Virus record (IMG/VR): IMGVR_UViG_3300046171_000043
Span: 1-53,696 of that record
Length of the DNA stretch: 53,696 nt
From: a virus
Strand: one strand, 5' to 3'
Shown here piece by piece: positions 1-53,696 of the stretch. The notes under the pieces were generated by a model. It was not told the origin of the DNA, searched no databases, and saw only the letters and a program-made list of their open reading frames with translations. Numbering within the stretch: the first letter of the stretch is position 1; every line of letters begins with the position of its first letter. A program made the position numbers and the translations under genes.

Positions 1-278
1 CATAAAACAAATAGTTTAACCCTAAACCATAAAATGTTTAATACTAAACGTTTTTCATACTGAAATTAGTTTAACTTTAAACAAAATATCCGAAAGTATA
101 GTTTAACGTTAAACAATCGATACAAAATAATAGTTTAATATCGAACTATATATCCGAATGGGGCATGGGCCACCCCCCGGTATACCGTACGTATATATGC
201 CCATTGACAGAGAGGGGTATTTTTGGACTGTTAACCACTTTGTTAATCTTGTGGTTAACACTTGATCAATAATTAAGC
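1..278. promoter_or_regulatory. AT-rich non-coding region with five palindromic sites (14-146) and an inverted repeat
   Basis: I see no gene here. Five copies of a 14-bp palindrome of form GTTTAAnnnnTAAAC lie at 14-27, 36-49, 69-82, 101-114 and 133-146; the copy at 101-114 is a perfect palindrome and the last copy is degenerate on its right half. The starts are 22, 33, 32 and 32 bases apart, so the last four sites sit about three helical turns from each other. A 10-bp palindrome CGGTATACCG is at 178-187. A 9-bp inverted repeat (GTTAACCAC / GTGGTTAAC, 12-base loop) is at 230-259. A TTGACA hexamer at 205-210 has no good -10. Spaced palindromes between two divergent arms suggest an operator array or replication origin; the role is inference. 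Confidence 0.6.
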
Positions 279-428
279 ATGAATATAACTACTGGTATGA
301 GAATAATCAAAAGAGATAAGCTGTATTACCTCTATGATGACCGGGGGTACATCCTTCTGAGGACAACATCTAGAAAGATCTGCCAGTATTACTACAAGAA
401 AGGTAAGGTAACAGTTAAGAAAGTGTGA
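279..428 (+). CDS. Small basic hypothetical protein (49 aa)
   Basis: This short frame starts at ATG 279 and stops at TGA 426-428. The protein is basic and Tyr/Lys rich, with a hydrophobic centre (LYYLYDDRGYILL) and a C-terminal KKGKVTVKKV, a composition typical of small phage DNA- or RNA-binding or host-takeover proteins. The ribosome site is weak. It is the first plus-strand gene after the operator-like region, where phage early genes often sit. I do not recognise the family. Confidence 0.5.
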   Translation: MNITTGMRIIKRDKLYYLYDDRGYILLRTTSRKICQYYYKKGKVTVKKV

Positions 429-481
429 CATGTTGTCTCTTTGGGTGTATTTCTTGTTGTTTTATACTTGTCGGGGGTATA

Positions 482-579
482 ACTATTAGTATATACTACT
501 ATTAGTACTACTATTAGTATTTATTCTTTTACCTTTTATACTTATAAATACATATAATACTAATAGTTATACTAATAGT
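482..579. repeat. Cluster of ACTATTAGT / ACTAATAGT sites, left arm
   Basis: Three direct copies of ACTATTAGT (482-490, 498-506, 510-518) are followed by two copies of the reverse complement ACTAATAGT (559-567, 571-579). The surrounding 429-593 stretch is very AT rich and holds no convincing gene. A matching cluster in the same arrangement lies on the right arm at 50537-50603. Both clusters precede runs of small genes, so a shared binding site for a regulator, or replication iterons, is likely (inference). Confidence 0.6.
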
Positions 580-680
580 ACCCATATCATCTTTTGTTGT
601 CCTATTTTCGACAGAAAATTGAAAGTCTTAGGTTGACTTATAGGGTACTTTACGTACAACTAGCCAACATAAGTAAAAAT

Positions 681-935
681 ATGAATAAAAGAGTAAAGTA
701 CTTTGAGTCAGACTCAGTACTAGAAGAGTTCTACAAAGCATTAGCAGACAGAAACGAGAAGAAATTACGTAGGGTACACATCCCACGTTCTGATGTCTTC
801 TATATTCGTAGAGCTTACTATGAGTCTACAGGCCACTGGGTATCCCTAGATAGAATGGAGAGGTCAATGTACCTCGAAGGTATGCTCCGTAAGCAAGATG
901 TTTTAGATCCTGACAGAAAAAGAGACTGGGAATAA
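681..935 (+). CDS. Hypothetical phage protein (84 aa)
   Basis: The frame is open from a TTG at 594, but the ATG at 681 (MNKRVKYFES) gives the protein-like part. The product is charged and probably helical, with a central segment HIPRSDVFYIRRAYYE. Its stop overlaps the next start as TAATG at 933-937, so it is translationally coupled to the holin-like gene and belongs to the lysis block. The ribosome site before 681 is poor, so the start is uncertain. I do not recognise the family. Confidence 0.6.
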   Translation: MNKRVKYFESDSVLEEFYKALADRNEKKLRRVHIPRSDVFYIRRAYYESTGHWVSLDRMERSMYLEGMLRKQDVLDPDRKRDWE

Positions 936-1267
936 TGGTAGTGGACTTTGATATTGATGGTGATGGTAAAATCACAGCAGAAGAAGTAGCTATGAAAGAA
1001 CGTATGCTTGAAATAGAGCTACGTGAAGAGAAAGCAGAGTCCCAGAAGTTTATGGCCTGGGTAGCTATGGCTATGATGATCATCTTTACTATCTTTTTAT
1101 TTACTCCGTTTATGTCAGATTCAAGAGTGTCAGCATTAGCTGATCTCTTAGGTTTATTTTACATAGCTCAGACTGGTGTAGTAGCTGCCTATATGGGTGC
1201 AACAGCTTACATGGCAGGTAAACCTATGGGTAACAAAGTAGCAATGACGGCAAAGGATATGAGGTAA
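935..1267 (+). CDS. Holin-like membrane protein with an N-terminal EF-hand-like motif
   Basis: This 110-aa protein begins with an acidic segment DFDIDGDGKITAEEV (about residues 4-18), which matches the calcium-binding EF-hand loop pattern DxDxDGxI..EE. A charged helix follows, then two hydrophobic segments: about 48-65 (MAWVAMAMMIIFTIFLF) and about 73-97 (ALADLLGLFYIAQTGVVAAYMG). Small two-helix membrane proteins next to an endolysin are usually holins or pinholins, and the endolysin gene follows with TAATG coupling. The EF-hand is seen in the sequence; calcium binding and the holin role are inference. Confidence 0.65.
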   Translation: MVVDFDIDGDGKITAEEVAMKERMLEIELREEKAESQKFMAWVAMAMMIIFTIFLFTPFMSDSRVSALADLLGLFYIAQTGVVAAYMGATAYMAGKPMGNKVAMTAKDMR

Positions 1268-1734
1268 TGGCTTTTAAACTATCAGCTAGATCAAGAGGAA
1301 AACTAGAAGGTGTATCTCCTGACCTTGTGGCTGTAGTCCACAGGGCCATTGAGCTTACGAAGGTAGACTTTGGTGTGACGTATGGTGTCAGAACCTACGC
1401 AGAGCAGGAAGAGTTGTATAAGTCAGGCCGTAGCCAAACTATGAACAGTAAGCACTTGATCCAAGATGATGGGTATAGCCATGCCGTAGACCTCGTAGCC
1501 TATTTTGGTTCTAACGTAAGTTGGGAACTCAACGTCTATGATGACATCTGTGATGCTATGAAGGAAGCAGCTATTGAAGTTGGTTGCCCTCTGAAGTGGG
1601 GAGCAGCTTGGTCTGAAGGTGATATCAGAACTTACCCAGGCACTGCAGAAGATGCAATGAATGCTTATGTAGACCTAAGGAGATCCCAGGGCAGAAGACC
1701 CTTCATCGATGCCCCACATTTCGAGAAGATGTAA
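1267..1734 (+). CDS. Endolysin, M15-type peptidoglycan peptidase
   Basis: The 155-aa product resembles M15 (VanY / L-Ala-D-Glu peptidase) phage endolysins. Visible features are the substrate-binding YGVRTYAEQEELY segment (about 39-51), the zinc-ligand region SKHLIQDDGYSHAVDLVAY (His and Asp ligands, about 60-78) and the C-terminal DAPHFE with the third His ligand. The family cleaves the peptide stem or cross-bridge of peptidoglycan at the end of infection. A few residues are inserted between the Ser-x-His and the HAVD part compared with the common SRHxxGxAVD form. There is no signal peptide, so release would depend on the adjacent holin candidates. Length is normal for the family. Confidence 0.85.
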   Translation: MAFKLSARSRGKLEGVSPDLVAVVHRAIELTKVDFGVTYGVRTYAEQEELYKSGRSQTMNSKHLIQDDGYSHAVDLVAYFGSNVSWELNVYDDICDAMKEAAIEVGCPLKWGAAWSEGDIRTYPGTAEDAMNAYVDLRRSQGRRPFIDAPHFEKM

Positions 1735-1737
1735 GCC

Positions 1738-1968
1738 ATGTATGAGATGATAGACATATTCATGCAGTGGCTTATTGCACCTATTGTTGTTGTAGTCTGG
1801 GTCTTATTTAACAAGGCTACAAAGAACGAAAGAGATATTGCAGTCATCAAAGCTCAACAGGAGTCAAGAGCTTTGCATCACGACAGAGAAATGAAAGAGA
1901 TGAAAGATACCATCAAAGCTATCTTTATGAAACTAGATAGTATAGAGCAGACACTGAGAAACAAATGA
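1738..1968 (+). CDS. Small membrane protein with coiled coil, holin/spanin-like (76 aa)
   Basis: One transmembrane helix (about residues 9-24, MQWLIAPIVVVVWVLF) is followed by a charged, heptad-like helical tail rich in Lys, Glu, Met and His. This N-in, single-span plus coiled-coil plan is seen in XhlA-type lysis proteins and inner-membrane spanins. It sits between the endolysin and a lipoprotein gene, and overlaps the latter by ATGA at 1965-1968. Together the two could form an i-spanin/o-spanin pair; this is inference from order and topology. Confidence 0.6.
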   Translation: MYEMIDIFMQWLIAPIVVVVWVLFNKATKNERDIAVIKAQQESRALHHDREMKEMKDTIKAIFMKLDSIEQTLRNK

Positions 1969-2342
1969 GATGGTTAGTTCTCTTCCTATTTCTTTCTGGA
2001 TGTGGGTTAACATCTATACTTCCGTTTGGTGGATCTGGTGGACCTACAGTTAATAGTAATGCCCAGATAGGTAAAGAGAACAGACAAGCTGCAGTAACCT
2101 TTGAAGAAGAGATTACAGCAGGTAGAGATGTTGTTCAAACAACAAAAGAAGTTGAGACAGGTTCTGTGGAAACTCTAGAAATATTTAACACAAACATACC
2201 ACCGTGGGTTATTGTGCTCCTCATACTTGGTTGGTTGTTGCCCACCCCTACAGAAATGGCTAGGGGTTTCATGAATTTTGTGTTAAGATTATTTGGACGT
2301 AAAGATAATCCTAAGTACGACAGGTATAGATCAAAGTGGTAA
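1965..2342 (+). CDS. Lipoprotein with C-terminal transmembrane helix, spanin-like
   Basis: The N-terminus is a lipoprotein signal (MRWLVLFLFLSGC) with lipobox LSGC and the lipidated Cys near residue 13. A Gly/Ser-rich linker and an acidic middle follow, then a second hydrophobic segment (about residues 76-91, PPWVIVLLILGWLLP) and a basic tail. A lipid anchor at one end and a membrane span near the other would let the protein bridge membranes, as u-spanins do. It follows the coiled-coil membrane gene with ATGA overlap, at the end of the lysis block. The spanin role is inference. Confidence 0.65.
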   Translation: MRWLVLFLFLSGCGLTSILPFGGSGGPTVNSNAQIGKENRQAAVTFEEEITAGRDVVQTTKEVETGSVETLEIFNTNIPPWVIVLLILGWLLPTPTEMARGFMNFVLRLFGRKDNPKYDRYRSKW

Positions 2343-2395
2343 GGGTAAGACAGTGAACGTCCCACGTTCCCCTTACAAATTAATCAGAGGTTAAG

Positions 2396-2689
2396 ATGGC
2401 AGTACCTGAACGAGTCAAAGCAATAATGAAGAAGGAGGGTTTATCTGGTGTTAACAAACCTAAGAAAACTCCTAAGCACCCGACTAAATCGCATGTGGTC
2501 ATGGCTTCGGAAGGTGGTAAGTACAAGCTTATCCGCTTTGGGCAACAAGGTGTATCTGGCTCTCCCAAAAAGAAGGGTGAGTCTGATTCGTCTGCAAACC
2601 GTAGGAAATCGTTTAAAGCTCGTCATTCAAAGAACATTAGCAAAGGTAAAATGTCTGCTGCGTATTGGGCAGACAAAGTAAAGTGGTGA
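2396..2689 (+). CDS. Conserved small basic marine-phage protein (97 aa)
   Basis: The protein is Lys/Gly/Ser rich with the segments SHVVMASEGGKYKLIRFGQQG, SANRRKSFKARHSKN and MSAAYWADKVKW. These are features I recognise from small conserved proteins of cyanophages and other marine phages, with no established function. It is followed by other basic proteins of the same style. DNA-condensing or minor virion roles would fit the composition but are inference. RBS AGAGG stands about 10 bases before the ATG. Confidence 0.65.
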   Translation: MAVPERVKAIMKKEGLSGVNKPKKTPKHPTKSHVVMASEGGKYKLIRFGQQGVSGSPKKKGESDSSANRRKSFKARHSKNISKGKMSAAYWADKVKW

Positions 2690-2693
2690 TATT

Positions 2694-2882
2694 ATGTGGG
2701 TCGGGATCTTACTCGTCTGCTTTGATCCTATGGCCCTATCCTGTAAGATTATAGCAAAACCAGAACCGTTCTATACAGAACAATCTTGTTTAGAGGAAGC
2801 TGAACAAATAGCTATCAACATAAGAGCAGGAGGTGCTTATGCTACACCACACTGCCATAAGGTTGAAGGAAATAATACGTAA
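2694..2882 (+). CDS. Small secreted or membrane-anchored protein (62 aa)
   Basis: The N-terminus (MWVGILLVCFDPMALSC) is hydrophobic and looks like a short signal or anchor. The rest is acidic and then neutral, with Cys near residues 32 and 54 that could pair in the periplasm. It overlaps the next gene by TAATG at 2880-2884. No family recognised. Confidence 0.5.
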   Translation: MWVGILLVCFDPMALSCKIIAKPEPFYTEQSCLEEAEQIAINIRAGGAYATPHCHKVEGNNT

Positions 2883-3067
2883 TGGCTGCAAAAAAGAAAT
2901 CAACGGTAAATGCTGCAGGTAACTACACAAAGCCGACTATGAGAAAGAATCTAGTTGCTAAAGTCAAAGCAGGATCTAAAGGTGGTAAGCCCGGTCAGTG
3001 GTCTGCTCGTAAAGCTCAGATGGTAGCCAAGCAATACAAAGCCAAGGGTGGAGGCTACAAGTCATGA
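2882..3067 (+). CDS. Small Lys/Gly-rich basic protein (61 aa)
   Basis: A highly basic protein (AAKKKSTVNAAGNYTKPTMRKNL..., ending KQYKAKGGGYKS) of a kind common in marine phages near structural genes. It overlaps the next gene by ATGA (3064-3067). No enzyme motif; nucleic-acid binding is likely from charge alone. Confidence 0.6.
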   Translation: MAAKKKSTVNAAGNYTKPTMRKNLVAKVKAGSKGGKPGQWSARKAQMVAKQYKAKGGGYKS

Positions 3068-3549
3068 AAGCACCACAGAAGTCTCTCAAGAAGTGGGGTG
3101 ACCAGAAGTGGAGAACCTCAGACGGATCTCCTTCTAAAGGTAAGAAAAGATATCTACCAGATAAAGCTTGGGACTCTTTGAGTGCAAGTGAGAAAGCTGC
3201 AACCAATGCAGCAAAAGCAAAAGGCAATGCCAAGGGTAAACAGTTCGTAGCACAACCCAAAGGTGTAGCAAAAAAAGTTAAAAAATTTAGAGCAGCAGAG
3301 GGTGGCATGGCTAAAGGTAAAAAGAAAATGACTTGTCCAAAATGTAAAGGGGCAGGATGTTCTCATTGTGGTGGTAAAGGATATCACATGGGTATGAGTA
3401 AAGGTGGAGACACTGGTAAGAACCCAAACAAAGGTATCACAGCACTGCGTAAAGTAGCTCCGGGTGCAGTTAAAGCTATGGGGTACAAACATGGTGGACT
3501 TACGAGGTCTACTGGTAAACTAGATACTGGCATTAAAGGGTGTGAATAA
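3064..3549 (+). CDS. DUF5872-like basic protein with a DnaJ-type zinc motif
   Basis: The first 50 residues (KSLKKWGDQKWRTSDG..., then RYLPDKAW) look like the DUF5872 domain found in marine phages and algae. Around residues 91-107 is a compact cysteine module CPKCKGAGCSHCGGKG, two CxxCxGxG units as in the zinc-binding centre of DnaJ. DnaJ proteins carry four such units and J and C-terminal domains; only half a centre is present here. The rest is Lys/Gly rich, with GGMAKGKKK and KHGG segments shared with the next protein. Zinc binding is likely; function unknown. It is coupled on both sides by ATGA and TAATG overlaps. Confidence 0.65.
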   Translation: MKAPQKSLKKWGDQKWRTSDGSPSKGKKRYLPDKAWDSLSASEKAATNAAKAKGNAKGKQFVAQPKGVAKKVKKFRAAEGGMAKGKKKMTCPKCKGAGCSHCGGKGYHMGMSKGGDTGKNPNKGITALRKVAPGAVKAMGYKHGGLTRSTGKLDTGIKGCE

Positions 3550-4139
3550 TGGCTTCATATAAAGATTATAAAACAGTTGCTGCTGCAAAAAAAGCAGGAT
3601 CTATGTATTTCATGGGTAAAGACGGTAAGAAGAAACTTGCTGTCACCAAAGAAGATTTGGATGCTTGGAAGAAAAAGAACAAGGGTAAGTACAAAGGTTC
3701 AGCACTTACAGCTTGGGCTAATGCCAAGGGTAAAGACATTGGTGGTTCTAGTGCTCGTGATTCTTCTCCTAAGCCTAAGCTACGTCCAGGTTCAGAGTCT
3801 GCAGGTCCGGGTATGGGTGTAATGACTAAAGCTGAAAAGGATGAAGTTGATGCAGCCAACAAATCTAATCAAGCTGCTAAAGACAAAATGTCTGGTAAAT
3901 CTGAAAGAGAGTCTGCAGGTCAAAAGTTTAATGCTTGGTACAAAGAGAATGGTGACAAGTACAAAACTATGAAGTCAGCCATGGAAGCCTACCAGAGTTC
4001 TTTGAAGTCTGGAAACTCTAAAGGTGGTATGGCTAAGAAAAAGAAATCAGGCTACATGGGTGGTGGTATGACTAAGAAGAAGTCAGGCTACACAAAAGGT
4101 GGTATGGTTGACATGAGAACAACAGGATTGTTTAGATGA
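3549..4139 (+). CDS. Lys/Gly-rich protein with C-terminal KKKSGYxxGGM repeats (196 aa)
   Basis: The N-terminal 60 residues (KDYKTVAAAKKAGSMYF..., YKGSALTAWANAKGKD) form a small domain found in related basic phage proteins. The middle is Ser/Pro/Lys rich. The end carries repeats of GGMAKKKKSGYMGGGMTKKKSGYTKGGM. Similar Gly-Gly-Lys tails occur in the upstream protein and at the end of the 877-aa virion protein. Coupled to its neighbours by TAATG and ATGA. Function unknown; probably a virion or DNA-associated protein. Confidence 0.6.
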   Translation: MASYKDYKTVAAAKKAGSMYFMGKDGKKKLAVTKEDLDAWKKKNKGKYKGSALTAWANAKGKDIGGSSARDSSPKPKLRPGSESAGPGMGVMTKAEKDEVDAANKSNQAAKDKMSGKSERESAGQKFNAWYKENGDKYKTMKSAMEAYQSSLKSGNSKGGMAKKKKSGYMGGGMTKKKSGYTKGGMVDMRTTGLFR

Positions 4140-4417
4140 AACTAGAAGGTGATCGAGTAATTGGCCCTCGTGGTGACGTTTTAGCTGAGAAAGTCTATGG
4201 AGAATGGCAGACAAAGGATGCTGCCGTTCTTGACTTTATTAACGGTCAGGACAAACCAAAGAAGAAAGCAGCCCCTAAGAAAAAGGCTAAAGTAGAAGAA
4301 GAATTGGTAATGGAACGTGCTCGTGATGAGAACGGTCACTTCATTGCTGATGATCCTGATACTGAAGTCAACGAAGCTTGGGTAGTCAAAACAATTAAGA
4401 AGGTAGTGAAGAAGTAA
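4136..4417 (+). CDS. Hypothetical protein, basic linker and acidic end (93 aa)
   Basis: A short N-terminal part (MKLEGDRVIGPRGDVLAEKV) is followed by a Lys/Ala/Pro-rich linker (KPKKKAAPKKKAK) and an acidic segment with a basic tail. It overlaps its neighbours by ATGA and TAATG, so it belongs to the same operon. No recognised family. Confidence 0.55.
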   Translation: MKLEGDRVIGPRGDVLAEKVYGEWQTKDAAVLDFINGQDKPKKKAAPKKKAKVEEELVMERARDENGHFIADDPDTEVNEAWVVKTIKKVVKK

Positions 4418-4776
4418 TGTCTTTTTCTCAACAGGGTAAACCTGCACGTATTAAGTCAGTGTATGGTCACAATACAGGCACATCTACAGAAGAGGTCTAT
4501 ACTTGCCCTGAGAATGCTGTGGCAGAGGTTACCTTTATTCATGTTGTCAACGGTGGAGGTTCTACCAATACTGTAGAGATTGAATGGTACGTAGCTGCAG
4601 ACTCATATACTTCTCACTTCCTACAGGGTAAAAGTATTAATGCTAGTGACTATATTAGCTTTAATCAGATTGACTTAGTTTTACAACCTGGGGATAAGAT
4701 CCAAGTAACTCCATCTTCTGCAGGACATATAGATACTATCCTTACTGTGACAGAGACATTTGTCCCAGTCGGGTAA
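4417..4776 (+). CDS. Beta-rich small virion-like protein (119 aa)
   Basis: The predicted strands alternate polar and hydrophobic residues (AEVTFIHVVNGGG, TVEIEWYVAADSYTSHFL, LVLQPGDKIQVTPSSAGHIDTILTVTETF), as in small jelly-roll or Ig-like head-decoration and fibre proteins. The pattern TCPENAVAEVTFIHVVN..GSTNTVEIEWY recurs in small phage head or neck proteins I have seen. It closes the operon of basic proteins before a promoter region. Exact role is inference. Confidence 0.55.
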   Translation: MSFSQQGKPARIKSVYGHNTGTSTEEVYTCPENAVAEVTFIHVVNGGGSTNTVEIEWYVAADSYTSHFLQGKSINASDYISFNQIDLVLQPGDKIQVTPSSAGHIDTILTVTETFVPVG

Positions 4777-4781
4777 CGGGG

Positions 4782-4810
4782 TTGCATTTTTTATAATAGT
4801 ATAGTATAAC
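4782..4810 (+). promoter_or_regulatory. Sigma70-like promoter before the DUF1127 and packaging genes
   Basis: TTGCAT (4782-4787) and TATAAC (4805-4810) are separated by 17 bases. The same -10 hexamer occurs in the capsid-gene promoter at 13692-13719. An 87-base gap without a gene holds the element, and it precedes the DUF1127 gene and the packaging block. Downstream, GGTTAACCAC repeats one arm of the inverted repeat at 230-259. Confidence 0.5.
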
Positions 4811-4863
4811 TAATAACATATAACTACTCCTGCCCAATAAGGGTTAACCACAAGGAGTAGAAA

Positions 4864-5025
4864 ATGTTTAAAAGATTACTAAATAAAATGATTGAAGCAA
4901 GACAAGCCCAAGCAAATGCTCGTATTGCTGAGATGCACCTCTGGAGAATGTCAGACAGAGAACTTAACGATCTAGGTATTGGTCGTGCAGATATCAAAAG
5001 AATCGTGAGAGAAGGTAAAGTCTAA
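4864..5025 (+). CDS. DUF1127-family small protein (53 aa)
   Basis: This gene is only 53 codons and has a strong ribosome site (AAGGAG five bases before the ATG). The protein has a basic helical N-terminus (MFKRLLNKMIEARQAQ) and the family signature MSDRELNDLGIGRADIKRIV near the C-terminus. DUF1127 proteins are abundant in alphaproteobacteria, where they influence phosphate and carbon metabolism and RNA turnover. A phage copy suggests host origin and interference with, or substitution for, a host regulator. It is followed 20 bases later by the next gene and preceded by its own promoter. Confidence 0.8.
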   Translation: MFKRLLNKMIEARQAQANARIAEMHLWRMSDRELNDLGIGRADIKRIVREGKV

Positions 5026-5044
5026 CGTCTTTGGGAGGAGGCAG

Positions 5045-5500
5045 ATGGATCCAGTTACTATAATTTCAGGGGCCACTGTCGCATTTAATGCTCTCAAGAA
5101 AGGCTTTGCTGTAGGAAAAGATCTTCAGGATATGTCCAGTCAACTAACTAAGTGGGCAGGACATATGTCTGATCTAGGTCAGGCTGAGAAACAAGTTAAG
5201 AATCCTCCTTGGTGGAAATCCTTAGGAGGCTCAGTAGAGGCCGAAAGTTTGGAAGTTTTTGCAGCCAAGCGTAAGGCAGAGGCCATGAGAAAAGAGTTGA
5301 AGGATTATATATCTTTCACTATGGGGCCATCGGCATGGGACGAGCTAGTGGCAATCGAGGCCAAGATTCGTAAACAAAAGAAAGAACAAGAATACCGTAA
5401 AGCAGAACTACAAGAGGCAATACTTACTTGGACAGTAACAAGTTTACTTCTTGCACTAGGTTTTGGTACTCTTGGCTTTATATTATACATGGTGGCATAA
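5045..5500 (+). CDS. Hypothetical helical protein with C-terminal membrane anchor (151 aa)
   Basis: A long, charged, mostly helical body (including a WWKSLGGSVEAES segment near residue 56) ends in a hydrophobic tail helix (about residues 131-150, SLLLALGFGTLGFILYMVA). Such tail-anchored small proteins occur next to packaging genes in marine phages. A strong GGGAGGAGG ribosome site precedes the ATG. The stop overlaps the TerS start as TAATG. Function unknown. Confidence 0.6.
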   Translation: MDPVTIISGATVAFNALKKGFAVGKDLQDMSSQLTKWAGHMSDLGQAEKQVKNPPWWKSLGGSVEAESLEVFAAKRKAEAMRKELKDYISFTMGPSAWDELVAIEAKIRKQKKEQEYRKAELQEAILTWTVTSLLLALGFGTLGFILYMVA

Positions 5501-5862
5501 TGGCTAGAAACCTGACAGAGAAACAACAGAAGTTCCTTGATGTCCTCTTTGACGAGGCTAGGGGAGATCCTGTGACAGCTAAGAAACTAGCAGGGTATGC
5601 TGAAGGTGTTTCTACATCAAGTATTGTTAATACCTTGACAGACGAGATTGCAGACCTTACAAAGAAGTTCATAGCACAATCGTCTACTAAGGCTGCTTAT
5701 ACTATGTTCTCTGTTATGGCTGATCCTACAGATCTAGGTGTAAAAGAAAAGATGTTAGCAGCTAAAGACATTCTAGATCGTGCAGGATTTACAAAAACAG
5801 ATAAGGTAGAGGTGAAAGCTACAGAGCCATTATTCATCCTACCTGCGAAAGAAGATGAGTAA
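5500..5862 (+). CDS. Putative terminase small subunit
   Basis: The start at ATG 5500, overlapping the upstream stop, fits better than an earlier in-frame ATG at 5428 that lies inside the previous gene. The 120-aa protein starts ARNLTEKQQKFLDVLFDEARGDPVTAKKLAGYAEG, the typical helix-turn-helix opening of TerS proteins (TxKQxxFL...G..AAxxAGY). It would recognise the packaging site and load DNA onto the TerL motor. Position two genes before TerL supports this. The C-terminal half is likely the oligomerisation region. Confidence 0.75.
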   Translation: MARNLTEKQQKFLDVLFDEARGDPVTAKKLAGYAEGVSTSSIVNTLTDEIADLTKKFIAQSSTKAAYTMFSVMADPTDLGVKEKMLAAKDILDRAGFTKTDKVEVKATEPLFILPAKEDE

Positions 5863-6376
5863 AAGAGCATCCGAAGCAAGTCACCCGACTAAAGTAGACT
5901 GGCAGATACCACTTAGAGGTGAAAAAGGAGAGTGGTATCCTGTTGTAAGAGTAGGAAGACACGTACCATTTGGTTACAAACAGGATGAAGAAGACGAAAT
6001 GCTTTTGATTCCTATCCCTGAAGAACTAGAACTTTTAGAAAAAGCAAAGAAATTTCTTCAAGACTATAGTGTTAGACAAGTAGCTAAGTGGTTGTCTGAT
6101 CAGTCTGGTAGAAACATCTCACATGTAGGGTTATACAAACGTGTCAGAATGGAAGAAAAAAGACGGAGAGCCTCGTCCAACTACCGTCAGTATGCCAAAA
6201 AATATAAAGAAGCGGCAAGGAAGAGCCAGAAGATCGAAGAAGAAAGACTTGGTGGAAAGCACACCAGAAGTCTTGACACAGACGAAGAATACATCTACCT
6301 TGAGCATGGAGAACGATGCCCCTTCTGTGGCAACACAAGAGGTGATCTTCCAACCGAATCCGGGTCCACAGACTAA
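5855..6376 (+). CDS. HTH-domain protein preceding TerL (173 aa)
   Basis: Residues about 68-100 (DYSVRQVAKWLSDQSGRNISHVGLYKRV) form a resolvase/Hin-type helix-turn-helix, followed by a very basic helix. Near the end is a single CPFCG pair. It overlaps the TerS end (5855-5862) and runs into the terminase region. In some marine phages a domain of this kind sits just before or fused to TerL, so it may help site recognition. The last 70 bases overlap the best TerL start in another frame. The true C-terminus is therefore less certain than the HTH part. Confidence 0.65.
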   Translation: MSKRASEASHPTKVDWQIPLRGEKGEWYPVVRVGRHVPFGYKQDEEDEMLLIPIPEELELLEKAKKFLQDYSVRQVAKWLSDQSGRNISHVGLYKRVRMEEKRRRASSNYRQYAKKYKEAARKSQKIEEERLGGKHTRSLDTDEEYIYLEHGERCPFCGNTRGDLPTESGSTD

Positions 6377-7728
6377 GTTTCTTGCTTCAACAGAACAAGA
6401 AGTCCTATATGGAGGAGCAGCAGGTGGTGGAAAAAGCTATTCGTTGGTTGCAGATCCAGTCAGGTTCTTTACAAACCCACATGCACGAATGCTACTTGTT
6501 CGTCGTAGTACAGAAGAGCTTAGAGAACTTATATCAGTAAGTAAACAACTATACCCAAAAGCTATACCGGGTATAAGGTTTATGGAAAGAGATAAGACTT
6601 GGGTAGCTCCGAGTGGCGCTACACTCTGGATGTCTTACCTTGATCGTGATGACGATGTTATGCGCTATCAGGGTCAGGCATTTAACTGGATCGGTTTTGA
6701 CGAATTAACGCAATGGCCTACACCTTATCCTTGGAATTATATGAGGTCACGTCTTCGTACAACCAAAGCCAGTGGACTACCCTTATATATGAGGGCCACT
6801 AGTAACCCTGGCGGTCCTGGGCATCAATGGGTTAAGAAGACTTTTATTAACCCTTCGTCACATAACAAGGCTTTTTGGGCAACGGATACAGATAGTGGTG
6901 AAGTTATATGCTGGCCGAAAGGTCATAGTCGAGAAGGTGAGCCACTGTTTAAACGTAGGTTTATACCTGCTACCCTTATTCGATAATCCTTATTTAGCAG
7001 ATGATGGTATGTATGAGGCTAATCTTCTGTCGTTACCTGAGCATCAACGTAGGCAACTACTAGAAGGTGATTGGGATATTAATGAAGGTGCTGCCTTTCC
7101 AGAGTTTAATCGTAGGATTCATGTTGTAGATCCTTATGATATACCCTCTAACTGGACAAGGTTTAGAGCTGCAGATTATGGTTATGGTTCTTACAGTGGT
7201 GTTCTTTGGTTTGCTGTAACCCCTGCAGAACAACTTGTAATTTATAGGGAAATGTATGTAAGTAAGGTTATAGCCACAGATTTAGCTGATATGATTTTAG
7301 AGGTTGAATCAGGAGAGAAAATGCGCTATGGTGTTTTGGATTCTAGTTTATGGCATAATCGTGGTGATACTGGGCCATCATTGGCTGAACAGATGATTAT
7401 GAAAGGTTGTCGTTGGAGGCCTGCAGATAGATCTAAAGGCTCTCGTGTATCTGGTAAAAACGAAATACACAGACGGTTACAAGTAGATGAGTTTACCGAG
7501 GAGTCTAGGTTAGTTATTTTTAATAACTGTACTAATCTTATTTCTCAATTACCAGCAATACCTCTGGATAAAAACAATCCAGAAGATGTAGATACTAATT
7601 CAGAAGATCACCTGTATGACGCTTTGCGTTATGGTGTAATGACAAGACCAAGAAGTAATGTTTTTGACTTTGATCCAGCCTCTCAGCATACAGGGTTTCA
7701 AGTCAGTGATCCAACCTTTGGCTACTAA
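6306..7728 (+). CDS. terL: Terminase large subunit (TerL), frameshifted at 6973-6975
   Basis: This is the packaging motor. The first frame holds the ATPase: Walker A GGAAGGGKSY (Lys about 43), Walker B WIGFDEL (about 130) and the coupling motif ATSNPGG. It stops just after RRFIPATL. The second frame continues at FDNPYLADD and holds the RNase H-fold nuclease (AADYGYGS, GVLDSSLWH, DHLYDALRYG). The join is exact if the CCC run at 6973-6975 is read as CC, giving PATLFDNPYL; otherwise the stop at about 6984 cuts the protein. A single-base error or a very recent mutation is likely. I chose ATG 6306 (MENDAPSV); an upstream ATG at 6141 would overlap the HTH gene by 235 bases. The repaired length is about 473 aa, normal for TerL. 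Confidence 0.9.
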
Positions 7729-7737
7729 GGAAGTAAT

Positions 7738-9858
7738 ATGGAAGAAGATTTTGAAGAAGAAATGATGATGGATGCTGAAGAGTCTTCAGGTATTGAGGAT
7801 ATAAATGAAGGCGACTATCATGATCCTAAAGCTGGTAAAATAGTAAGCTACGTACAAGAAAGATTCTCTCGTGCAGAGACTGCTCGTGAAACAGAAGAAA
7901 ATCGTTGGATTCAAGCTTATCGCAATTACCGAGGTATTTATAGCCCTGAAGTTCAATTTACCTCTACAGAAAAATCTCGTATATTTGTTAAGGTAACTAA
8001 AACTAAAGTATTAGCTGCCTATGGTCAGATTGTAGAAGTTTTATTTGGTGCTAACCGTTTTCCTATTAGTATTAACCCCACAGTATTGCCAGAAGGTGTA
8101 GAAGATTCAGTACACTTTGAGGCTAATCCAGATATGGAGAAGGCTCAACAACAACGAGTTATGCCTGAGTTAGAACCAGGAGAAACTCAACGTTCTCTTA
8201 AACAACGTTTGGGAGCACTTAAAGATTACCTATCTCCAGTAGAAGATAAATTAAGAGAAGGCCCAGCAAAAACTCCAAGTCAAGTTGAGTTTCACCCTGC
8301 AATGATTGCAGCTAAGAAAATGGAAAAGAAAATCCATGATCAACTAGAAGAATCAAATGCTCGTAAGCAATTACGTACTGCAGCATTTGAGACTGCTTTA
8401 TTTGGTACTGGAGTGATGAAGGGTCCATTTGCTGTAGATAAAGAATACCCTAGTTGGACTGAAGAGGGTGAATACACACCTACTTATAAAACTACCCCTC
8501 AAACTTCTTCAGTTTCTATTTGGAATTTTTACCCTGATCCAGATGCTCAGAATATGGAAGAGGCTGAGTATGTAGTGGAACGACATAAGATGTCTCGCTC
8601 TCAACTACGTGCCCTAAGGAACAGACCTTTCTTTAGAGCTAACGCTATTGAGATGGCTGTTTCAATGGGAGAAAACTACACTAAGGAATGGTGGGAACAA
8701 GCTATGGAAGATGACGCTCAGGAATCTCGTTCCGAGCGTTTTGAAGTATTAGAGTTCTGGGGTTATGTAGATACTGATCTATTAAAAGAACAAGATATTG
8801 ACATCCCTGATGAGATGAAAGACCTGACTCAATTAAGTGTAAACGTCTGGGTTTGTAATGGTCAAGTGTTACGTCTTGTAATGAACCCCTTTACTCCTTC
8901 ATACTTACCATACTATGCTGTACCATATGAAGTAAACCCTTATAGCTTGTTTGGTGTAGGTATTGCTGAAAATATGGATGATACTCAAACATTAATGAAT
9001 GGCTTTATGAGAATGGCTGTTGACAATGCTGCTTTATCTGGTAATATGTTGATTGAAGTTGATGAGACTAACCTGACCCCAGGTCAAGATCTTTCAGTGT
9101 ATCCAGGAAAAGTATTTAGACGTCAGGGCGGTGCTCCAGGTCAAGCTATTTTTGGTACTAAGTTTCCTAACGTATCTAATGAAAACATGCAGATGTTTGA
9201 TAAAGCAAGAGTATTAGCAGATGAGTCAACTGGATTTCCATCTTTCGCACATGGTCAAACAGGGGTGTCTGGTGTTGGTCGTACTGCTTCTGGTATTAGT
9301 ATGCTTATGTCTGCTGCCAACGGCTCTATCCGTAACGTAGTTAAAAATGTAGATGATTACTTACTTGGACCATTAGGTAAAGCTTTCTTTCACTTTAATA
9401 TGCAGTTTGACTATGATGCAGAAATTAAAGGTGACTTAGAAGTAAAAGCTCAGGGTACAGAAAGTTTAATGGCTAATGAAGTACGTAGCCAACGATTGAT
9501 GCAATTTCTTGGTGTTGTACAGAATCCTGCACTTGCACCCTTTGCAAAAATGGACTATATTATACGTGAGATTGCTAAGTCTATGGATCTTGATCCTGAC
9601 AAACTTACAAACTCACTTGGAGATGCAGCAGTACAAGCTGAGATCTTAAAGAAATTCCAAGCAGAAAACCCACCTGAAGTAGACCCTAATGCACCACAAC
9701 AAGGTGTTAAAGGACCACCTAATCCACAGCAAGGAGCACCTGCAGGTGTTCAAGTACAAGACACACAAGGGTCTGGTGGTGGAAACATGGGTACAGGGAC
9801 AGCACCTCAACCAGGGGAGCAGGGTTTCTCAGGTAACACAGGACAAGCCCAAGGATGA
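7738..9858 (+). CDS. Portal protein (head-tail connector)
   Basis: The 706-aa protein follows TerL directly and precedes scaffold and capsid genes, the usual place of the portal. It begins with an acidic segment, then a helical region (YVQERFSRAETARETEENRWIQAY) and the wing/stem body with SSVSIWNFYPDPDAQNMEEAEYVVERHKMSRSQL, a motif common to large podoviral portals. The last 60 residues are Pro/Gln/Gly rich and probably disordered. The portal forms the dodecameric ring through which DNA is packaged and ejected. The stop overlaps the next ATG as ATGA at 9855. Confidence 0.85.
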   Translation: MEEDFEEEMMMDAEESSGIEDINEGDYHDPKAGKIVSYVQERFSRAETARETEENRWIQAYRNYRGIYSPEVQFTSTEKSRIFVKVTKTKVLAAYGQIVEVLFGANRFPISINPTVLPEGVEDSVHFEANPDMEKAQQQRVMPELEPGETQRSLKQRLGALKDYLSPVEDKLREGPAKTPSQVEFHPAMIAAKKMEKKIHDQLEESNARKQLRTAAFETALFGTGVMKGPFAVDKEYPSWTEEGEYTPTYKTTPQTSSVSIWNFYPDPDAQNMEEAEYVVERHKMSRSQLRALRNRPFFRANAIEMAVSMGENYTKEWWEQAMEDDAQESRSERFEVLEFWGYVDTDLLKEQDIDIPDEMKDLTQLSVNVWVCNGQVLRLVMNPFTPSYLPYYAVPYEVNPYSLFGVGIAENMDDTQTLMNGFMRMAVDNAALSGNMLIEVDETNLTPGQDLSVYPGKVFRRQGGAPGQAIFGTKFPNVSNENMQMFDKARVLADESTGFPSFAHGQTGVSGVGRTASGISMLMSAANGSIRNVVKNVDDYLLGPLGKAFFHFNMQFDYDAEIKGDLEVKAQGTESLMANEVRSQRLMQFLGVVQNPALAPFAKMDYIIREIAKSMDLDPDKLTNSLGDAAVQAEILKKFQAENPPEVDPNAPQQGVKGPPNPQQGAPAGVQVQDTQGSGGGNMGTGTAPQPGEQGFSGNTGQAQG

Positions 9859-10043
9859 GCCTAAAGCTACTCGTAAACAATAAAGACATCTGGGTATCAT
9901 TCGTTGAAGAACTAGATGCACGAATTAATCAAGTCCATATTCAGATGGAACAAGCAGCTACACCAGAAGTACTCTATCGTCTACAGGGGCAAGCACATGC
10001 CCTACGTAGACTAAAGACGTTAAGGGACCAAGTGAATGGTTAA
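9855..10043 (+). CDS. Small helical protein after portal (62 aa)
   Basis: A short amphipathic protein (WVSFVEELDARINQVHIQMEQAATPEVLYRLQGQAHALRRLKTLRDQVN) with no enzyme motif. It is coupled by overlap to the portal and to the next gene. Similar 60-aa helical proteins follow the portal in marine podoviruses. Function unknown, perhaps an assembly factor. Confidence 0.6.
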   Translation: MSLKLLVNNKDIWVSFVEELDARINQVHIQMEQAATPEVLYRLQGQAHALRRLKTLRDQVNG

Positions 10044-12669
10044 TCTTACAGGACAGATACCCCCTTCTCTTACTGACGAGACTACAGACATTACAACTGA
10101 GGAAGAACAAAGCCCTCCTGAGAGAATGTCTGTTGGGTTTCAAGATCCTGCTGTTGTAGACCCTACAACTGGTAAACCTTACAGTCCCTCTGGTTTAATG
10201 AGGCAACAACAAGAACAAACTAGGCAAGCAGAAGCTTTAGATTCTTTTAATGAACTAAAACTTAATAAAGACTTACAACAAGATATTGAGGCTGTTCTTG
10301 ATGAACAAATAGATGATAAACCTCAAGATAGGTCTTCAAGTCCAAGGCCAATGCTTAGACCAAAGCCTAAAAGAACAAGCCCAATTGATAAGGTTTTAGA
10401 GCTTAACTACCTCCTAAAACAAAAGTCTAGCTTGGGCAATAAAATACGTGGGAAGAAATCTAAAATAATTCCTGGTCTTGATGTCCTTAACGAAGATCAT
10501 CAGAAAACTATAAAAGGTTTCTTTGATAGTGCTGTTGGAGGAGATTCAGGATACGATCCAGTAAAAACAGCTTGGTGTGCTGCTTTCGTTTCTCATATTC
10601 TTGAAGAGCTTGGTGCTGATCCTTTAGAGTCGGGAGACAGGTACGATAGGATTAGAGCAGATAAATTTAAAAACTATGGGTCACACGTTCAACCTGATGA
10701 CATACAAGAAGGTGACATAGTTGTTTTTGATTTTGATGCTGACGGTAAAGGTGACCATGTAACTTTCTATGCAGGTAATCGAATAACATCACAAGACGAC
10801 ACAGACCAAGGTTTCATAAATGTTTTAGGTGGAAACCAAAGTGGTCAGGTCAGTATTCGAGAAAGTCATCCACTATACTTGTGGAGTAACGTTGCTGCTG
10901 TAAGACGTATTACTTACGACGATATTGATTTTGAATTTACAAAAGAAATGGCAGAACAAGATCCTGTCTTTAACGAGTTTATGCCTGAGTATGCAAGCTC
11001 TTCTGAAGAAACTACTCAAACATTTAACGAAGGTGGTGCAGTCATGCAAAGACAAATGGAAATGGCATTTATGAATGAGGGTGGCCTGACGGACGATGGG
11101 TTGGAAACAGACCCAGTGTCAGGCAATGAAATACCTGATGGCTCAATGGCTGAAGAAGTAAGAGATGACATTCCTGCACAACTATCTGAAGGTGAATACG
11201 TTGTTCCTGCTGACGTTGTAAGATTTTACGGTGTAAAGTTCTTTGAAGACCTACGTATGGAAGCTAAACGTGGCCTAGCAGAAATGGAAGCTAACGGACG
11301 TATTGGTGGAGAGCCTGTACCTGCAGGTGGACCACAAGCCAACGAAGCACCTATCACAGATCAAGAGATGTCGGCTCTAAGAGAGTTAGCAATGGAGATG
11401 AACCAAGGTGGTTCTGTTCCAAACATGCAACCCTCACCACAGGCTATGGGCAACACTATGCAGCCACAGCAGCCACAGATGATGAACAAAGGTGGTACAG
11501 TACTTGGATTCCAAAATGCAGGTGATACAGGCACAACACAAGGTGCTGTAACAAGTGTTCAAAATGCTCAAGCTGCTAAAAGCTCTGTACCGGGTGGTGC
11601 AAGCTTAGGCTTCTCACTCTTTGGTTCAGGCTCAGACATTCAGAATCAGACTGGTACTGGTGACATGTCTCAGACAGGTTCAACTACGTCTACTGCAAAC
11701 GACAGAGATCAGTTTGAAGAAGGACAAACTGTTTACTTGTATAAAGATAACCAGACCCTATCCTTTTATATGATGGCAGACTACGACGACTACAAACAAA
11801 AACTATCTGAAGGTTGGTCTACTGAACAAGTTCTAGAAGATCCAGAGATTACTGATCCTACTATTACTCCTGTTAAAGAAGATGATGGTGGTACTCCACC
11901 ACCACCTAATAGAGAAACTAAACCTGCTAAGACTCCATCTGAGATGAATGATAAAGAGCTAGTAGACTCACTAAACTCAATGGGTACTATTGCTAGAGCA
12001 GGTAGCGCATTAGCTATGTCAATGGGTCTTCCTGTAGGTGCTATTGTTAGTGCAGGATTGGTTAATCAGTACAACAACCTTCTAGCGGAAGCTGACTCTA
12101 GGGGTCAATTACCTGAAGGTGCAAAACGTAGAGGAAGTATCTTTGGTGGTGAAGGAAGTCTAACAGAGAACCTATACCAGATTGATGATGACGGTAATAT
12201 TGTAGAAGGTACTGCAGGTCAAGGTGACTTCGGTGATACTTGGTTGGGTGACCTACTAGGCTTTGACGGTGAAGCAGGTGTACAAGGTCCGGGTCTAAAA
12301 GCCTCTATCGGTGGTGCACGTAGATACCAAGGCACAGGTACAGAAGGTTCGTCTACAACTGGTAGTGGTTCTGGTAGTGGTTCTGGTAGTGGTTCTGGTA
12401 GTGGTTCTGGTAGTGGTTCTGGTAGTGGTTCTAGCAGCCTTTCAAACACAGTGTCTGCAGCTAATGAAGCAGGGGGTAGTACTGTCTACTCAGGAGGAAA
12501 TGCTATCTCAGGCCCAGGTTCAGGGCAAGTTAGCTCTGTCGTAACAAATGCAGGAACAGCTAATCAGAGTGTCACAGGAGGAAGTCAAGTAGAACAAGAC
12601 TACGTTACATCTGCAGCAGCAGGTAACAAAGGTGGCCTGATGACCAACAAAAAGAAGAAAAAGAAATAA
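10036..12669 (+). CDS. Large virion protein with a CHAP/NlpC-like hydrolase domain
   Basis: Residues about 165-295 contain a papain-like amidase/peptidase fold: TAWCAAFV with the likely nucleophile Cys181, a Gly/Asp loop (EGDIVVFDFD), and KGDHVTFYAG with His241. This pattern belongs to CHAP/NlpC-P60 relatives (TIGR02594-like) that cut peptidoglycan. Around residues 380-440 is a segment LSEGEYVVPADVVRFYGVKFFEDLR that is widespread in marine podovirus virion proteins. A Gly-Ser run (six copies of a 12-base unit, 12361-12432) forms a linker, and the end is GGLMTNKKKKKK. It probably travels in the virion and opens the cell wall at entry; the role is inference. Confidence 0.7.
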   Translation: MVNLTGQIPPSLTDETTDITTEEEQSPPERMSVGFQDPAVVDPTTGKPYSPSGLMRQQQEQTRQAEALDSFNELKLNKDLQQDIEAVLDEQIDDKPQDRSSSPRPMLRPKPKRTSPIDKVLELNYLLKQKSSLGNKIRGKKSKIIPGLDVLNEDHQKTIKGFFDSAVGGDSGYDPVKTAWCAAFVSHILEELGADPLESGDRYDRIRADKFKNYGSHVQPDDIQEGDIVVFDFDADGKGDHVTFYAGNRITSQDDTDQGFINVLGGNQSGQVSIRESHPLYLWSNVAAVRRITYDDIDFEFTKEMAEQDPVFNEFMPEYASSSEETTQTFNEGGAVMQRQMEMAFMNEGGLTDDGLETDPVSGNEIPDGSMAEEVRDDIPAQLSEGEYVVPADVVRFYGVKFFEDLRMEAKRGLAEMEANGRIGGEPVPAGGPQANEAPITDQEMSALRELAMEMNQGGSVPNMQPSPQAMGNTMQPQQPQMMNKGGTVLGFQNAGDTGTTQGAVTSVQNAQAAKSSVPGGASLGFSLFGSGSDIQNQTGTGDMSQTGSTTSTANDRDQFEEGQTVYLYKDNQTLSFYMMADYDDYKQKLSEGWSTEQVLEDPEITDPTITPVKEDDGGTPPPPNRETKPAKTPSEMNDKELVDSLNSMGTIARAGSALAMSMGLPVGAIVSAGLVNQYNNLLAEADSRGQLPEGAKRRGSIFGGEGSLTENLYQIDDDGNIVEGTAGQGDFGDTWLGDLLGFDGEAGVQGPGLKASIGGARRYQGTGTEGSSTTGSGSGSGSGSGSGSGSGSGSGSGSSSLSNTVSAANEAGGSTVYSGGNAISGPGSGQVSSVVTNAGTANQSVTGGSQVEQDYVTSAAAGNKGGLMTNKKKKKK
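12361..12432 (+). repeat. Six tandem copies of ggtagtggttct (Gly-Ser linker)
   Basis: Six perfect copies of a 12-base unit encode GSGS repeats inside the 877-aa virion protein. The perfect identity suggests recent expansion by slippage, so copy number may vary between isolates. Confidence 0.95.
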
Positions 12670-12691
12670 TCCAATATAACTATAAGGCTAC

Positions 12692-12709
12692 CCAGGGAAT
12701 CAACCCTGG
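12692..12709 (+). terminator. Hairpin between virion gene and scaffold
   Basis: CCAGGG and CCCTGG form a 6-bp stem with the loop aatcaa in the 61-base gap before the scaffold gene. No T run follows, so it may be a weak terminator, an RNA-processing site or a stability hairpin. A TATAAC hexamer like that of the phage promoters lies just upstream at 12675-12680, without a clear -35. Confidence 0.4.
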
Positions 12710-12730
12710 CCCCAACATAAGGAAAATGAT

Positions 12731-13687
12731 ATGAACGTAGCAGTTAAAGCAACCCCTAAGAATGCAGGATTTGTAGATCGTGGATTCAACCATGCACAAC
12801 GTAAGAAACGTATGGAAGATGAAGAGGCAGAAATTGCTAGACTAGAAGCAGAAGCTCGTGGTGAAGAGTATGTTGAGAAAAGTGAACCCAGTGGCACGGA
12901 TACTGAGGACACCAAGGTACAAGCCACAAGTAATACCAAACAAGAAAAAGAAGACACCACGGAAGTCGAAGCACAAGAAGACGACTCAGACACAGGATTA
13001 AGTGCTGAAGAGAAGTCTTTCAAGAAACGTACGGTGATCTGCGTAGACATATGCAAGAAAAAGAGAAAGAGTGGAATAACAGACTTGAATCTCTTGAGAA
13101 GCGTAAAGCAAAGGATAGCATTGTCCCGCCTAAGTCTAGTGAAGACATTGAAGAGTGGGCAAAGAAATACCCAGACGTAGCAGGTATTGTTGAAAAGATT
13201 GCTTCAGAAAAAGCAAAAGAAATGTTCAGCAAAGCAGAAGAACGTCTAAAAGAATTAGATGAAGCTCATAATGAAGCACTACGAATGAAAGCAGAGAATG
13301 TTATTCGTAAGTCTCATGATGACTTTGATGAATTAAGGCAGTCAGAGGATTTTCATAACTGGGCAGAAGAACAACCTAAATGGGTTAAAGATGCTCTATA
13401 TGAAAACATGGATGATCCTGCATCCGTAATCCGTGTGATTGATCTTTATAAAGTTGATAAACGATTTGACTCCTGCAGCCAAAAGAAACACTAATCGTAA
13501 GGCTGCAGCTTCTACCGTTTCTAAAGGTACTCGTACCTCTATAGATGCCAAAGGTGTTGCAGGACAGATTAAAGAGTCTGATGTAGCCAAGATGTCAGCT
13601 AAAGAGTTTGAGTCACGTCAAGATGAAATCCAAGAAGCTATGTCTTCTGGTAAATTTGTCTATGACATGTCTGGTGCAGCCAGATAA
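12731..13687 (+). CDS. Scaffolding protein, disrupted by two single-base frameshifts
   Basis: Three consecutive frames read as one acidic, Lys/Glu-rich, coiled-coil protein just before the capsid gene, the classic scaffold position. Frame one (12731 to about 13030) ends ...EEKSFKKR. It joins YGDLRRHMQEKEKEW if one T is added beside 13030. Frame two continues to YKVD and joins NDLTPAAKRNTNRK if one A is removed from the AAA run at 13459-13461. Frame three ends SGKFVYDMSGAAR at 13687. The repaired protein is about 318 aa. A scaffold is essential, so sequence error is the simplest explanation; as written, the gene is broken. The scaffold would guide procapsid assembly and then leave. Confidence 0.8.
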
Positions 13688-13691
13688 ACTA

Positions 13692-13719
13692 TTGACACTT
13701 AACAAGTGTTCAATATAAC
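13692..13719 (+). promoter_or_regulatory. Sigma70-like promoter for the capsid gene
   Basis: A consensus TTGACA (13692-13697) and TATAAC (13714-13719) are 16 bases apart, in the 242-base gap before the major capsid gene. The gap also includes a long untranslated leader and holds no gene. The -10 hexamer is the same as at 4805-4810. With no phage RNA polymerase in the window, host polymerase is expected to make the capsid transcript. Confidence 0.6.
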
Positions 13720-13929
13720 TACACGTATCTAACATAGAGCCTCCCTCAGGGACTACCTCTATAGATACTTTTTCATAAAAGTCTAAACTACAAAGAACCA
13801 CCTGTCCAAGTATAGGCCCAGTGGTGTTGACTAGCGCAAGTCAATTCCCTCTGCACCCTAGAAAAAGTACAGCCTCTTTAAAGGTGTTTAGCTTTCTTTT
13901 TAAAGCCAAATATCATGGAGGATTTAACT

Positions 13930-15003
13930 ATGGCTTTTGCATCCGCTTCAGGTTATACCAACCTGCCAAATGGGAACTTTTCCCCAGTCATCTACTCGAA
14001 GAAAGTGCAGCTTGCGTTCAGGAAGAGCACAGTTGTAGGTGATATTACGAACTCCGAATATTTCGGGGAGATCGCAAACCAAGGTGACACAGTGAAAATT
14101 ATGAAGGAACCTGAGATTTCAGTTTCTGCATACACTCGTGGCACAACCATCGCAGCACAAGATTTATCAGATGACGATTTCTCGTTAGTCGTTGATAAAG
14201 CTAACTATTTTGCTTTCAAGATGGATGATATCGAAGAGGCACATAGCCACATCGATTTTATGAACCTTGCTACCAACCGTGCAGCTTATCGTCTTGCTGA
14301 TCAGCATGACCAAGAAGTTCTAGGTTACCTAGCAGGTTACAAACAGTCTGCCCTACACGGGAATGCTGACACAGTTAACGATACTGTTAACGGTACTAAA
14401 GCAGACTCAAATGCAGGTACAGACGAATTGCTTGCAGCAAACAAGCTAAACAAAGGTGACTTTGGTAACATCACAACAGCAGATGCTGATGACCATTCGA
14501 TCCCTGTTGCAGCACGTTTGCCAGGTGCAACTGCACTACCAACAGCATACGTTTCACCAACAATGTTGGTTGCTCGTATGGGTCGTCTACTTGATCAACA
14601 ACAAGTTGACAAAGACGGTCGTTGGATCGTAATCGATCCTGTCATGATGGAAATCTTGATGGACGAAGATTCACGTTTCCTACAATCTGAATGGGGTGCT
14701 TCAGGTGGCCTACGTAACGGTCTAGTCATCAACAACTGGAATGGTTTCAGAGTTTACTCTTCTTCAAACCTACCTTCTGTTGGTACTGGTGCTGCTACAA
14801 CAGGTACAGCTAACCAAAACGCAAACTATGGTGTGATTGTTGCAGGTCATGATTCAGCCGTTGCTACTGCAGAGCAGATCAACAAGACTGAAACATACCG
14901 TGACCCAGACTCATTCGCAGACATTGTTCGTGGTATGCACCTTTACGGTCGTAAGATTCTACGTCCAGAAGCATTGATTACAGCTAAGTATAACTTGGCT
15001 TGA
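13930..15003 (+). CDS. Major capsid protein
   Basis: The protein opens MAFASASGYTNLPNGNFSPVIYSKKVQLAFRKSTVVGDITN, a pattern common to HK97-fold capsid proteins of marine podoviruses, and has TRGTTIAAQDLSDDDFSLVVDKANYFAFKMDDIEEA in the region of the P-domain. I chose ATG 13930, because the GGAGG inside the earlier ATG at 13915 serves as its ribosome site eight bases upstream. The 357-aa length fits. Codon use is slightly richer in C-ending codons than in neighbours, as expected of the most highly expressed gene. Scaffold lies upstream and a hairpin terminator follows. Confidence 0.9.
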   Translation: MAFASASGYTNLPNGNFSPVIYSKKVQLAFRKSTVVGDITNSEYFGEIANQGDTVKIMKEPEISVSAYTRGTTIAAQDLSDDDFSLVVDKANYFAFKMDDIEEAHSHIDFMNLATNRAAYRLADQHDQEVLGYLAGYKQSALHGNADTVNDTVNGTKADSNAGTDELLAANKLNKGDFGNITTADADDHSIPVAARLPGATALPTAYVSPTMLVARMGRLLDQQQVDKDGRWIVIDPVMMEILMDEDSRFLQSEWGASGGLRNGLVINNWNGFRVYSSSNLPSVGTGAATTGTANQNANYGVIVAGHDSAVATAEQINKTETYRDPDSFADIVRGMHLYGRKILRPEALITAKYNLA

Positions 15004-15016
15004 TAATTAAAACTTT

Positions 15017-15038
15017 AGGGGCAGGGCAACTTGCCCCT
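15017..15038 (+). terminator. Hairpin after the capsid gene
   Basis: AGGGGCA (15017-15023) pairs with TGCCCCT (15032-15038) around an 8-base loop, followed by a short TTTAGGTT. It lies 13 bases after the capsid stop, and would thin transcription into the tail genes while protecting capsid mRNA. Confidence 0.65.
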
Positions 15039-15063
15039 TTAGGTTATCTGAAGGATTTTTGTA

Positions 15064-15792
15064 ATGGCAACCTACGTTACACTTGTTAATGAACTACTTA
15101 CAAGATTAAACGAAGTTACTCTGTCTACTACAGGTGACGGATTTAATTCTGCTCGTAACGTACAAGCTCTAGCTAAACAAGCTGTAAATAACTCCATTAG
15201 AAATATCTTACAGACAGGTCAAGAATGGCCTTTTCTTAGAACAACGTATACTCAGGCATTGACTGCAGGTACAAGGCAGTATGACTTTCCATCAGACTAC
15301 TCGAGTGCAGATTGGGAAACATTCTACCTAAAGAAAACAAGTGGTATCAACAACACACCTTCTTTCCTACCTGCTATCTCATATGACGAATACACACAAC
15401 GTGTAAGAGAGTCTGACGATACAGCAGATCAGTCTGGTGTTGCAGCCCCTACTCTTGTCTATCAAACAAACGAAGAAAAGTTTGGTGTGTCTCCAATTCC
15501 AGATGAAGCCTACGAAATTGAGTATGTGTACTGGTCTTTCCCATCAGACCTTTCTGCTTATGACGATGCAGCAGTTATCCCAGACAGATTTAAACATGTC
15601 GTAGTTGATGGTGCTATGATGTACATGATGAGATTCAGATCTAATGATCAGAGTGCTTCAATCCATCAGCAGAACTTCTTAGAGGGCATTAAGTCTATGA
15701 GAAGAGTTCTTGTTGATGAACCATTACGAGTAAGGTCTACTGTAATAAACAGGTCAGCTTCATCTTCTTCTAGTTTAGGTAGAGTAAACTAA
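15064..15792 (+). CDS. Head-tail adaptor / tail tubular protein A-like
   Basis: A 242-aa protein directly after the capsid. The helical N-terminus (LVNELLTRLNEVTL..., AVNNSIRNILQTGQEWPFL) and the following strand TRQYDFPSDYSSADWETFYL match the gp11/gp4-type adaptors that attach to the portal in T7- and P22-like phages. It overlaps the next gene as TAATG at 15790. Role by family resemblance and position. Confidence 0.75.
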   Translation: MATYVTLVNELLTRLNEVTLSTTGDGFNSARNVQALAKQAVNNSIRNILQTGQEWPFLRTTYTQALTAGTRQYDFPSDYSSADWETFYLKKTSGINNTPSFLPAISYDEYTQRVRESDDTADQSGVAAPTLVYQTNEEKFGVSPIPDEAYEIEYVYWSFPSDLSAYDDAAVIPDRFKHVVVDGAMMYMMRFRSNDQSASIHQQNFLEGIKSMRRVLVDEPLRVRSTVINRSASSSSSLGRVN

Positions 15793-17336
15793 TGGCAGAT
15801 AATTTAGCCTCTTTTAAGGTTATAGCCCAAGGGGGTTTGAACCTGAACAGGGACGTTCTCTCTCAAGGTGAGACAGCCCCAGGTTCTGCCATATCTCTCG
15901 TAAACTACGAACCTGCTATCACTGGTGGTTATAGACGTGTAAGTGGTTTTAGTAACGACTACGGTACAGTCTCTGGTACAGGTAATGTTCTTGGGGTAGC
16001 AGTAGCTAACGGAATTAATGACGGTATCTTAGCTGCTCGTGCACCTTCTAGTGGTAATGACTACTTACATTACTGGGACAATGCCACTGAAGCTTGGGTT
16101 GCAGTAACTACCTCTGGTACACCCACTATGACAGGTGTAACAAAAGTTAGGTTCACAAGATTTAACTTTGGTACTTCAAAAGTTATTATGACAGACGGTG
16201 TTAACCCTGCTGCAACTTATAATGGTACTACTTATACACAGATTACAGATGCTTTTGCACCGACAGACCCTAAATACTCTGCAGTATTTAAGAATCATAT
16301 GTGGTTGGCAGGGGATCCTGCAGAGCAGCAAAACCTTTATTTTAGTGCTCCTACCGATGAAACTAAATGGAATCCTGCAGACGGTGCAGGTGTTATAAAT
16401 GTAGGGTTTCCTATTGTTGCAATAAAACCATTTCGTGATTCTTTGTTTATATTTGGTGTCAACAATATTAAAAGACTTGTTGGTACTAACATAGCAGACT
16501 GGCAGGTAGAGCACGTAACAGATGACCTTGGTTGTCTAGCTTCAGACAGTGTTGTAGAAATTGGAGGTGACCTCCTTTTCTTATCTCAAGATGGTATTAG
16601 ACCTATCTCAGGTACAGACAAGATTGGTGACGTTCAGCTTGAAACCCTAACTAAAAACATTCAGTCTTTGTTCACTGATGTTGTTCTAGCAGAAGATTTA
16701 GAAAAACTATCTTCAGTAGTAATTAGAAGTAAGTCTCAGTTTAGATTATTCTACGATGAAATAGAAGCTAACGGTATTATCGGTGCTCTTCGTATGGGGC
16801 AACAAGGTGGTATTGGGTTTGAGTTTGGGCAGCTTCTTGGCATTGGAGTTACTTGTGCAGCCAGTGGTTATGTAGGTGAAGAAGAATACGTAATCCACGG
16901 TGACACAGAGGGTAATGTTCACAGACAAGAAGTAGGTAATAATTTTGGTGGAGATAACATCATCAGCCTATACCAAACACCTTTCTTGTACATGCAAGAT
17001 CCAGAACAACGTAAGATCATACACACTGCTGCTACTTACCTAAGGTCAGAAGGTGACAGTGAAATTGTTATGTCGGTTATCTACGACTACGAAGACAACT
17101 CGATTCTAAACCCGACAAACTACACACTGAGTACTGAGGGTGCTGCAGCCTATTACAACGAAGCAATCTACGATGATTCTTCTGTAACATGGAGTGGTAA
17201 CCCTTCACCAGTTCAAAGAGTTAATGTTTCAGGATCAGGAAAATCAGTATCTTTTAGATACGTTACAAACGACACTAATGCCTCACACAGTATTCAAGGT
17301 ATTGTTGTGACATTCGGAGTGGGGGATAGACTTTAA
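15792..17336 (+). CDS. Tail tube nozzle protein (tail tubular protein B / gp10-like)
   Basis: The 514-aa protein opens with an extended GGLNLNRDVLSQGETAPGSAISLVNYEPAITGGYRRVSGF segment, the hallmark of podoviral nozzle proteins. It continues with beta-propeller-like blades (YSAVFKNHMWLAGDP, PFRDSLFIFGVNNIKRL, ELGGDLLFLSQDGIRPIS type). It follows the adaptor with an overlapping stop/start and is followed by the fibre, the order expected for a short tail. Confidence 0.8.
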   Translation: MADNLASFKVIAQGGLNLNRDVLSQGETAPGSAISLVNYEPAITGGYRRVSGFSNDYGTVSGTGNVLGVAVANGINDGILAARAPSSGNDYLHYWDNATEAWVAVTTSGTPTMTGVTKVRFTRFNFGTSKVIMTDGVNPAATYNGTTYTQITDAFAPTDPKYSAVFKNHMWLAGDPAEQQNLYFSAPTDETKWNPADGAGVINVGFPIVAIKPFRDSLFIFGVNNIKRLVGTNIADWQVEHVTDDLGCLASDSVVEIGGDLLFLSQDGIRPISGTDKIGDVQLETLTKNIQSLFTDVVLAEDLEKLSSVVIRSKSQFRLFYDEIEANGIIGALRMGQQGGIGFEFGQLLGIGVTCAASGYVGEEEYVIHGDTEGNVHRQEVGNNFGGDNIISLYQTPFLYMQDPEQRKIIHTAATYLRSEGDSEIVMSVIYDYEDNSILNPTNYTLSTEGAAAYYNEAIYDDSSVTWSGNPSPVQRVNVSGSGKSVSFRYVTNDTNASHSIQGIVVTFGVGDRL

Positions 17337-20300
17337 ATGGCAGGTTATACAAGACAGAGTGCTGCGGATATTGTTGCAGGTCAGATTATTAAGGCTGCAC
17401 CTGTAGCTGCTGAACTAGACCAAATCTTAGCAGCCTTTAATCAAGCTTCAGGACACAAACATGACGGTACTGCAGCCGAAGGTGCTTACGTCCCTCTTAT
17501 CTCAGACACGAATGCTTACACTAAAGTTGTTATAGACGAAGCAAACGATAGGATTAGTTTTTACACCAATGTCGGAAGTGCTGCCGTAGAGCAACTACGT
17601 ATCCAAGATGGTGCTATTGTTCCTGTAACAGATGAAGACGTTGACCTTGGTGCCACTGGTGCAGAGTTTAAAGATCTGTACATTGACGGTGTAGGTTACA
17701 TTGATTCTGTTGTGATTACAGGTGGTTCTATTGATGGTACTACTATTGGTGCTACTACTCCTGCTGCTGCTGACTTTACCACAATGGACACAACAGGTAA
17801 TGCCAGTGTTGGGGGAACGTTTGCAGTAACAGGTAACACAACACTATCTGGTACACTAGCAGTCACAGGTTCTTCTACATTCTCAGATACAGTTACTGTT
17901 CCGGGTCTTACAGCCACAGGAACTTCTACACTTTCTACGGTAGACATCAATGCAGGGACTATTGATAATACGGTTATTGGTGCTACTACTCCTGTTGCAG
18001 GTAGCTTTACTACTATTTCGACATCTGGACAAGCTACCCTGGCAACTGTTGATATTGACGGAGGTACTGCTGATAATATTATTATTGGTGGAACAACTCC
18101 AAACCTTATAACAGGTACAACAATCACAGCCAACACAGGCTTTACAGGTGACCTAACAGGAAACGTTACAGGTAACGTGACAGGCAATGTCACTGGTGAC
18201 CTTACAGGGGATGTAACAGGTAATGTCACAGGCAATGTGACAGGGAATATTACTGGAGATGTAACAGGTGATCTGACAGGTAATGTGACTGGTAACGTTA
18301 CAGGAAATGTTACAGGAAATGTAACTGGTGACTTAACTGGTAACGTAACATCTACAGGCACATCCTCATTTGCAGATATCAATATGTCTGGATCTGCAGG
18401 TATTGATATGGGGTCTGCCAAGATTACTTCTCTTGGTGCACCCACTGCTGATTCAGATGCAAGCACAAAGTGTTATGTTGACACACAGATCACTAACTTG
18501 ATTGGTGGTGCTCCAGGTGCTCTTGATACTCTCAACGAACTTGCTGCAGCCCTTAATGATGATGCTAATGCTTACAGCACTCTTACTACTTGCATAGGTA
18601 CTAAACTAGGTACTGCAGGTGGTACTATGACAGGTGACATTGACCTTGGTGCTAACAAGGCTACATCTACAGCTACACCTGCTACAGACGACACACTTAC
18701 TCGTAAGGGTTATGTAGATACTCAGGATGCTCTCAAACTGAGCTTGACTGGTGGTACAATGTCTGGTGCCATTGCAATGGGTACATCTAAGATCACAGGT
18801 CTAGGTGATCCAACTGCTGCTCAAGATGCAAGCACTAAGAATTACACAGACACTTGTGTTGCTACAGCAATGCCTCTATCAGGGGGTACATTCACAGGAA
18901 GTGTACAGACGACTTGTCCTATTATTTCTTGTTACACACCAACAAATGCATGTGATATCACAAATAAGTGTTATGTAGACGGTATCTTACAATCAGCTAC
19001 TGCAGCATGTACTTCTGCTGCTTGTGCATTAGCAAGTCAAACTGCTGCAGCCACAAGTGCTACTTGTGCAAGTAACTCAGCTACTGCTGCTGCCACATCA
19101 GCTAACAATGCAGCTACTTCTTACGATGACTTTGACGACAGATATCTTGGTAGCAAGTCTTCAGATCCTTCTGCAGATAATGACGGTGACGGTCTTCTAA
19201 CTGGTGCATTATACTGGAATACTACAGACAATGCTCTAAAAGTTTACACAGGATCTATTTGGTCCTCTGCAGCATTTACCCTTGGTGATGCTCTTACTCA
19301 AATTGCTGAAGACACTACACCACAACTAGGTGGAGCATTGGATGCTAACTCAAACTGCATCTACAATGCAACGAGTGTTTGTGCTACAAACCTATATGGT
19401 GCTTTCACTGGTGATCTAACAGGTAACGTCACAGGTTGTGTTTCTACACTAAGTAACTTCACAACAGACGATTTAACTGAGGGTGCTAACCAGTACTACA
19501 CAACAGGCAGAGTAGACAGTCACCTATCTGGTGGCACAGGTGTTACTTACTCCTCTGGTGCTATCTCAATTGGTCAGGACGTAGGGACATCTAGCAACGT
19601 ATGTTTTGGATCTGTCTGTGTATCTGCTAACCCCACACAAGCTTGCCAACTTGCAACAAAAGAGTACGTTGATACTATTGCTGCTGCAGGTATTCACTAC
19701 CACACTCCTGTACGTGTTGAGTCACCTACGGCTCTGTCAGCAAACTACAACAACGGATCTAGTGGTGTAGGGGCTACTCTAACAAACTCAGGTACACAGG
19801 CTGCTCTCGTTATTGACGGTGTAACACTTTCAACCAATGATCGTGTCCTTGTTTACAATCAAGCAACTGCAGCCCACAATGGTGTCTACACAGTAACTGA
19901 CACTGGTTCTGCAAGTACTAACTGGGTTCTTACTCGTGCTACAGATGCTGATAGTTACGGAGCTTCAGACCAAGATGCACTAGGGGAAGGGGATGCATTC
20001 TTCGTAAAAGAAGGTGATACAGGGGCAGGTGAATTGTATGTGATGAACACATCAGGTACAATTACATTTGGTACAACAGCTATTAGCTTTACTGTCGTAG
20101 CTGAGACTGCTGTCTATGAGGCAGGTTCAGGCTTGACACTAGATGGTACAACCTTTAACATTGGTGCAGGTACTGGTGTTACAGTAAATGCTTCCAACAT
20201 TGCTATCGGTCAGGCTGTCGGTACATCTGACACAGTAACCTTTGCTAGAGTATGTGCTCCTGTGACAGGTAATGTAACAGGAAACCTAACAGGTAATGTT

Positions 20301-20690
20301 ACAGGTAATCTTACTGGTAATGTCACAGGTAACGTAACTGGATCTTCAGGGTCTACAACAGGTAATGCAGCTACAGCAACTGCACTACAAACTGCTAGAA
20401 ACATAGCACTGTCTGGTGACGTTTCTGGTTCAGCATCATTTGATGGTACGGCTAACATCTCAATTACTGCAACAGTAGCAGATGACAGTCACAATCATAC
20501 AGTAGCTAACGTTGATGGACTAGCAACATGTCTATCAGGTAAAGCTTCTACTTCAGGTCAAACGTTTACAGGTAATATTCAAGCCCCAATCGTTTGTGCA
20601 ACAACATGTTTTGTTGGGGATGGCTCTGCCCTGACAGGAGTATCAGCAGGGGTAAGCCTTGCTAAATCTTATTTCATAGCAACGGCTTAA
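17337..20690 (+). CDS. Tail fibre protein with TGNVTG repeats (1117 aa)
   Basis: The N-terminus (MAGYTRQSAADIVAGQIIKAAPVAAELDQILAAF) is the likely virion anchor. Residues about 270-340 and 976-1003 are built of TGNVTG/TGDLTG hexapeptides, which form triple-beta-helix or collagen-like shafts in fibres. Repeats of the type LGAPTADSDASTKCYVDTQ and TGGTMSGAIAMGTSKITGLGDP follow. From about residue 378 onward cysteines appear where related repeats usually carry Ser or Thr (STKCYVD, QACQLATKEYVD, VCFGSVCVS), a trend that becomes extreme in the next two genes. Receptor binding is probably contributed by the downstream proteins. Confidence 0.8.
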   Translation: MAGYTRQSAADIVAGQIIKAAPVAAELDQILAAFNQASGHKHDGTAAEGAYVPLISDTNAYTKVVIDEANDRISFYTNVGSAAVEQLRIQDGAIVPVTDEDVDLGATGAEFKDLYIDGVGYIDSVVITGGSIDGTTIGATTPAAADFTTMDTTGNASVGGTFAVTGNTTLSGTLAVTGSSTFSDTVTVPGLTATGTSTLSTVDINAGTIDNTVIGATTPVAGSFTTISTSGQATLATVDIDGGTADNIIIGGTTPNLITGTTITANTGFTGDLTGNVTGNVTGNVTGDLTGDVTGNVTGNVTGNITGDVTGDLTGNVTGNVTGNVTGNVTGDLTGNVTSTGTSSFADINMSGSAGIDMGSAKITSLGAPTADSDASTKCYVDTQITNLIGGAPGALDTLNELAAALNDDANAYSTLTTCIGTKLGTAGGTMTGDIDLGANKATSTATPATDDTLTRKGYVDTQDALKLSLTGGTMSGAIAMGTSKITGLGDPTAAQDASTKNYTDTCVATAMPLSGGTFTGSVQTTCPIISCYTPTNACDITNKCYVDGILQSATAACTSAACALASQTAAATSATCASNSATAAATSANNAATSYDDFDDRYLGSKSSDPSADNDGDGLLTGALYWNTTDNALKVYTGSIWSSAAFTLGDALTQIAEDTTPQLGGALDANSNCIYNATSVCATNLYGAFTGDLTGNVTGCVSTLSNFTTDDLTEGANQYYTTGRVDSHLSGGTGVTYSSGAISIGQDVGTSSNVCFGSVCVSANPTQACQLATKEYVDTIAAAGIHYHTPVRVESPTALSANYNNGSSGVGATLTNSGTQAALVIDGVTLSTNDRVLVYNQATAAHNGVYTVTDTGSASTNWVLTRATDADSYGASDQDALGEGDAFFVKEGDTGAGELYVMNTSGTITFGTTAISFTVVAETAVYEAGSGLTLDGTTFNIGAGTGVTVNASNIAIGQAVGTSDTVTFARVCAPVTGNVTGNLTGNVTGNLTGNVTGNVTGSSGSTTGNAATATALQTARNIALSGDVSGSASFDGTANISITATVADDSHNHTVANVDGLATCLSGKASTSGQTFTGNIQAPIVCATTCFVGDGSALTGVSAGVSLAKSYFIATA
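18148..18354 (+). repeat. TGNVTG-coding tandem repeats
   Basis: About a dozen 18-base degenerate units of the form acaggtaatgtnacaggn encode the hexapeptide repeats of the fibre. A second, shorter block is at about 20262-20345. They differ at third positions, so the repeat is old and held by protein selection. The long antisense frames here are shadows of the repeat. Confidence 0.85.
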
Positions 20691-20709
20691 TTAAAAGAGG
20701 AAATTCAAT

Positions 20710-22494
20710 ATGGCTAGTGGAAGAACAAGCTGTACAGTTGGAAGTTATCAAACGGCAGAGGTGTACTCTAATACTTCTGGTGGTGCATCCTCTGTTACTT
20801 TAAATGCAACAAGCACAGACTCAACAAAGTGTTTTAAAATTAGTGTGAATATTTCAGATACTTCAATAACACCCCAAACGTTGCAAACTGTTTTATGTAG
20901 TTGCGCTTCACTTTGTGGTTGTCTTGACTACAGTCAGGTTGTATCTTATGGAACAGACACTGATGGCACCTTTAAGGGTGTAACATGTTATCAACCAGAC
21001 GTTGATGTGTTGCAAGGGTACCAAGGTCAGTTTACCTACACAAGGTGCACAGGGGACAGAGTTTCAAAAATAGCAGGACTTCCCAAATGCCCTCAAGTTG
21101 AGATGGGTATGCCTATGCCTTGGATTGGGTCTTTATCAACTTATTGTACGACAGATTTCGTGTGGATGCCTAATACTTGTTGGACAGCAGGTTTCAGACT
21201 TCAAAATTTTGTTCCACACGGAGGTACTGTTGAGCCAGAAAGAGTTTGTGAGTGGATAGCTGCAGGAAACTGCATTCAAGCAGCATACTGTTCTTGTGGT
21301 TGTACTGACAGAGATGGTTGTGCAGGTTCTTCTTCATGCTATTCCTATCGTCCAAACTACGGTGTTTATGGTTCAACATCAAATACAATAGTCAGTAATT
21401 GTTGCAGTATGTGGACCCAGGTTAGTATGGACTATTGGGCTACATTTAAACATATGGTTACGGTAGGCCCATCACAAAGCTGCTCTAACTGTATGTCAAC
21501 TAGGTACGCTTGCCCTAGGTGCCATGAAGCAACTGTAGCTACTTTGACACAATCAAATAACTGCCAAGATAATATGGGAGGTAACCATTGTTTTAACCAC
21601 TGCTTTGACTTCCATCATAGATGTGGTAATGGTAACTTTAGCAATGCCATTGGCTGTCTATGTAGTTGCCACGGTAATTTGCATAGAGCATGGCAGCAAA
21701 GTTGGTATAAAGCTATGTGTAACGTAGTTTGGATGTTTCCTTTAAATCTAAATCCAGGATTTGGAGAGTTAAGAGCAAAGCCATCAAATGTAACAAACCC
21801 TTGCATGTTGTACTGCCATTGTAATGAAGGGGGCCAATCTATGGCAAAGTTCTGCTTATGCATTGATGGTACAATGCCGATTAAGTGGGCTACATACAAC
21901 TGCATTGACGGTAAAAACTACTTTATGTGGCAACACCATAATGCACCAAACTGGAATGGCATCTACAGTATTGATGAAGATCAGTATACTTCTATTATTG
22001 ATCATACCTGCTGTTGTCAGTGTACATGTATAAACTATAATTCTGGTGATGAATTTCCTACAACTTTTGCTACAAAAGTAGCAGACCTTCCTCAAGATTG
22101 GGCAAGTGCTAATGCTAAAGATACTTACTTTGTCAATGCACACCAAGTTGGGCCAACTTGTTTTGTGACCCTGTTTGGTGTATTTGACAATTTATGTGAG
22201 TGTTTTAATATGGATAGGTACTATTCTTCTGATTTGAAAACATGGGATAAAACAGCTTCTGATGAAGTAGCTATCTCAACTAGTGAATCGGTTGCTTTGA
22301 CAGGAACAACTACATGTCTAGATGTTGTTTCAAGTAACTACGGAACTTTGTGTACTTCTGGCCAGATAGAACACAATACACAAGGTATTCAGTTAGAAAG
22401 AACTGGTCTAGTTACTTCAAACGGAGATAAGATATATGTCAAAAACATAGGTGACTCAGCAGCATCAATCAGTGTATGGGGGTACGAAGAGTAA
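20710..22494 (+). CDS. Cysteine-rich tail/fibre protein (594 aa)
   Basis: It follows the fibre gene with a clear ribosome site (AGAGGAAA). By my count about 48 of 594 residues are Cys (about 8%). They are concentrated between residues 55 and 500 in pairs and clusters (SCGCTDRDGC, CCCQCTC), together with many His, Trp and Tyr. The first 50 residues and the last 60 (VALTGTTTCLDVV..., YVKNIGDSAASISVWGYEE) are ordinary beta-rich phage-like sequence. Position suggests a receptor-binding or fibre-tip protein. No known Cys-rich family was recognised; disulfide or metal cross-linking is inference. The stop overlaps the next gene as TAATG. Confidence 0.6.
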   Translation: MASGRTSCTVGSYQTAEVYSNTSGGASSVTLNATSTDSTKCFKISVNISDTSITPQTLQTVLCSCASLCGCLDYSQVVSYGTDTDGTFKGVTCYQPDVDVLQGYQGQFTYTRCTGDRVSKIAGLPKCPQVEMGMPMPWIGSLSTYCTTDFVWMPNTCWTAGFRLQNFVPHGGTVEPERVCEWIAAGNCIQAAYCSCGCTDRDGCAGSSSCYSYRPNYGVYGSTSNTIVSNCCSMWTQVSMDYWATFKHMVTVGPSQSCSNCMSTRYACPRCHEATVATLTQSNNCQDNMGGNHCFNHCFDFHHRCGNGNFSNAIGCLCSCHGNLHRAWQQSWYKAMCNVVWMFPLNLNPGFGELRAKPSNVTNPCMLYCHCNEGGQSMAKFCLCIDGTMPIKWATYNCIDGKNYFMWQHHNAPNWNGIYSIDEDQYTSIIDHTCCCQCTCINYNSGDEFPTTFATKVADLPQDWASANAKDTYFVNAHQVGPTCFVTLFGVFDNLCECFNMDRYYSSDLKTWDKTASDEVAISTSESVALTGTTTCLDVVSSNYGTLCTSGQIEHNTQGIQLERTGLVTSNGDKIYVKNIGDSAASISVWGYEE

Positions 22495-23207
22495 TGGGCA
22501 GACGATTAATAACATCTGCTTCTGAGGCAGCCTCTGGTGGTGGTGGGTACACTCTTTGCAATGATCTTTGTGTAACCTCTGTCAAAGCAGATACTTTTAC
22601 AAATAGCACAAACGGATGCAAACTAGCTCAATTTGAACTAATTGATTGTTGTGATGATTTCCTACATTCTGATTGTAATATGTCATTTGATTACTTAGAT
22701 ATAGCAACTAAGTACGATCTGATATGTTTTAATATATCTTTTCCTGTATCATCATCGGGGTGTAATGTAATATGTGCAAATTTAAACTTCAACAACTGTA
22801 AACTATGTTACGGATGTAGTAGTTCTTGTCCTTATTACACAGGTTGTTACCATTGTTCAGGAGGTTACTGTGTATCTTGTACACGAGATATGTTTGGGTA
22901 TAACTGTGCAATGACTTTCTGTCATGCTACCGTCATAGGAGAGATTTACCCTCTAAAAGGACAATCAGGTATGCAGTCATCCCCTGCAGGGATGGGATAC
23001 TGTGGAGTAGGTTATGACATACACTTAAAAGGTGAGCCTGGGTATTACTTTAGATCAATGGGTTTAAATAGGGGTTTTGTATTCTGCGGTTGTTGTAATA
23101 TTGGTTGGTCTACACTGACTGGTTTATCAATAGGTCACAACTGTGTTAGAAATGCTGTTCCAGGGAAATACTTTTTCTATGGTAGATTATGTCAAGGTCT
23201 AGATTAA
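22494..23207 (+). CDS. Second cysteine-rich tail-region protein (237 aa)
   Basis: Start at ATG 22494, coupled by TAATG to the previous gene; an ATG at 22476 lies inside that gene. About 25 of 237 residues are Cys (about 10%), as in NNCKLCYGCSSSCPYY, GCYHCSGGYCVSC and FCGCCNIGW. The end contains MQSSPAGMGYCGVGYDIHLKGEPGYYF. No recognised family. The shared composition and coupling with the 594-aa protein suggest that the two act together at the fibre tip. Confidence 0.6.
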   Translation: MGRRLITSASEAASGGGGYTLCNDLCVTSVKADTFTNSTNGCKLAQFELIDCCDDFLHSDCNMSFDYLDIATKYDLICFNISFPVSSSGCNVICANLNFNNCKLCYGCSSSCPYYTGCYHCSGGYCVSCTRDMFGYNCAMTFCHATVIGEIYPLKGQSGMQSSPAGMGYCGVGYDIHLKGEPGYYFRSMGLNRGFVFCGCCNIGWSTLTGLSIGHNCVRNAVPGKYFFYGRLCQGLD

Positions 23208-23219
23208 AAGAGGTATAAA

Positions 23220-23525
23220 ATGGTTTCTGTTACAAAATTTGGTGGGACAAGGCTTGGTAAAACACCTGTTACCGTAGAAATTGAACTTACTGAAGAAGAG
23301 CTTACTATTCAGCAACAGAGTATATCTGATAAACTTAACGTGACAAATAGGAGTTTAAGAGATGAACTTTTGTCTTCTTCTGATTGGACTCAAGGGGCTG
23401 ATAGCCCACTAAGTGATTCAGATAAAGCTTTATGGGCTACTTATAGAACTCAACTAAGAGATATTACAACTCACGAAAACTGGCCTGACCTTAACCCTGA
23501 AGACTGGCCCACTAAACCTTCTTGA
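23220..23525 (+). CDS. Tail fibre assembly chaperone-like protein (101 aa)
   Basis: The second half, RSLRDELLSSSDWTQGADSPLSDSDKALWATYRTQLRDITTHENWP, matches the Phage_tail_APC type (pfam16778) found after tail fibre genes in many phages, ending in DWPTKP. These small proteins help fibre folding or assembly. The location directly after the fibre-region genes fits. Ribosome site AAGAGG precedes the ATG. Confidence 0.75.
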   Translation: MVSVTKFGGTRLGKTPVTVEIELTEEELTIQQQSISDKLNVTNRSLRDELLSSSDWTQGADSPLSDSDKALWATYRTQLRDITTHENWPDLNPEDWPTKPS

Positions 23526-23535
23526 TACAAAAGTA

Positions 23536-23549
23536 GTTTAGTGTTAAAC
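23536..23549. promoter_or_regulatory. Single palindromic site, GTTTAnnnnTAAAC type
   Basis: GTTTAGTGTTAAAC sits in the 76-base gap between the tail chaperone and the glycosylation cassette. It shares the outer GTTTA/TAAAC arms with the five sites at 14-146. Its place suggests that the cassette is regulated by the same protein, or that the motif was carried with the cassette. The spacing of 53 bases to the GTG start fits an operator. Confidence 0.5.
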
Positions 23550-23601
23550 TAATCACCAGTGCCTGTCGGCTCTGTAAAGATAATAATAAGAAAGAAGACT
23601 C

Positions 23602-24528
23602 GTGAAGAAACTATTTATGATTGACGGTGGGGCAGGTCGTGCTATTGCAGCTATTCCTGCTCTTATCAAGTATTCAAAGAAACATGATGACTTTGCTATA
23701 CTCGTACATGGATGGGATACACTATACTGGGGTATTCCAGAACTACAAGACAAAGTGTTTAATCCAGAACAAAAAGGAATCTTTGAGCACGTAGTTTTAA
23801 AGGCAGAAGAGATTATATCTCCTGAGCCATATCGAGTACCAGGTTACTTTAAACAAGAGAAATCACTAGCAGAAGCTTTTGACTACCTGATTAACAACAC
23901 AGACGATCACTCTGACCTTGGAAGTCCTGTTTTAAAAACAGCTAAGATGGAAGAGGTAAATGCTGCAGGTATGGTTCTAGATGTTAAGAATCAGCAACAA
24001 AAGCAAAAGACTATCGTTATTCAACCATTTGGTAGGTCTATTCAAAGACATCAAACTGGAGTTCTTGTTGATGAATCATCTCGTTCACTTGACCCTGACT
24101 CTTACCTAAAATTAGTAAAAAAGCTTTCTGCTAAATTTAATCTTGTCCTAATGGCAGAACAACAGTGTCATATCCAAGAAGACACTTACACTGTAAAACC
24201 AAATGCAGATTTAAGGATGTGGATTCCTTTTATTGATGCAGCAGACTACTTTATTGGTGTAGATTCTGTTGGGCAGCATATGGCTAGGGCATTAGGTAAA
24301 CCCGGCACAATTATTGTTGGTTCTACTTTTGCTGTTAACACCACATATCCAGACTACTTTAACATTGTGGAAAAAAAGGATGCTAAGAAATATTCACCTA
24401 TTCGTATCTCAGGTCTTGAAAGCCATTTAGCTGATAGAGCAAATGATACGTTAATGGACTTTAACGATGAAGAGATCAACAAGATCTATGCAAATATCTT
24501 AAAAGACATTGAAAAGAAGGTGAAGTAA
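23602..24528 (+). CDS. GT9-like glycosyltransferase (heptosyltransferase-like)
   Basis: The start is GTG 23602 with a purine-rich ribosome site (AAGAAAGAAG). The 308-aa protein has a GT-B plan: an N-terminal GGAGRAIAAIPALIKYSKKHDDFAILV segment, then IVIQPFGRS, and a C-terminal donor site WIPFIDAADYFIGVDSVGQHMARALGKPGTIIVGSTF. This last stretch matches ADP-heptose:LPS heptosyltransferases (AADxxxGVDSGxxHLAxALGKP). Acceptor specificity cannot be told. It opens the cassette that encodes ADP-heptose biosynthesis, which strengthens the assignment of ADP-heptose as donor. No signal or membrane segment is seen. Confidence 0.75.
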   Translation: MKKLFMIDGGAGRAIAAIPALIKYSKKHDDFAILVHGWDTLYWGIPELQDKVFNPEQKGIFEHVVLKAEEIISPEPYRVPGYFKQEKSLAEAFDYLINNTDDHSDLGSPVLKTAKMEEVNAAGMVLDVKNQQQKQKTIVIQPFGRSIQRHQTGVLVDESSRSLDPDSYLKLVKKLSAKFNLVLMAEQQCHIQEDTYTVKPNADLRMWIPFIDAADYFIGVDSVGQHMARALGKPGTIIVGSTFAVNTTYPDYFNIVEKKDAKKYSPIRISGLESHLADRANDTLMDFNDEEINKIYANILKDIEKKVK

Positions 24529-24529
24529 A

Positions 24530-26236
24530 ATGAATATCTTAGCAATTAACCCTGGGCATAACGGATCTGCTGCTTTGTTAGTAGACGGTGAACTAAAGTT
24601 CTACATTGAAGAAGAACGTCTTTCTCGTAATAAGTATGATGGTAATCCTTTTAAAGGAATGATGGAAGCACTAAAGTATGGTGTGGATGTCTTAGTTCTT
24701 GGTGGGACAAGTGAAGAGTTTCCTAGATTACCTTGGACTGGAGAAGATCCTTACTCTGGATTCCTACGTAAGTTTAACAGAAACTTAGAAGTTATAACTG
24801 TAGGCAATGCCCACCATGTAGGACATGCCGCAGGTGCTTTCTATAACTCAGGGTTTGACAAAGCTGTTGCCGTTATTGTTGACGGTTCTGGAACTCGAAG
24901 AGAAATTACAGTTAATAAAGACTTTAAAAACCCAGGTTTTGAAACAGAATCATTATTTAATTGTGACTATCATGACGGTATAAGAAATCTGTATACTAAG
25001 TACGGTGGCAACTACGACACTATGCCCATAGAGGACACCATGCTTGATATGGATAATGCAGTCACATTGGTGAAAGCATACGAAGCTGTTTCAGAGTACC
25101 TTGGCTTTGGTTTTATTGAAGCAGGTAAGACAATGGGTCTTGCTCCTTATGGTAAAGAAAACCCAGAAGTTCCTGAGCTATTTGTAGGGGGTAGAGGTAA
25201 CAAGAATGTTTTTATCCCTAGCTACCCTGCAGGAGCACACGTAGACCACAGAAAGTTTCCTTTACTAAAGCTAACAGGTAACCCAAGAGAGTGGCATCAA
25301 GACCCTACAAAAGTTACAGAAGGTGCTAAAGATTTAGCTTGGGCTGTGCAAGAAGATACACAACGTCTTGTTGGGGATTTGATTGAAAAAGCTGTAGAAA
25401 TGACAGACAGAAAGAATGTCGTTATTGCAGGGGGTTACGGTCTAAACTGTGTAGCTAATTATTACTACAAGAAACGTTTTCCTGATCTAAACATTTACGT
25501 TGATCCTGTTTCTCATGATGGTGGTACAGCTATTGGCTTAGCCTACCTAATTCATTACCAGAAGAATAAAGAAGATGAAACGAAACGTCCACTAAGTACA
25601 CTGTACCTTGGGCCTGAACGTAAAGAAAATTACGATCTAGAAGGATGCGACACAAAGGATGTTACCCCTGCTGATGTAGCTAAACTGATTGCAGAAAAGA
25701 ACATTGTTACGTTGTTCCAAGGCAGATCAGAGGCAGGGCCAAGAGCACTTGGTAACCGTTCTATCCTATATGACCCCACAGATCCTAATGGTAAAGACAC
25801 AGTGAACAAGGTCAAAGGCCGTGAATGGTTCAGACCCTTTGCAGGATCAATGCTCAAGGAATACTTTGAGGAATGGTTTGAAACACATGGAATGGAAGAG
25901 TCACCATTCATGATGTATGCAATGGACTTCAAGACTGACAAGCATGGGGAAGTTCCTGCTATCACACACGTAGATGGTACATGTCGTATTCAGACTGTAA
26001 CCAGAGAGCAGAACGAAGCCTATTATGATCTCATTGAAGAGTTCCGTAAGATCACTGGTGTACCAATCCTGTTTAATACAAGCTTCAACCTAGCAGGTGA
26101 ACCCCTTGTAGAAACACTAGAGGATGCACTGCACACCATGAAGAACTGTGACATTGATTACATGTACCTACCAGAGGTAGGGAAGCTTGTTACGGTAGCT
26201 TCTGAGCAAACTGAAGAAGATTCTCAAACACCTTAG
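24530..26236 (+). CDS. NodU/CmcH/TobZ-family O-carbamoyltransferase
   Basis: The 568-aa protein has the full family layout. The N-terminal ASKHA-type domain shows NPGHNGSAALLVDG, EERLSRNKYDG, HHVGHAAGAFYNSGF and AVIVDGSGTRRE. A central GGYGLNCVANYYY and DPVSHDGGTAIGLAY come next. The C-terminal YrdC-like domain shows EAGPRALGNRSIL, REWFRPFAGSM and VPILFNTSFNLAGEP. The family transfers a carbamoyl group from carbamoyl phosphate, through carbamoyl-AMP, to a sugar hydroxyl. Here the likely substrate is the sugar made or transferred by this cassette (inference). It starts 2 bases after the upstream stop. Its 3' end overlaps the inverted gmhB by 47 bases. Confidence 0.9.
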   Translation: MNILAINPGHNGSAALLVDGELKFYIEEERLSRNKYDGNPFKGMMEALKYGVDVLVLGGTSEEFPRLPWTGEDPYSGFLRKFNRNLEVITVGNAHHVGHAAGAFYNSGFDKAVAVIVDGSGTRREITVNKDFKNPGFETESLFNCDYHDGIRNLYTKYGGNYDTMPIEDTMLDMDNAVTLVKAYEAVSEYLGFGFIEAGKTMGLAPYGKENPEVPELFVGGRGNKNVFIPSYPAGAHVDHRKFPLLKLTGNPREWHQDPTKVTEGAKDLAWAVQEDTQRLVGDLIEKAVEMTDRKNVVIAGGYGLNCVANYYYKKRFPDLNIYVDPVSHDGGTAIGLAYLIHYQKNKEDETKRPLSTLYLGPERKENYDLEGCDTKDVTPADVAKLIAEKNIVTLFQGRSEAGPRALGNRSILYDPTDPNGKDTVNKVKGREWFRPFAGSMLKEYFEEWFETHGMEESPFMMYAMDFKTDKHGEVPAITHVDGTCRIQTVTREQNEAYYDLIEEFRKITGVPILFNTSFNLAGEPLVETLEDALHTMKNCDIDYMYLPEVGKLVTVASEQTEEDSQTP

Positions 26237-26837
26237 TCTTCTTTCTTAGTTTCTCCTTAGAGAACTTTTGAAGATCTTTTTCAGTAGCTACCCCATGACC
26301 AGTACGTACTAAGATTGGGGTAGCACCAATACGATCCGCAGCTTTAAGATCTGTCATTTTATCACCTACGTAAAACCCTTTATCTTTAAATCTAATTTTG
26401 TTGTTGAACATTTCTTTTTCAGTACGGTGAAACATACCAAGATTAGGTTTTGCATAGTAGTCTTCTTTGAGTGAAGACTCAGCATAAAATAAACCATCAA
26501 TGGAGTAGATACCTGCATTGCCAAACACTTCCATCATACGTTGATGAATGGCATCCACTTGTGCATGGGTCTGCTCTTTTTTAATAATACCACCTTGGTT
26601 AGTTAAGATTACTACTTTGTAACCTTTTAATCTAATCATACGAATAGCTTCTAGTGATCCGGGGATAGGCTCCCAGTCATCAGGATCAGTAAGGTAGTGC
26701 CCTTTATCTATGTTGATAACACCGTCACGGTCTAGACCAACAATAGATTTAGGGAACACAGTAGGCCAATCAGGTGGTAGGTTTTGCTGTTGAACTTGTT
26801 GTGGGTCTTGTTCTATTATGTGTTTGAATCGAGACAT
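26190..26837 (-). CDS. gmhB: GmhB-like D,D-heptose 1,7-bisphosphate phosphatase
   Basis: HAD-superfamily IIIA phosphatase, 215 aa. The first 30 residues (Gln/Pro rich) are extra. The catalytic motif is GLDRDGVIN (Asp36 nucleophile, Asp38), followed by ILTNQGGI, AKPNLGMF and FYVGDKMTDLKAADRIGATPILV. The family removes the C7 phosphate of heptose 1,7-bisphosphate before nucleotide transfer. The usual zinc loop (CxH...CxC before the RKP motif) is missing: here YAESSLKEDYYAKP has no Cys. The gene is inverted relative to the rest of the cassette, overlaps the carbamoyltransferase end by 47 bases, and leaves only 14 bases to the divergent hldC-like start. Confidence 0.85.
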   Translation of the reverse strand: MSRFKHIIEQDPQQVQQQNLPPDWPTVFPKSIVGLDRDGVINIDKGHYLTDPDDWEPIPGSLEAIRMIRLKGYKVVILTNQGGIIKKEQTHAQVDAIHQRMMEVFGNAGIYSIDGLFYAESSLKEDYYAKPNLGMFHRTEKEMFNNKIRFKDKGFYVGDKMTDLKAADRIGATPILVRTGHGVATEKDLQKFSKEKLRKKTKVFENLLQFAQKLP

Positions 26838-26851
26838 AGTGGATATTACCT

Positions 26852-27262
26852 ATGAAGAAAGTTTTTGTTAACGGTGCTTTTGATGTTTTGCACTCTGGAC
26901 ACCTTGATCTCCTTGATTTTGCAGGGATGTTAGGTGGTCATTTGCTAGTAGCTATTGACACAGACGCACGTATTGAGTATAACAAGGGTATCGGAAGACC
27001 TTTTAATCCTTTGTCAATACGTAAACATATAATGTCTATGTTGAAGCCTGTCAATAGTGTCACAGTATTTGGTTCAGATGAAGAGCTAGTTGACATCATA
27101 AGACAGTATGAACCAGACGTAATGGTAAAAGGCTCTGATTGGAAGGGGAAGACAATACTTGGGGAGGAGTACTGCAAAGAGATAGTATTCTACGAGAGAA
27201 CCAATGGGCAGTCTACCACAAAAGCAATCGAAGATTTTATTACTAGGAGACAGTTGTTATGA
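26852..27262 (+). CDS. HldE C-domain-like heptose 1-phosphate nucleotidyltransferase
   Basis: The 136-aa protein is a stand-alone cytidylyltransferase-fold domain. FVNGAFDVLHSGHLDLLDFA carries the HxGH motif (His14, His17). VAIDTDARI, KGIGRPFNPLSIR, DVMVKGSDWKGK and ERTNGQSTTKAIEDF are the other family signatures. In HldE this domain makes ADP-heptose from heptose 1-phosphate and ATP. Here it is separate and lies before the kinase, the reverse of the order in bacterial HldE. Its last 59 bases overlap the kinase gene in another frame, and both readings carry conserved residues. Confidence 0.85.
   Translation: MKKVFVNGAFDVLHSGHLDLLDFAGMLGGHLLVAIDTDARIEYNKGIGRPFNPLSIRKHIMSMLKPVNSVTVFGSDEELVDIIRQYEPDVMVKGSDWKGKTILGEEYCKEIVFYERTNGQSTTKAIEDFITRRQLL
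27026..27054 (-). promoter_or_regulatory. Candidate minus-strand promoter for the inverted gmhB
   Basis: On the minus strand TTGACA (27054-27049) and TATATG (27031-27026) are 17 bases apart, about 190 bases upstream of the gmhB start and inside the hldC-like gene. The -35 is consensus and the -10 matches four of six. Chance occurrence is possible in AT-rich DNA. Confidence 0.3.
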
Positions 27263-27959
27263 TGAATATCATACAGGAACTGTAACCAGAATAAGCCCAG
27301 AGGCACCTGTACCTGTCTTTGATCTTACCTCAACTGTAATAAAAAGAGGTATGGCATACAACGTCTACAACAACCTAGTCAATCTAGGGGCTAGGGTAGA
27401 CATCATAACAGAGTACAGAGAACGTAAACATAGATACGTTGAAGACAAGACTGGTCAGCAACTGATCAGAGTAGATGAAAAGATTAAGACTGAGCACATA
27501 GATACAGCAGACGAAAACCTGAGTATGTATGATGCTGTTGTCCTCTCAGACTACAACAAAGGATTTGTACAAGAGGGTGACATAAAAGATTTTAGAGCTA
27601 AGTATAACGGGCCTATCTTTGTTGACACTAAGAAGACCAACCTAGCTCAGTTTGATGGCTGCTTCGTAAAGATAAACCAGTACGAGTTTGAAGCAGCAGA
27701 AACACTAACAGACGATCTAATCGTCACATACGGCTCAAAGAAAGTCGAGTACAAAAACAGAACTTACCTACCCCCTAGTGTAGAAACTCATGATGTGTGT
27801 GGTGCAGGAGATACGTTCCTAGCAGGACTTGTTTTTAAGTACTTGGAATCGTATGATATGGATGCTGCTATAAAGTTTGCAATGGATGCAGCAGCTATAA
27901 CTGTACAACATAGAGGTGTGTATGCACCTACACTAGATGAGGTAGTAAATGAGACTTGA
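27204..27959 (+). CDS. HldE N-domain-like heptose 7-phosphate kinase (PfkB family)
   Basis: The 251-aa ribokinase-fold protein shows KILLLGDSCYDEYHTGTVTRISPEAPVPVFD near the start. It continues with GMAYNVYNNLVNLGARVDIIT, LSDYNKGFV and the catalytic CGAGDTFLAGL (Asp about 203). RISPEAPVPV is characteristic of HldE/RfaE kinases. The reaction is phosphorylation of D-glycero-D-manno-heptose 7-phosphate at C1. It is shorter than the HldE kinase domain (about 310 aa), with a compressed middle. The start at 27204 lies inside the upstream gene; no later Met would keep the GD...EY motif. It overlaps the cupin gene by 11 bases. Confidence 0.8.
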   Translation: MGSLPQKQSKILLLGDSCYDEYHTGTVTRISPEAPVPVFDLTSTVIKRGMAYNVYNNLVNLGARVDIITEYRERKHRYVEDKTGQQLIRVDEKIKTEHIDTADENLSMYDAVVLSDYNKGFVQEGDIKDFRAKYNGPIFVDTKKTNLAQFDGCFVKINQYEFEAAETLTDDLIVTYGSKKVEYKNRTYLPPSVETHDVCGAGDTFLAGLVFKYLESYDMDAAIKFAMDAAAITVQHRGVYAPTLDEVVNET

Positions 27960-28305
27960 AGGCTTCGTTAAGAAAGGTTGGGGGTCTGAGCTAATCTGGG
28001 CAACCAACGACAAGTATTGTGGTAAGTTCTTACAATTTCACTTTGGTGGCAAGTTTTCAATGCACTTCCACAAAGAGAAAGATGAAACATGGTACGTCTT
28101 ATCTGGTAAGTTTGAAGTACACTGGATTGATACTGAAGATGCAACATTACACGTTGAAGAGTTAAACGAGGGAGACACATGGCATAACCCACCTCTAGTT
28201 CCTCATCAAATATTTTGTTTAGAGGAAGGTACACTTGTAGAAGTTTCTACTCCTGATTCCGTTGAAGATAATTATCGTGTCGGAAAGGGAGACAGTCAAG
28301 AATGA
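27949..28305 (+). CDS. Cupin-domain protein, sugar isomerase-like (118 aa)
   Basis: A single cupin barrel. The metal-binding motif 1 is FSMHFHKEKDETWYVLSGKFEV (two His and a Glu), and motif 2 is WHNPPLVPHQIFCLEEGTLVEVST with one His. The sequence resembles the small mannose-6-phosphate isomerase type II-like cupins found in capsule and O-antigen loci. It could isomerise or epimerise a sugar phosphate in this cassette, where no GmhA gene is present; whether it replaces GmhA is speculation. Overlaps both neighbours (11 and 4 bases). Confidence 0.65.
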   Translation: MRLEGFVKKGWGSELIWATNDKYCGKFLQFHFGGKFSMHFHKEKDETWYVLSGKFEVHWIDTEDATLHVEELNEGDTWHNPPLVPHQIFCLEEGTLVEVSTPDSVEDNYRVGKGDSQE

Positions 28306-29072
28306 AAATCTTAGTTACAGGTAGCAATGGTTTTATCGGCAAAAATCTTATCAATAAACTACAGGATGAACATGAAATTATTAAGAACGAATGGGGGATG
28401 TCGTTCCCTCCAATTAAGAATCTAGACTGGGTTATACATTTAGGGGCCATAAGCTCCACAACAGAAACAAATATATCTAAGATATACAGACAGAACCTAG
28501 AGTTTAGCATTAAGCTATATGAGGAGTGCATAGCTAACAACGTAAAGTTTCAGTTTGCTTCTAGTGCTTCTGTCTACGGACTAAAGTCCGACTTTAAAGA
28601 AACATCTCCTCTTAATCCTCAGAACCATTATGCACGTAGCAAAGCTATGTTTGAGAGATACGTAGAGTTGAGAAATGCTCCTATTACTACACAACTGTTT
28701 AGATACTTTAACGTCTACGGACCACAGGAAGAGCACAAGGAAAACCAAGCTAGTCCGTACACACAGTTTAAGCGGCAAGCAAAAAGTAGTAGAGTTATTA
28801 AGATCTTTAAAGGATCTGAAAAGTATAAAAGAGATTTTATCCACGTTGACCAAATCACAGAGTACCACAAAGGATTCTTAGAATTAGAAGAGTCAGGTGT
28901 TTGGAACATGGGAACTGGAACAGCAAAAAGCTTCTACGATGTAGCTAACGAAATAGCAGATGAATACGGTGCTAAAATAGAGTACATCGAGATGCCACAG
29001 ATTTTAAAAGGTAATTACCAAGAGTTTACTAGGGCAGATACGACAAAGCTTTGGAAGACACTAGCAATTTAA
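28302..29072 (+). CDS. hldD: HldD-like ADP-heptose 6-epimerase
   Basis: An extended SDR protein of 256 aa. The Rossmann motif is TGSNGFIG (Gly7, 10, 13). HLGAISSTTETN, FASSASVYG, NHYARSKAMFE, YFNVYGPQEEHK, FKGSEKYKRDFIHV and ILKGNYQEFTRADTTKL follow, each matching the corresponding signature of HldD (for example GAxSSTTE, YFNVYGPRExHK, GSExFKRDFVYV, LKGRYQxFTxAD). HldD converts ADP-D-glycero- to ADP-L-glycero-D-manno-heptose with NADP. It is shorter than E. coli HldD (310 aa). Last gene of the cassette; ATGA overlap with the cupin gene. Confidence 0.85.
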   Translation: MKILVTGSNGFIGKNLINKLQDEHEIIKNEWGMSFPPIKNLDWVIHLGAISSTTETNISKIYRQNLEFSIKLYEECIANNVKFQFASSASVYGLKSDFKETSPLNPQNHYARSKAMFERYVELRNAPITTQLFRYFNVYGPQEEHKENQASPYTQFKRQAKSSRVIKIFKGSEKYKRDFIHVDQITEYHKGFLELEESGVWNMGTGTAKSFYDVANEIADEYGAKIEYIEMPQILKGNYQEFTRADTTKLWKTLAI

Positions 29073-29084
29073 GGTGCTTATACT

Positions 29085-32000
29085 ATGGCAGGTGAACTAA
29101 CGATAATTGAGAATGCTGACGGTACAGCTACAATCAACTTCCCAGGTGGGGGTAAACATACTGTTGGCAACATCGATGGTGAAAACGATATTAACTCAAA
29201 TATTGCTGCCTTACAGGGAGCATATGGTGGACGTATTGGAGAAGTTCAACGTCTAGATACTGGGTCTTCTAGCTCTGGGTCTAATAATACTCAGGATTTA
29301 AGTACGACTCAGAGTAGTAACTACTTTGATACCGAAACAGGTTTGTACCACTATCAAGGTGAAACTTATAGTAGTGCTCTTGATTATTCTAAGGCAGTTC
29401 AACAAGAACGTTTAGACCAAGGTTTAGAAATTGATGAAACATCTGCTGCTGCTTTGTCAGGATGGACAGGAGAAGATGATCTAGAGCAAACAGGTGGTGG
29501 GTCTTCTGCATCTGTTGACATAGGATTTGAGTACGTTCCTGAAGAATTATCAAGCACTGCTGAAGCAGATGATATTGCAAGAAACAACAACAGAGTTCAC
29601 ATTATTAACAGAACTACAGGAGAGTACCTGTTAAATGAAGACGGAACAAAATGGGTAGGAAATGCAACTAATGCAGGTGGTTCTGTCCAAGTTCAAAAGT
29701 TTTACACTCAACAGTTAATTAACTCTGTCCTTGCAGATAGTGGAAGTACTGTCCTACAAGATGCTGAAATTACTTACTATATGGAAGACGGTAAGTGGAG
29801 AGCTAAAGATCAGTACGGAAACATTGGTGCAAAAAGAGATACTAAAGATGCTGCCCTAGCTACGTATAATAGACACTTTAACGTAGGTATGAAGACTGCT
29901 GAGACACCAGAACAAAAAGCTGCCCTTATGAATATTGCTCAAGAGCTTTCTTTGTTTGGTGGTATGTACAAAAGAAATTTAATTGGAATGGTAGCAGGAT
30001 CCATTGATCCTTACCTTTCTTCTGATTTTAGTGCAAAAAATAAATTTATTCAAACACTAGGGTTAGGAACAAGTGGTGGTACTGGAGATTGGGGAGCAGG
30101 TCAAACTCCTTTTTACATACACAGTAACCCTGATAATGAAATATCTTACAGAGAACACACAAATAAAAATGGGGATAAGTACTACTACTTAGACATTTAT
30201 AGTCCTGAGGGTGCTCGTGTTGGTACATTACATCAGAACTTTGCTTGGAATGCTGCAGACTATATCACAGGTAAAATGAGGTACGGCCTCAGTGATGAAA
30301 AGATGCAAGCTGCTTCTAATTTCTTGTTTGAAAACCAAGGAAACTATGGTGGTGGAACAAAAGATGGTGACAGACTAGCTGAGTTTGCAACCATGACTGG
30401 TGAAGAACTTAAAGCTGACTTTCTAGCAAGAGCAGGAACACAGTTTAGAGATTCTAGTGGAAATTTAGTTCAGCACGATCAGGACTATAGAGGTTTTTCC
30501 TATTCTCCAGAAATGTTTAGTCCCGGCTTTGAAGGTACAATGCAAAATCAGTTGACAAGCAGGGTTAACTACAACCTAGCTTTGTTTGATGTGTATGATG
30601 CCTTTAAACCAAAGCAGTATACTGCTGATTCTTACATTGCAGAGATAAACAACAGGCTTGGCCTTGATGGTAAGTTGTCTGTGAAGAATGTAGGGGATGA
30701 GGATGATCCTTTCTACAGCTATGTGTATCAATTTGACACAGGTGAAACATTAAAGGTTGCACCTAATAGGGATTTCATATTTGGAGCAGGGTCGGAAATA
30801 TTTAGATCAGGCTCTAGAACAAACACACCTTACTGGCTACTAGAAGAATCTGGTGGTGATTTCCAAACATACTCAGATCTAAAAGAACAGTATGGTATTC
30901 GTACAGATGGATTTGATCCTACTGTTTCTAGTGGTGGGGGTGACGGTCAAGATTCCTCAGGCACAGGTAGTAGTGGTAGTGGCAGTGGCTCTAGTGACCA
31001 AGATCAATCCCAAAGTGGGGGTGGAGGCTCTGGATCAGTTGATGCAGGTGGCTCTGGTGGTCAGATCATTGAAGGTGACGGAACTACAAAGACTGCTACT
31101 ACTTTCCAAGGTGGTTACACAGATCCAGTTGCTGTGGGTAACACAGGTACAACAACTGATGATGGATCAGGAACAACCCAGACAGGCACCGTTCAATCAG
31201 GTCAGTCTCTTACAAATGCTATCAATAACCCTGCTAACGTTTCTGTTGCAGGGACGTACCCAATGGCTCAACAGACTGGAACAAACCAAGCAACAACAAA
31301 CACAGGCACACTTAGTTCATTACCTGCTACATACCAGTACAAAGATAACTACACTGGTACAAACATGCAGAACTTAACTGCTGCTTCACAAGGTGTGAGT
31401 GGCCCTAAAAGTGTTCTATACAGAAACGATTACGGACAAGAGATGATGATTACCGTTGACGCAAACGGAACACCTCTTATCTACGTTCCTCCTGGGTATA
31501 AACCTGTAACAGCAAACAATTTCGGGGGTCTTCAAAAGGATCCACAAAAATCAAGTGAGGACATCTATCTAAGAATTGCTAAGAGGGTAATGAACTTCCA
31601 AGGCAATTCCTCTGATCTGAAGAAAGCAATGGCAGCAAGTCCTGCTATGGCTGCTAAACTAGGTAGTATGACTAATGCCCTTATGAACATGGGTGGAGTC
31701 AAACTTGGTGCTGATGAAGGTACTGATTCTGATGGTATGACTGCAGAAGAAATAGCAGCAGCCAACGTAGACAACATCAGAAATGCTGTTGGAGCAGAAA
31801 CATTCCAGAACATGCAGAAGGATGTTGTCACACAGACGATGACTGGTCCTAGACAAGGCACCGTAAACTATCTGACTGCTGATGAAAACGATCTTATTAG
31901 TTCTACTGCAGGTCAAGCTGTAAGTCAGGCAGAAATGGCTAACGTAGCCACAGCAGATAAGGTTACTCAGGCTAATACTCCTATCTCTGCTGACCCTGTT

Positions 32001-33494
32001 GGGTATAATGCAACCCAAGTTCAAACAGATATGTCAACAGCAAACCAGAACCTAACAGGTGTAACTGGTAATCTTGGCACTCAATCTCAGGTTGATGGTG
32101 TTACCTTCCAAAGACAGAGAATTGATCCTAATACAGGGCAACCTATGTTCAATCCAGACGGATCTCCTATTATGGAATCAGCAACGTCTGTTGATAGATT
32201 ACAGGGTGCCGAAGGAACATATAAGTCGGTAGCTGATGTAGCAGGAGAAGGTGGGTTACCTACTCGTACATTGCAGACAGGTGAGAACGGAGAGCTTGTA
32301 ACTGGTACTGGTGTAGATCAATCTAAAGTAGATGCAGCATTCGGTACAGGTGAAGTAGCTGCTGCCTCTATGCAAGATGAACTAGCAGGTCTTATGCAGC
32401 AGTTTGAAGGTGGTGACACACCTGCATGGGCTGCCGGGTCTATGAGAAAAGCAAGTGCTATGCTTGCTGCTCGTGGCATTGGTGCTTCAAGTATGGCAGG
32501 TCAGGCAGTCATTCAAGCTGCTATGGAAGCTGCCCTACCTATTGCTCAGATTGATACAGCCAACAAGCAACAGATGGCTATGTTCAAAGCTGAACAAAGA
32601 GCCAAGTTCTTGGGTATGGAGTTTGATCAATCATTCCAAGCTAAGGTTCTGAATGCAGCTAAAGTTTCTGAAATAGCTAACATGAACTTTACTGCTGAAC
32701 AGCAGATTGCTTTAGAAAACTCTCGTGCTGCCAACACAATGGCTATGGAGAACCTGAGAAACGATCAAGCTCTTGTAATGGCAGAGGCTGCTGCTCTATC
32801 TCAAATGGATATGGCTAACCTCAATAACCGTCAGCAAGCTGCAGTACAGAATGCTCAGAACTTCCTGCAGATGGACATGGCTAACCTAAACAACTTGCAA
32901 CAAACTGCTATGTTTAAAGCACAGCAAATAGCACAAGCTATCTTTACTGATCAGGCTGCAGACAATGCAGCTAAACAGTTTAATGCTGTCAACGAAAACC
33001 AAACAAACCAGTTCTTTGCAAACTTGTCTGCTCAAGTATCTCAGTTCAATGCATCTCAAGCTAATGCTATGGATCAGTTCAACCTGAACTCAACCAATGC
33101 TTTGAGGCAGTTTAATGCAGAGCAACAGAACCAAAGAGAAATGTTCAATGCTCAGAATGGTCTTGTGATTGCACAGTCTAATGCTCAGTGGAGACAGAAC
33201 ATTGCTACTTTGAATAGTGCTGCACAGAACGAAAGCAACATGCAGTTTGCTCAGACTATGAATGGGTTCACTGCTACTAACCTTGATGAAATATGGCAAC
33301 GTGAAAGAGATCTGTTGTCTATGGCTTTCAAAGTTTCTGAAGGCAATGCTGATAGAGCTACTGAAGTTGTGTTACAAAAGATTGCTGCACAAGCAAGTAA
33401 AGATGCTGCAGAACTTCAAGCTAACTTAGAGGCTGAGAAGAACTCAGGTAACTTCATCAAAGAGATTATATTGGGAATTACAGGTCTAGGATAA
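29085..33494 (+). CDS. Giant internal virion / ejection protein (1469 aa)
   Basis: The first 600 residues are polar, with no recognised enzyme motif. Residues about 620-760 are Gly/Ser/Gln/Thr rich and likely disordered. The last 350 residues are a long helical region with degenerate repeats such as QMDMANLNNRQQAAVQNAQNF and FNASQANAMDQFNLNSTNALRQFNAEQQ, typical of ejected internal proteins. Gene size and position before a lysozyme-domain protein and another very large protein match the internal core proteins of podoviruses. It probably helps form the DNA ejection conduit. The stop overlaps the next start as TAATG (33492-33496). Confidence 0.7.
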   Translation: MAGELTIIENADGTATINFPGGGKHTVGNIDGENDINSNIAALQGAYGGRIGEVQRLDTGSSSSGSNNTQDLSTTQSSNYFDTETGLYHYQGETYSSALDYSKAVQQERLDQGLEIDETSAAALSGWTGEDDLEQTGGGSSASVDIGFEYVPEELSSTAEADDIARNNNRVHIINRTTGEYLLNEDGTKWVGNATNAGGSVQVQKFYTQQLINSVLADSGSTVLQDAEITYYMEDGKWRAKDQYGNIGAKRDTKDAALATYNRHFNVGMKTAETPEQKAALMNIAQELSLFGGMYKRNLIGMVAGSIDPYLSSDFSAKNKFIQTLGLGTSGGTGDWGAGQTPFYIHSNPDNEISYREHTNKNGDKYYYLDIYSPEGARVGTLHQNFAWNAADYITGKMRYGLSDEKMQAASNFLFENQGNYGGGTKDGDRLAEFATMTGEELKADFLARAGTQFRDSSGNLVQHDQDYRGFSYSPEMFSPGFEGTMQNQLTSRVNYNLALFDVYDAFKPKQYTADSYIAEINNRLGLDGKLSVKNVGDEDDPFYSYVYQFDTGETLKVAPNRDFIFGAGSEIFRSGSRTNTPYWLLEESGGDFQTYSDLKEQYGIRTDGFDPTVSSGGGDGQDSSGTGSSGSGSGSSDQDQSQSGGGGSGSVDAGGSGGQIIEGDGTTKTATTFQGGYTDPVAVGNTGTTTDDGSGTTQTGTVQSGQSLTNAINNPANVSVAGTYPMAQQTGTNQATTNTGTLSSLPATYQYKDNYTGTNMQNLTAASQGVSGPKSVLYRNDYGQEMMITVDANGTPLIYVPPGYKPVTANNFGGLQKDPQKSSEDIYLRIAKRVMNFQGNSSDLKKAMAASPAMAAKLGSMTNALMNMGGVKLGADEGTDSDGMTAEEIAAANVDNIRNAVGAETFQNMQKDVVTQTMTGPRQGTVNYLTADENDLISSTAGQAVSQAEMANVATADKVTQANTPISADPVGYNATQVQTDMSTANQNLTGVTGNLGTQSQVDGVTFQRQRIDPNTGQPMFNPDGSPIMESATSVDRLQGAEGTYKSVADVAGEGGLPTRTLQTGENGELVTGTGVDQSKVDAAFGTGEVAAASMQDELAGLMQQFEGGDTPAWAAGSMRKASAMLAARGIGASSMAGQAVIQAAMEAALPIAQIDTANKQQMAMFKAEQRAKFLGMEFDQSFQAKVLNAAKVSEIANMNFTAEQQIALENSRAANTMAMENLRNDQALVMAEAAALSQMDMANLNNRQQAAVQNAQNFLQMDMANLNNLQQTAMFKAQQIAQAIFTDQAADNAAKQFNAVNENQTNQFFANLSAQVSQFNASQANAMDQFNLNSTNALRQFNAEQQNQREMFNAQNGLVIAQSNAQWRQNIATLNSAAQNESNMQFAQTMNGFTATNLDEIWQRERDLLSMAFKVSEGNADRATEVVLQKIAAQASKDAAELQANLEAEKNSGNFIKEIILGITGLG

Positions 33495-34417
33495 TGAGTA
33501 CTATTGATACAAAACAAAGACGAAGACTTGAGAAAAGACTTAGCTCAATTGCTGAAGCTATCCTTGGAGAACCTTCACAAACTTCAAGAAGTAAAGACAG
33601 TCTTGTAACTGCACGTTCTAAAGCTGCCAGTTTACAAAGAGGAATGGACGATGCTGCATACGGTGTAAAACGTATGTATGCTGAAGACAGAAAGTCTGAT
33701 GCAGAGTCTAGTGAAGAGGCTAACGAGAAAGCTATAGCTAGTGTAGCTAACTTCATTGCAGGTATCAGAGAAATGCCTGAGGACAGTGAAACACCTAGCC
33801 TTGACTGGTACAATGCACAAGACATTGACTCAGACGATCCTTATGATCCTGATGCTTCTAGACCAAACCTAAGTACATCTGATGCACAGAAAGAAAGAAA
33901 TGTTTCTAGTGACCAGAACAGGGCTGCAGGGGAAGGGCTACCATCCTTTATCATGCAAGGCTCTGCTTTCAGAGAGGCTATCTCTGGTACTGAAGCAGAC
34001 TCATACGACTCGATGTTTGGTAATGCTGAAAGAGTTGATGGTAAGTTCCTTGGTACAGAACTGACTGCTATGCCAATGTCTGCTGTCTTTGACCTTGTTG
34101 AACTTAATGGTGACTTCCACAAAAGAAACTTAGAGCTAGGGCATGACACTACTGCTGTAGGTAAGTATCAGTTTGTAGGTAATACACTTCGTGACCTAAG
34201 AGATAGAGGTATCTTAGAAGAACTTGGTATTGGTGACGACACAATCTTTGATGAAGAAACACAGGATAAGATTGCTGTACACCTAGCTAGACGTAGAGTC
34301 AAACCAGAGTACTCTATGGCAAGAGCTAGAGAAGAGTTGGTCAACGAGTGGGAAGGTTTCGGAAAGCTACCTAAGAAAGCTCTAAATGAGATCATTAACG
34401 AAATTAGAGGTGCTTAA
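33494..34417 (+). CDS. Internal virion protein with lysozyme-like domain (307 aa)
   Basis: The C-terminal half (about residues 155-307) has the pattern of a muramidase or transglycosylase: FREAISGTEADSYD with the likely catalytic Glu167, AVGKYQFVGNTLRDL, DDTIFDEETQDKIAVHLARRR. The N-terminal half is charged and helical. Such proteins cut peptidoglycan locally when the phage injects DNA. It is translationally coupled to the giant ejection protein, consistent with co-packaging. Confidence 0.75.
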   Translation: MSTIDTKQRRRLEKRLSSIAEAILGEPSQTSRSKDSLVTARSKAASLQRGMDDAAYGVKRMYAEDRKSDAESSEEANEKAIASVANFIAGIREMPEDSETPSLDWYNAQDIDSDDPYDPDASRPNLSTSDAQKERNVSSDQNRAAGEGLPSFIMQGSAFREAISGTEADSYDSMFGNAERVDGKFLGTELTAMPMSAVFDLVELNGDFHKRNLELGHDTTAVGKYQFVGNTLRDLRDRGILEELGIGDDTIFDEETQDKIAVHLARRRVKPEYSMARAREELVNEWEGFGKLPKKALNEIINEIRGA

Positions 34418-34419
34418 TT

Positions 34420-34956
34420 ATGCCAGTTGCTGCTCCAATCCCAGGGCAATCTTTGACAGATGAACCTAAGAACTATGCTTGGGAACGTCCTCCTCAGATT
34501 GTTGATTTTAACGAGGCTACTAAGTACCACATTGATAGACTTGCTGACGTAGAAGTTATGGACAATGTTCTGTTTGCCTTGGAATACGGCATTCCTTCTG
34601 GTGTTCTTGTTGAGTCTATGATGACTGGTGCTGTAGCAAAAGGTATTCACAGCATTGACGTAGGCTTGATTGTCTCTCCTGTTGTTCATGAGTTTATTAA
34701 AAGTATTGCTGACGAAGCAGGTATTAACTACAAACAAGAGTTTGAACAGGACGAAGTAGACCCAATAGAAAGGGCTGCTGTTCTTATTCGTAAGTCACTC
34801 AAGGCAACACCTGACAAGCAAAGAGATGCAGGGTACGACATGCTTGAGGAGATGGCTGAAGATATAGAAGGTGCTTCTGACGATATGCCAGAGGCTAAAG
34901 AAGAAGCTATGCCACAAGAAGAACCTGCTTCAACAGGCTTGATGTCGAGGATGTAA
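34420..34956 (+). CDS. Internal virion protein candidate (178 aa)
   Basis: Starts 2 bases after the previous stop, in a run of ejection-protein genes. The middle contains helices with Met and Val (VMDNVLFALEYGIPSGVLVESMMTGAVAKGIHSIDVGLIVSPVVHEFI), followed by an acidic, disordered C-terminal tail. No known family recognised. Position suggests a minor virion protein. Confidence 0.6.
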   Translation: MPVAAPIPGQSLTDEPKNYAWERPPQIVDFNEATKYHIDRLADVEVMDNVLFALEYGIPSGVLVESMMTGAVAKGIHSIDVGLIVSPVVHEFIKSIADEAGINYKQEFEQDEVDPIERAAVLIRKSLKATPDKQRDAGYDMLEEMAEDIEGASDDMPEAKEEAMPQEEPASTGLMSRM

Positions 34957-34959
34957 TAA

Positions 34960-36213
34960 ATGAAACTAGATCTAGGTAGAGTCCTAAGCCATACTGCAGG
35001 TGGTCTTGCAGAGGATATGCAAAACAACAGAGAGTATGTCCGTAGTACAAAAGACAGACTAAAGGCAGACTTGTTTGCACAAGGGCAAGAACGTAGGAAT
35101 GCTCAAAAGAAAGCAAGAAAGAGTATGGAGTATGCCGTAGACTTTCTTTCTAACGAGGGATTGGACAACGAAAAGCTTTTGTATCTGTTGTCTGAAGATC
35201 CGAAAGAGCTAATGAGACTAGCTAAAATGGCAGAGGAAAGAAAGCTTGATGGGTCTTTGAATGCACAGGCATTGAATTCTGCTGTTGAACTAGCACAAAA
35301 CTTTGAAGCTCCTGACATGACACCATCAGAGTTAATCAAGAGAGCTACCCCAGACTTTGTTGAAGGTGCTGAGATACCTGCAGCAGAAGACAATCGTAAC
35401 ATGCTTCAACGTTTGTTCCAACGTCCGGGCATGGATGTTATTGCAGGAGATGTTTACTCGAGTGAAATCTTACCAGGTGTTTCTGGTGCAGACATTGCAG
35501 CTAGTATGCAAGCTGATGCATACCAAGCTAAAGAAGGTCAGAGATCAGGCAACGTTGATTACAGTTCACTGCAGCCTGTTGATGATAGGCTAATTCTAGA
35601 TCGTCAAACAAGATTAATTGACGAATATGAGAGTTTACTTGAAGCAGAGTTGGCAGAGTTAATTGCATTACCTGCAGACCAAAGGCAAGCAAACCAACCA
35701 AGGATTGACGAGTTAAAAAAGGCAGGTAAACTAAGAAGTGATAAAGCAAAACTAGAAGAGATGATTAGATTGGTTGGCCCTGAACGTGCTATTGATTTAT
35801 ATAATGCACGTCCTGAAGTTTTCAACAATCAGCCTGACTTTATATCTAGTGAAACCATTGAAACCTATTTAATTCCAAGTGATGAAGAACTTCCTGGCAA
35901 TGGTGATGGTAATGGTAACGGAGATGGTGAGGGTAATGGTGAAGGTAATGGTAACGGAGATGGTGAGGGTGATCAGCCTGAGACACCTGAAGTAGAGTTC
36001 TCAATCGTTACTGTTGAAGAGGGTGAAGACCCTAAAAGGGCAGCACAAGATTGGTTTAAAAATAACACACCAAGACCAGATGTAGCCTCTGATAAGATGG
36101 TAGCTATCCAGACACCAGATGGAATCAAATACTACAAGTATGTCAACAAAAAAGGTTTCGGCAGGGGTGTAACGGTAGTGGTTGAAGAAGTGCAACTTTC
36201 ATCTGAGGAATAA
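34960..36213 (+). CDS. Internal virion protein candidate with Gly-Asn-Gly-Asp repeat (417 aa)
   Basis: The N-terminal 230 residues are charged and helical (KDRLKADLFAQGQERRNAQKKARKSMEYAVDFL). Residues about 308-335 form a repeat of GNGDGNGNGDGEGNGEG, likely a flexible linker that could bind divalent cations. A small C-terminal domain (EFSIVTVEEGEDPKRAAQDWF...) follows. It lies between two other ejection-type genes with gaps of 2-3 bases. Function unknown. Confidence 0.6.
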   Translation: MKLDLGRVLSHTAGGLAEDMQNNREYVRSTKDRLKADLFAQGQERRNAQKKARKSMEYAVDFLSNEGLDNEKLLYLLSEDPKELMRLAKMAEERKLDGSLNAQALNSAVELAQNFEAPDMTPSELIKRATPDFVEGAEIPAAEDNRNMLQRLFQRPGMDVIAGDVYSSEILPGVSGADIAASMQADAYQAKEGQRSGNVDYSSLQPVDDRLILDRQTRLIDEYESLLEAELAELIALPADQRQANQPRIDELKKAGKLRSDKAKLEEMIRLVGPERAIDLYNARPEVFNNQPDFISSETIETYLIPSDEELPGNGDGNGNGDGEGNGEGNGNGDGEGDQPETPEVEFSIVTVEEGEDPKRAAQDWFKNNTPRPDVASDKMVAIQTPDGIKYYKYVNKKGFGRGVTVVVEEVQLSSEE

Positions 36214-36215
36214 TA

Positions 36216-39200
36216 ATGGGCAGAGAACCTACAGTAACCACAGGTAGAATGTCTGTTGAGCAATTCAACAGCATTATGGGTATTAAAAAGAAACCAGAGC
36301 TTGAAACCTTTGAAGGAAACAAGTCTGGTTCTTTGATTGATACTTTGATGGAAGACAAGAACTACGGTATCATCAGAGATTACATGCAAGATCGGATGGG
36401 TATGACCGAAAGAAACTACGACAAGAGAGAGATCGTAGATGCTTACATCAACAACATGCGTAAGTTTAACTTTGGTCAGTCTATCACAACACTAGAAGAA
36501 CTAGCTCACCTAAACAAAGGTAATGAGCAAGAACTAGAAGAGAGAAGAAGAAAAGCAGGTAATGCTTATAAACTATTTGATAGTCTTGGTGGTGCTTTTA
36601 GTGAGGGTAGGACAGTAGGTGAAAAGGCTGATGCAGTCTATGACTATGCTCGTGCTTTGATCTGGGATCCTATTAATGTTGTTAGCTTTGGTGTTGGTAA
36701 GATGTTTGCCGCAGGTGCAACAAAGGCTGCTACAAAGTTAGCAAAGGATGCTGCTATCAAGTCGGCTACTAACGTTGCCAAAAAGATGGGTACAAGAAAA
36801 GCTGCTACACAAAGTGGTAGAAGAGAAATACAAGAGGCAGCACAAAAAGAATTTATGAAGACACTCATGAAGGATTCTTCATACAAAGCTGCTAGACAAA
36901 AAGCTTTCAAGAAAGAACTTCTTGGGGCTACAGGTTTTGATACCTTAGTAGCAGGTGGTATTGATGTTGCACAACAACGTTCTCGTATTAAAGCAGACGT
37001 GCAGAATGAGTATGATCCAGTTGGGGGAATGCTTGCCCTTGCAGGTGGCCTTACTGGTGGTGGTCTTGGTTACGTTTTAGAAAAGACAAGGGGAACACAA
37101 AGGCTTCCAATCTATTCTCAGTTGATTGATAGATCGGAAAGACTGACACTTGCTGCTAGAAGAGAAGCTACAGATCTAGGTGTTGGTAAAGAGAACCTAA
37201 AAGCAAATGCTCAGAAACTTAACAAAGAACTGTCTGAGTTTACTAACAATGCAGAGGGTTGGGCAGAGCAGGTAAGGGAAGGACTAGACCTTAGGCTTGC
37301 CAACAAAGAAATAAAAGGTGGAGAGTGGGATAGCTTGTTTGACTATGAGCTAGTCCATTACTTTTACTTTGGTGACAAGGCTAATGGTCAGAGGGGTCTT
37401 CGAGATATCCTGTACGATAATGGTGTTGGTGCATGGAAGCCAAGAGAAAAAGGTGACACTTTCAACCTGTACATGAAAGATGTGTACGGATTACTTGATA
37501 AGAAAAGTAAGACTGAAGTGCAAAAGTTGTACGACAATATTTTCAACAAGTTTGATAACTCATTCAAGGGTGACACTGTTGATCAGTTCTTTTCCAAGTT
37601 CTCTTCAATGTCGTCAGATGCAGGTAGGATTCTTGCACTATCAAAGCACTTGAATAACCTTACGTACCTTGTCAACAAACCATTGAAAGATATTAATGCT
37701 GAAGAGGCTATCACAAAAGTAGTAGACTCATACAACACAAAGGTTAAAAACTTTTGGGGTAAAGGGGCAGGGATACAAAACAAGTTGATCCAGAACTTGG
37801 TTACTCACCCTGGTACTACAGCCCTTAACCTAAAGGGTTGGCTACAAGCTACATCTCTCCAGTCTACTTCGGATATGATCAGAGGGACTTTGTACGGAGG
37901 CAGGTCACTCTGGGAAGACTTGATGGGTAATAAGTTGTCTGCTGTTGAATACAGAAACAAAGCTAGACTTATGGTTTCTTTGCAGACACAGAAACTAAAC
38001 AACCTAGTAGATCCGTACATGACATACGAGACTGCTATGGATCTGTTGACATACAGACCAGAGGCAAGAAAAGAATTGTATCGATACCTTGTTGGTGGTG
38101 TTGAGATTGAAGACGTACTCAAAGAGTTAGACTTAGACCCAACAGAAAATTTAACAAGGACTCAACTAGATAAGTTGATGAATACTATTCAAACTGCTTA
38201 CGGTGTGAAAGCACAAGACTTCTTGATGAAGACTCAGGAATATATGTATGCTCTTGATAAACAAGTCAGACTAAAATACGGAGAGACACTACAGGACTTC
38301 ATGAGCAGAGATGATGCTTGGGAGTATATCTCTGAGGGTGTTACGGATGGATTCAAAGAGTTTCTTGAGATTGAAACTAGAGCAGTGAATGAAGCCTTAG
38401 AAAATACTTTCTCAAAGTCTTATGCAGACAATGAGACAACACTAGGTAAGGTTGCAGGTATCATTGAAGAGTCTCGTAACGTACCTATCATTGGTGCTCT
38501 TGTACCATTCGGTCAGTTCTTCAACAACACTATAGCTTTCATGGCTAACCATTCTGGTGCAGCTTTAATCTATAAAGGAATGACAGGCACTGTTAAAGAA
38601 GGGGATGCTATGACTTATGCTACCAAGGCTGCAGCAGCCTACGGTATCTTAGGTCTTATTACGTCAAAAGAAAAACAGAACATGGATGAAGGTCTTGCTT
38701 GGCATGAGGAAAGAGCAAGTGATGGTAGTGTTATATCAAGACAGTTAGACTTCCCTTACAGCCACTACAAATTGATGGGTAGAATCCTAGCCTACCAAGC
38801 TGAGAATGACGAACTAAGTCCTGAGCTTATGAAAGAGTTTGCTAAGATTGCAGGGCCAGAGTCTCTTACTAGATCTATCGGTGAAGCAGGTGCAACTGCA
38901 ACGGAGTTGTTTAAGTCTATTATCGGTGGAGAAATGAGTGAAGCTAAGAAGCATTCAATGATGTTATTGGGTGACTCTGCTGCCATGTACATGTCTGGCT
39001 TTACCAGATGGGCTGACCCTGCTAACCAACTGATTGCAGTATCTCGAGGTGAGGAATACGTACCAAGAGATAGGAAGCAAGGTACACGATTCTTAAACGA
39101 TGGGCTTAGGTACGTTGACCAAGTATTTGAAATGTTAGTTGATGAAAAGAAACTACCTCCTGAGAAAGAGAGTGCCACACAGCAGACAGCAGGTGCTGCA

Positions 39201-39692
39201 CCTATCGGTAGGATCTTTGGGTACAGAACATCTGATGCACCTAACAGTATTGATATCCTGTTTAATGATGTCAACAGGCCTGAGTGGTACACTGGTATCT
39301 ACGGCACACCTGAGTCAGCCAACTTGTTTAAAAAGTTTGTGTTCCCTATTCTAGAGTATCATGCTGATAGAGTAATTGAGGATGGATCTTGGGATTCTTT
39401 ACCGCAAGACAAAAAGAAAAAAGCTTTAGGATATCTTTTACAAGATGCTAAGAAGCAAGCTAAAGAAAGTATGAGAGCACAGGCTACAGATGAACCAAGG
39501 AAAGCTGTACTGATACAGGATATTCTTTCTAAGAACGTTCCTGCTGCTCAAAAAAGAAAGTACTTCACCTACTTTGGGACATCAGAAGAAGCCCTGTGGA
39601 AACTTGACGTACCTCAGTTAAACTTATTACTTAGTTTCTTTGAAGATGAAGGTGTCGTCAACAAGACGATAAAAGAAACGGTACTACCATAA
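36216..39692 (+). CDS. Large internal virion / ejection protein (1158 aa)
   Basis: The protein is mostly helical with two hydrophobic stretches: about 265-290 (PVGGMLALAGGLTGGGLGYVL) and about 760-800 (VPIIGALVPFGQFFNNTIAFMANHSGAALIY). These could insert in the host inner membrane during ejection. An amphipathic Ala/Lys-rich part (AAGATKAATKLAKDAAIKSATNVAKKMG) lies around 165-195. The combination of size, place as the last structural gene and membrane-active segments fits ejection proteins such as T7 gp16, without recognisable sequence motifs. A bidirectional terminator follows. Confidence 0.7.
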   Translation: MGREPTVTTGRMSVEQFNSIMGIKKKPELETFEGNKSGSLIDTLMEDKNYGIIRDYMQDRMGMTERNYDKREIVDAYINNMRKFNFGQSITTLEELAHLNKGNEQELEERRRKAGNAYKLFDSLGGAFSEGRTVGEKADAVYDYARALIWDPINVVSFGVGKMFAAGATKAATKLAKDAAIKSATNVAKKMGTRKAATQSGRREIQEAAQKEFMKTLMKDSSYKAARQKAFKKELLGATGFDTLVAGGIDVAQQRSRIKADVQNEYDPVGGMLALAGGLTGGGLGYVLEKTRGTQRLPIYSQLIDRSERLTLAARREATDLGVGKENLKANAQKLNKELSEFTNNAEGWAEQVREGLDLRLANKEIKGGEWDSLFDYELVHYFYFGDKANGQRGLRDILYDNGVGAWKPREKGDTFNLYMKDVYGLLDKKSKTEVQKLYDNIFNKFDNSFKGDTVDQFFSKFSSMSSDAGRILALSKHLNNLTYLVNKPLKDINAEEAITKVVDSYNTKVKNFWGKGAGIQNKLIQNLVTHPGTTALNLKGWLQATSLQSTSDMIRGTLYGGRSLWEDLMGNKLSAVEYRNKARLMVSLQTQKLNNLVDPYMTYETAMDLLTYRPEARKELYRYLVGGVEIEDVLKELDLDPTENLTRTQLDKLMNTIQTAYGVKAQDFLMKTQEYMYALDKQVRLKYGETLQDFMSRDDAWEYISEGVTDGFKEFLEIETRAVNEALENTFSKSYADNETTLGKVAGIIEESRNVPIIGALVPFGQFFNNTIAFMANHSGAALIYKGMTGTVKEGDAMTYATKAAAAYGILGLITSKEKQNMDEGLAWHEERASDGSVISRQLDFPYSHYKLMGRILAYQAENDELSPELMKEFAKIAGPESLTRSIGEAGATATELFKSIIGGEMSEAKKHSMMLLGDSAAMYMSGFTRWADPANQLIAVSRGEEYVPRDRKQGTRFLNDGLRYVDQVFEMLVDEKKLPPEKESATQQTAGAAPIGRIFGYRTSDAPNSIDILFNDVNRPEWYTGIYGTPESANLFKKFVFPILEYHADRVIEDGSWDSLPQDKKKKALGYLLQDAKKQAKESMRAQATDEPRKAVLIQDILSKNVPAAQKRKYFTYFGTSEEALWKLDVPQLNLLLSFFEDEGVVNKTIKETVLP

Positions 39693-39695
39693 AGA

Positions 39696-39722
39696 AAACC
39701 CCCAGGAATTAACTGGGGGTTT
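39696..39722. terminator. Bidirectional terminator between the two arms
   Basis: AAACCCCCAG (39696-39705) and CTGGGGGTTT (39713-39722) form a perfect 10-bp stem with a 7-base loop. It begins 3 bases after the plus-arm stop and ends 3 bases before the minus-arm stop. The A and T tracts at its ends let it work in both directions. Confidence 0.9.
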
Positions 39723-39725
39723 AGT

Positions 39726-39977
39726 TTAAGACGATTTATCTTTTTGTTTTTTATGCTCAAGCATCAGACAGGAATAACAGAATGCTTGATTAACGATCTC
39801 GTCTGATCGTAAATACTTTCCAGATGCTATTAACCCGGACAAGGCTGCACCTGCAAAGTAATCCCTAGATGGTATGTCACCACTAGGAATGTCGGATTTA
39901 ATAAACTCTTGGGCTTCTTGCTCAAGGGTTTTATTTTTTGGTGGCCTACCTCTTGGCCTCTTTTGTGTAGTCATCAA
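39726..39977 (-). CDS. Small protein with AT-hook-like motif (83 aa)
   Basis: The N-terminus MMTTQKRPRGRPPKNK contains the AT-hook core RGRP flanked by basic residues, which binds the minor groove of AT-rich DNA. The rest is helical with two Cys (FCYSCLM) near residues 70-73. It is the last gene of the minus arm and overlaps the DUF3310 gene by 32 bases. Regulatory or nucleoid-binding roles are possible. Confidence 0.55.
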   Translation of the reverse strand: MMTTQKRPRGRPPKNKTLEQEAQEFIKSDIPSGDIPSRDYFAGAALSGLIASGKYLRSDEIVNQAFCYSCLMLEHKKQKDKSS

Positions 39978-40248
39978 TTAAAAACTCTACATACTGCTTC
40001 AGTTTCATTAAGTCCTCAAGACCATTCTTCTTTTTATACCTACTGACATACTTGACTATGTTACCCTCTAAAAAGTTAAGGTTGTTAGCCGTTATATACT
40101 CAATAGGTTGTATTGCACTATCCTTATAGTGACTGCCACCTATCTGAAAGGATAGGGTTGAGTTGTCAGAATGGGAACATTCACCACACTCACCGTCATC
40201 ATCAAGGAAGTTACCACACAAAGCACAAGCTTGAATGGTCATAGACAT
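39946..40248 (-). CDS. DUF3310 protein with N-terminal zinc ribbon (100 aa)
   Basis: Residues 8-24 hold two CxxC pairs (CALCG, CGEC), likely a zinc site. The C-terminal part FQIGGSHYKDSAIQPIEYITANNLNFLEGNIVKYVSRYKKKNGLEDLMKLKQYV is the DUF3310 signature (GGxHY...P.E.I..N.L....GN.IKY..R...K....DL.K...Y). DUF3310 is common in phage replication regions; its function is not settled. It overlaps its upstream neighbour by 10 bases. Confidence 0.85.
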   Translation of the reverse strand: MSMTIQACALCGNFLDDDGECGECSHSDNSTLSFQIGGSHYKDSAIQPIEYITANNLNFLEGNIVKYVSRYKKKNGLEDLMKLKQYVEFLIDDYTKEAKR

Positions 40249-40664
40249 ACTAGCTCTGCCTCCGTGTAAGGGATGTGGAAGAACTTCTCACCACTAGAAA
40301 TGTTTTTACCATACGCAGCTTTAAGGTTTTCTAGTTTGAGTTGAGATCCTTTTATCCTCCAAACTTGTTTTAGATCTTTTCTAAAAACGTAGAAGGTTAC
40401 GTTAGAGTTGTACTTCTTTAACAGTCTTTGCTTTCTACCGGGTATACGTATCTCTGACCAATGGGTAGGCCAGTCATCTGTCCAGGCTGTCTTTACTTCT
40501 GCTTCACTGAAGATAGTAATACCACCATGTTCTGATTCAACATCAGCATAGTAGTTTTCCGCTACTCTTTTAACTGTGTGACCTTCACTTTCAAGTAGTG
40601 TCACTAGAGCTTTCTTTGCAGGGTTATCCCACTTGTCGTAGTCTGATCTGTCGAAACCTCTCAT
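40239..40664 (-). CDS. Hypothetical protein, possible PD-(D/E)XK-like fold (141 aa)
   Basis: The segment LLESEGHTVKRVAENYYADVESEHGGITIFSEAEVKTAW resembles a nuclease core: helix, an Asp, then a strand with Glu-x-Lys (EVK). The rest (YNSNVTFYVFRKDLKQVWRI) would supply further strands. This fits the PD-(D/E)XK plan but is weak evidence. It is coupled to the upstream small gene by ATGA. Confidence 0.5.
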   Translation of the reverse strand: MRGFDRSDYDKWDNPAKKALVTLLESEGHTVKRVAENYYADVESEHGGITIFSEAEVKTAWTDDWPTHWSEIRIPGRKQRLLKKYNSNVTFYVFRKDLKQVWRIKGSQLKLENLKAAYGKNISSGEKFFHIPYTEAELVCL

Positions 40665-40816
40665 TTACCTTGACCCCTATATGGTTTTGTTGATCTACGT
40701 TTATGTTTGTTCATAGAACCAAACTTCATAGAAGCTATCCGTTTTGACTGGGATGTTTTCTTCTTGGTGGCTTGGTGTGAGTTAGCTGATGCACCCACAA
40801 GCTGAACCTTAGCCAT
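40661..40816 (-). CDS. Small very basic protein (51 aa)
   Basis: ATG at 40816 follows a good ribosome site (GGAGAAAAGACA) and the frame ends TGA 40663-40661, overlapping the next ATG. The product (MAKVQLVGASANSHQATKKKTSQSKR..., ending RSTKPYRGQGK) is rich in Lys, Arg, Ser and Thr, like small nucleic-acid binding phage proteins. It overlaps the DUF1289 gene end by 8 bases. Family unknown. Confidence 0.65.
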   Translation of the reverse strand: MAKVQLVGASANSHQATKKKTSQSKRIASMKFGSMNKHKRRSTKPYRGQGK

Positions 40817-41048
40817 TGTCTTTTCTCCACATTAGTTCGTGAAGCAGTTTCTTCTGCTCGTAATCGGACAGTATCATCCAATCCCTTATTTCGTCAAGTG
40901 TTCTTTTGCACCCCACACAAAGGCCATCTTCTATACGACAAACCTTTATGCAGGGTGAAGGGACAGTACCCAGTTTCTTTCTACGTTGTCTATTCACACT
41001 GACGTAGGCCAGTAGCAGGATCAAAGTAGCAAGCACCACCTTCATCAA
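40809..41048 (-). CDS. DUF1289-domain protein (79 aa)
   Basis: The core PSPCIKVCRIEDGLCVGCKRTLDEIRDWMILSDYEQKKLL matches DUF1289, a small domain with four Cys that probably binds a metal or an Fe-S cluster; function is unknown. The N-terminal 17 residues (MMKVVLATLILLLAYVS) look like a membrane anchor, but they overlap the end of the RNR gene. An internal GTG (VNRQRRKKLG) could be the real start, which would remove the anchor. Confidence 0.75.
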   Translation of the reverse strand: MMKVVLATLILLLAYVSVNRQRRKKLGTVPSPCIKVCRIEDGLCVGCKRTLDEIRDWMILSDYEQKKLLHELMWRKDNG

Positions 41049-42744
41049 CGTAGTCTTGTGTCTCTTCTACTTCTTGCTCTTCAACTACATCCTCAGAGGT
41101 AGAAGCATTCAAGATACCATAACGTTTACCTGCTGCTCTGAATGTTGTGCAACCAGAGGCACCACCATCATAGGCATCCATGTACACCTGCTTGAACTCT
41201 TCCCAGGTTACTTCCTCACCTGTGTTACAAGTCTTAGAACAAGCTGAGTCAACAAAACGAGAAGCAACGTTCAATACTTTGACGTGATCAAACACTGAAA
41301 GTTCATCTGCAGTCTTACCCTTCACACCAAAGACACGGTAGCCGTAGTCTTCTACTCGTTCAACCTTGGGTCCATCGAAGGTTTGGATAGTTCTATCGTA
41401 GTAATGTGAGAAGACTGGTTCAATTCCAGAGGATACGTTGTCGGCTGACAAGCTGATAGTTCCTGTTGGAGCAACCGAAAGAAGATGACTGTTACGAATA
41501 CCACACTCACTAATGAGATTACGGATATCATCAGGAAGAGACTTAGCAAAGTCAGATTCAAGATAAGCTTGAGTAAAGAGAGGAAACGGACCTTTCTCAA
41601 CAGCAAGCTCAACAGATGTACGGTATGCCACATTCCTAATTACCCCCATGATTTCTTCAAGGGTCTGCAGGAATCGTTCACTGCCGTACTCAAACCCTAG
41701 TGCTTCAATAGCATTAGCTACTCCAGTAACACCAAGGCCCATACGTCTTTTACTCTTGGCTTCTAACTCCTGTTCTTTCAGTGGATACGTTGCACGATCA
41801 ACTACATTATCCATAGCACGAACAACATGTGGAATGTCGTTACGTAGTTGGTTCATGTTGAAGACGTAATTACCATCATGTTCTACTACATACTTAGTCA
41901 GGTTGAATGAACCAAGTAGACATGCACCGTTGGGTGGCAGTGGTTGCTCACCACATGGGTTGGTAGCTGCAATCTTTTCTGCATACCACAGGTTATTCTT
42001 CTTGTTGATACGATCAATGAAAAGAATACCAGGCTCTGCCCAGTCCCATGTAGAACGTAGGATCTGATCCCATAGTGCAGTAGCACTTACTGTTTTGTAT
42101 ACACGTCCATCAAACTTAAGATCAAAGTCTTTGTCTTCTTTCACAGCTTTCATAAACTCATCCGTCACACCCACAGAGATGTTGAACTGTGTCAGTGTAT
42201 CACTGTTGTTCTTTGCTGTGATAAACTCTTCAATGTCAGGATGGTCAACACGTAGGACACCCATCTGTGCTCCACGTCTGTGACCTGCTGATGCAATGGT
42301 ACGACAGACAGCATCAAAGATACCCATGAAAGATAGGGGACCAGATGACTTAGAGTCTAGTGACTTAATCAGTGTGCCTCGTGGACGTAGGGTAGAGAAG
42401 TCATAACCAATACCACCACCTAGTCTCATGGTTTCAGCAGCACGTCTTGCTGCCTCCATAATACCGTCCATGCTATCCTCAATAGTCATTGACACGAAAC
42501 AGTTGTAAGGTGTCACACGTCTTGGTGCACCCATAGCTGACTGGACACGTCCTGCAGGTAGGAATCTTTGGTTGTATAAGATGTTACGAAAGTTGTTGAA
42601 GTGTGATTCATTATCTTTCAGAGCTTCAGCTACTCGAGTCATTGCCTCCCGGAATGTCTCACCCTTGCTACGATACTTCATAGCATGGATCTCTTCACTG
42701 ATTGCTAGTGTTGGGCCGTATACTTCTTCGTGAACATCTTTCAT
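40990..42744 (-). CDS. nrdJ: Class II (adenosylcobalamin-dependent) ribonucleotide reductase
   Basis: The 584-aa enzyme reduces ribonucleotides to deoxyribonucleotides for phage DNA. Visible motifs are PYNCFVSM (Cys82, redox-active), LGGGIGYDFSTLRPRG, MGVLRVDHPDIEEFI, the active site NPCGEQPLPPNGAC (Cys264, Glu266), SLSADNVSSGIEPVF, and Cys in the C-terminal tail (GACYFDPATGLRQCE). Sequence style and the lack of an nrdB-type small subunit indicate the B12-dependent class. That ties the phage to a host with cobalamin supply. It overlaps the MazG gene by ATGA, in a nucleotide-metabolism block. Confidence 0.9.
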   Translation of the reverse strand: MKDVHEEVYGPTLAISEEIHAMKYRSKGETFREAMTRVAEALKDNESHFNNFRNILYNQRFLPAGRVQSAMGAPRRVTPYNCFVSMTIEDSMDGIMEAARRAAETMRLGGGIGYDFSTLRPRGTLIKSLDSKSSGPLSFMGIFDAVCRTIASAGHRRGAQMGVLRVDHPDIEEFITAKNNSDTLTQFNISVGVTDEFMKAVKEDKDFDLKFDGRVYKTVSATALWDQILRSTWDWAEPGILFIDRINKKNNLWYAEKIAATNPCGEQPLPPNGACLLGSFNLTKYVVEHDGNYVFNMNQLRNDIPHVVRAMDNVVDRATYPLKEQELEAKSKRRMGLGVTGVANAIEALGFEYGSERFLQTLEEIMGVIRNVAYRTSVELAVEKGPFPLFTQAYLESDFAKSLPDDIRNLISECGIRNSHLLSVAPTGTISLSADNVSSGIEPVFSHYYDRTIQTFDGPKVERVEDYGYRVFGVKGKTADELSVFDHVKVLNVASRFVDSACSKTCNTGEEVTWEEFKQVYMDAYDGGASGCTTFRAAGKRYGILNASTSEDVVEEQEVEETQDYVDEGGACYFDPATGLRQCE

Positions 42745-43118
42745 CTGTTGTCTCCTGATCCTTTTAATTTTCCACGTTTCTGTCTGTCGTCTAGTTTGGC
42801 AATGTTTAGCTCTAATACTTCCTGCAATCCCTTGCCGTAGATGTTGGCTAGTGCAGTAGCATAGAACACTACATCACCTAGCTCTTTCATAATCTCTTTG
42901 TTAGCAAACCTGTTGCTATCTCTGATTAGCTTCTTGATCTTCTCAGCTACCTCTCCTGCTTCACCGACAAGTCCAAGGGTATTCTCAACCAATCTCTCTT
43001 GCCCCTCAGTCAGTATCTTTTTCTCTACCCAATCTGAATAGTCAGATGTCTTTACGTCTTCTGCATTTTGGAATGCTTCAAAGTATCCCATTGCATCCAG
43101 GTCTTTTTCACTGATCAT
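42741..43118 (-). CDS. MazG-like nucleotide pyrophosphohydrolase (125 aa)
   Basis: The protein contains LVENTLGLVGEAGEVAEKIKKLI and KEIMKELGDVVFYATALANIYG, the EExxE...ExxD metal-binding helices of the MazG-type all-alpha NTP pyrophosphatases. The family hydrolyses NTPs or dNTPs to monophosphates; in phages it may alter the nucleotide pool or ppGpp level. It starts with TAATG overlap to the upstream gene and lies directly before the RNR gene. Confidence 0.85.
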   Translation of the reverse strand: MISEKDLDAMGYFEAFQNAEDVKTSDYSDWVEKKILTEGQERLVENTLGLVGEAGEVAEKIKKLIRDSNRFANKEIMKELGDVVFYATALANIYGKGLQEVLELNIAKLDDRQKRGKLKGSGDNR

Positions 43119-43273
43119 TACTTCTCCTTTACGTCTATCTCTTTAATTTCTAAATCATCCAAGTCATAGATAGTGTCCTGAAGAATGTCTTCAAGACTCC
43201 TCTCTACACTGTCTGAAGCAATAAAGTTTGCCTCAGGATCTAACTCTATCAGCATTGTCACTTCTAACAACAC
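43118..43273 (-). CDS. Small acidic protein (51 aa)
   Basis: A GTG at 43273 stands 5 bases after a GGAGG ribosome site; an internal ATG at 43255 is the alternative (45 aa). The product, with LLEVTMLIELDPEANF and SLEDILQDTIYDLDDLEIKEIDV, is very acidic. It ends in TAATG overlap with MazG. Function unknown. Confidence 0.6.
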   Translation of the reverse strand: MLLEVTMLIELDPEANFIASDSVERSLEDILQDTIYDLDDLEIKEIDVKEK

Positions 43274-43314
43274 AGGAACCTCCAAGTTATATAGTCTAAA
43301 ATAATTACGTCAAT

Positions 43315-43710
43315 CTATTCTTTCAACCAATCGTCAGGAATTGATTTATCTGCGTACGTAAAACCGTACTTCTTACACCAGTCACCATAGGTAGACTTGG
43401 CACCTTTATAAAGTTTTGCTCTACTGTTTTGAAATACAAAACGAATATCCAGTTCAGGAAACTGCTTCTGGATTTCACGATGTTTGCGTCGATCGTTTGC
43501 TACAAATCGTCCCTTGGTTTCTATGATGATACCATTGGACAAAACGAAGTCAGGTGTATACGTTCTGACTTTTAAGTCAACCCACTTGATCTTCTCTTTC
43601 TCGTAGGTAAACTTAATTCCTTTAGACCGTAGCTCTTTGGCAACATCATCCTCAAAGCCTGAACGATACCCTGCCTTGAGTGCTGCTGCACTAAACTTCT
43701 TTCTGTTCAT
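43315..43710 (-). CDS. Endonuclease I (T7 gp3-like Holliday junction resolvase)
   Basis: A 131-aa nuclease starting at ATG 43710 (MNRKKFSAAALKAG); the frame extends upstream, but this start fits the family. Catalytic residues are visible: RSGFEDDVAKEL (Glu), YTPDFVL (Asp) and IIIETKGRF (Glu-x-Lys). The family resolves branched DNA and degrades host DNA during T7-type infection. It overlaps the end of the Cas4-like gene by 20 bases. Confidence 0.88.
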   Translation of the reverse strand: MNRKKFSAAALKAGYRSGFEDDVAKELRSKGIKFTYEKEKIKWVDLKVRTYTPDFVLSNGIIIETKGRFVANDRRKHREIQKQFPELDIRFVFQNSRAKLYKGAKSTYGDWCKKYGFTYADKSIPDDWLKE

Positions 43711-44563
43711 TGTAGGTAAAGTCCTCTGGTACGTTTGGTTTCTTAACCACATCTACCAAAAGAACGTCACCGTTACCATAAACAAATCGTCTGGCCTCAG
43801 GCCAACACTTCTTGTTGAACTCACAGAATCCACAGGAAGGATGTAGCTTTGTGTTGGGGCTAGTCTTTGACTGGGGTACAGGCTCAAAGCCTCTGTCAGG
43901 TATATCACCTGCCACCATTTCTTTGACTTGCTCTACCTCTTTCTCTTTCTGTTCTAGCTCTGGTGTGAAGTCATAGACATCAAGACAGATTGATCCATTA
44001 ACTTTATCTACTACAAGGAAAGCACCGTGTGTTTTGTTAGTTACCAGTGGATCATCCTTAGCTGCGTACACGTAAGAACTTAGCTGACTGATGTACCCAA
44101 AGGGATCTTCATCCCTGAGGTTACCTTCAGCAAACTTCTTAAACGAGTAAGGGGATGCGGATTTAACATCCACTGTCATGCCATCAATGACTGCATCCCT
44201 GTGTCCTGCTAAGTCATTAATACGCATACGATCCTGAGTACCTGCTACTGTGTGACCAGAAGCCTCAACAATAGCAAGCACAAGCTCTTCAATCATGTCA
44301 CCGTAGAAGAACTTCAACAGGTCCGATGGAGCAAGAGGACGTGCTGTCGCAGGTTCGTTGATCTTATACCATAGTTTTCTTTTACATGGGCTACCAATAG
44401 AGGAGAACGACAGATACCCTCTTGGTTTCTGTGGTGCTTTGAATCTGGAGGTAGCTGTCTTGCCAATACGATCACCCATCTTCAAGCTGATCAAGTGATC
44501 CCATCCGTTGTGTCCAAGGATGGTGTCTTCCATATCTTTAACGAGTGTATCTATATTAGCCAT
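43691..44563 (-). CDS. Cas4/RecB-type PD-(D/E)XK exonuclease with Fe-S cysteines
   Basis: I chose ATG 44563 (MANIDTLVKDMED), with AAGGA upstream; the longer frame begins at a GTG inside a hairpin. The 290-aa protein has GHRDAVIDGMTVDVKSAS, the nuclease core (Asp, Asp-x-Lys). Four cysteines are placed as in Cas4 and AddB: one early (SPCKRKLWY) and three late (CGFCEFNKKC). Together they would hold a 4Fe-4S cluster. It is probably a 5'-3' DNA exonuclease acting in recombination or host DNA breakdown, as for similar phage genes between SSB and endonuclease I. Confidence 0.8.
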   Translation of the reverse strand: MANIDTLVKDMEDTILGHNGWDHLISLKMGDRIGKTATSRFKAPQKPRGYLSFSSIGSPCKRKLWYKINEPATARPLAPSDLLKFFYGDMIEELVLAIVEASGHTVAGTQDRMRINDLAGHRDAVIDGMTVDVKSASPYSFKKFAEGNLRDEDPFGYISQLSSYVYAAKDDPLVTNKTHGAFLVVDKVNGSICLDVYDFTPELEQKEKEVEQVKEMVAGDIPDRGFEPVPQSKTSPNTKLHPSCGFCEFNKKCWPEARRFVYGNGDVLLVDVVKKPNVPEDFTYNEQKEV

Positions 44564-44583
44564 TGTATATCCTTTTGTATATA

Positions 44584-44605
44584 CCCCCACCCCGAAGGGT
44601 GGGGG
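44584..44605 (-). terminator. UUCG-loop hairpin between SSB-like and nuclease genes
   Basis: CCCCCACCC (44584-44592) pairs with GGGTGGGGG (44597-44605), a 9-bp GC-rich stem. On the minus strand the loop reads TTCG, a very stable tetraloop. It is followed on that strand by TATATAC rather than a T tract. It probably attenuates transcription, or protects the 3' end of the SSB-like mRNA. Confidence 0.7.
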
Positions 44606-44635
44606 CTTTCTTCTAGGGGAAAGGAACAGGAAAAC

Positions 44636-45157
44636 CTAGAAGGGGATTGAGTCCTGAGGTTCTTGGGAGGAGGTGGAAGACGTAGAACCACCAGAACTCG
44701 ATTGGTCTGTGAACATTGAACGTGGTTGGGAGGGACCACCTTCTGACTCATAGACCACATGCTCTAGGACTTGAAGACCTAGAAGACGTGAACCTTTACG
44801 TGCACCTGCATCGTATAGTTCAAACTTGACGATGCCCTCACTACCATTACCAATGAAACCTTTTTCATCTAGGCTCCAAAGCTTGCCAGTAACATCAGCT
44901 ACCAGAGGTGCACCCCCTTGCCACTCATGCTTACCTTTGTGAGGACGATCTAGGGTGACTCTCCACCCATTGTCTGTCTCTGTAAACTTTTTACCAAGAC
45001 CTGCTTTCTGCAAAGTCTTCATAGTTTTTTCATCAGTATGAACCGTTACCTTGTACATACCGTCAGTCTCCTGATGGAACTCTGCACGGTCACGGTTGGA
45101 CTCAAACACTTTAGCCCATTCAATCATACCTTTAATTTCGTGTTGTGTTGATGGCAT
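44636..45157 (-). CDS. ssDNA-binding protein-like (173 aa)
   Basis: An OB-fold-like body (MYKVTVHTDEKTMKTLQKAG, GNGSEGIVKFELYDAG, GLQVLEHVVYES) is followed by a Ser/Thr/Gly linker and the acidic-hydrophobic tip PQDSIPF, the classic C-terminal tail by which SSB proteins contact partners. The location after polymerase and before nucleases agrees with T7 gp2.5-type genes. Sequence similarity to classic SSB is not obvious, so this rests on the tail, size and place. Confidence 0.7.
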   Translation of the reverse strand: MPSTQHEIKGMIEWAKVFESNRDRAEFHQETDGMYKVTVHTDEKTMKTLQKAGLGKKFTETDNGWRVTLDRPHKGKHEWQGGAPLVADVTGKLWSLDEKGFIGNGSEGIVKFELYDAGARKGSRLLGLQVLEHVVYESEGGPSQPRSMFTDQSSSGGSTSSTSSQEPQDSIPF

Positions 45158-45209
45158 CTTGCCCTCCTTTACTTACGTTTCTTTTATCTAGTCTTTATGG
45201 TTAATGTTG

Positions 45210-47174
45210 TCAATGGGTTTCTGCCCAATTTTTTCCTATGTCAGATGAACCAGGTGTAGGTATCTTGAATCCTAGCTCTTGACCAGTCTCAAGCATACAC
45301 TGTTCTTGGATCTGACCAAGACGTCTGGCTTCTTCCTCTGTACCTATAACCTCTACTTGGTATTCATCGTGAATGAACCCTACCATCTTGAAGTTGATAC
45401 CTTCCTTACGTGCTGCGTCATGCCACCGTAGGAGTGTGTGCTTCATGAGGCAAGCCTCACCATTCTGAAGGATACCTGCTAATGCTTTGTGTGCATTGGG
45501 TACAACAACCTTACGTCCATCGTATCCTTTGAAGTAACCTTGCTCTGCTACGTATGGAATCAATCTGTTCTTTAGATTGTATAGCCCATCAATAGACATC
45601 TCAAATCGAGTACGTGCATCCTGTGCTTCTTTCATGTTGACCTTAAGGATCTGTGCAGTCTTAGCTACACCTGCACCTAGCAGCCAAGCATAGATGAATG
45701 TCTTAGCCATGTCTCGTGTACCGTTGGGTACGTCCAAGGCTTTCTTGTTGAGGTTGTGAATGTCTGTCTCGTCTTCCTTCTTACCTACCATGATAGCTTG
45801 TGCATACTGGTCTGCATCAAAGTGTCTCCAAAGATAGTCGGCTAATACTCTAAGCTGAATACCATCAGCATCAGTGCCAACCAACCAAGAACCAGAAGGA
45901 ACAGTCCAACAAGCACGTAGATGTAGATCATATTGTTTCTTTACCTCTTCTACTGGTGACTTAGCATCACCGTGGAATGGTGAAGATATGTTAGCTGTGT
46001 TAGGGTCTTTGTGTGCACAACGTCCTGTCCATGCACCAATGCTCTGAATCCTACCATGTATACGTGAGTCGTCCTTACACTGGCCTATCCACTCCACCAG
46101 TGAGCTTCGTCTACCTTCAAGGGTCAACCACTGGGCTAGAGCTTTGGCTCCTGTAGGGGCATCGTCAGGCAGTGTACTAAGGTTTGCCTCTGATACAGTG
46201 AAACCGTAACGATCAAGGTCAGCTTTCTTGTTGTCGTAGAACTCTTGGTCCATTGCCTCCACAGATTTACCGTAGGGGTCACCAACTTTCTTACGTGCAA
46301 AGTTGATAGCTGTCTTGGTTTTGTCTACAGGTTTCCAACCTGCATCCCACAGTGCATCAATACGATCCTTGGATGATCCGGGATTGAACTCTATCCAGTC
46401 AAAGCATACTAGTTCTTCACCCACTTCTACTATGGTTAGTGCATACTTTTCTTTTGCTTTGGTTACTGTAGCCATTTCAGTACCATCTTTCTTTAGTCGG
46501 TACTTCAAACGATTTACCTCTTCCATCTTGGGTGGGAAGTCTACCTGGAATTGTTCTTCCAATGTCTTCATCTTTTGTTGCACAGAGTTAAGAAGGAACT
46601 CAGCTTTGTTCTTGTCAAACTGAAAGCCGTAGTACTGTGTACGTACTAGCTCTATCTGCACATCGTGCTCTGTTCTCAGAGAAAGTTTCCAATCATTATC
46701 CCAAATAGTAGAAGAGAAATGTTCATAAAGAGCATGAGTAACCTCGATGTCTCCATACCAGTATTCAACCATTTCATCACTGAACTTATCAAACTCATGG
46801 AAATCTCCTTTATGTTTACCTAGTCGGATACCCCAAGCCTGTAGGCTGTGAGGAAACTGTGCACCCTTGGGTGTGTCAATGTCGTAGTTCACAAGTCTAC
46901 TGATAACCAAAGTGTCTATGACTTTCTTTGGATCAATCAATCTAGGCTTGAGTAGTTTGTTTAACATGGGTGCATCAAACTGAATGAAGTTGTGACCAAC
47001 AATCAGGTCAGCAGATTCATACCATTCAATAGCTGCAGCCTTAGCTACAGGATCTTCATGGCAGTTCTCAAACTTGTGTACTTCACCTGTTGTGAGATCC
47101 TTACCACCACACAACCACAGCTTATCACTCCCCTCTAGTCCGTTAGTTTCTATATCACTAACGACTATCTTCAT
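45210..47174 (-). CDS. DNA polymerase, family A with 3'-5' exonuclease (T7-like)
   Basis: The best start is ATG 47174 (MKIVVSDIETNGLEG), overlapping the helicase stop as ATGA; a TTG further up is less likely. Exonuclease motifs are DIETN, VGHNFIQFDAPML and YGDIEVTHALYEHF. Polymerase motif A is GTDADGIQLRVLA, motif B is RDMAKTFIYAWLLGAG and motif C is GFIHDEYQVEV. The 654-aa length is close to T7 gp5 (704). At the E. coli 762 position it has Tyr, like T7. The Tyr usually found four residues later (766) is Leu here, and the following Gly is kept. It replicates the phage genome with the adjacent primase-helicase. Confidence 0.92.
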   Translation of the reverse strand: MKIVVSDIETNGLEGSDKLWLCGGKDLTTGEVHKFENCHEDPVAKAAAIEWYESADLIVGHNFIQFDAPMLNKLLKPRLIDPKKVIDTLVISRLVNYDIDTPKGAQFPHSLQAWGIRLGKHKGDFHEFDKFSDEMVEYWYGDIEVTHALYEHFSSTIWDNDWKLSLRTEHDVQIELVRTQYYGFQFDKNKAEFLLNSVQQKMKTLEEQFQVDFPPKMEEVNRLKYRLKKDGTEMATVTKAKEKYALTIVEVGEELVCFDWIEFNPGSSKDRIDALWDAGWKPVDKTKTAINFARKKVGDPYGKSVEAMDQEFYDNKKADLDRYGFTVSEANLSTLPDDAPTGAKALAQWLTLEGRRSSLVEWIGQCKDDSRIHGRIQSIGAWTGRCAHKDPNTANISSPFHGDAKSPVEEVKKQYDLHLRACWTVPSGSWLVGTDADGIQLRVLADYLWRHFDADQYAQAIMVGKKEDETDIHNLNKKALDVPNGTRDMAKTFIYAWLLGAGVAKTAQILKVNMKEAQDARTRFEMSIDGLYNLKNRLIPYVAEQGYFKGYDGRKVVVPNAHKALAGILQNGEACLMKHTLLRWHDAARKEGINFKMVGFIHDEYQVEVIGTEEEARRLGQIQEQCMLETGQELGFKIPTPGSSDIGKNWAETH

Positions 47175-48769
47175 ACGTCCCAATGTACTTCCTCCAAGAT
47201 AGTAGTGTCTGGATCATAGAAGACTGATCCTGCATTACCTAACTTAGCAAAAGGTCTGTTCTTGTCAACGATGAATTGAGTAGTGTTACGTACTATGTCA
47301 TCATCAGATTCTGTGTCACGATTAAGTTTGATACAGATGATGGCCTCTTCTTCAAGGGAAGCTGCATACTTAGTACGTCCATCCTCATTCACCTGAGAGA
47401 TAAAGACAACACCAATGTTCAACTCCTTAGCAAGCTGTGCCATACGTGCACCAAGTGTAGTCAGTGTACTGGTGGCAGCATCCACACCTGAGTTAGACAG
47501 GTAGGCTAGACGTTGGACGTGATCAATAAAGATAAACTCTGCACCGTATACTGTGGAGGCAAGACGTACATACTCCAACAGTTGCATTGGATCATCATGT
47601 GATTGCATCTCAAAGATCACAGTGTTCTCACCACCTGCCATCTTTTGTGCAGCCTGGATTACTTGCTCTTCAGTAAAACCTGTGGCCTCTGCATCCTCTT
47701 TGGTACGGACGTTGTGGCCTAGCTCGTAGGTTGCCATAGCACGGTAGGTTGTGGACTTCATCTCTTCCATGTGGAGTAGGGCAACACGAGTGTTCTGTCT
47801 GAGTAGACCAACCTCAAAGTATCTGACTAGCTCAGTCTTACCTTGGCCTCGTAATGCTTTGATGAATGTCAGCCCACCCTTCACAAGGCCACGGATCTTG
47901 TCATCGATTCCTGTGTGTCCAGTGGGTACATACTCGTATGGGTTCTCTGTTGTGATAGCTTTCTCAACTTCAAGATCACCAACAAAGAAGTTGTCAGGAC
48001 TGAATCGTTGAGGCTTGAGTGCTGCCCACTTCAAGTCATCACCATCACCGTTCATCAAGAACTCGTTGGCATCTTTCCACTTGGACATAGGCACGTAGTA
48101 AAACTTCTCAGGCATCATGCTGTAAAGCTTCTGCGCTGCGGCCTTACCTGCAGCATCAGATAGTTCACCTGCATACACAACCTCAGAGAATGAATTGATG
48201 TACTCAAAGTTATCCTTCAAGAACTTCTCTGACAGTGAGGCACTAGGCAGTGACTTCACAGGGTAGGACTTACCTAGAACCTGATACAAACTGGCTGCAT
48301 CAAACTCACCCTCTGTAATGTACAGACGTTTGCTTGAACCTGCGTTGAAGTCAGGACCAAACAGATCCGTAGGTGACCCACGTTCTTTAGTCCAGAACTT
48401 CTTCTCTGCATAGCCACGATACTTGACGTTGTTAGGATACTTGAATGCGTAACGTACTGGTGTGTTGTTCTCACCGAACTGCAACTGAATGTTGTACAGC
48501 TTTGCTACGTCTTCATCCAAGCCACGAATGTCATTGAACCTACCAGTAATTATCTTGGTGTTACGTAGGTCAACCTTCGGTGGAGGGGGAGGGTAGGTAG
48601 ACTCAGCCCAATCAAACTTCTTATCTGAGTTGGGGTAGCCTCTACCACAGGAGTGACACTTACCAATCTTGCTGTTGATGTTGTAAGAGAAAGCATCACT
48701 GCTTGCACAATCCTCGAAGGGGCAAGGCTGATGTGCTATCTCTCCGTTGCTGCTCACTACTGCTGTCAT
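47171..48769 (-). CDS. Primase-helicase (T7 gp4-like)
   Basis: A 532-aa bifunctional protein. A zinc-binding N-terminus (HQPCPFEDC...KCHSCG) is followed by a TOPRIM region, KRLYITEGEFDAASLYQVLG. The RecA/DnaB-type helicase has Walker A ALRGQGKTELV, Walker B EFIFIDHVQRL, then GVVFISQVNEDG and FIVDKNRPF. The second TOPRIM acidic motif, usually DxDxxG, reads GELSDAAG, so one Asp is missing. It would unwind DNA and synthesise primers for the neighbouring polymerase. Its start overlaps a small upstream gene by 74 bases. Confidence 0.9.
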   Translation of the reverse strand: MTAVVSSNGEIAHQPCPFEDCASSDAFSYNINSKIGKCHSCGRGYPNSDKKFDWAESTYPPPPPKVDLRNTKIITGRFNDIRGLDEDVAKLYNIQLQFGENNTPVRYAFKYPNNVKYRGYAEKKFWTKERGSPTDLFGPDFNAGSSKRLYITEGEFDAASLYQVLGKSYPVKSLPSASLSEKFLKDNFEYINSFSEVVYAGELSDAAGKAAAQKLYSMMPEKFYYVPMSKWKDANEFLMNGDGDDLKWAALKPQRFSPDNFFVGDLEVEKAITTENPYEYVPTGHTGIDDKIRGLVKGGLTFIKALRGQGKTELVRYFEVGLLRQNTRVALLHMEEMKSTTYRAMATYELGHNVRTKEDAEATGFTEEQVIQAAQKMAGGENTVIFEMQSHDDPMQLLEYVRLASTVYGAEFIFIDHVQRLAYLSNSGVDAATSTLTTLGARMAQLAKELNIGVVFISQVNEDGRTKYAASLEEEAIICIKLNRDTESDDDIVRNTTQFIVDKNRPFAKLGNAGSVFYDPDTTILEEVHWDV

Positions 48770-48881
48770 TACACTGTTCCTTTTCTATTGATCTCTTTCT
48801 TTCACAACTATCCATAGCACGAATCTTGTCACGATACCACTCATTTCCTAGTGGCTTCCTCCCCTCAGGTAACTTGCTCAT
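48696..48881 (-). CDS. Small basic protein overlapping the primase-helicase (61 aa)
   Basis: The frame starts with ATGA overlap at the ThyX stop (48878-48881) and reads MSKLPEGRKPLGNEWYRDKIRAMDSCERKRSIEKEQ..., which looks protein-like for 35 residues. The last third lies within the primase-helicase start and is less convincing. It may be a real small gene or a leader that couples ThyX and helicase translation. Confidence 0.45.
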   Translation of the reverse strand: MSKLPEGRKPLGNEWYRDKIRAMDSCERKRSIEKEQCNDSSSEQQRRDSTSALPLRGLCKQ

Positions 48882-49612
48882 TCGTCATCGTCCGTCAGAG
48901 CATCCCAAGATACAGGAAACAAATCAAGCATTGCTCTGTCAATCTGGTTGGCTACCTCTCTTGTCTCTGCCTGTGTGTCAGGCTTACACCGTAGGTTACA
49001 CATCCTAGCAAAGGCATCCAGGCTACCTGACCAGTACCACTCAGTCATCATGGACTGTGGTAGTATCATACGTGCTTGCTCTGGTGATACTCCCTTGGAC
49101 AGTAGGTACTTGTAGTCGTGCTTTGCACAGGACACCATACTGTTAGCAACATCAGGATCAATGTCTTCTATTACACCTTCACTGCCTTGCTTCTTATCTT
49201 CACTACGTCCTCTCCATACATCAGGCACATAGAACTCAGGATCTTCATCCACGTAACGTCTGCTTATTTCGTTCCATCTGAGAAAGGAATGCTTCACAAG
49301 TTGACGTGCCACAAACACTGGTGCTTTCACATGGAAGGATGCAAAGGCATGACCAAATGGGCTGATGTGTTTGTGCTTGGCAAGGTAACGTATCAGCTTG
49401 GTATCCTTTTCTTTTAGGATTAGTCTATTAACAGGGATATCTATGTAGCAGTCAGTACATAGAAAGTCTACCCCTTGATATTTTCTAAGGGCTAGACCAC
49501 CACAGTTGAAACATTTGTCCTCAAACTCAGACTCTTTCCCAAAGCTAACTCGTGCAGCATTCACAACTGACAGGTCAGATCCCATGTGGTCTATGTATGT
49601 TGCTTCAATCAT
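48878..49612 (-). CDS. thyX: Flavin-dependent thymidylate synthase ThyX with inserted CxxC-CxxC module
   Basis: ATG 49612 (MIEATYIDHMGSDLSVVNAARVSFGKESE) is the normal ThyX opening; an earlier ATG at 49633 is inside the upstream gene. The 244-aa enzyme methylates dUMP to dTMP using FAD and folate. HKHISPFGHAFASFHVKAPVFVARQLVKHSFLRWNEISRRYVDE covers the ThyX signature, though RHRx7S reads KHSx7S. At residues about 33-63 there is an inserted segment with C34, C37, C52 and C55, a likely zinc ribbon not present in typical ThyX. ATGA overlaps link it to both neighbours. Confidence 0.88.
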   Translation of the reverse strand: MIEATYIDHMGSDLSVVNAARVSFGKESEFEDKCFNCGGLALRKYQGVDFLCTDCYIDIPVNRLILKEKDTKLIRYLAKHKHISPFGHAFASFHVKAPVFVARQLVKHSFLRWNEISRRYVDEDPEFYVPDVWRGRSEDKKQGSEGVIEDIDPDVANSMVSCAKHDYKYLLSKGVSPEQARMILPQSMMTEWYWSGSLDAFARMCNLRCKPDTQAETREVANQIDRAMLDLFPVSWDALTDDDE

Positions 49613-49779
49613 TTTACTTTCACCTCCAAGCAAACCACTGCCTCACCTTGATGGTTGAGCATGACCTGCGCTTTGTCTAGTGCCTCTGTGCACTCTTCCT
49701 TCTTTGGAAAGGAATTGATCTGATAGTACTCAACCCCTTGACTTGTTGTCACTTGAATCCAGACTAAAACCCAGACCAT
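49609..49779 (-). CDS. Small protein upstream of thyX (56 aa)
   Basis: ATG at 49779 with AGGAGG a few bases upstream; the stop overlaps the ThyX start as ATGA. The product MVWVLVWIQVTTSQGVEYYQINSFPKKEECTEALDKAQ... has a short beta-rich start and two Cys (EEC, VVC). No known family. The strong ribosome site and coupling support it as a real gene. Confidence 0.6.
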   Translation of the reverse strand: MVWVLVWIQVTTSQGVEYYQINSFPKKEECTEALDKAQVMLNHQGEAVVCLEVKVK

Positions 49780-49795
49780 ATTTTCCTCCTAGTAT

Positions 49796-49872
49796 TGGCC
49801 CACCCTGAAGGACTCGAACCCTCAACCTGCCGATTAGAAGTCGGCTGCTCTATCCAGTTGAGCTAAGGGTGG
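49796..49872 (-). tRNA. tRNA-Arg (anticodon UCU)
   Basis: On the minus strand a full cloverleaf is visible: acceptor stem CCACCCT/AGGGTGG, D-arm with AGCTCAACTGGATAGAGC, anticodon stem GCCGA/TCGGC around loop CTTCTAA (anticodon TCT), T-arm GAGGGTTCGAGTCCTTC, discriminator G and encoded CCA. It reads AGA codons, which the AT-rich phage genes use heavily. It lies between the ThyX operon and early small genes. Confidence 0.95.
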
Positions 49873-49883
49873 TATAACATTTG

Positions 49884-50069
49884 TTAGAACAGGGGATACC
49901 AAACCTCACCTGCGTCCCTCATACACTTAGCTTCTTCAAGCCAACGTTTCAAGAGGTCAGCACGTTGAAAGTTTCCATCCCATTCCAGGTCATCTACATC
50001 TTTCTGTAGGTCTGACACATATCTCTCTAGACTGATCAGCTTTTCCTTCTCGTAATTTAGGTATCTCAT
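49884..50069 (-). CDS. Small coiled-coil protein (61 aa)
   Basis: Charged helical protein (MRYLNYEKEKLISLERYVSDLQKDVDDLEWDGNFQRADLLKRWLEEAKCM) with heptad-like Leu spacing. It has a ribosome site (GGAGGATG) before the ATG. Directly upstream of the tRNA in transcription order. Function unknown. Confidence 0.6.
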   Translation of the reverse strand: MRYLNYEKEKLISLERYVSDLQKDVDDLEWDGNFQRADLLKRWLEEAKCMRDAGEVWYPLF

Positions 50070-50110
50070 AACACATCCTCCCTACCCAGTAAGTTACGTC
50101 ATCGTGTGGA

Positions 50111-50359
50111 TCATCTGTCCATGTAGTCCTTATCCCACTCAATCTGTATGTCCTTCCCTGTTATTTGAGACAGAGCTTTGACAACAGACTCAGATCCTTT
50201 TTCAAACCCTTCATCGTAGGCATCTGCTATCTCTTCTTTGTCGTTGTACTGTCGGTACAGGAAACCTGCGAGAAAGGACAACACAACAAGCAGAATAGTC
50301 ACAGGCTCTGGTATATAAATATTCAATGGTACATCCTCAAATCTTTTTGTTCTTTCCAT
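50111..50359 (-). CDS. Small single-span membrane protein (82 aa)
   Basis: One transmembrane helix at about residues 20-35 (VTILLVVLSFLAGFLY) after a short N-terminal part, then an acidic tail (KEEIADAYDEGFEKGSESVVKAL). It overlaps the upstream gene by 37 bases. Unknown family; could be an early protein acting at the host membrane. Confidence 0.55.
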   Translation of the reverse strand: MERTKRFEDVPLNIYIPEPVTILLVVLSFLAGFLYRQYNDKEEIADAYDEGFEKGSESVVKALSQITGKDIQIEWDKDYMDR

Positions 50360-50523
50360 TTATGAAACTGATCTGCTGTTAGACCTTGTTCCTCCATGAA
50401 CTCTTGAAGATCGTAGACTGATTCCATCAGTTCACTGTTGGTCAACATAACCTTCTTCAACAGTCCATCTGGATCCTCATTATTGAGGACGTCCAGTATC
50501 ATCTTATATTCTTTTTCGTTCAA
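50323..50523 (-). CDS. Small acidic helical protein (66 aa), TTG start
   Basis: The start is TTG 50523, supported by a strong upstream AGGAGATAAGG; an internal ATG lies seven codons later. The protein (NEKEYKMILDVLNNEDPDGLLKKVMLTNSELMESVYDLQEFMEEQGL) is helical and acidic. It is the first gene after the repeat cluster at 50537-50603. Function unknown. Confidence 0.55.
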   Translation of the reverse strand: MNEKEYKMILDVLNNEDPDGLLKKVMLTNSELMESVYDLQEFMEEQGLTADQFHKWKEQKDLRMYH

Positions 50524-50536
50524 CCTTATCTCCTAT

Positions 50537-50603
50537 ACTAACAGTAATACTAATAGTATTATATATCTATAAGAGTATAAGAGATATTAGTAATACTATT
50601 AGT
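50537..50603. repeat. Cluster of ACTAATAGT / ACTATTAGT sites, right arm
   Basis: ACTAACAGT (50537-50545, one mismatch), ACTAATAGT (50549-50557), ATATTAGT (50584-50591) and ACTATTAGT (50595-50603) form an inverted arrangement around an AT-rich centre. The same nonamers make the cluster at 482-579. The 50524-50645 gap holds no gene. It lies just before the start of the 66-aa gene, so a control role for the following minus-strand genes is likely. Confidence 0.6.
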
Positions 50604-50645
50604 ATAGTTATCGAGTCGTCTTTTCATTTCAAGAATGACAAATTG

Positions 50646-50720
50646 TCACAGGTTTGTCTGCCGATACAACCATATGTAAAATACTACGCAGCATATCAGT
50701 ACAATCCATTCAGGTTCCAT
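50646..50720 (-). CDS. Very small membrane peptide (24 aa)
   Basis: The ATG at 50720 overlaps the upstream TGA as TGATG. The peptide is almost entirely one membrane helix (MEPEWIVLICCVVFYIWLYRQ, then TNL). Coupling makes translation plausible, but the frame is too short to be sure. No ribosome site of its own is needed if it is coupled. Confidence 0.35.
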   Translation of the reverse strand: MEPEWIVLICCVVFYIWLYRQTNL

Positions 50721-50911
50721 CACACTAGCATCCTTGTTGTGTAGTTCTTCTGTTGTACTGAACCCTTAGTTATTGTCACTGTGACAGTGTGTCCTGCTTC
50801 TAACAGGTCACACCATACGTCTTCCCAGTTTGATTCCTCACCGTAGGTTCCCTCATTGTATCGGGTTCCTTCACGATCTGTACAGTATATCCGAATCCAT
50901 TTCTTAGACAT
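50720..50911 (-). CDS. Small hypothetical protein (63 aa)
   Basis: A beta-rich small protein: MSKKWIRIYCTDREGTRYNEGTYGEESNWEDVWCDLLEAGHTVTVTITKGSV. A ribosome site (GGAGGACAGC) precedes the ATG. Similar small proteins with alternating strands occur in phage early regions. Function unknown. Confidence 0.6.
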   Translation of the reverse strand: MSKKWIRIYCTDREGTRYNEGTYGEESNWEDVWCDLLEAGHTVTVTITKGSVQQKNYTTRMLV

Positions 50912-50920
50912 GCTGTCCTC

Positions 50921-51163
50921 CTATCGTTGTAGTCTATGACGTTTGACTACGCAGTGTGTCTCACCACTACCAGATGTGATAGAGAAGAAACCCTTTGAGT
51001 AGTCATTGACTGTGTGTCTGTCCTCACCTCTAACAAGGTGCATGTGATCTATGATAGCCTTACGAGCTTTCATGTGTGAGCTATGGTACAGTGAGTACAA
51101 AGGCTTGTACGTCTGACGTTCTTTGTCCCACTGTGTGTACTCTGCTTCCCAAATATAAGTCAT
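50921..51163 (-). CDS. Small hypothetical protein (80 aa)
   Basis: MTYIWEAEYTQWDKERQTYKPLYSLYHSSHMKARKAIIDHM... ends in a His/Arg-rich stretch (THCVVKRHRLQR). It is coupled by ATGA to the upstream 57-aa gene. No known family. Confidence 0.55.
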   Translation of the reverse strand: MTYIWEAEYTQWDKERQTYKPLYSLYHSSHMKARKAIIDHMHLVRGEDRHTVNDYSKGFFSITSGSGETHCVVKRHRLQR

Positions 51164-51333
51164 TGTTTTTTCTCCTCTCTTATATCATGGACAATTCGTT
51201 GTAGTCTTTCAACTGATTCTCGTGGAATAGTCAGCACCTTCGTGCTGTCCACATGGTCAATGGTTAGTGTACCATCAGCATTAAACTTTGCTGACCAACC
51301 ATGACTTAGGTCTGCTTCTCTTAGTACTGTCAT
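51160..51333 (-). CDS. Small hypothetical protein (57 aa)
   Basis: I chose ATG 51333, which overlaps the methyltransferase TGA as ATGA; the frame is open further upstream inside that gene. The protein has a two-strand start (GWSAKFNADGTLTIDHVDSTKVLTI) and a helical end. Function unknown. Confidence 0.55.
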   Translation of the reverse strand: MTVLREADLSHGWSAKFNADGTLTIDHVDSTKVLTIPRESVERLQRIVHDIREEKKQ

Positions 51334-52460
51334 GCTATCATTCCCTTCATGATATGTTTGATAACGTCTACTGTCCAACCATTGCCAAGCATCTTGTAGC
51401 GTTGGGTGTTGGACACATGGTCTGTGTACCCATCAGGTACGGTTTGTAATCTCTCGCATTCCACTGGTGATAATTTTCTCCACGTTGTTCCTTCGTCTAA
51501 GGTCAGGTGATTGTTGTGTTCCCAACTACTAGTACTTAGGGTAGGTGTCTTACCATTCAATGCTTTTAATCCACCTTTGTTGTAACCCCTTGATTTCTGT
51601 AGAATCTTTGGTTGAGTTTTTGCAACAACAGAATCTTTCTGCACTGTTGTAAGACAACCTGCTTTGTTATCTTTGCGTAGCTCTAACCTAGCCTGTGGCT
51701 TGATACTCTTGTCATTGTCTTTACGTTTACCATCCTTGTCTAGTCTACGGTTGACAATTCGTGCACCTGTCACGTCCAGTTTGTTATCACCTGATCCGAA
51801 TACAATCTGTCGTCTACTCTTTTCAAAGTACAGCCGTACATTGGATGCACCACCACCTTTGTAGTAACTAGCATCCAAGCAGTAGGACTTGTCACGGTCT
51901 GTGAATCCATCTTCTAGGATGTCAGCTAGGACAATGCCCTTGTCTTCTGGTAGCCTATCAACAGGAATGTTAGTCCAGTACAAACGCTTCCTGTTCTGAG
52001 CAGAAACCAAGTTGCTGTTGATCTCGATTGGTTCTACCCTCAGGAACTTGGTGATGATGTCTTGTGATTCCTTTTTCATCTTGACGTTCTCAAGTAAGAA
52101 ATACTTAGGCTTTAGTGCGTTAAGCAATCGGACATACTCAAAGAACAAAGTGGATCTTGGATCATCAAAGTTAAGTTGCTTACCTGCAAAGCTGAAGCCT
52201 TGGCAAGGTGACCCACCAATCAACAGATCAATGTCGTACAGTTCACCCACACCATTCTCGTTCATAGCATGTAGTGCGTTGTGTTTGGTGTGTACATCAC
52301 GAACATCACCAAGGTGCACCATGTCAGGGTAGTTGGCCTTGGCTACTTTGATTGCGTACTTGTCAATCTCAGCAGCAAAGTATTTATCTACTGGAATGCC
52401 AAGCTCATCCAATGCGATCTGACCACATGACATTCCGTCAAACAAACTAAGTACGTTCAT
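51330..52460 (-). CDS. DNA (cytosine-5) methyltransferase
   Basis: ATG 52460 (MNVLSLFDGMSCGQIALDELG) follows TTGGAGG and begins exactly at motif I. The 376-aa enzyme has motif IV GGSPCQGFSF with the catalytic Cys86, motif VI LENVKMK, motif VIII QNRKRLYW, and motif X YKMLGNGWTVDVI; the target-recognition region is about 200-300. It would transfer methyl from SAM to C5 of cytosine and protect phage DNA from host restriction, or mask sites. No cognate restriction gene is nearby, so it is an orphan. Confidence 0.92.
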   Translation of the reverse strand: MNVLSLFDGMSCGQIALDELGIPVDKYFAAEIDKYAIKVAKANYPDMVHLGDVRDVHTKHNALHAMNENGVGELYDIDLLIGGSPCQGFSFAGKQLNFDDPRSTLFFEYVRLLNALKPKYFLLENVKMKKESQDIITKFLRVEPIEINSNLVSAQNRKRLYWTNIPVDRLPEDKGIVLADILEDGFTDRDKSYCLDASYYKGGGASNVRLYFEKSRRQIVFGSGDNKLDVTGARIVNRRLDKDGKRKDNDKSIKPQARLELRKDNKAGCLTTVQKDSVVAKTQPKILQKSRGYNKGGLKALNGKTPTLSTSSWEHNNHLTLDEGTTWRKLSPVECERLQTVPDGYTDHVSNTQRYKMLGNGWTVDVIKHIMKGMIA

Positions 52461-52492
52461 CACTGCTTCCTCCAATAATACGTTGTCGTAAT

Positions 52493-52864
52493 CTAGTCCA
52501 ACAGTAGCAGTTCTTCTTTCCATCTCATAGCTGTGCCGATTTCATCCCACCGTGCATCCGTCTGTTGAGATACAGTCGTCACGGAATCCTTGTAGTGCAT
52601 CCCATACTGTCTCTGTCCAAGAGACTTTGTTATTCTACTGCTAGTTCCATCACTACTCCTCCCTGTGCTCTGTCCGTGATATGTACAGTACCCATCGTCA
52701 ATCAAACGTTTTGCTGTACGTCCGTACCACCCCTGCAATCTCCAAGCTAAACCTGTGTCAATCAGGTACTGCCATGCGGCTGTCTCTTCAAACTCGTCAG
52801 CAGATACTATCTGTTCACATATCTGCACAGCTAACTCTGGTGTGAATGTATACTCTTTCATCAT
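52493..52864 (-). CDS. Conserved phage hypothetical protein (123 aa)
   Basis: The first 60 residues, with LAVQICEQIVSADEFEETAAWQYLIDTGLAWRLQGWYGRTAKRLI, match a small domain seen in many phages and in some bacteria, with no set function. The C-terminal half is Ser/Thr/Gln rich and may be disordered. It sits immediately upstream of the methyltransferase. Confidence 0.6.
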   Translation of the reverse strand: MMKEYTFTPELAVQICEQIVSADEFEETAAWQYLIDTGLAWRLQGWYGRTAKRLIDDGYCTYHGQSTGRSSDGTSSRITKSLGQRQYGMHYKDSVTTVSQQTDARWDEIGTAMRWKEELLLLD

Positions 52865-52897
52865 TTTACCACCTCAATAAATCCGAATCCCCCACCG

Positions 52898-53056
52898 TTA
52901 CCCCTCTTCATCCTGTGATAGGGATAGCTCTACCTTCTGCCCACCTATTGATAGTGTGAACACTGGCATAGGTTCCAACAGGTATTCATCTTCATACCAT
53001 TTGAATCCGATAATCTTTGCACCAATCAACTGTGCATAATACTTTTTCATATCCAT
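52898..53056 (-). CDS. Small acidic hypothetical protein (52 aa)
   Basis: ATG 53056 overlaps the upstream TAA as TAATG. The product MDMKKYYAQLIGAKIIGFKWYEDEYLLEPMPVFTLS... is a compact beta-type protein ending LSLSQDEEG. It is plausible from coupling and composition. No known family. Confidence 0.6.
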   Translation of the reverse strand: MDMKKYYAQLIGAKIIGFKWYEDEYLLEPMPVFTLSIGGQKVELSLSQDEEG

Positions 53057-53310
53057 TATTCTTCCTCCGTTTCTAGTGCTTCCTGTTGTGCTTCAAACGA
53101 CAGCACCCACTGTTCCAATCTGTTCAGTTCCTTCTCCCAGTTGTGCTTGTTCTGTTGATCTATTGCTAGATCAGTTGACACCCAAGATGGTCGGACACCT
53201 GTGCCATGTTGTTTGATCAACCTATCAATCTTTCCTGTGTAATAGTTGACACGTTCCTGTGCATTGTCACGCATGTTACATGCTACTTCGTAGTTGATTG
53301 GATTGTTCAT
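53056..53310 (-). CDS. Helical hypothetical protein (84 aa)
   Basis: A charged coiled-coil style protein (NMRDNAQERVNYYTGKIDRLIKQHG..., NWEKELNRLEQWVLSFEAQQEAL). The ribosome site GGAGG before ATG 53310 is good. Function unknown; part of the early minus-arm run of small genes. Confidence 0.6.
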   Translation of the reverse strand: MNNPINYEVACNMRDNAQERVNYYTGKIDRLIKQHGTGVRPSWVSTDLAIDQQNKHNWEKELNRLEQWVLSFEAQQEALETEEE

Positions 53311-53312
53311 TG

Positions 53313-53510
53313 TTACACCTCCATGTCTAACAGTGTTGAATAGATATTGTTGTAAGTATACTTTGCACCATCAGGTGTCTTTGTTCCTGTCAATGTTTTG
53401 GCTAGTATACCTGCGGCTTTCTTGGCACCCATTGACGACACCATAATGTAAGCTGCACCATAGAGTGTTTCATCGTATTGATCCAAAGGGACACGTTCCA
53501 GTAATCCCAA
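53313..53510 (-). CDS. Small hypothetical protein (65 aa), TTG start
   Basis: A TTG at 53510 gives LLERVPLDQYDETLYGAAYIMVSSMGAKKAAGILAKTLTGTKTPDGAKYTYNNIYSTLL, a helical protein with an Ala/Gly-rich centre. The start is uncertain; the first ATG comes only after residue 22. It ends 3 bases before the next gene start. Unknown family. Confidence 0.5.
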   Translation of the reverse strand: MGLLERVPLDQYDETLYGAAYIMVSSMGAKKAAGILAKTLTGTKTPDGAKYTYNNIYSTLLDMEV

Positions 53511-53533
53511 CTCTTAGTCCGTTGTATCCCATC

Positions 53534-53696
53534 TTATACGTCCTTCCACATTACATAATTTATTAACATCGTTACTACGATTATCGTAACCATTACGATG
53601 ATTGCTTCACCTTGGTCAAGTATGATTGGTGCCAATGCACAAACAAACATTGCTAACCCATTGATTAGAAACAAAAGAAAAATCGATATCTTTTCC
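53534..53696 (-). CDS. Small two-helix membrane protein, 5' end at the window edge
   Basis: Read from the right edge, the frame gives KISIFLLFLINGLAMFVCALAPIILD followed by EAIIVMVTIIVVTMLINYVMWKDV and a stop at 53534. These are two membrane helices with a short loop. No ATG precedes the first helix inside the window; an internal ATG at 53650 would remove half of it. If the contig is circular and base 1 equals base 53696, the 'cat' at 1-3 becomes the start codon and the protein reads MEKISIF.... Probably an early membrane protein. Confidence 0.5.
   Translation of the reverse strand, partial: EKISIFLLFLINGLAMFVCALAPIILDQGEAIIVMVTIIVVTMLINYVMWKDV

Follow-up and report, generated by a model that had tools for sequence, protein, structure and literature searches.

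The left edge of the window, by which we mean the whole 53,696-nucleotide stretch analyzed (an IMG/VR viral record classed as linear), carries a helically phased array of palindromes that probably acts as a multicopy operator through which a host repressor of the MarR family, acting at the pyruvate/malate node, would gate phage early transcription. As judged from sequence comparisons, the best candidate for the binding protein is a MarR paralog of Rhodobacterales with a VTRGAMTNTL recognition helix.

A scan of the window sequence identified exact GTTTA-N4-TAAAC sites at positions 14 to 27 (GTTTAACCCTAAAC), 36 to 49 (GTTTAATACTAAAC), 69 to 82 (GTTTAACTTTAAAC), and 101 to 114 (GTTTAACGTTAAAC, a perfect palindrome). 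A fifth, degenerate site with two mismatches was located at 133 to 146 (GTTTAATATCGAAC), giving start-to-start distances of 22, 33, 32, and 32 b; none of the sites was assigned a strand. The original prediction had listed five 14-mers with these starts, and all were found in place, the first four exact and the fifth degenerate. Dinucleotide shuffling of the window, repeated 1000 times, yielded on average 0.108 copies of the exact motif (maximum two) and never a pair of exact sites less than 60 b apart. The extended site consensus was TAGTTTAAYRTTAAACTA, with a variable central dinucleotide in the phage sites (C 0.27, G 0.49).

The window was assigned to an HMO-2011-type roseophage with Roseobacter phage CRP-9 as the nearest isolate (approximately 81% over 58% of the first 25 kb). 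CRP-9 is one of the HMO-2011-type relatives with RCA roseobacters as hosts, and the host order of the window is presumed to be Rhodobacterales. The CRP-9 genome has two gene arms that point away from a noncoding region of approximately 1.2 kb (approximately 1 kb in relatives), the two sides of which correspond to the two ends of the window; the array thus lies between divergent arms, as had been proposed for a circular genome. In comparison to CRP-9, the window lacks approximately 1.6 kb at the junction, comprising 600 b left of the array together with gp01 and gp02. The same five sites with identical spacings are present in CRP-9, where the fifth is mirrored as GTTCGATATTAAAC, and three sites are present in CRP-13. 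Relatives found via the first right-arm gene contain two to five sites, mostly 490 to 700 b upstream of that gene, and a scan of their loci showed that exact sites are almost confined to the divergent noncoding region. The motif search in relatives that had been suggested therefore revealed an array conserved in both presence and position. Among 145 spacings from 63 nonredundant arrays, 28 were 20 to 23 b and 107 were 29 to 34 b, equivalent to about two and three helical turns, respectively. With 135 of the 145 spacings in these two classes, the placement of the sites on one helix face is borne out.

The same phased array also occurs in noncoding regions of apparently unrelated phages with a GC content of 0.40 to 0.53, in part by terminase-like genes (loci L097, L105, L113, L138, L100/L119, L112/L126, L116/L143, and L115/L130/L145). 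CRP-2 (L009), which has no such array, contains TTGCA-N4-TGCAA-type palindromes in the equivalent place, spaced 22, 22, and approximately 32 b; when L009 is read as its reverse complement, they lie approximately 350 to 440 b away from the end. These palindromes share the geometry of the array and differ from it in specificity.

The array is embedded in a conserved order of elements, consisting of a leftward early promoter (PL), the array, a GC-rich block, an inverted repeat, the promoter of a small ORF, an ACTnnnAGT tract, and a rightward promoter. All promoters are predictions made by consensus and partly by eye. In relatives, PL has a TAYAAN −10 element, and a 14-mer is centered approximately 20 nt upstream of it. 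This 14-mer is of the array type in L029 and L033, in which the equivalent of site 1 (GTTTAGGGTTTAAA) is centered 20 nt from the PL −10 and lies 22 b from the next site. Because the spacing in the window matches that in L029 and L033, site 1 is taken as the PL-proximal 14-mer; by position, it should overlap the PL −35 region, with the −10 beyond the left end of the contig. In many relatives, including CRP-13 and CRP-603, TTTGTGATCACAAA palindromes take the promoter position of site 1 and recur nearby.

To the right of the array, the conserved GC-rich block spans 160 to 227 (GGGGCATGGGCC...GGTATACCGTACGTATATATGCCCATTGACAGAGAGGGG) and the conserved inverted repeat 229 to 260 (TGTTAACCAC...GTGGTTAACA), both without strand. 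A predicted sigma70-like promoter on the plus strand (262–290, TTGATC...TATAACT, consensus by eye) lies upstream of a small ORF at 297 to 428. The AT-rich region with degenerate ACTnnnAGT repeats (482–581, no strand) precedes a conserved predicted rightward promoter (633–662, plus strand, TTGACT-TACAACTA) in front of the first right-arm gene (681–935, plus strand), which encodes 84 amino acids and is conserved in all relatives. Immediately before the rightward promoter, the ACTnnnAGT palindromes form a second repeat array with a period of 11 to 12 b, which is conserved in relatives. The first right-arm gene product was rejected as the array binder, as its four-helix AF2 model had no PDB match and it belongs to no helix-turn-helix family. 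An adjacent early gene as the cognate regulator was likewise rejected, since the leftmost early gene varies among array carriers.

The same site was found in front of host metabolic genes. Rhodobacterales-like genomes were selected through the identity of their glpD to that of a Sulfitobacter plasmid, from which we infer the order name. Of 302 such genomes, 111 contained the exact sequence GTTTAANNTTAAAC and 19 the reversed control; GTTTAANNTTAAAC was present in none of seven genomes lacking the subfamily MarR described below. In 19 of 30 host loci read, a single site was located directly upstream of the start of the gene for NADP-malic enzyme, typically with a −10-like sequence before it and the ribosome-binding site after it; this position over the start region suits repression. 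Other sites among the 30 loci precede pdhA and lpd. The most frequent operator sequence among the host sites was GTTTAACGTTAAAC, that is, window site 4. Matrices derived from phage sites, malic enzyme/pyruvate dehydrogenase (PDH) sites, and MarR-operon sites agreed, including the flanking T(−1) and A(+16).

Paired sites were searched for in approximately 85,000 prokaryote genomes, and two main groups emerged. The first comprised Enterobacteriaceae, Enterococcus, and Listeria; those of its pairs that were inspected lay at sugar-transport operons, several of them beside a LacI-family gene. The second comprised ten contigs, which are alphaproteobacterial, gammaproteobacterial, or from MAGs. Here, pairs with a distance of 20 to 27 b immediately precede an operon encoding a MarR and an Acg-family FMN oxidoreductase; the Acg and MarR family assignments were confirmed. 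Orthologs were present in 41 of 385 alphaproteobacterial genomes, with paired sites at most of the best-matching loci. The recognition helix VTKGAMTN pairs with the operator GTTYAAnnTTRAAC, and VPKTTMTH (order taken as Rhodobacterales) pairs with GTRCGATATCGYAC. Operator specificity thus covaries with the MarR recognition helix, which points to a MarR protein as the binder. Site 5 of the window and its CRP-9 equivalent are hybrids in which a GTTTAA half is joined to a TCGAAC half, the latter being characteristic of operators for VPKT-type MarR.

A MarR of the VTKG/VTRG subfamily is encoded in 379 of 391 Rhodobacterales-like genomes. The second MarR paralog carries FHVTRGAMTNTL, and a VTRGAMTNTL-type helix was present at 19 of 20 sampled loci. 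Its gene is mostly close behind an upstream gene, with no autoregulatory site there; for this reason the paralog's own operator was not seen, which counts against the MarR-repressor reading. Another point against it is that a LacI-family regulator can use GTTTAACGTTAAAC as well. The LacI-family regulator CceR controls MaeB in Paracoccus (PMC11323563), and this sequence is in use at LacI-linked operons of both Enterobacteriaceae and Enterococcus, so that CceR or another non-MarR host factor could be the one that uses the site. We regard this as very improbable, because neither the phage nor the host sites have a fixed central dinucleotide, whereas the inspected LacI-linked matches mostly keep CG, and because the operator–helix covariation favors MarR.

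A MarR profile search of the window and of CRP-9 gave no match, and a phage-encoded MarR was accordingly rejected as the binder. This agrees with the original prediction, which had noted no DNA-binding regulator nearby; the matching regulator appears to be host-encoded, which would explain why none lies near the array. The suggestion of a repressor operator array thus stood as regards the operator, as the same operator fronts host genes, and was modified as regards the regulator, which is apparently provided by the host and not by the phage. An early protein of 110 amino acids that weakly matches a winged-helix MarR was observed in CRP-13 (gp06, record positions 1991–2323), G010, L137, and L117; it is confined to the CRP-13 subgroup and has a different recognition helix.

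The host MarR-family repressor may work as follows. MarR dimers would occupy each TAGTTTAAYRTTAAACTA, all on one face of the DNA, and the bound stretch would run from the PL −35 region to approximately 150 b upstream. On the incoming phage genome, the repressor would repress or delay PL, the predicted driver of early and replication genes. PL would be released either when a host metabolic signal frees the repressor or when the growing number of sites on replicating phage DNA titrates it. If the array is such an operator, the timing of infection is probably left to a host carbon-metabolism repressor. Titration could also be the main purpose, with the array acting as a decoy that shifts host malic enzyme and pyruvate dehydrogenase expression instead of a phage promoter. 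Three to five near-consensus sites per genome, multiplied by replication, and a host regulon at the pyruvate/malate node are in line with this idea, but the first site is located at a phage promoter and the sites are helically phased, which a decoy does not need; we therefore consider it distinctly unlikely.

Perfect cosegregation of the array with a replication cassette is not predicted by simple transcriptional control and counts against the MarR-repressor reading. Only four protein families were present in all ten array carriers and in none of six noncarriers. All four are encoded on the minus strand of the window: a fused primase-helicase (47,171–48,769) and a family A DNA polymerase (45,210–47,183) of the replication cassette, a gp2.5-like SSB (44,636–45,157, weak PHROG match), and a small AT-hook-like protein (39,726–39,977). 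In IMG/VR, array sites were found at 20 of 20 loci with this T7-like primase-helicase versus none of 43 loci with separate primase and helicase, in samples that are mutually related and may represent one event. This cosegregation keeps alive the alternative of a replication origin, which the original prediction had offered in the form of a replication iteron set and in which the palindromes bind an initiator or origin-remodeling protein beside AT-rich repeats and serve a T7-like primase-helicase replisome. The AT-rich ACTnnnAGT tract alongside the array and a GC skew of opposite sign at the two window ends are consistent with an origin. On the other hand, no initiator was found by Pfam among the proteins scanned, the cassette association may go back to one event in a single lineage, the array is missing from cobaviruses that possess a related primase-helicase, unrelated phages do carry it, and an identical site precedes host metabolic genes. 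An origin function is thus rated as unlikely, albeit less so than a decoy.

The absence of the array from cobaviruses also led us to reject its inheritance along with cobavirus replication genes. A strict array–polymerase link was rejected as well: G012, G013, and G014 keep the array, the primase-helicase, and the SSB together with a very distant DNA polymerase (21% identity), apparently as a result of polymerase displacement inside the cassette. Plasmid iterons resemble the array as regularly spaced repeats near an AT-rich stretch; they are, however, directional, whereas the array consists of palindromes, has no Rep initiator found with it, and shares its sites with host metabolic genes. parS/ParB was rejected because no ParB_N was found in eight genomes and a symmetric base of the site differs from GTTTCACGTGAAAC-type parS.

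An exact sixth, stray copy of the site (TAGTTTAGTGTTAAACTA, no strand) was located at 23,536 to 23,549, ahead of an accessory sugar-modification cassette whose first gene follows after approximately 52 b. This cassette (23,534–29,072 including the sixth site) codes for a GT9-like glycosyltransferase, a carbamoyltransferase, a HAD phosphatase, a cytidylyltransferase, a PfkB-like kinase, a cupin, and an epimerase, and is missing in CRP-9 as well as in the remaining isolates of the comparison. The location of the sixth site suggests shared control of the sugar-modification module.

CtrA recognizes the consensus TTAA-N7-TTAA, and the array was rejected as a CtrA cluster because its sites read TTAA-N2-TTAA. 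Clusters of CtrA-binding sites are nevertheless the closest known system, and the array would by analogy work similarly with another host regulator. In phages of Alphaproteobacteria, such clusters occupy large intergenic regions and have been connected to "lytic deferment" (PMC9437464, in which MarR is not mentioned). Both systems place dense host transcription factor sites in a large intergenic or promoter region in several phage lineages to read the host state, and the array, like the CtrA clusters, is concentrated in one intergenic promoter region. The CtrA clusters involve a cell-cycle factor and pili- or flagellotropic phages, whereas the array consists of 14- to 18-bp MarR-type palindromes of a carbon-metabolism regulon. 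In phage GIL01, host LexA binds a set of promoter sites and gates early expression (PMC4551915), as is proposed here for a host repressor at the array; GIL01 differs in its use of LexA and the SOS response, its temperate lifestyle, and the phage-encoded helper gp7, no counterpart of which is known for the array. The chromosomal MarR/Acg operons and the malic enzyme/PDH sites of Rhodobacterales have an extended operator identical to that of the array, and the 20 to 27 b between MarR/Acg operon pairs resemble the 22-b phage spacing. The chromosomal operons differ in having one or two sites each, in contrast to three to five phased at approximately 32 b in the phage, and no phage gene is homologous to those of the MarR/Acg operons.

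HMO-2011-type phages are described in PMC9038755 as dominant and broadly distributed in the ocean; a search of this paper and of the roseophage papers PMC12629253 and PMC6918029 found no description of the array or of early-gene control. A more far-reaching scenario, which we put forward tentatively as a possibility well short of probable, is that several unrelated marine Rhodobacterales phage lineages independently wired the early promoter, the origin, or both to a host MarR sensor of pyruvate/malate via phased arrays, so that the carbon state would gate transcription and replication while titration would reprogram malic enzyme and PDH. If the host-repressor reading is true, the outcome of infection would depend on the nutrient state of the host through a defined site and protein, and the "lytic deferment" idea developed for CtrA would extend to a second, metabolic regulator.

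Follow-up and report, generated by a model that had tools for sequence, protein, structure and literature searches.

Why would a phage carry predicted enzymes of heptose synthesis and transfer beside its tail genes? We addressed this for a marine HMO-2011-type podovirus of 54 kb, related to roseophages CRP-9 and CRP-13, whose 53,696-nucleotide sequence we call the window. Seven open reading frames occupy positions 23602 to 29072, and all nine motifs quoted for them in the initial annotation were found in the reading frames given there. We thus confirmed the cassette.

The first gene, which has a GTG start, encodes a GT-B, GT9-like protein (23602 to 24528, plus strand; phrog_8954) that is a predicted ADP-heptose transferase. 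It is followed on the same strand by a NodU/TobZ-type O-carbamoyltransferase gene (24530 to 26236). The gene for a GmhB-like HAD phosphatase lies on the minus strand (26190 to 26837); its 3' end shares 47 bp with the end of the carbamoyltransferase gene, and its start is 14 bp from that of the divergent gene for an HldE-C-like sugar-phosphate nucleotidyltransferase (26852 to 27262, plus strand). The minus strand of the phosphatase gene was absent from the earlier description. The remaining genes, all on the plus strand, encode a short HldE-N/HldA-like kinase (27204 to 27959; 251 aa), a cupin with a complete metal motif (27949 to 28305), and a short HldD-like epimerase (28302 to 29072; 256 aa). 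We found that all seven genes are under purifying selection (median dN/dS, about 0.07 to 0.13) and that the cassette recurs, with its gene order kept, in dozens of viral contigs.

Upstream of the cassette are a tail fibre gene (17337 to 20690), genes for two cysteine-rich proteins, and a gene for a tail assembly chaperone-like protein (23220 to 23525, plus strand; Phage_tail_APC, PF16778, E 2.1e-13) with homologues in CRP-9 and CRP-13. The downstream boundary is a 1,469-aa virion-module protein (29085 to 33494, plus strand), the C-terminal half of which is 64% identical to CRP-9 gp40. In cassette-free phages, CRP-9 gp40 comes directly after the tail genes. The tail-region placement of the cassette is kept in HMO-type podoviruses, T4-like cyanophages, and other lineages.

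Predicted heptose chemistry of the cassette

Family profiles, predicted folds, and HldD active-site residues support ADP-heptose chemistry, and we consider it highly probable that the cassette performs heptose chemistry. The kinase matched TIGR02198 (E 1.9e-36), at 125.8 bits against a cut-off of 345 and with 251 aa against a full length of 315 aa. Its RxSPEAPVPV substrate region and GAGD catalytic motif are invariant (alignment A1), and its model (pLDDT 88) matched HldA best (E 9e-19), six orders of magnitude ahead of the next fold. We rejected a bacterial source for the kinase: no relative in genomes exceeds 33% identity, and these relatives resemble ordinary HldE/HldA. The nucleotidyltransferase has the HxGH and STT motifs and matched TIGR02199 (E 2.3e-27; 95.6 bits; cut-off, 181.5), with the TagD family next at 65.8 bits; its closest solved structure is the CDP-glycerol enzyme TagD. 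The phosphatase matched PRK08942 (E 1.4e-37) at 129 bits, below the curated GmhB cut-off of 178, and GmhB structures were its top PDB matches. It keeps the HAD DxD motif and core (DRDGVIN, KPNxGM, and VGD; alignment A4). It lacks the Cys/His loop with which E. coli GmhB binds zinc; the loop reads YAESSLKEDYYAKP and contains no cysteine. The epimerase matched TIGR02197 (E 6.7e-66) at 222.6 bits, below the equivalog cut-off of 274.6, and its Rossmann domain is shortened at residues 30 to 60. Residues S116, Y140-x3-K144, and K178 of E. coli HldD are invariant among the phage epimerases (alignment A9). None of the cassette proteins reached the curated NCBI equivalog cut-offs.

These four enzymes are predicted to catalyze the same reactions as the Gram-negative GmhA-HldE-GmhB-HldD pathway that operates with WaaC/WaaF. 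In contrast to that pathway, the HldE functions are divided between two short proteins, the kinase and epimerase are 50 to 60 aa shorter, GmhB lacks the zinc loop, and GmhA is absent. The absence of GmhA had been claimed from the window, and it held more widely: we found no profile match to SIS-domain GmhA (TIGR00441), in the cassette or elsewhere, in any of 22 records (the window and 21 related phage records). The cupin (PF07883, E 5.6e-9), an invariant partner in the cassette with conserved H, H, E, and H residues, may substitute for GmhA. Its PHROG label is "cysteine dioxygenase," enzymes that to our knowledge lack the metal-site Glu. Because the cupin keeps this Glu and also occurs at loci without cysteine-rich proteins, we did not take it to be a thiol enzyme.

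The transferase matched GT9 profiles weakly (PF01075, E 8e-4; heptsyl_trn_III, E 1.2e-6), with a PF01075 score of 19.2 bits under the Pfam cut-off of 22, and its own profile found no match among PDB sequences. Its AlphaFold model (pLDDT 81) has a GT-B fold, and the best PDB folds were TibC, WaaF, and WaaC, all users of ADP-heptose. The GT9 assignment is weak by sequence and strong by fold. The donor motif GxDSxGQHxA, of the C-terminal DSxxxHxA type, is invariant. The N-terminal GD motif, which holds the catalytic base and is invariant in E. coli heptosyltransferases, is absent; the phage enzymes instead have an invariant GGAGR at a position judged equivalent by eye. The best fold match is to the TibC/AAH autotransporter heptosyltransferases, which transfer heptose from ADP-heptose onto an adhesin (TibC is an ADP-heptose:protein transferase [PMC4358343]), and the phage enzyme would likewise have a protein acceptor. 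It differs from them in being smaller, with about 10% identity, and in lacking the GD-type base motif, the four-cysteine iron finger (it has 1 Cys in 308 aa), and the N-terminal beta-barrel, which is not in the model.

The carbamoyltransferase exceeded the gathering scores of both Pfam domains of the NodU/TobZ/GdmN enzymes (PF16861, Carbam_trans_C, E 3.6e-63, 212.6 bits versus 27; PF02543, Carbam_trans_N, E 5.2e-20, 72.6 bits versus 24). Its HHxxHA...D metal ligands align with the HxxxH...D metal site of TobZ. The substrate in the phage is putatively the heptose; the LPS core of P. aeruginosa, which contains 7-O-carbamoyl heptose (PMC7168646), is a precedent. Profiles, folds, and residues together upheld the families that the initial annotation had read from motifs for the kinase, nucleotidyltransferase, epimerase, GmhB-like phosphatase, carbamoyltransferase, and GT9-type fold.

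Cysteine-rich proteins upstream of the transferase

The two proposed glycan acceptors are a 594-aa tail-region protein with 48 cysteines (8.1%; 20710 to 22494, plus strand) and a 243-aa protein with 25 cysteines (10.3%; 22476 to 23207, plus strand). The larger protein had no Pfam or PHROG match, and its sole distant relative among 50,697 phage records is in the transferase-positive AG-345-O18. The smaller has a relative with 48% identity at the same position in another cassette locus (L009). Cassette loci encode tail-region proteins with 6 to 13% cysteine. Their genes mostly lie immediately before the transferase gene, and the proteins form about 17 sequence clusters that have mainly cysteine and location in common. 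Using tblastn with three of them, we found matches only in transferase-bearing phages or in a sister contig of the same single cell. Within families, cysteine was conserved at 64% versus 65% for glycine and was preferentially swapped for R, Q, M, S, T, W, or A. A search of a limited literature collection found nothing on cysteine-rich cyanophage tail proteins or tail glycosylation.

In our first set, a protein with at least 6% cysteine lay upstream of the transferase in 45 of 46 distinct loci. Only 2 of 169 open reading frames in P-SSM2 exceed 4.5% cysteine, and both directly precede the transferase gene. Eight cyanophages without the transferase had no cysteine-rich protein, though some have the kinase or carbamoyltransferase, and neither did the corresponding region of eight cultured HMO-type phages that lack the cassette. 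The transferase alone was a poorer predictor in a wider sample (40/58), and we rejected it as such. Among 80 distinct transferase loci, which are not independent of phylogeny, a cysteine-rich protein was present in 56 of 58 with GmhB or the EcbF-like HAD306 phosphatase and in 3 of 22 with neither (P = 2.5e-13); this condition was picked after the data were seen, and its independent support comes only from one locus (L078) that lost both. Five of the 80 loci break the association, which counts against reading these genes as a module. IMG/VR contains at least 500 further transferase loci. On the transferase tree, the cysteine and phosphatase labels change 7 times each and 9 times jointly; therefore, several changes coincide. 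We also found that 19 loci with the transferase and a carbamoyltransferase-type gene but no phosphatase lacked cysteine-rich proteins. Thus, cysteine is not a requirement of the transferase by itself. Several cysteine-rich loci have GmhB and no kinase, nucleotidyltransferase, or epimerase nearby.

Proposed virion glycosylation and its alternatives

We lean toward reading the cassette as a module of the late tail region that glycosylates the virion, placing a carbamoylated heptose on cysteine-rich tail proteins. Among the three purposes that the initial annotation had offered, decoration of the virion is best supported, through the tie between these proteins and the cassette. Whichever residue bears the sugar, the acceptor is more probably than not a cysteine-rich tail protein. 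So extreme a cysteine content is most simply explained if the cysteines are attachment sites, and we tentatively suggest that the heptose is S-linked to them; a possible alternative is that it is attached to serine, threonine, or asparagine within a fold rich in cysteine. We put forward with still more reserve that several phage lineages clothe their receptor-binding surface in carbamoylated heptose S-linked to many cysteines of dedicated tail proteins. If this is true, S-heptosylation of cysteine would add a new kind of protein modification.

In the proposed mechanism, a C7 sugar phosphate would come from the host, or from sedoheptulose 7-phosphate if the cupin replaces GmhA. Judging from their families, the kinase would form the 1,7-bisphosphate, the phosphatase would remove the 7-phosphate, the HldE-C-like enzyme would make ADP-heptose, and the epimerase would invert C6. 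The GT-B enzyme may then transfer the heptose in the cytoplasm to the cysteine-rich proteins encoded upstream, before or during tail assembly, and the TobZ/NodU-type enzyme would O-carbamoylate it. As it stands, this mechanism leaves the phosphatase link unaccounted for.

The main rival is that the phage makes ADP-heptose and a carbamoylated heptose caps host LPS, altering the receptor and excluding competing phages, which we consider possible but unlikely. The GT9 enzymes WaaC, WaaF, and WaaQ work in the cytoplasm, where they modify the LPS core, and need no flippase, the transferase fold matches include WaaF and WaaC, 7-O-carbamoyl heptose is known in P. aeruginosa LPS, and cyanophage and pelagiphage papers interpret such genes as LPS genes. 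This explanation leaves the tight tie to cysteine-rich tail proteins unexplained, however, and the cassette lies within the virion module, adjoining tail genes, in several unrelated phages. In addition, marine Synechococcus LPS reportedly lacks heptose. Superinfection blocking by the cassette is possible.

Somewhat less probable is that the cysteine-rich proteins are metal-binding or disulfide-bonded adhesins, co-inherited with the cassette and unmodified at cysteine. Consistent with this, CC pairs are enriched 1.5-fold and CxC 1.4-fold, some cysteines are invariant in two distant phages (L045 and L248), and cassette and adhesin could form one hypervariable recognition module. In contrast, no metal-binding domain was recognized in these proteins (best, Fer4_2, E 0.076), the trait is common to about 17 sequence clusters, and phages with the kinase and without the transferase lack such proteins.

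That the product is another activated sugar, such as a CDP- or ADP-sugar built on some other sugar phosphate, is improbable. The unreached equivalog cut-offs, the TagD structure, and the missing GmhA would fit this, but the nucleotidyltransferase scores 96 bits with HldE-C versus 66 with TagD, the kinase fold is clearly that of HldA, the epimerase keeps HldD residues, and all the best transferase folds use ADP-heptose. Finally, although ADP-heptose is a known ligand of ALPK1, we found no support for the suggestion that the phage raises it to act on eukaryotic innate immunity, which is extremely improbable given a dedicated transferase and carbamoyltransferase that consume the sugar, free-living marine hosts, and the tail-region placement.

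Related gene sets in other phages

The initial annotation knew of only single such genes in phages. A heptose route in phages is not new: P-SSM2, S-CAM1, S-CAM3, S-SSM7, and Sf-FS3 carry the full set, differing in the form of the phosphatase. Linked LPS genes were remarked on by Sullivan et al. in 2010 (PMC3037559), and the gene set was remarked on in a note on SynMITS9220M01 (PMC7378029). Virion glycosylation would move genes that have for years been classed as phage "LPS genes," and that are present in these cultured phages, towards a testable function with a likely acceptor.

The T4-like cyanophage cluster T4-GC 302-308 (PSSM2_307-313 in P-SSM2) shares with the window the transferase, carbamoyltransferase, nucleotidyltransferase, short kinase, cupin, and short epimerase. 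As in the window, it adjoins tail genes and is preceded by cysteine-rich proteins. It differs in belonging to large cyanobacterial myoviruses rather than a 54-kb podovirus, in its inverted epimerase gene, and in having, instead of GmhB, an EcbF/BcbF-like HAD306 phosphatase. This protein is the cyanophage "phosphoheptose isomerase"; we rejected it as a GmhA, which corrects a recurrent annotation error.

Enzymes of the probable heptose cassette

To place the cassette (23602-29072), we compared its proteins with profiles and predicted structures. We recovered all seven genes and every motif described in the initial annotation. The proteins reached the named families with E-values of 1e-66 to 1e-27, except for the GT9 transferase. 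For this protein, the profile match was weak by sequence, but the predicted fold (pLDDT 81) matched TibC, WaaF, and WaaC, all ADP-heptose enzymes, with moderate TM-scores (0.5-0.6) and large rmsd. None of the cassette proteins reached curated equivalog cut-offs; thus, we describe them as working like these enzymes rather than file them as equivalogs. Median dN/dS was in the purifying range (0.07-0.13) across all seven genes. The GmhB-like gene lies on the minus strand, converges on the carbamoyltransferase gene, and starts 14 bp from the divergent nucleotidyltransferase gene.

The epimerase retains E. coli HldD residues S116, Y140, K144, and K178. The kinase, which has the HldA motifs, is about 60 aa shorter than HldA; in structure comparison, the predicted model (pLDDT 88) matched HldA at 9e-19 versus 1e-12 for the next family. 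The nucleotidyltransferase scored higher with HldE than with TagD and may make an ADP- rather than a CDP-sugar. The GmhB-like protein has no zinc loop. By visual comparison, the transferase carries an Arg where GT9 enzymes carry the Asp base; this would suit a thiol acceptor but does not prove one. In the related contig L074, the GmhB-like protein (8853-9584) reads GLEYDGVIN and VGHRM, having lost the HAD nucleophile and one metal-site Asp; that cassette is otherwise complete.

As proposed initially, GmhA is absent, with zero profile matches in 22 records. We rejected the cyanophage "phosphoheptose isomerase" (HAD306) as GmhA, as it matches the EcbF/BcbF phosphatase family. The cupin was found in every complete cassette examined. 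Given this constancy and weak profile matches (PF01050, 0.0013), it could be a type-II phosphomannose-isomerase-like stand-in for GmhA.

Related phage cassettes

The route has precedents in phages: P-SSM2, S-CAM1, S-CAM3, S-SSM7, and Sf-FS3 carry nearly the same set. Four of the gene clusters in this set (T4-GC 304, 305, 307, and 308) were already described as co-occurring, with a probable functional link (Sullivan et al. 2010, PMC3037559). In S-SSM7 and Sf-FS3, the cassette is interspersed with 2OG-Fe(II) oxygenases and a second carbamoyltransferase-like gene. An IMG/VR search with one transferase query found the family in at least 580 viral stretches, far above what annotated phage genomes suggest.

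In one related locus (L010), the nucleotidyltransferase, kinase, and cupin are 97-100% identical to those of the window and the transferases 72-76%; another (L009) shows the reverse, with close transferases and divergent nucleotidyltransferase, kinase, and cupin. GmhB is 96% identical in both. This mosaic places a recombination point near the GmhB/nucleotidyltransferase junction.

Cysteine-rich proteins as candidate acceptors

A neighbor scan of unrelated phages found proteins of 8-12% cysteine directly upstream of the transferase. In a first set, a cysteine-rich protein was present at 45 of 46 distinct loci. Among ORFs of 150 aa or more, none exceeded 5.2% cysteine in eight transferase-negative cyanophages, and the only two P-SSM2 ORFs above 4.5% both precede the transferase. 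When three cysteine-rich proteins were searched (tblastn) against 50,697 phage records, every match lay either in a phage with the transferase or on a sister contig derived from the same single cell.

In a wider sample, just 40/58 loci had a cysteine-rich protein, and we therefore revised the picture of dependence on the transferase alone. Such a protein was found at 56/58 loci with GmhB or HAD306 versus 3/22 without (Fisher P 2.5e-13, on related and thus nonindependent loci and with the phosphatase condition chosen after the fact). Mapped on the transferase tree, the cysteine label and the phosphatase label each show 7 changes and together 9, which means that about five of them coincide. Phages with the kinase and HAD306 and without the transferase had no cysteine-rich proteins. 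The apparent phosphatase dependence holds even where the kinase and nucleotidyltransferase are not nearby. At seven loci (L047, L371, L373, L378, L395, L402, and L415), the cysteine-rich protein, transferase, carbamoyltransferase, and GmhB are present, and the kinase, nucleotidyltransferase, and epimerase are not nearby. Contig L078 (47.7 kb) has a cassette complete except for GmhB and no cysteine-rich protein anywhere.

The cysteine-rich proteins form about 17 clusters (phmmer), some with N-terminal stretches common to virion structural proteins. Conservation within families is as high for cysteine as for glycine. Lost cysteines are mostly replaced by polar or small residues, which suggests that these positions are exposed rather than buried. 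Modification sites or metal ligands fit this better than a disulfide core, although it does not decide the matter. The best-supported reading of the cassette is that heptose would be put on tail proteins in the cytoplasm and then carbamoylated. TibC, an ADP-heptose transferase able to modify an adhesin, is a precedent (PMC4358343). S-linkage would most simply explain the cysteine excess.

Phage and host

The 53,696-base IMG/VR record is an HMO-2011-type podovirus, based on identity to Roseobacter phage CRP-9 (DNA polymerase, 82%; portal, 79%; major capsid protein, 95%), and it probably infects a roseobacter. In cultured HMO-type phages, the position of the cassette is occupied by tail genes and the cassette is missing. 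The large terminase subunit, a single gene in CRP-9, is divided in the window between two ORFs that overlap in different reading frames (6141-6986 and 6895-7728), through a frameshift, an insertion, or an assembly error.
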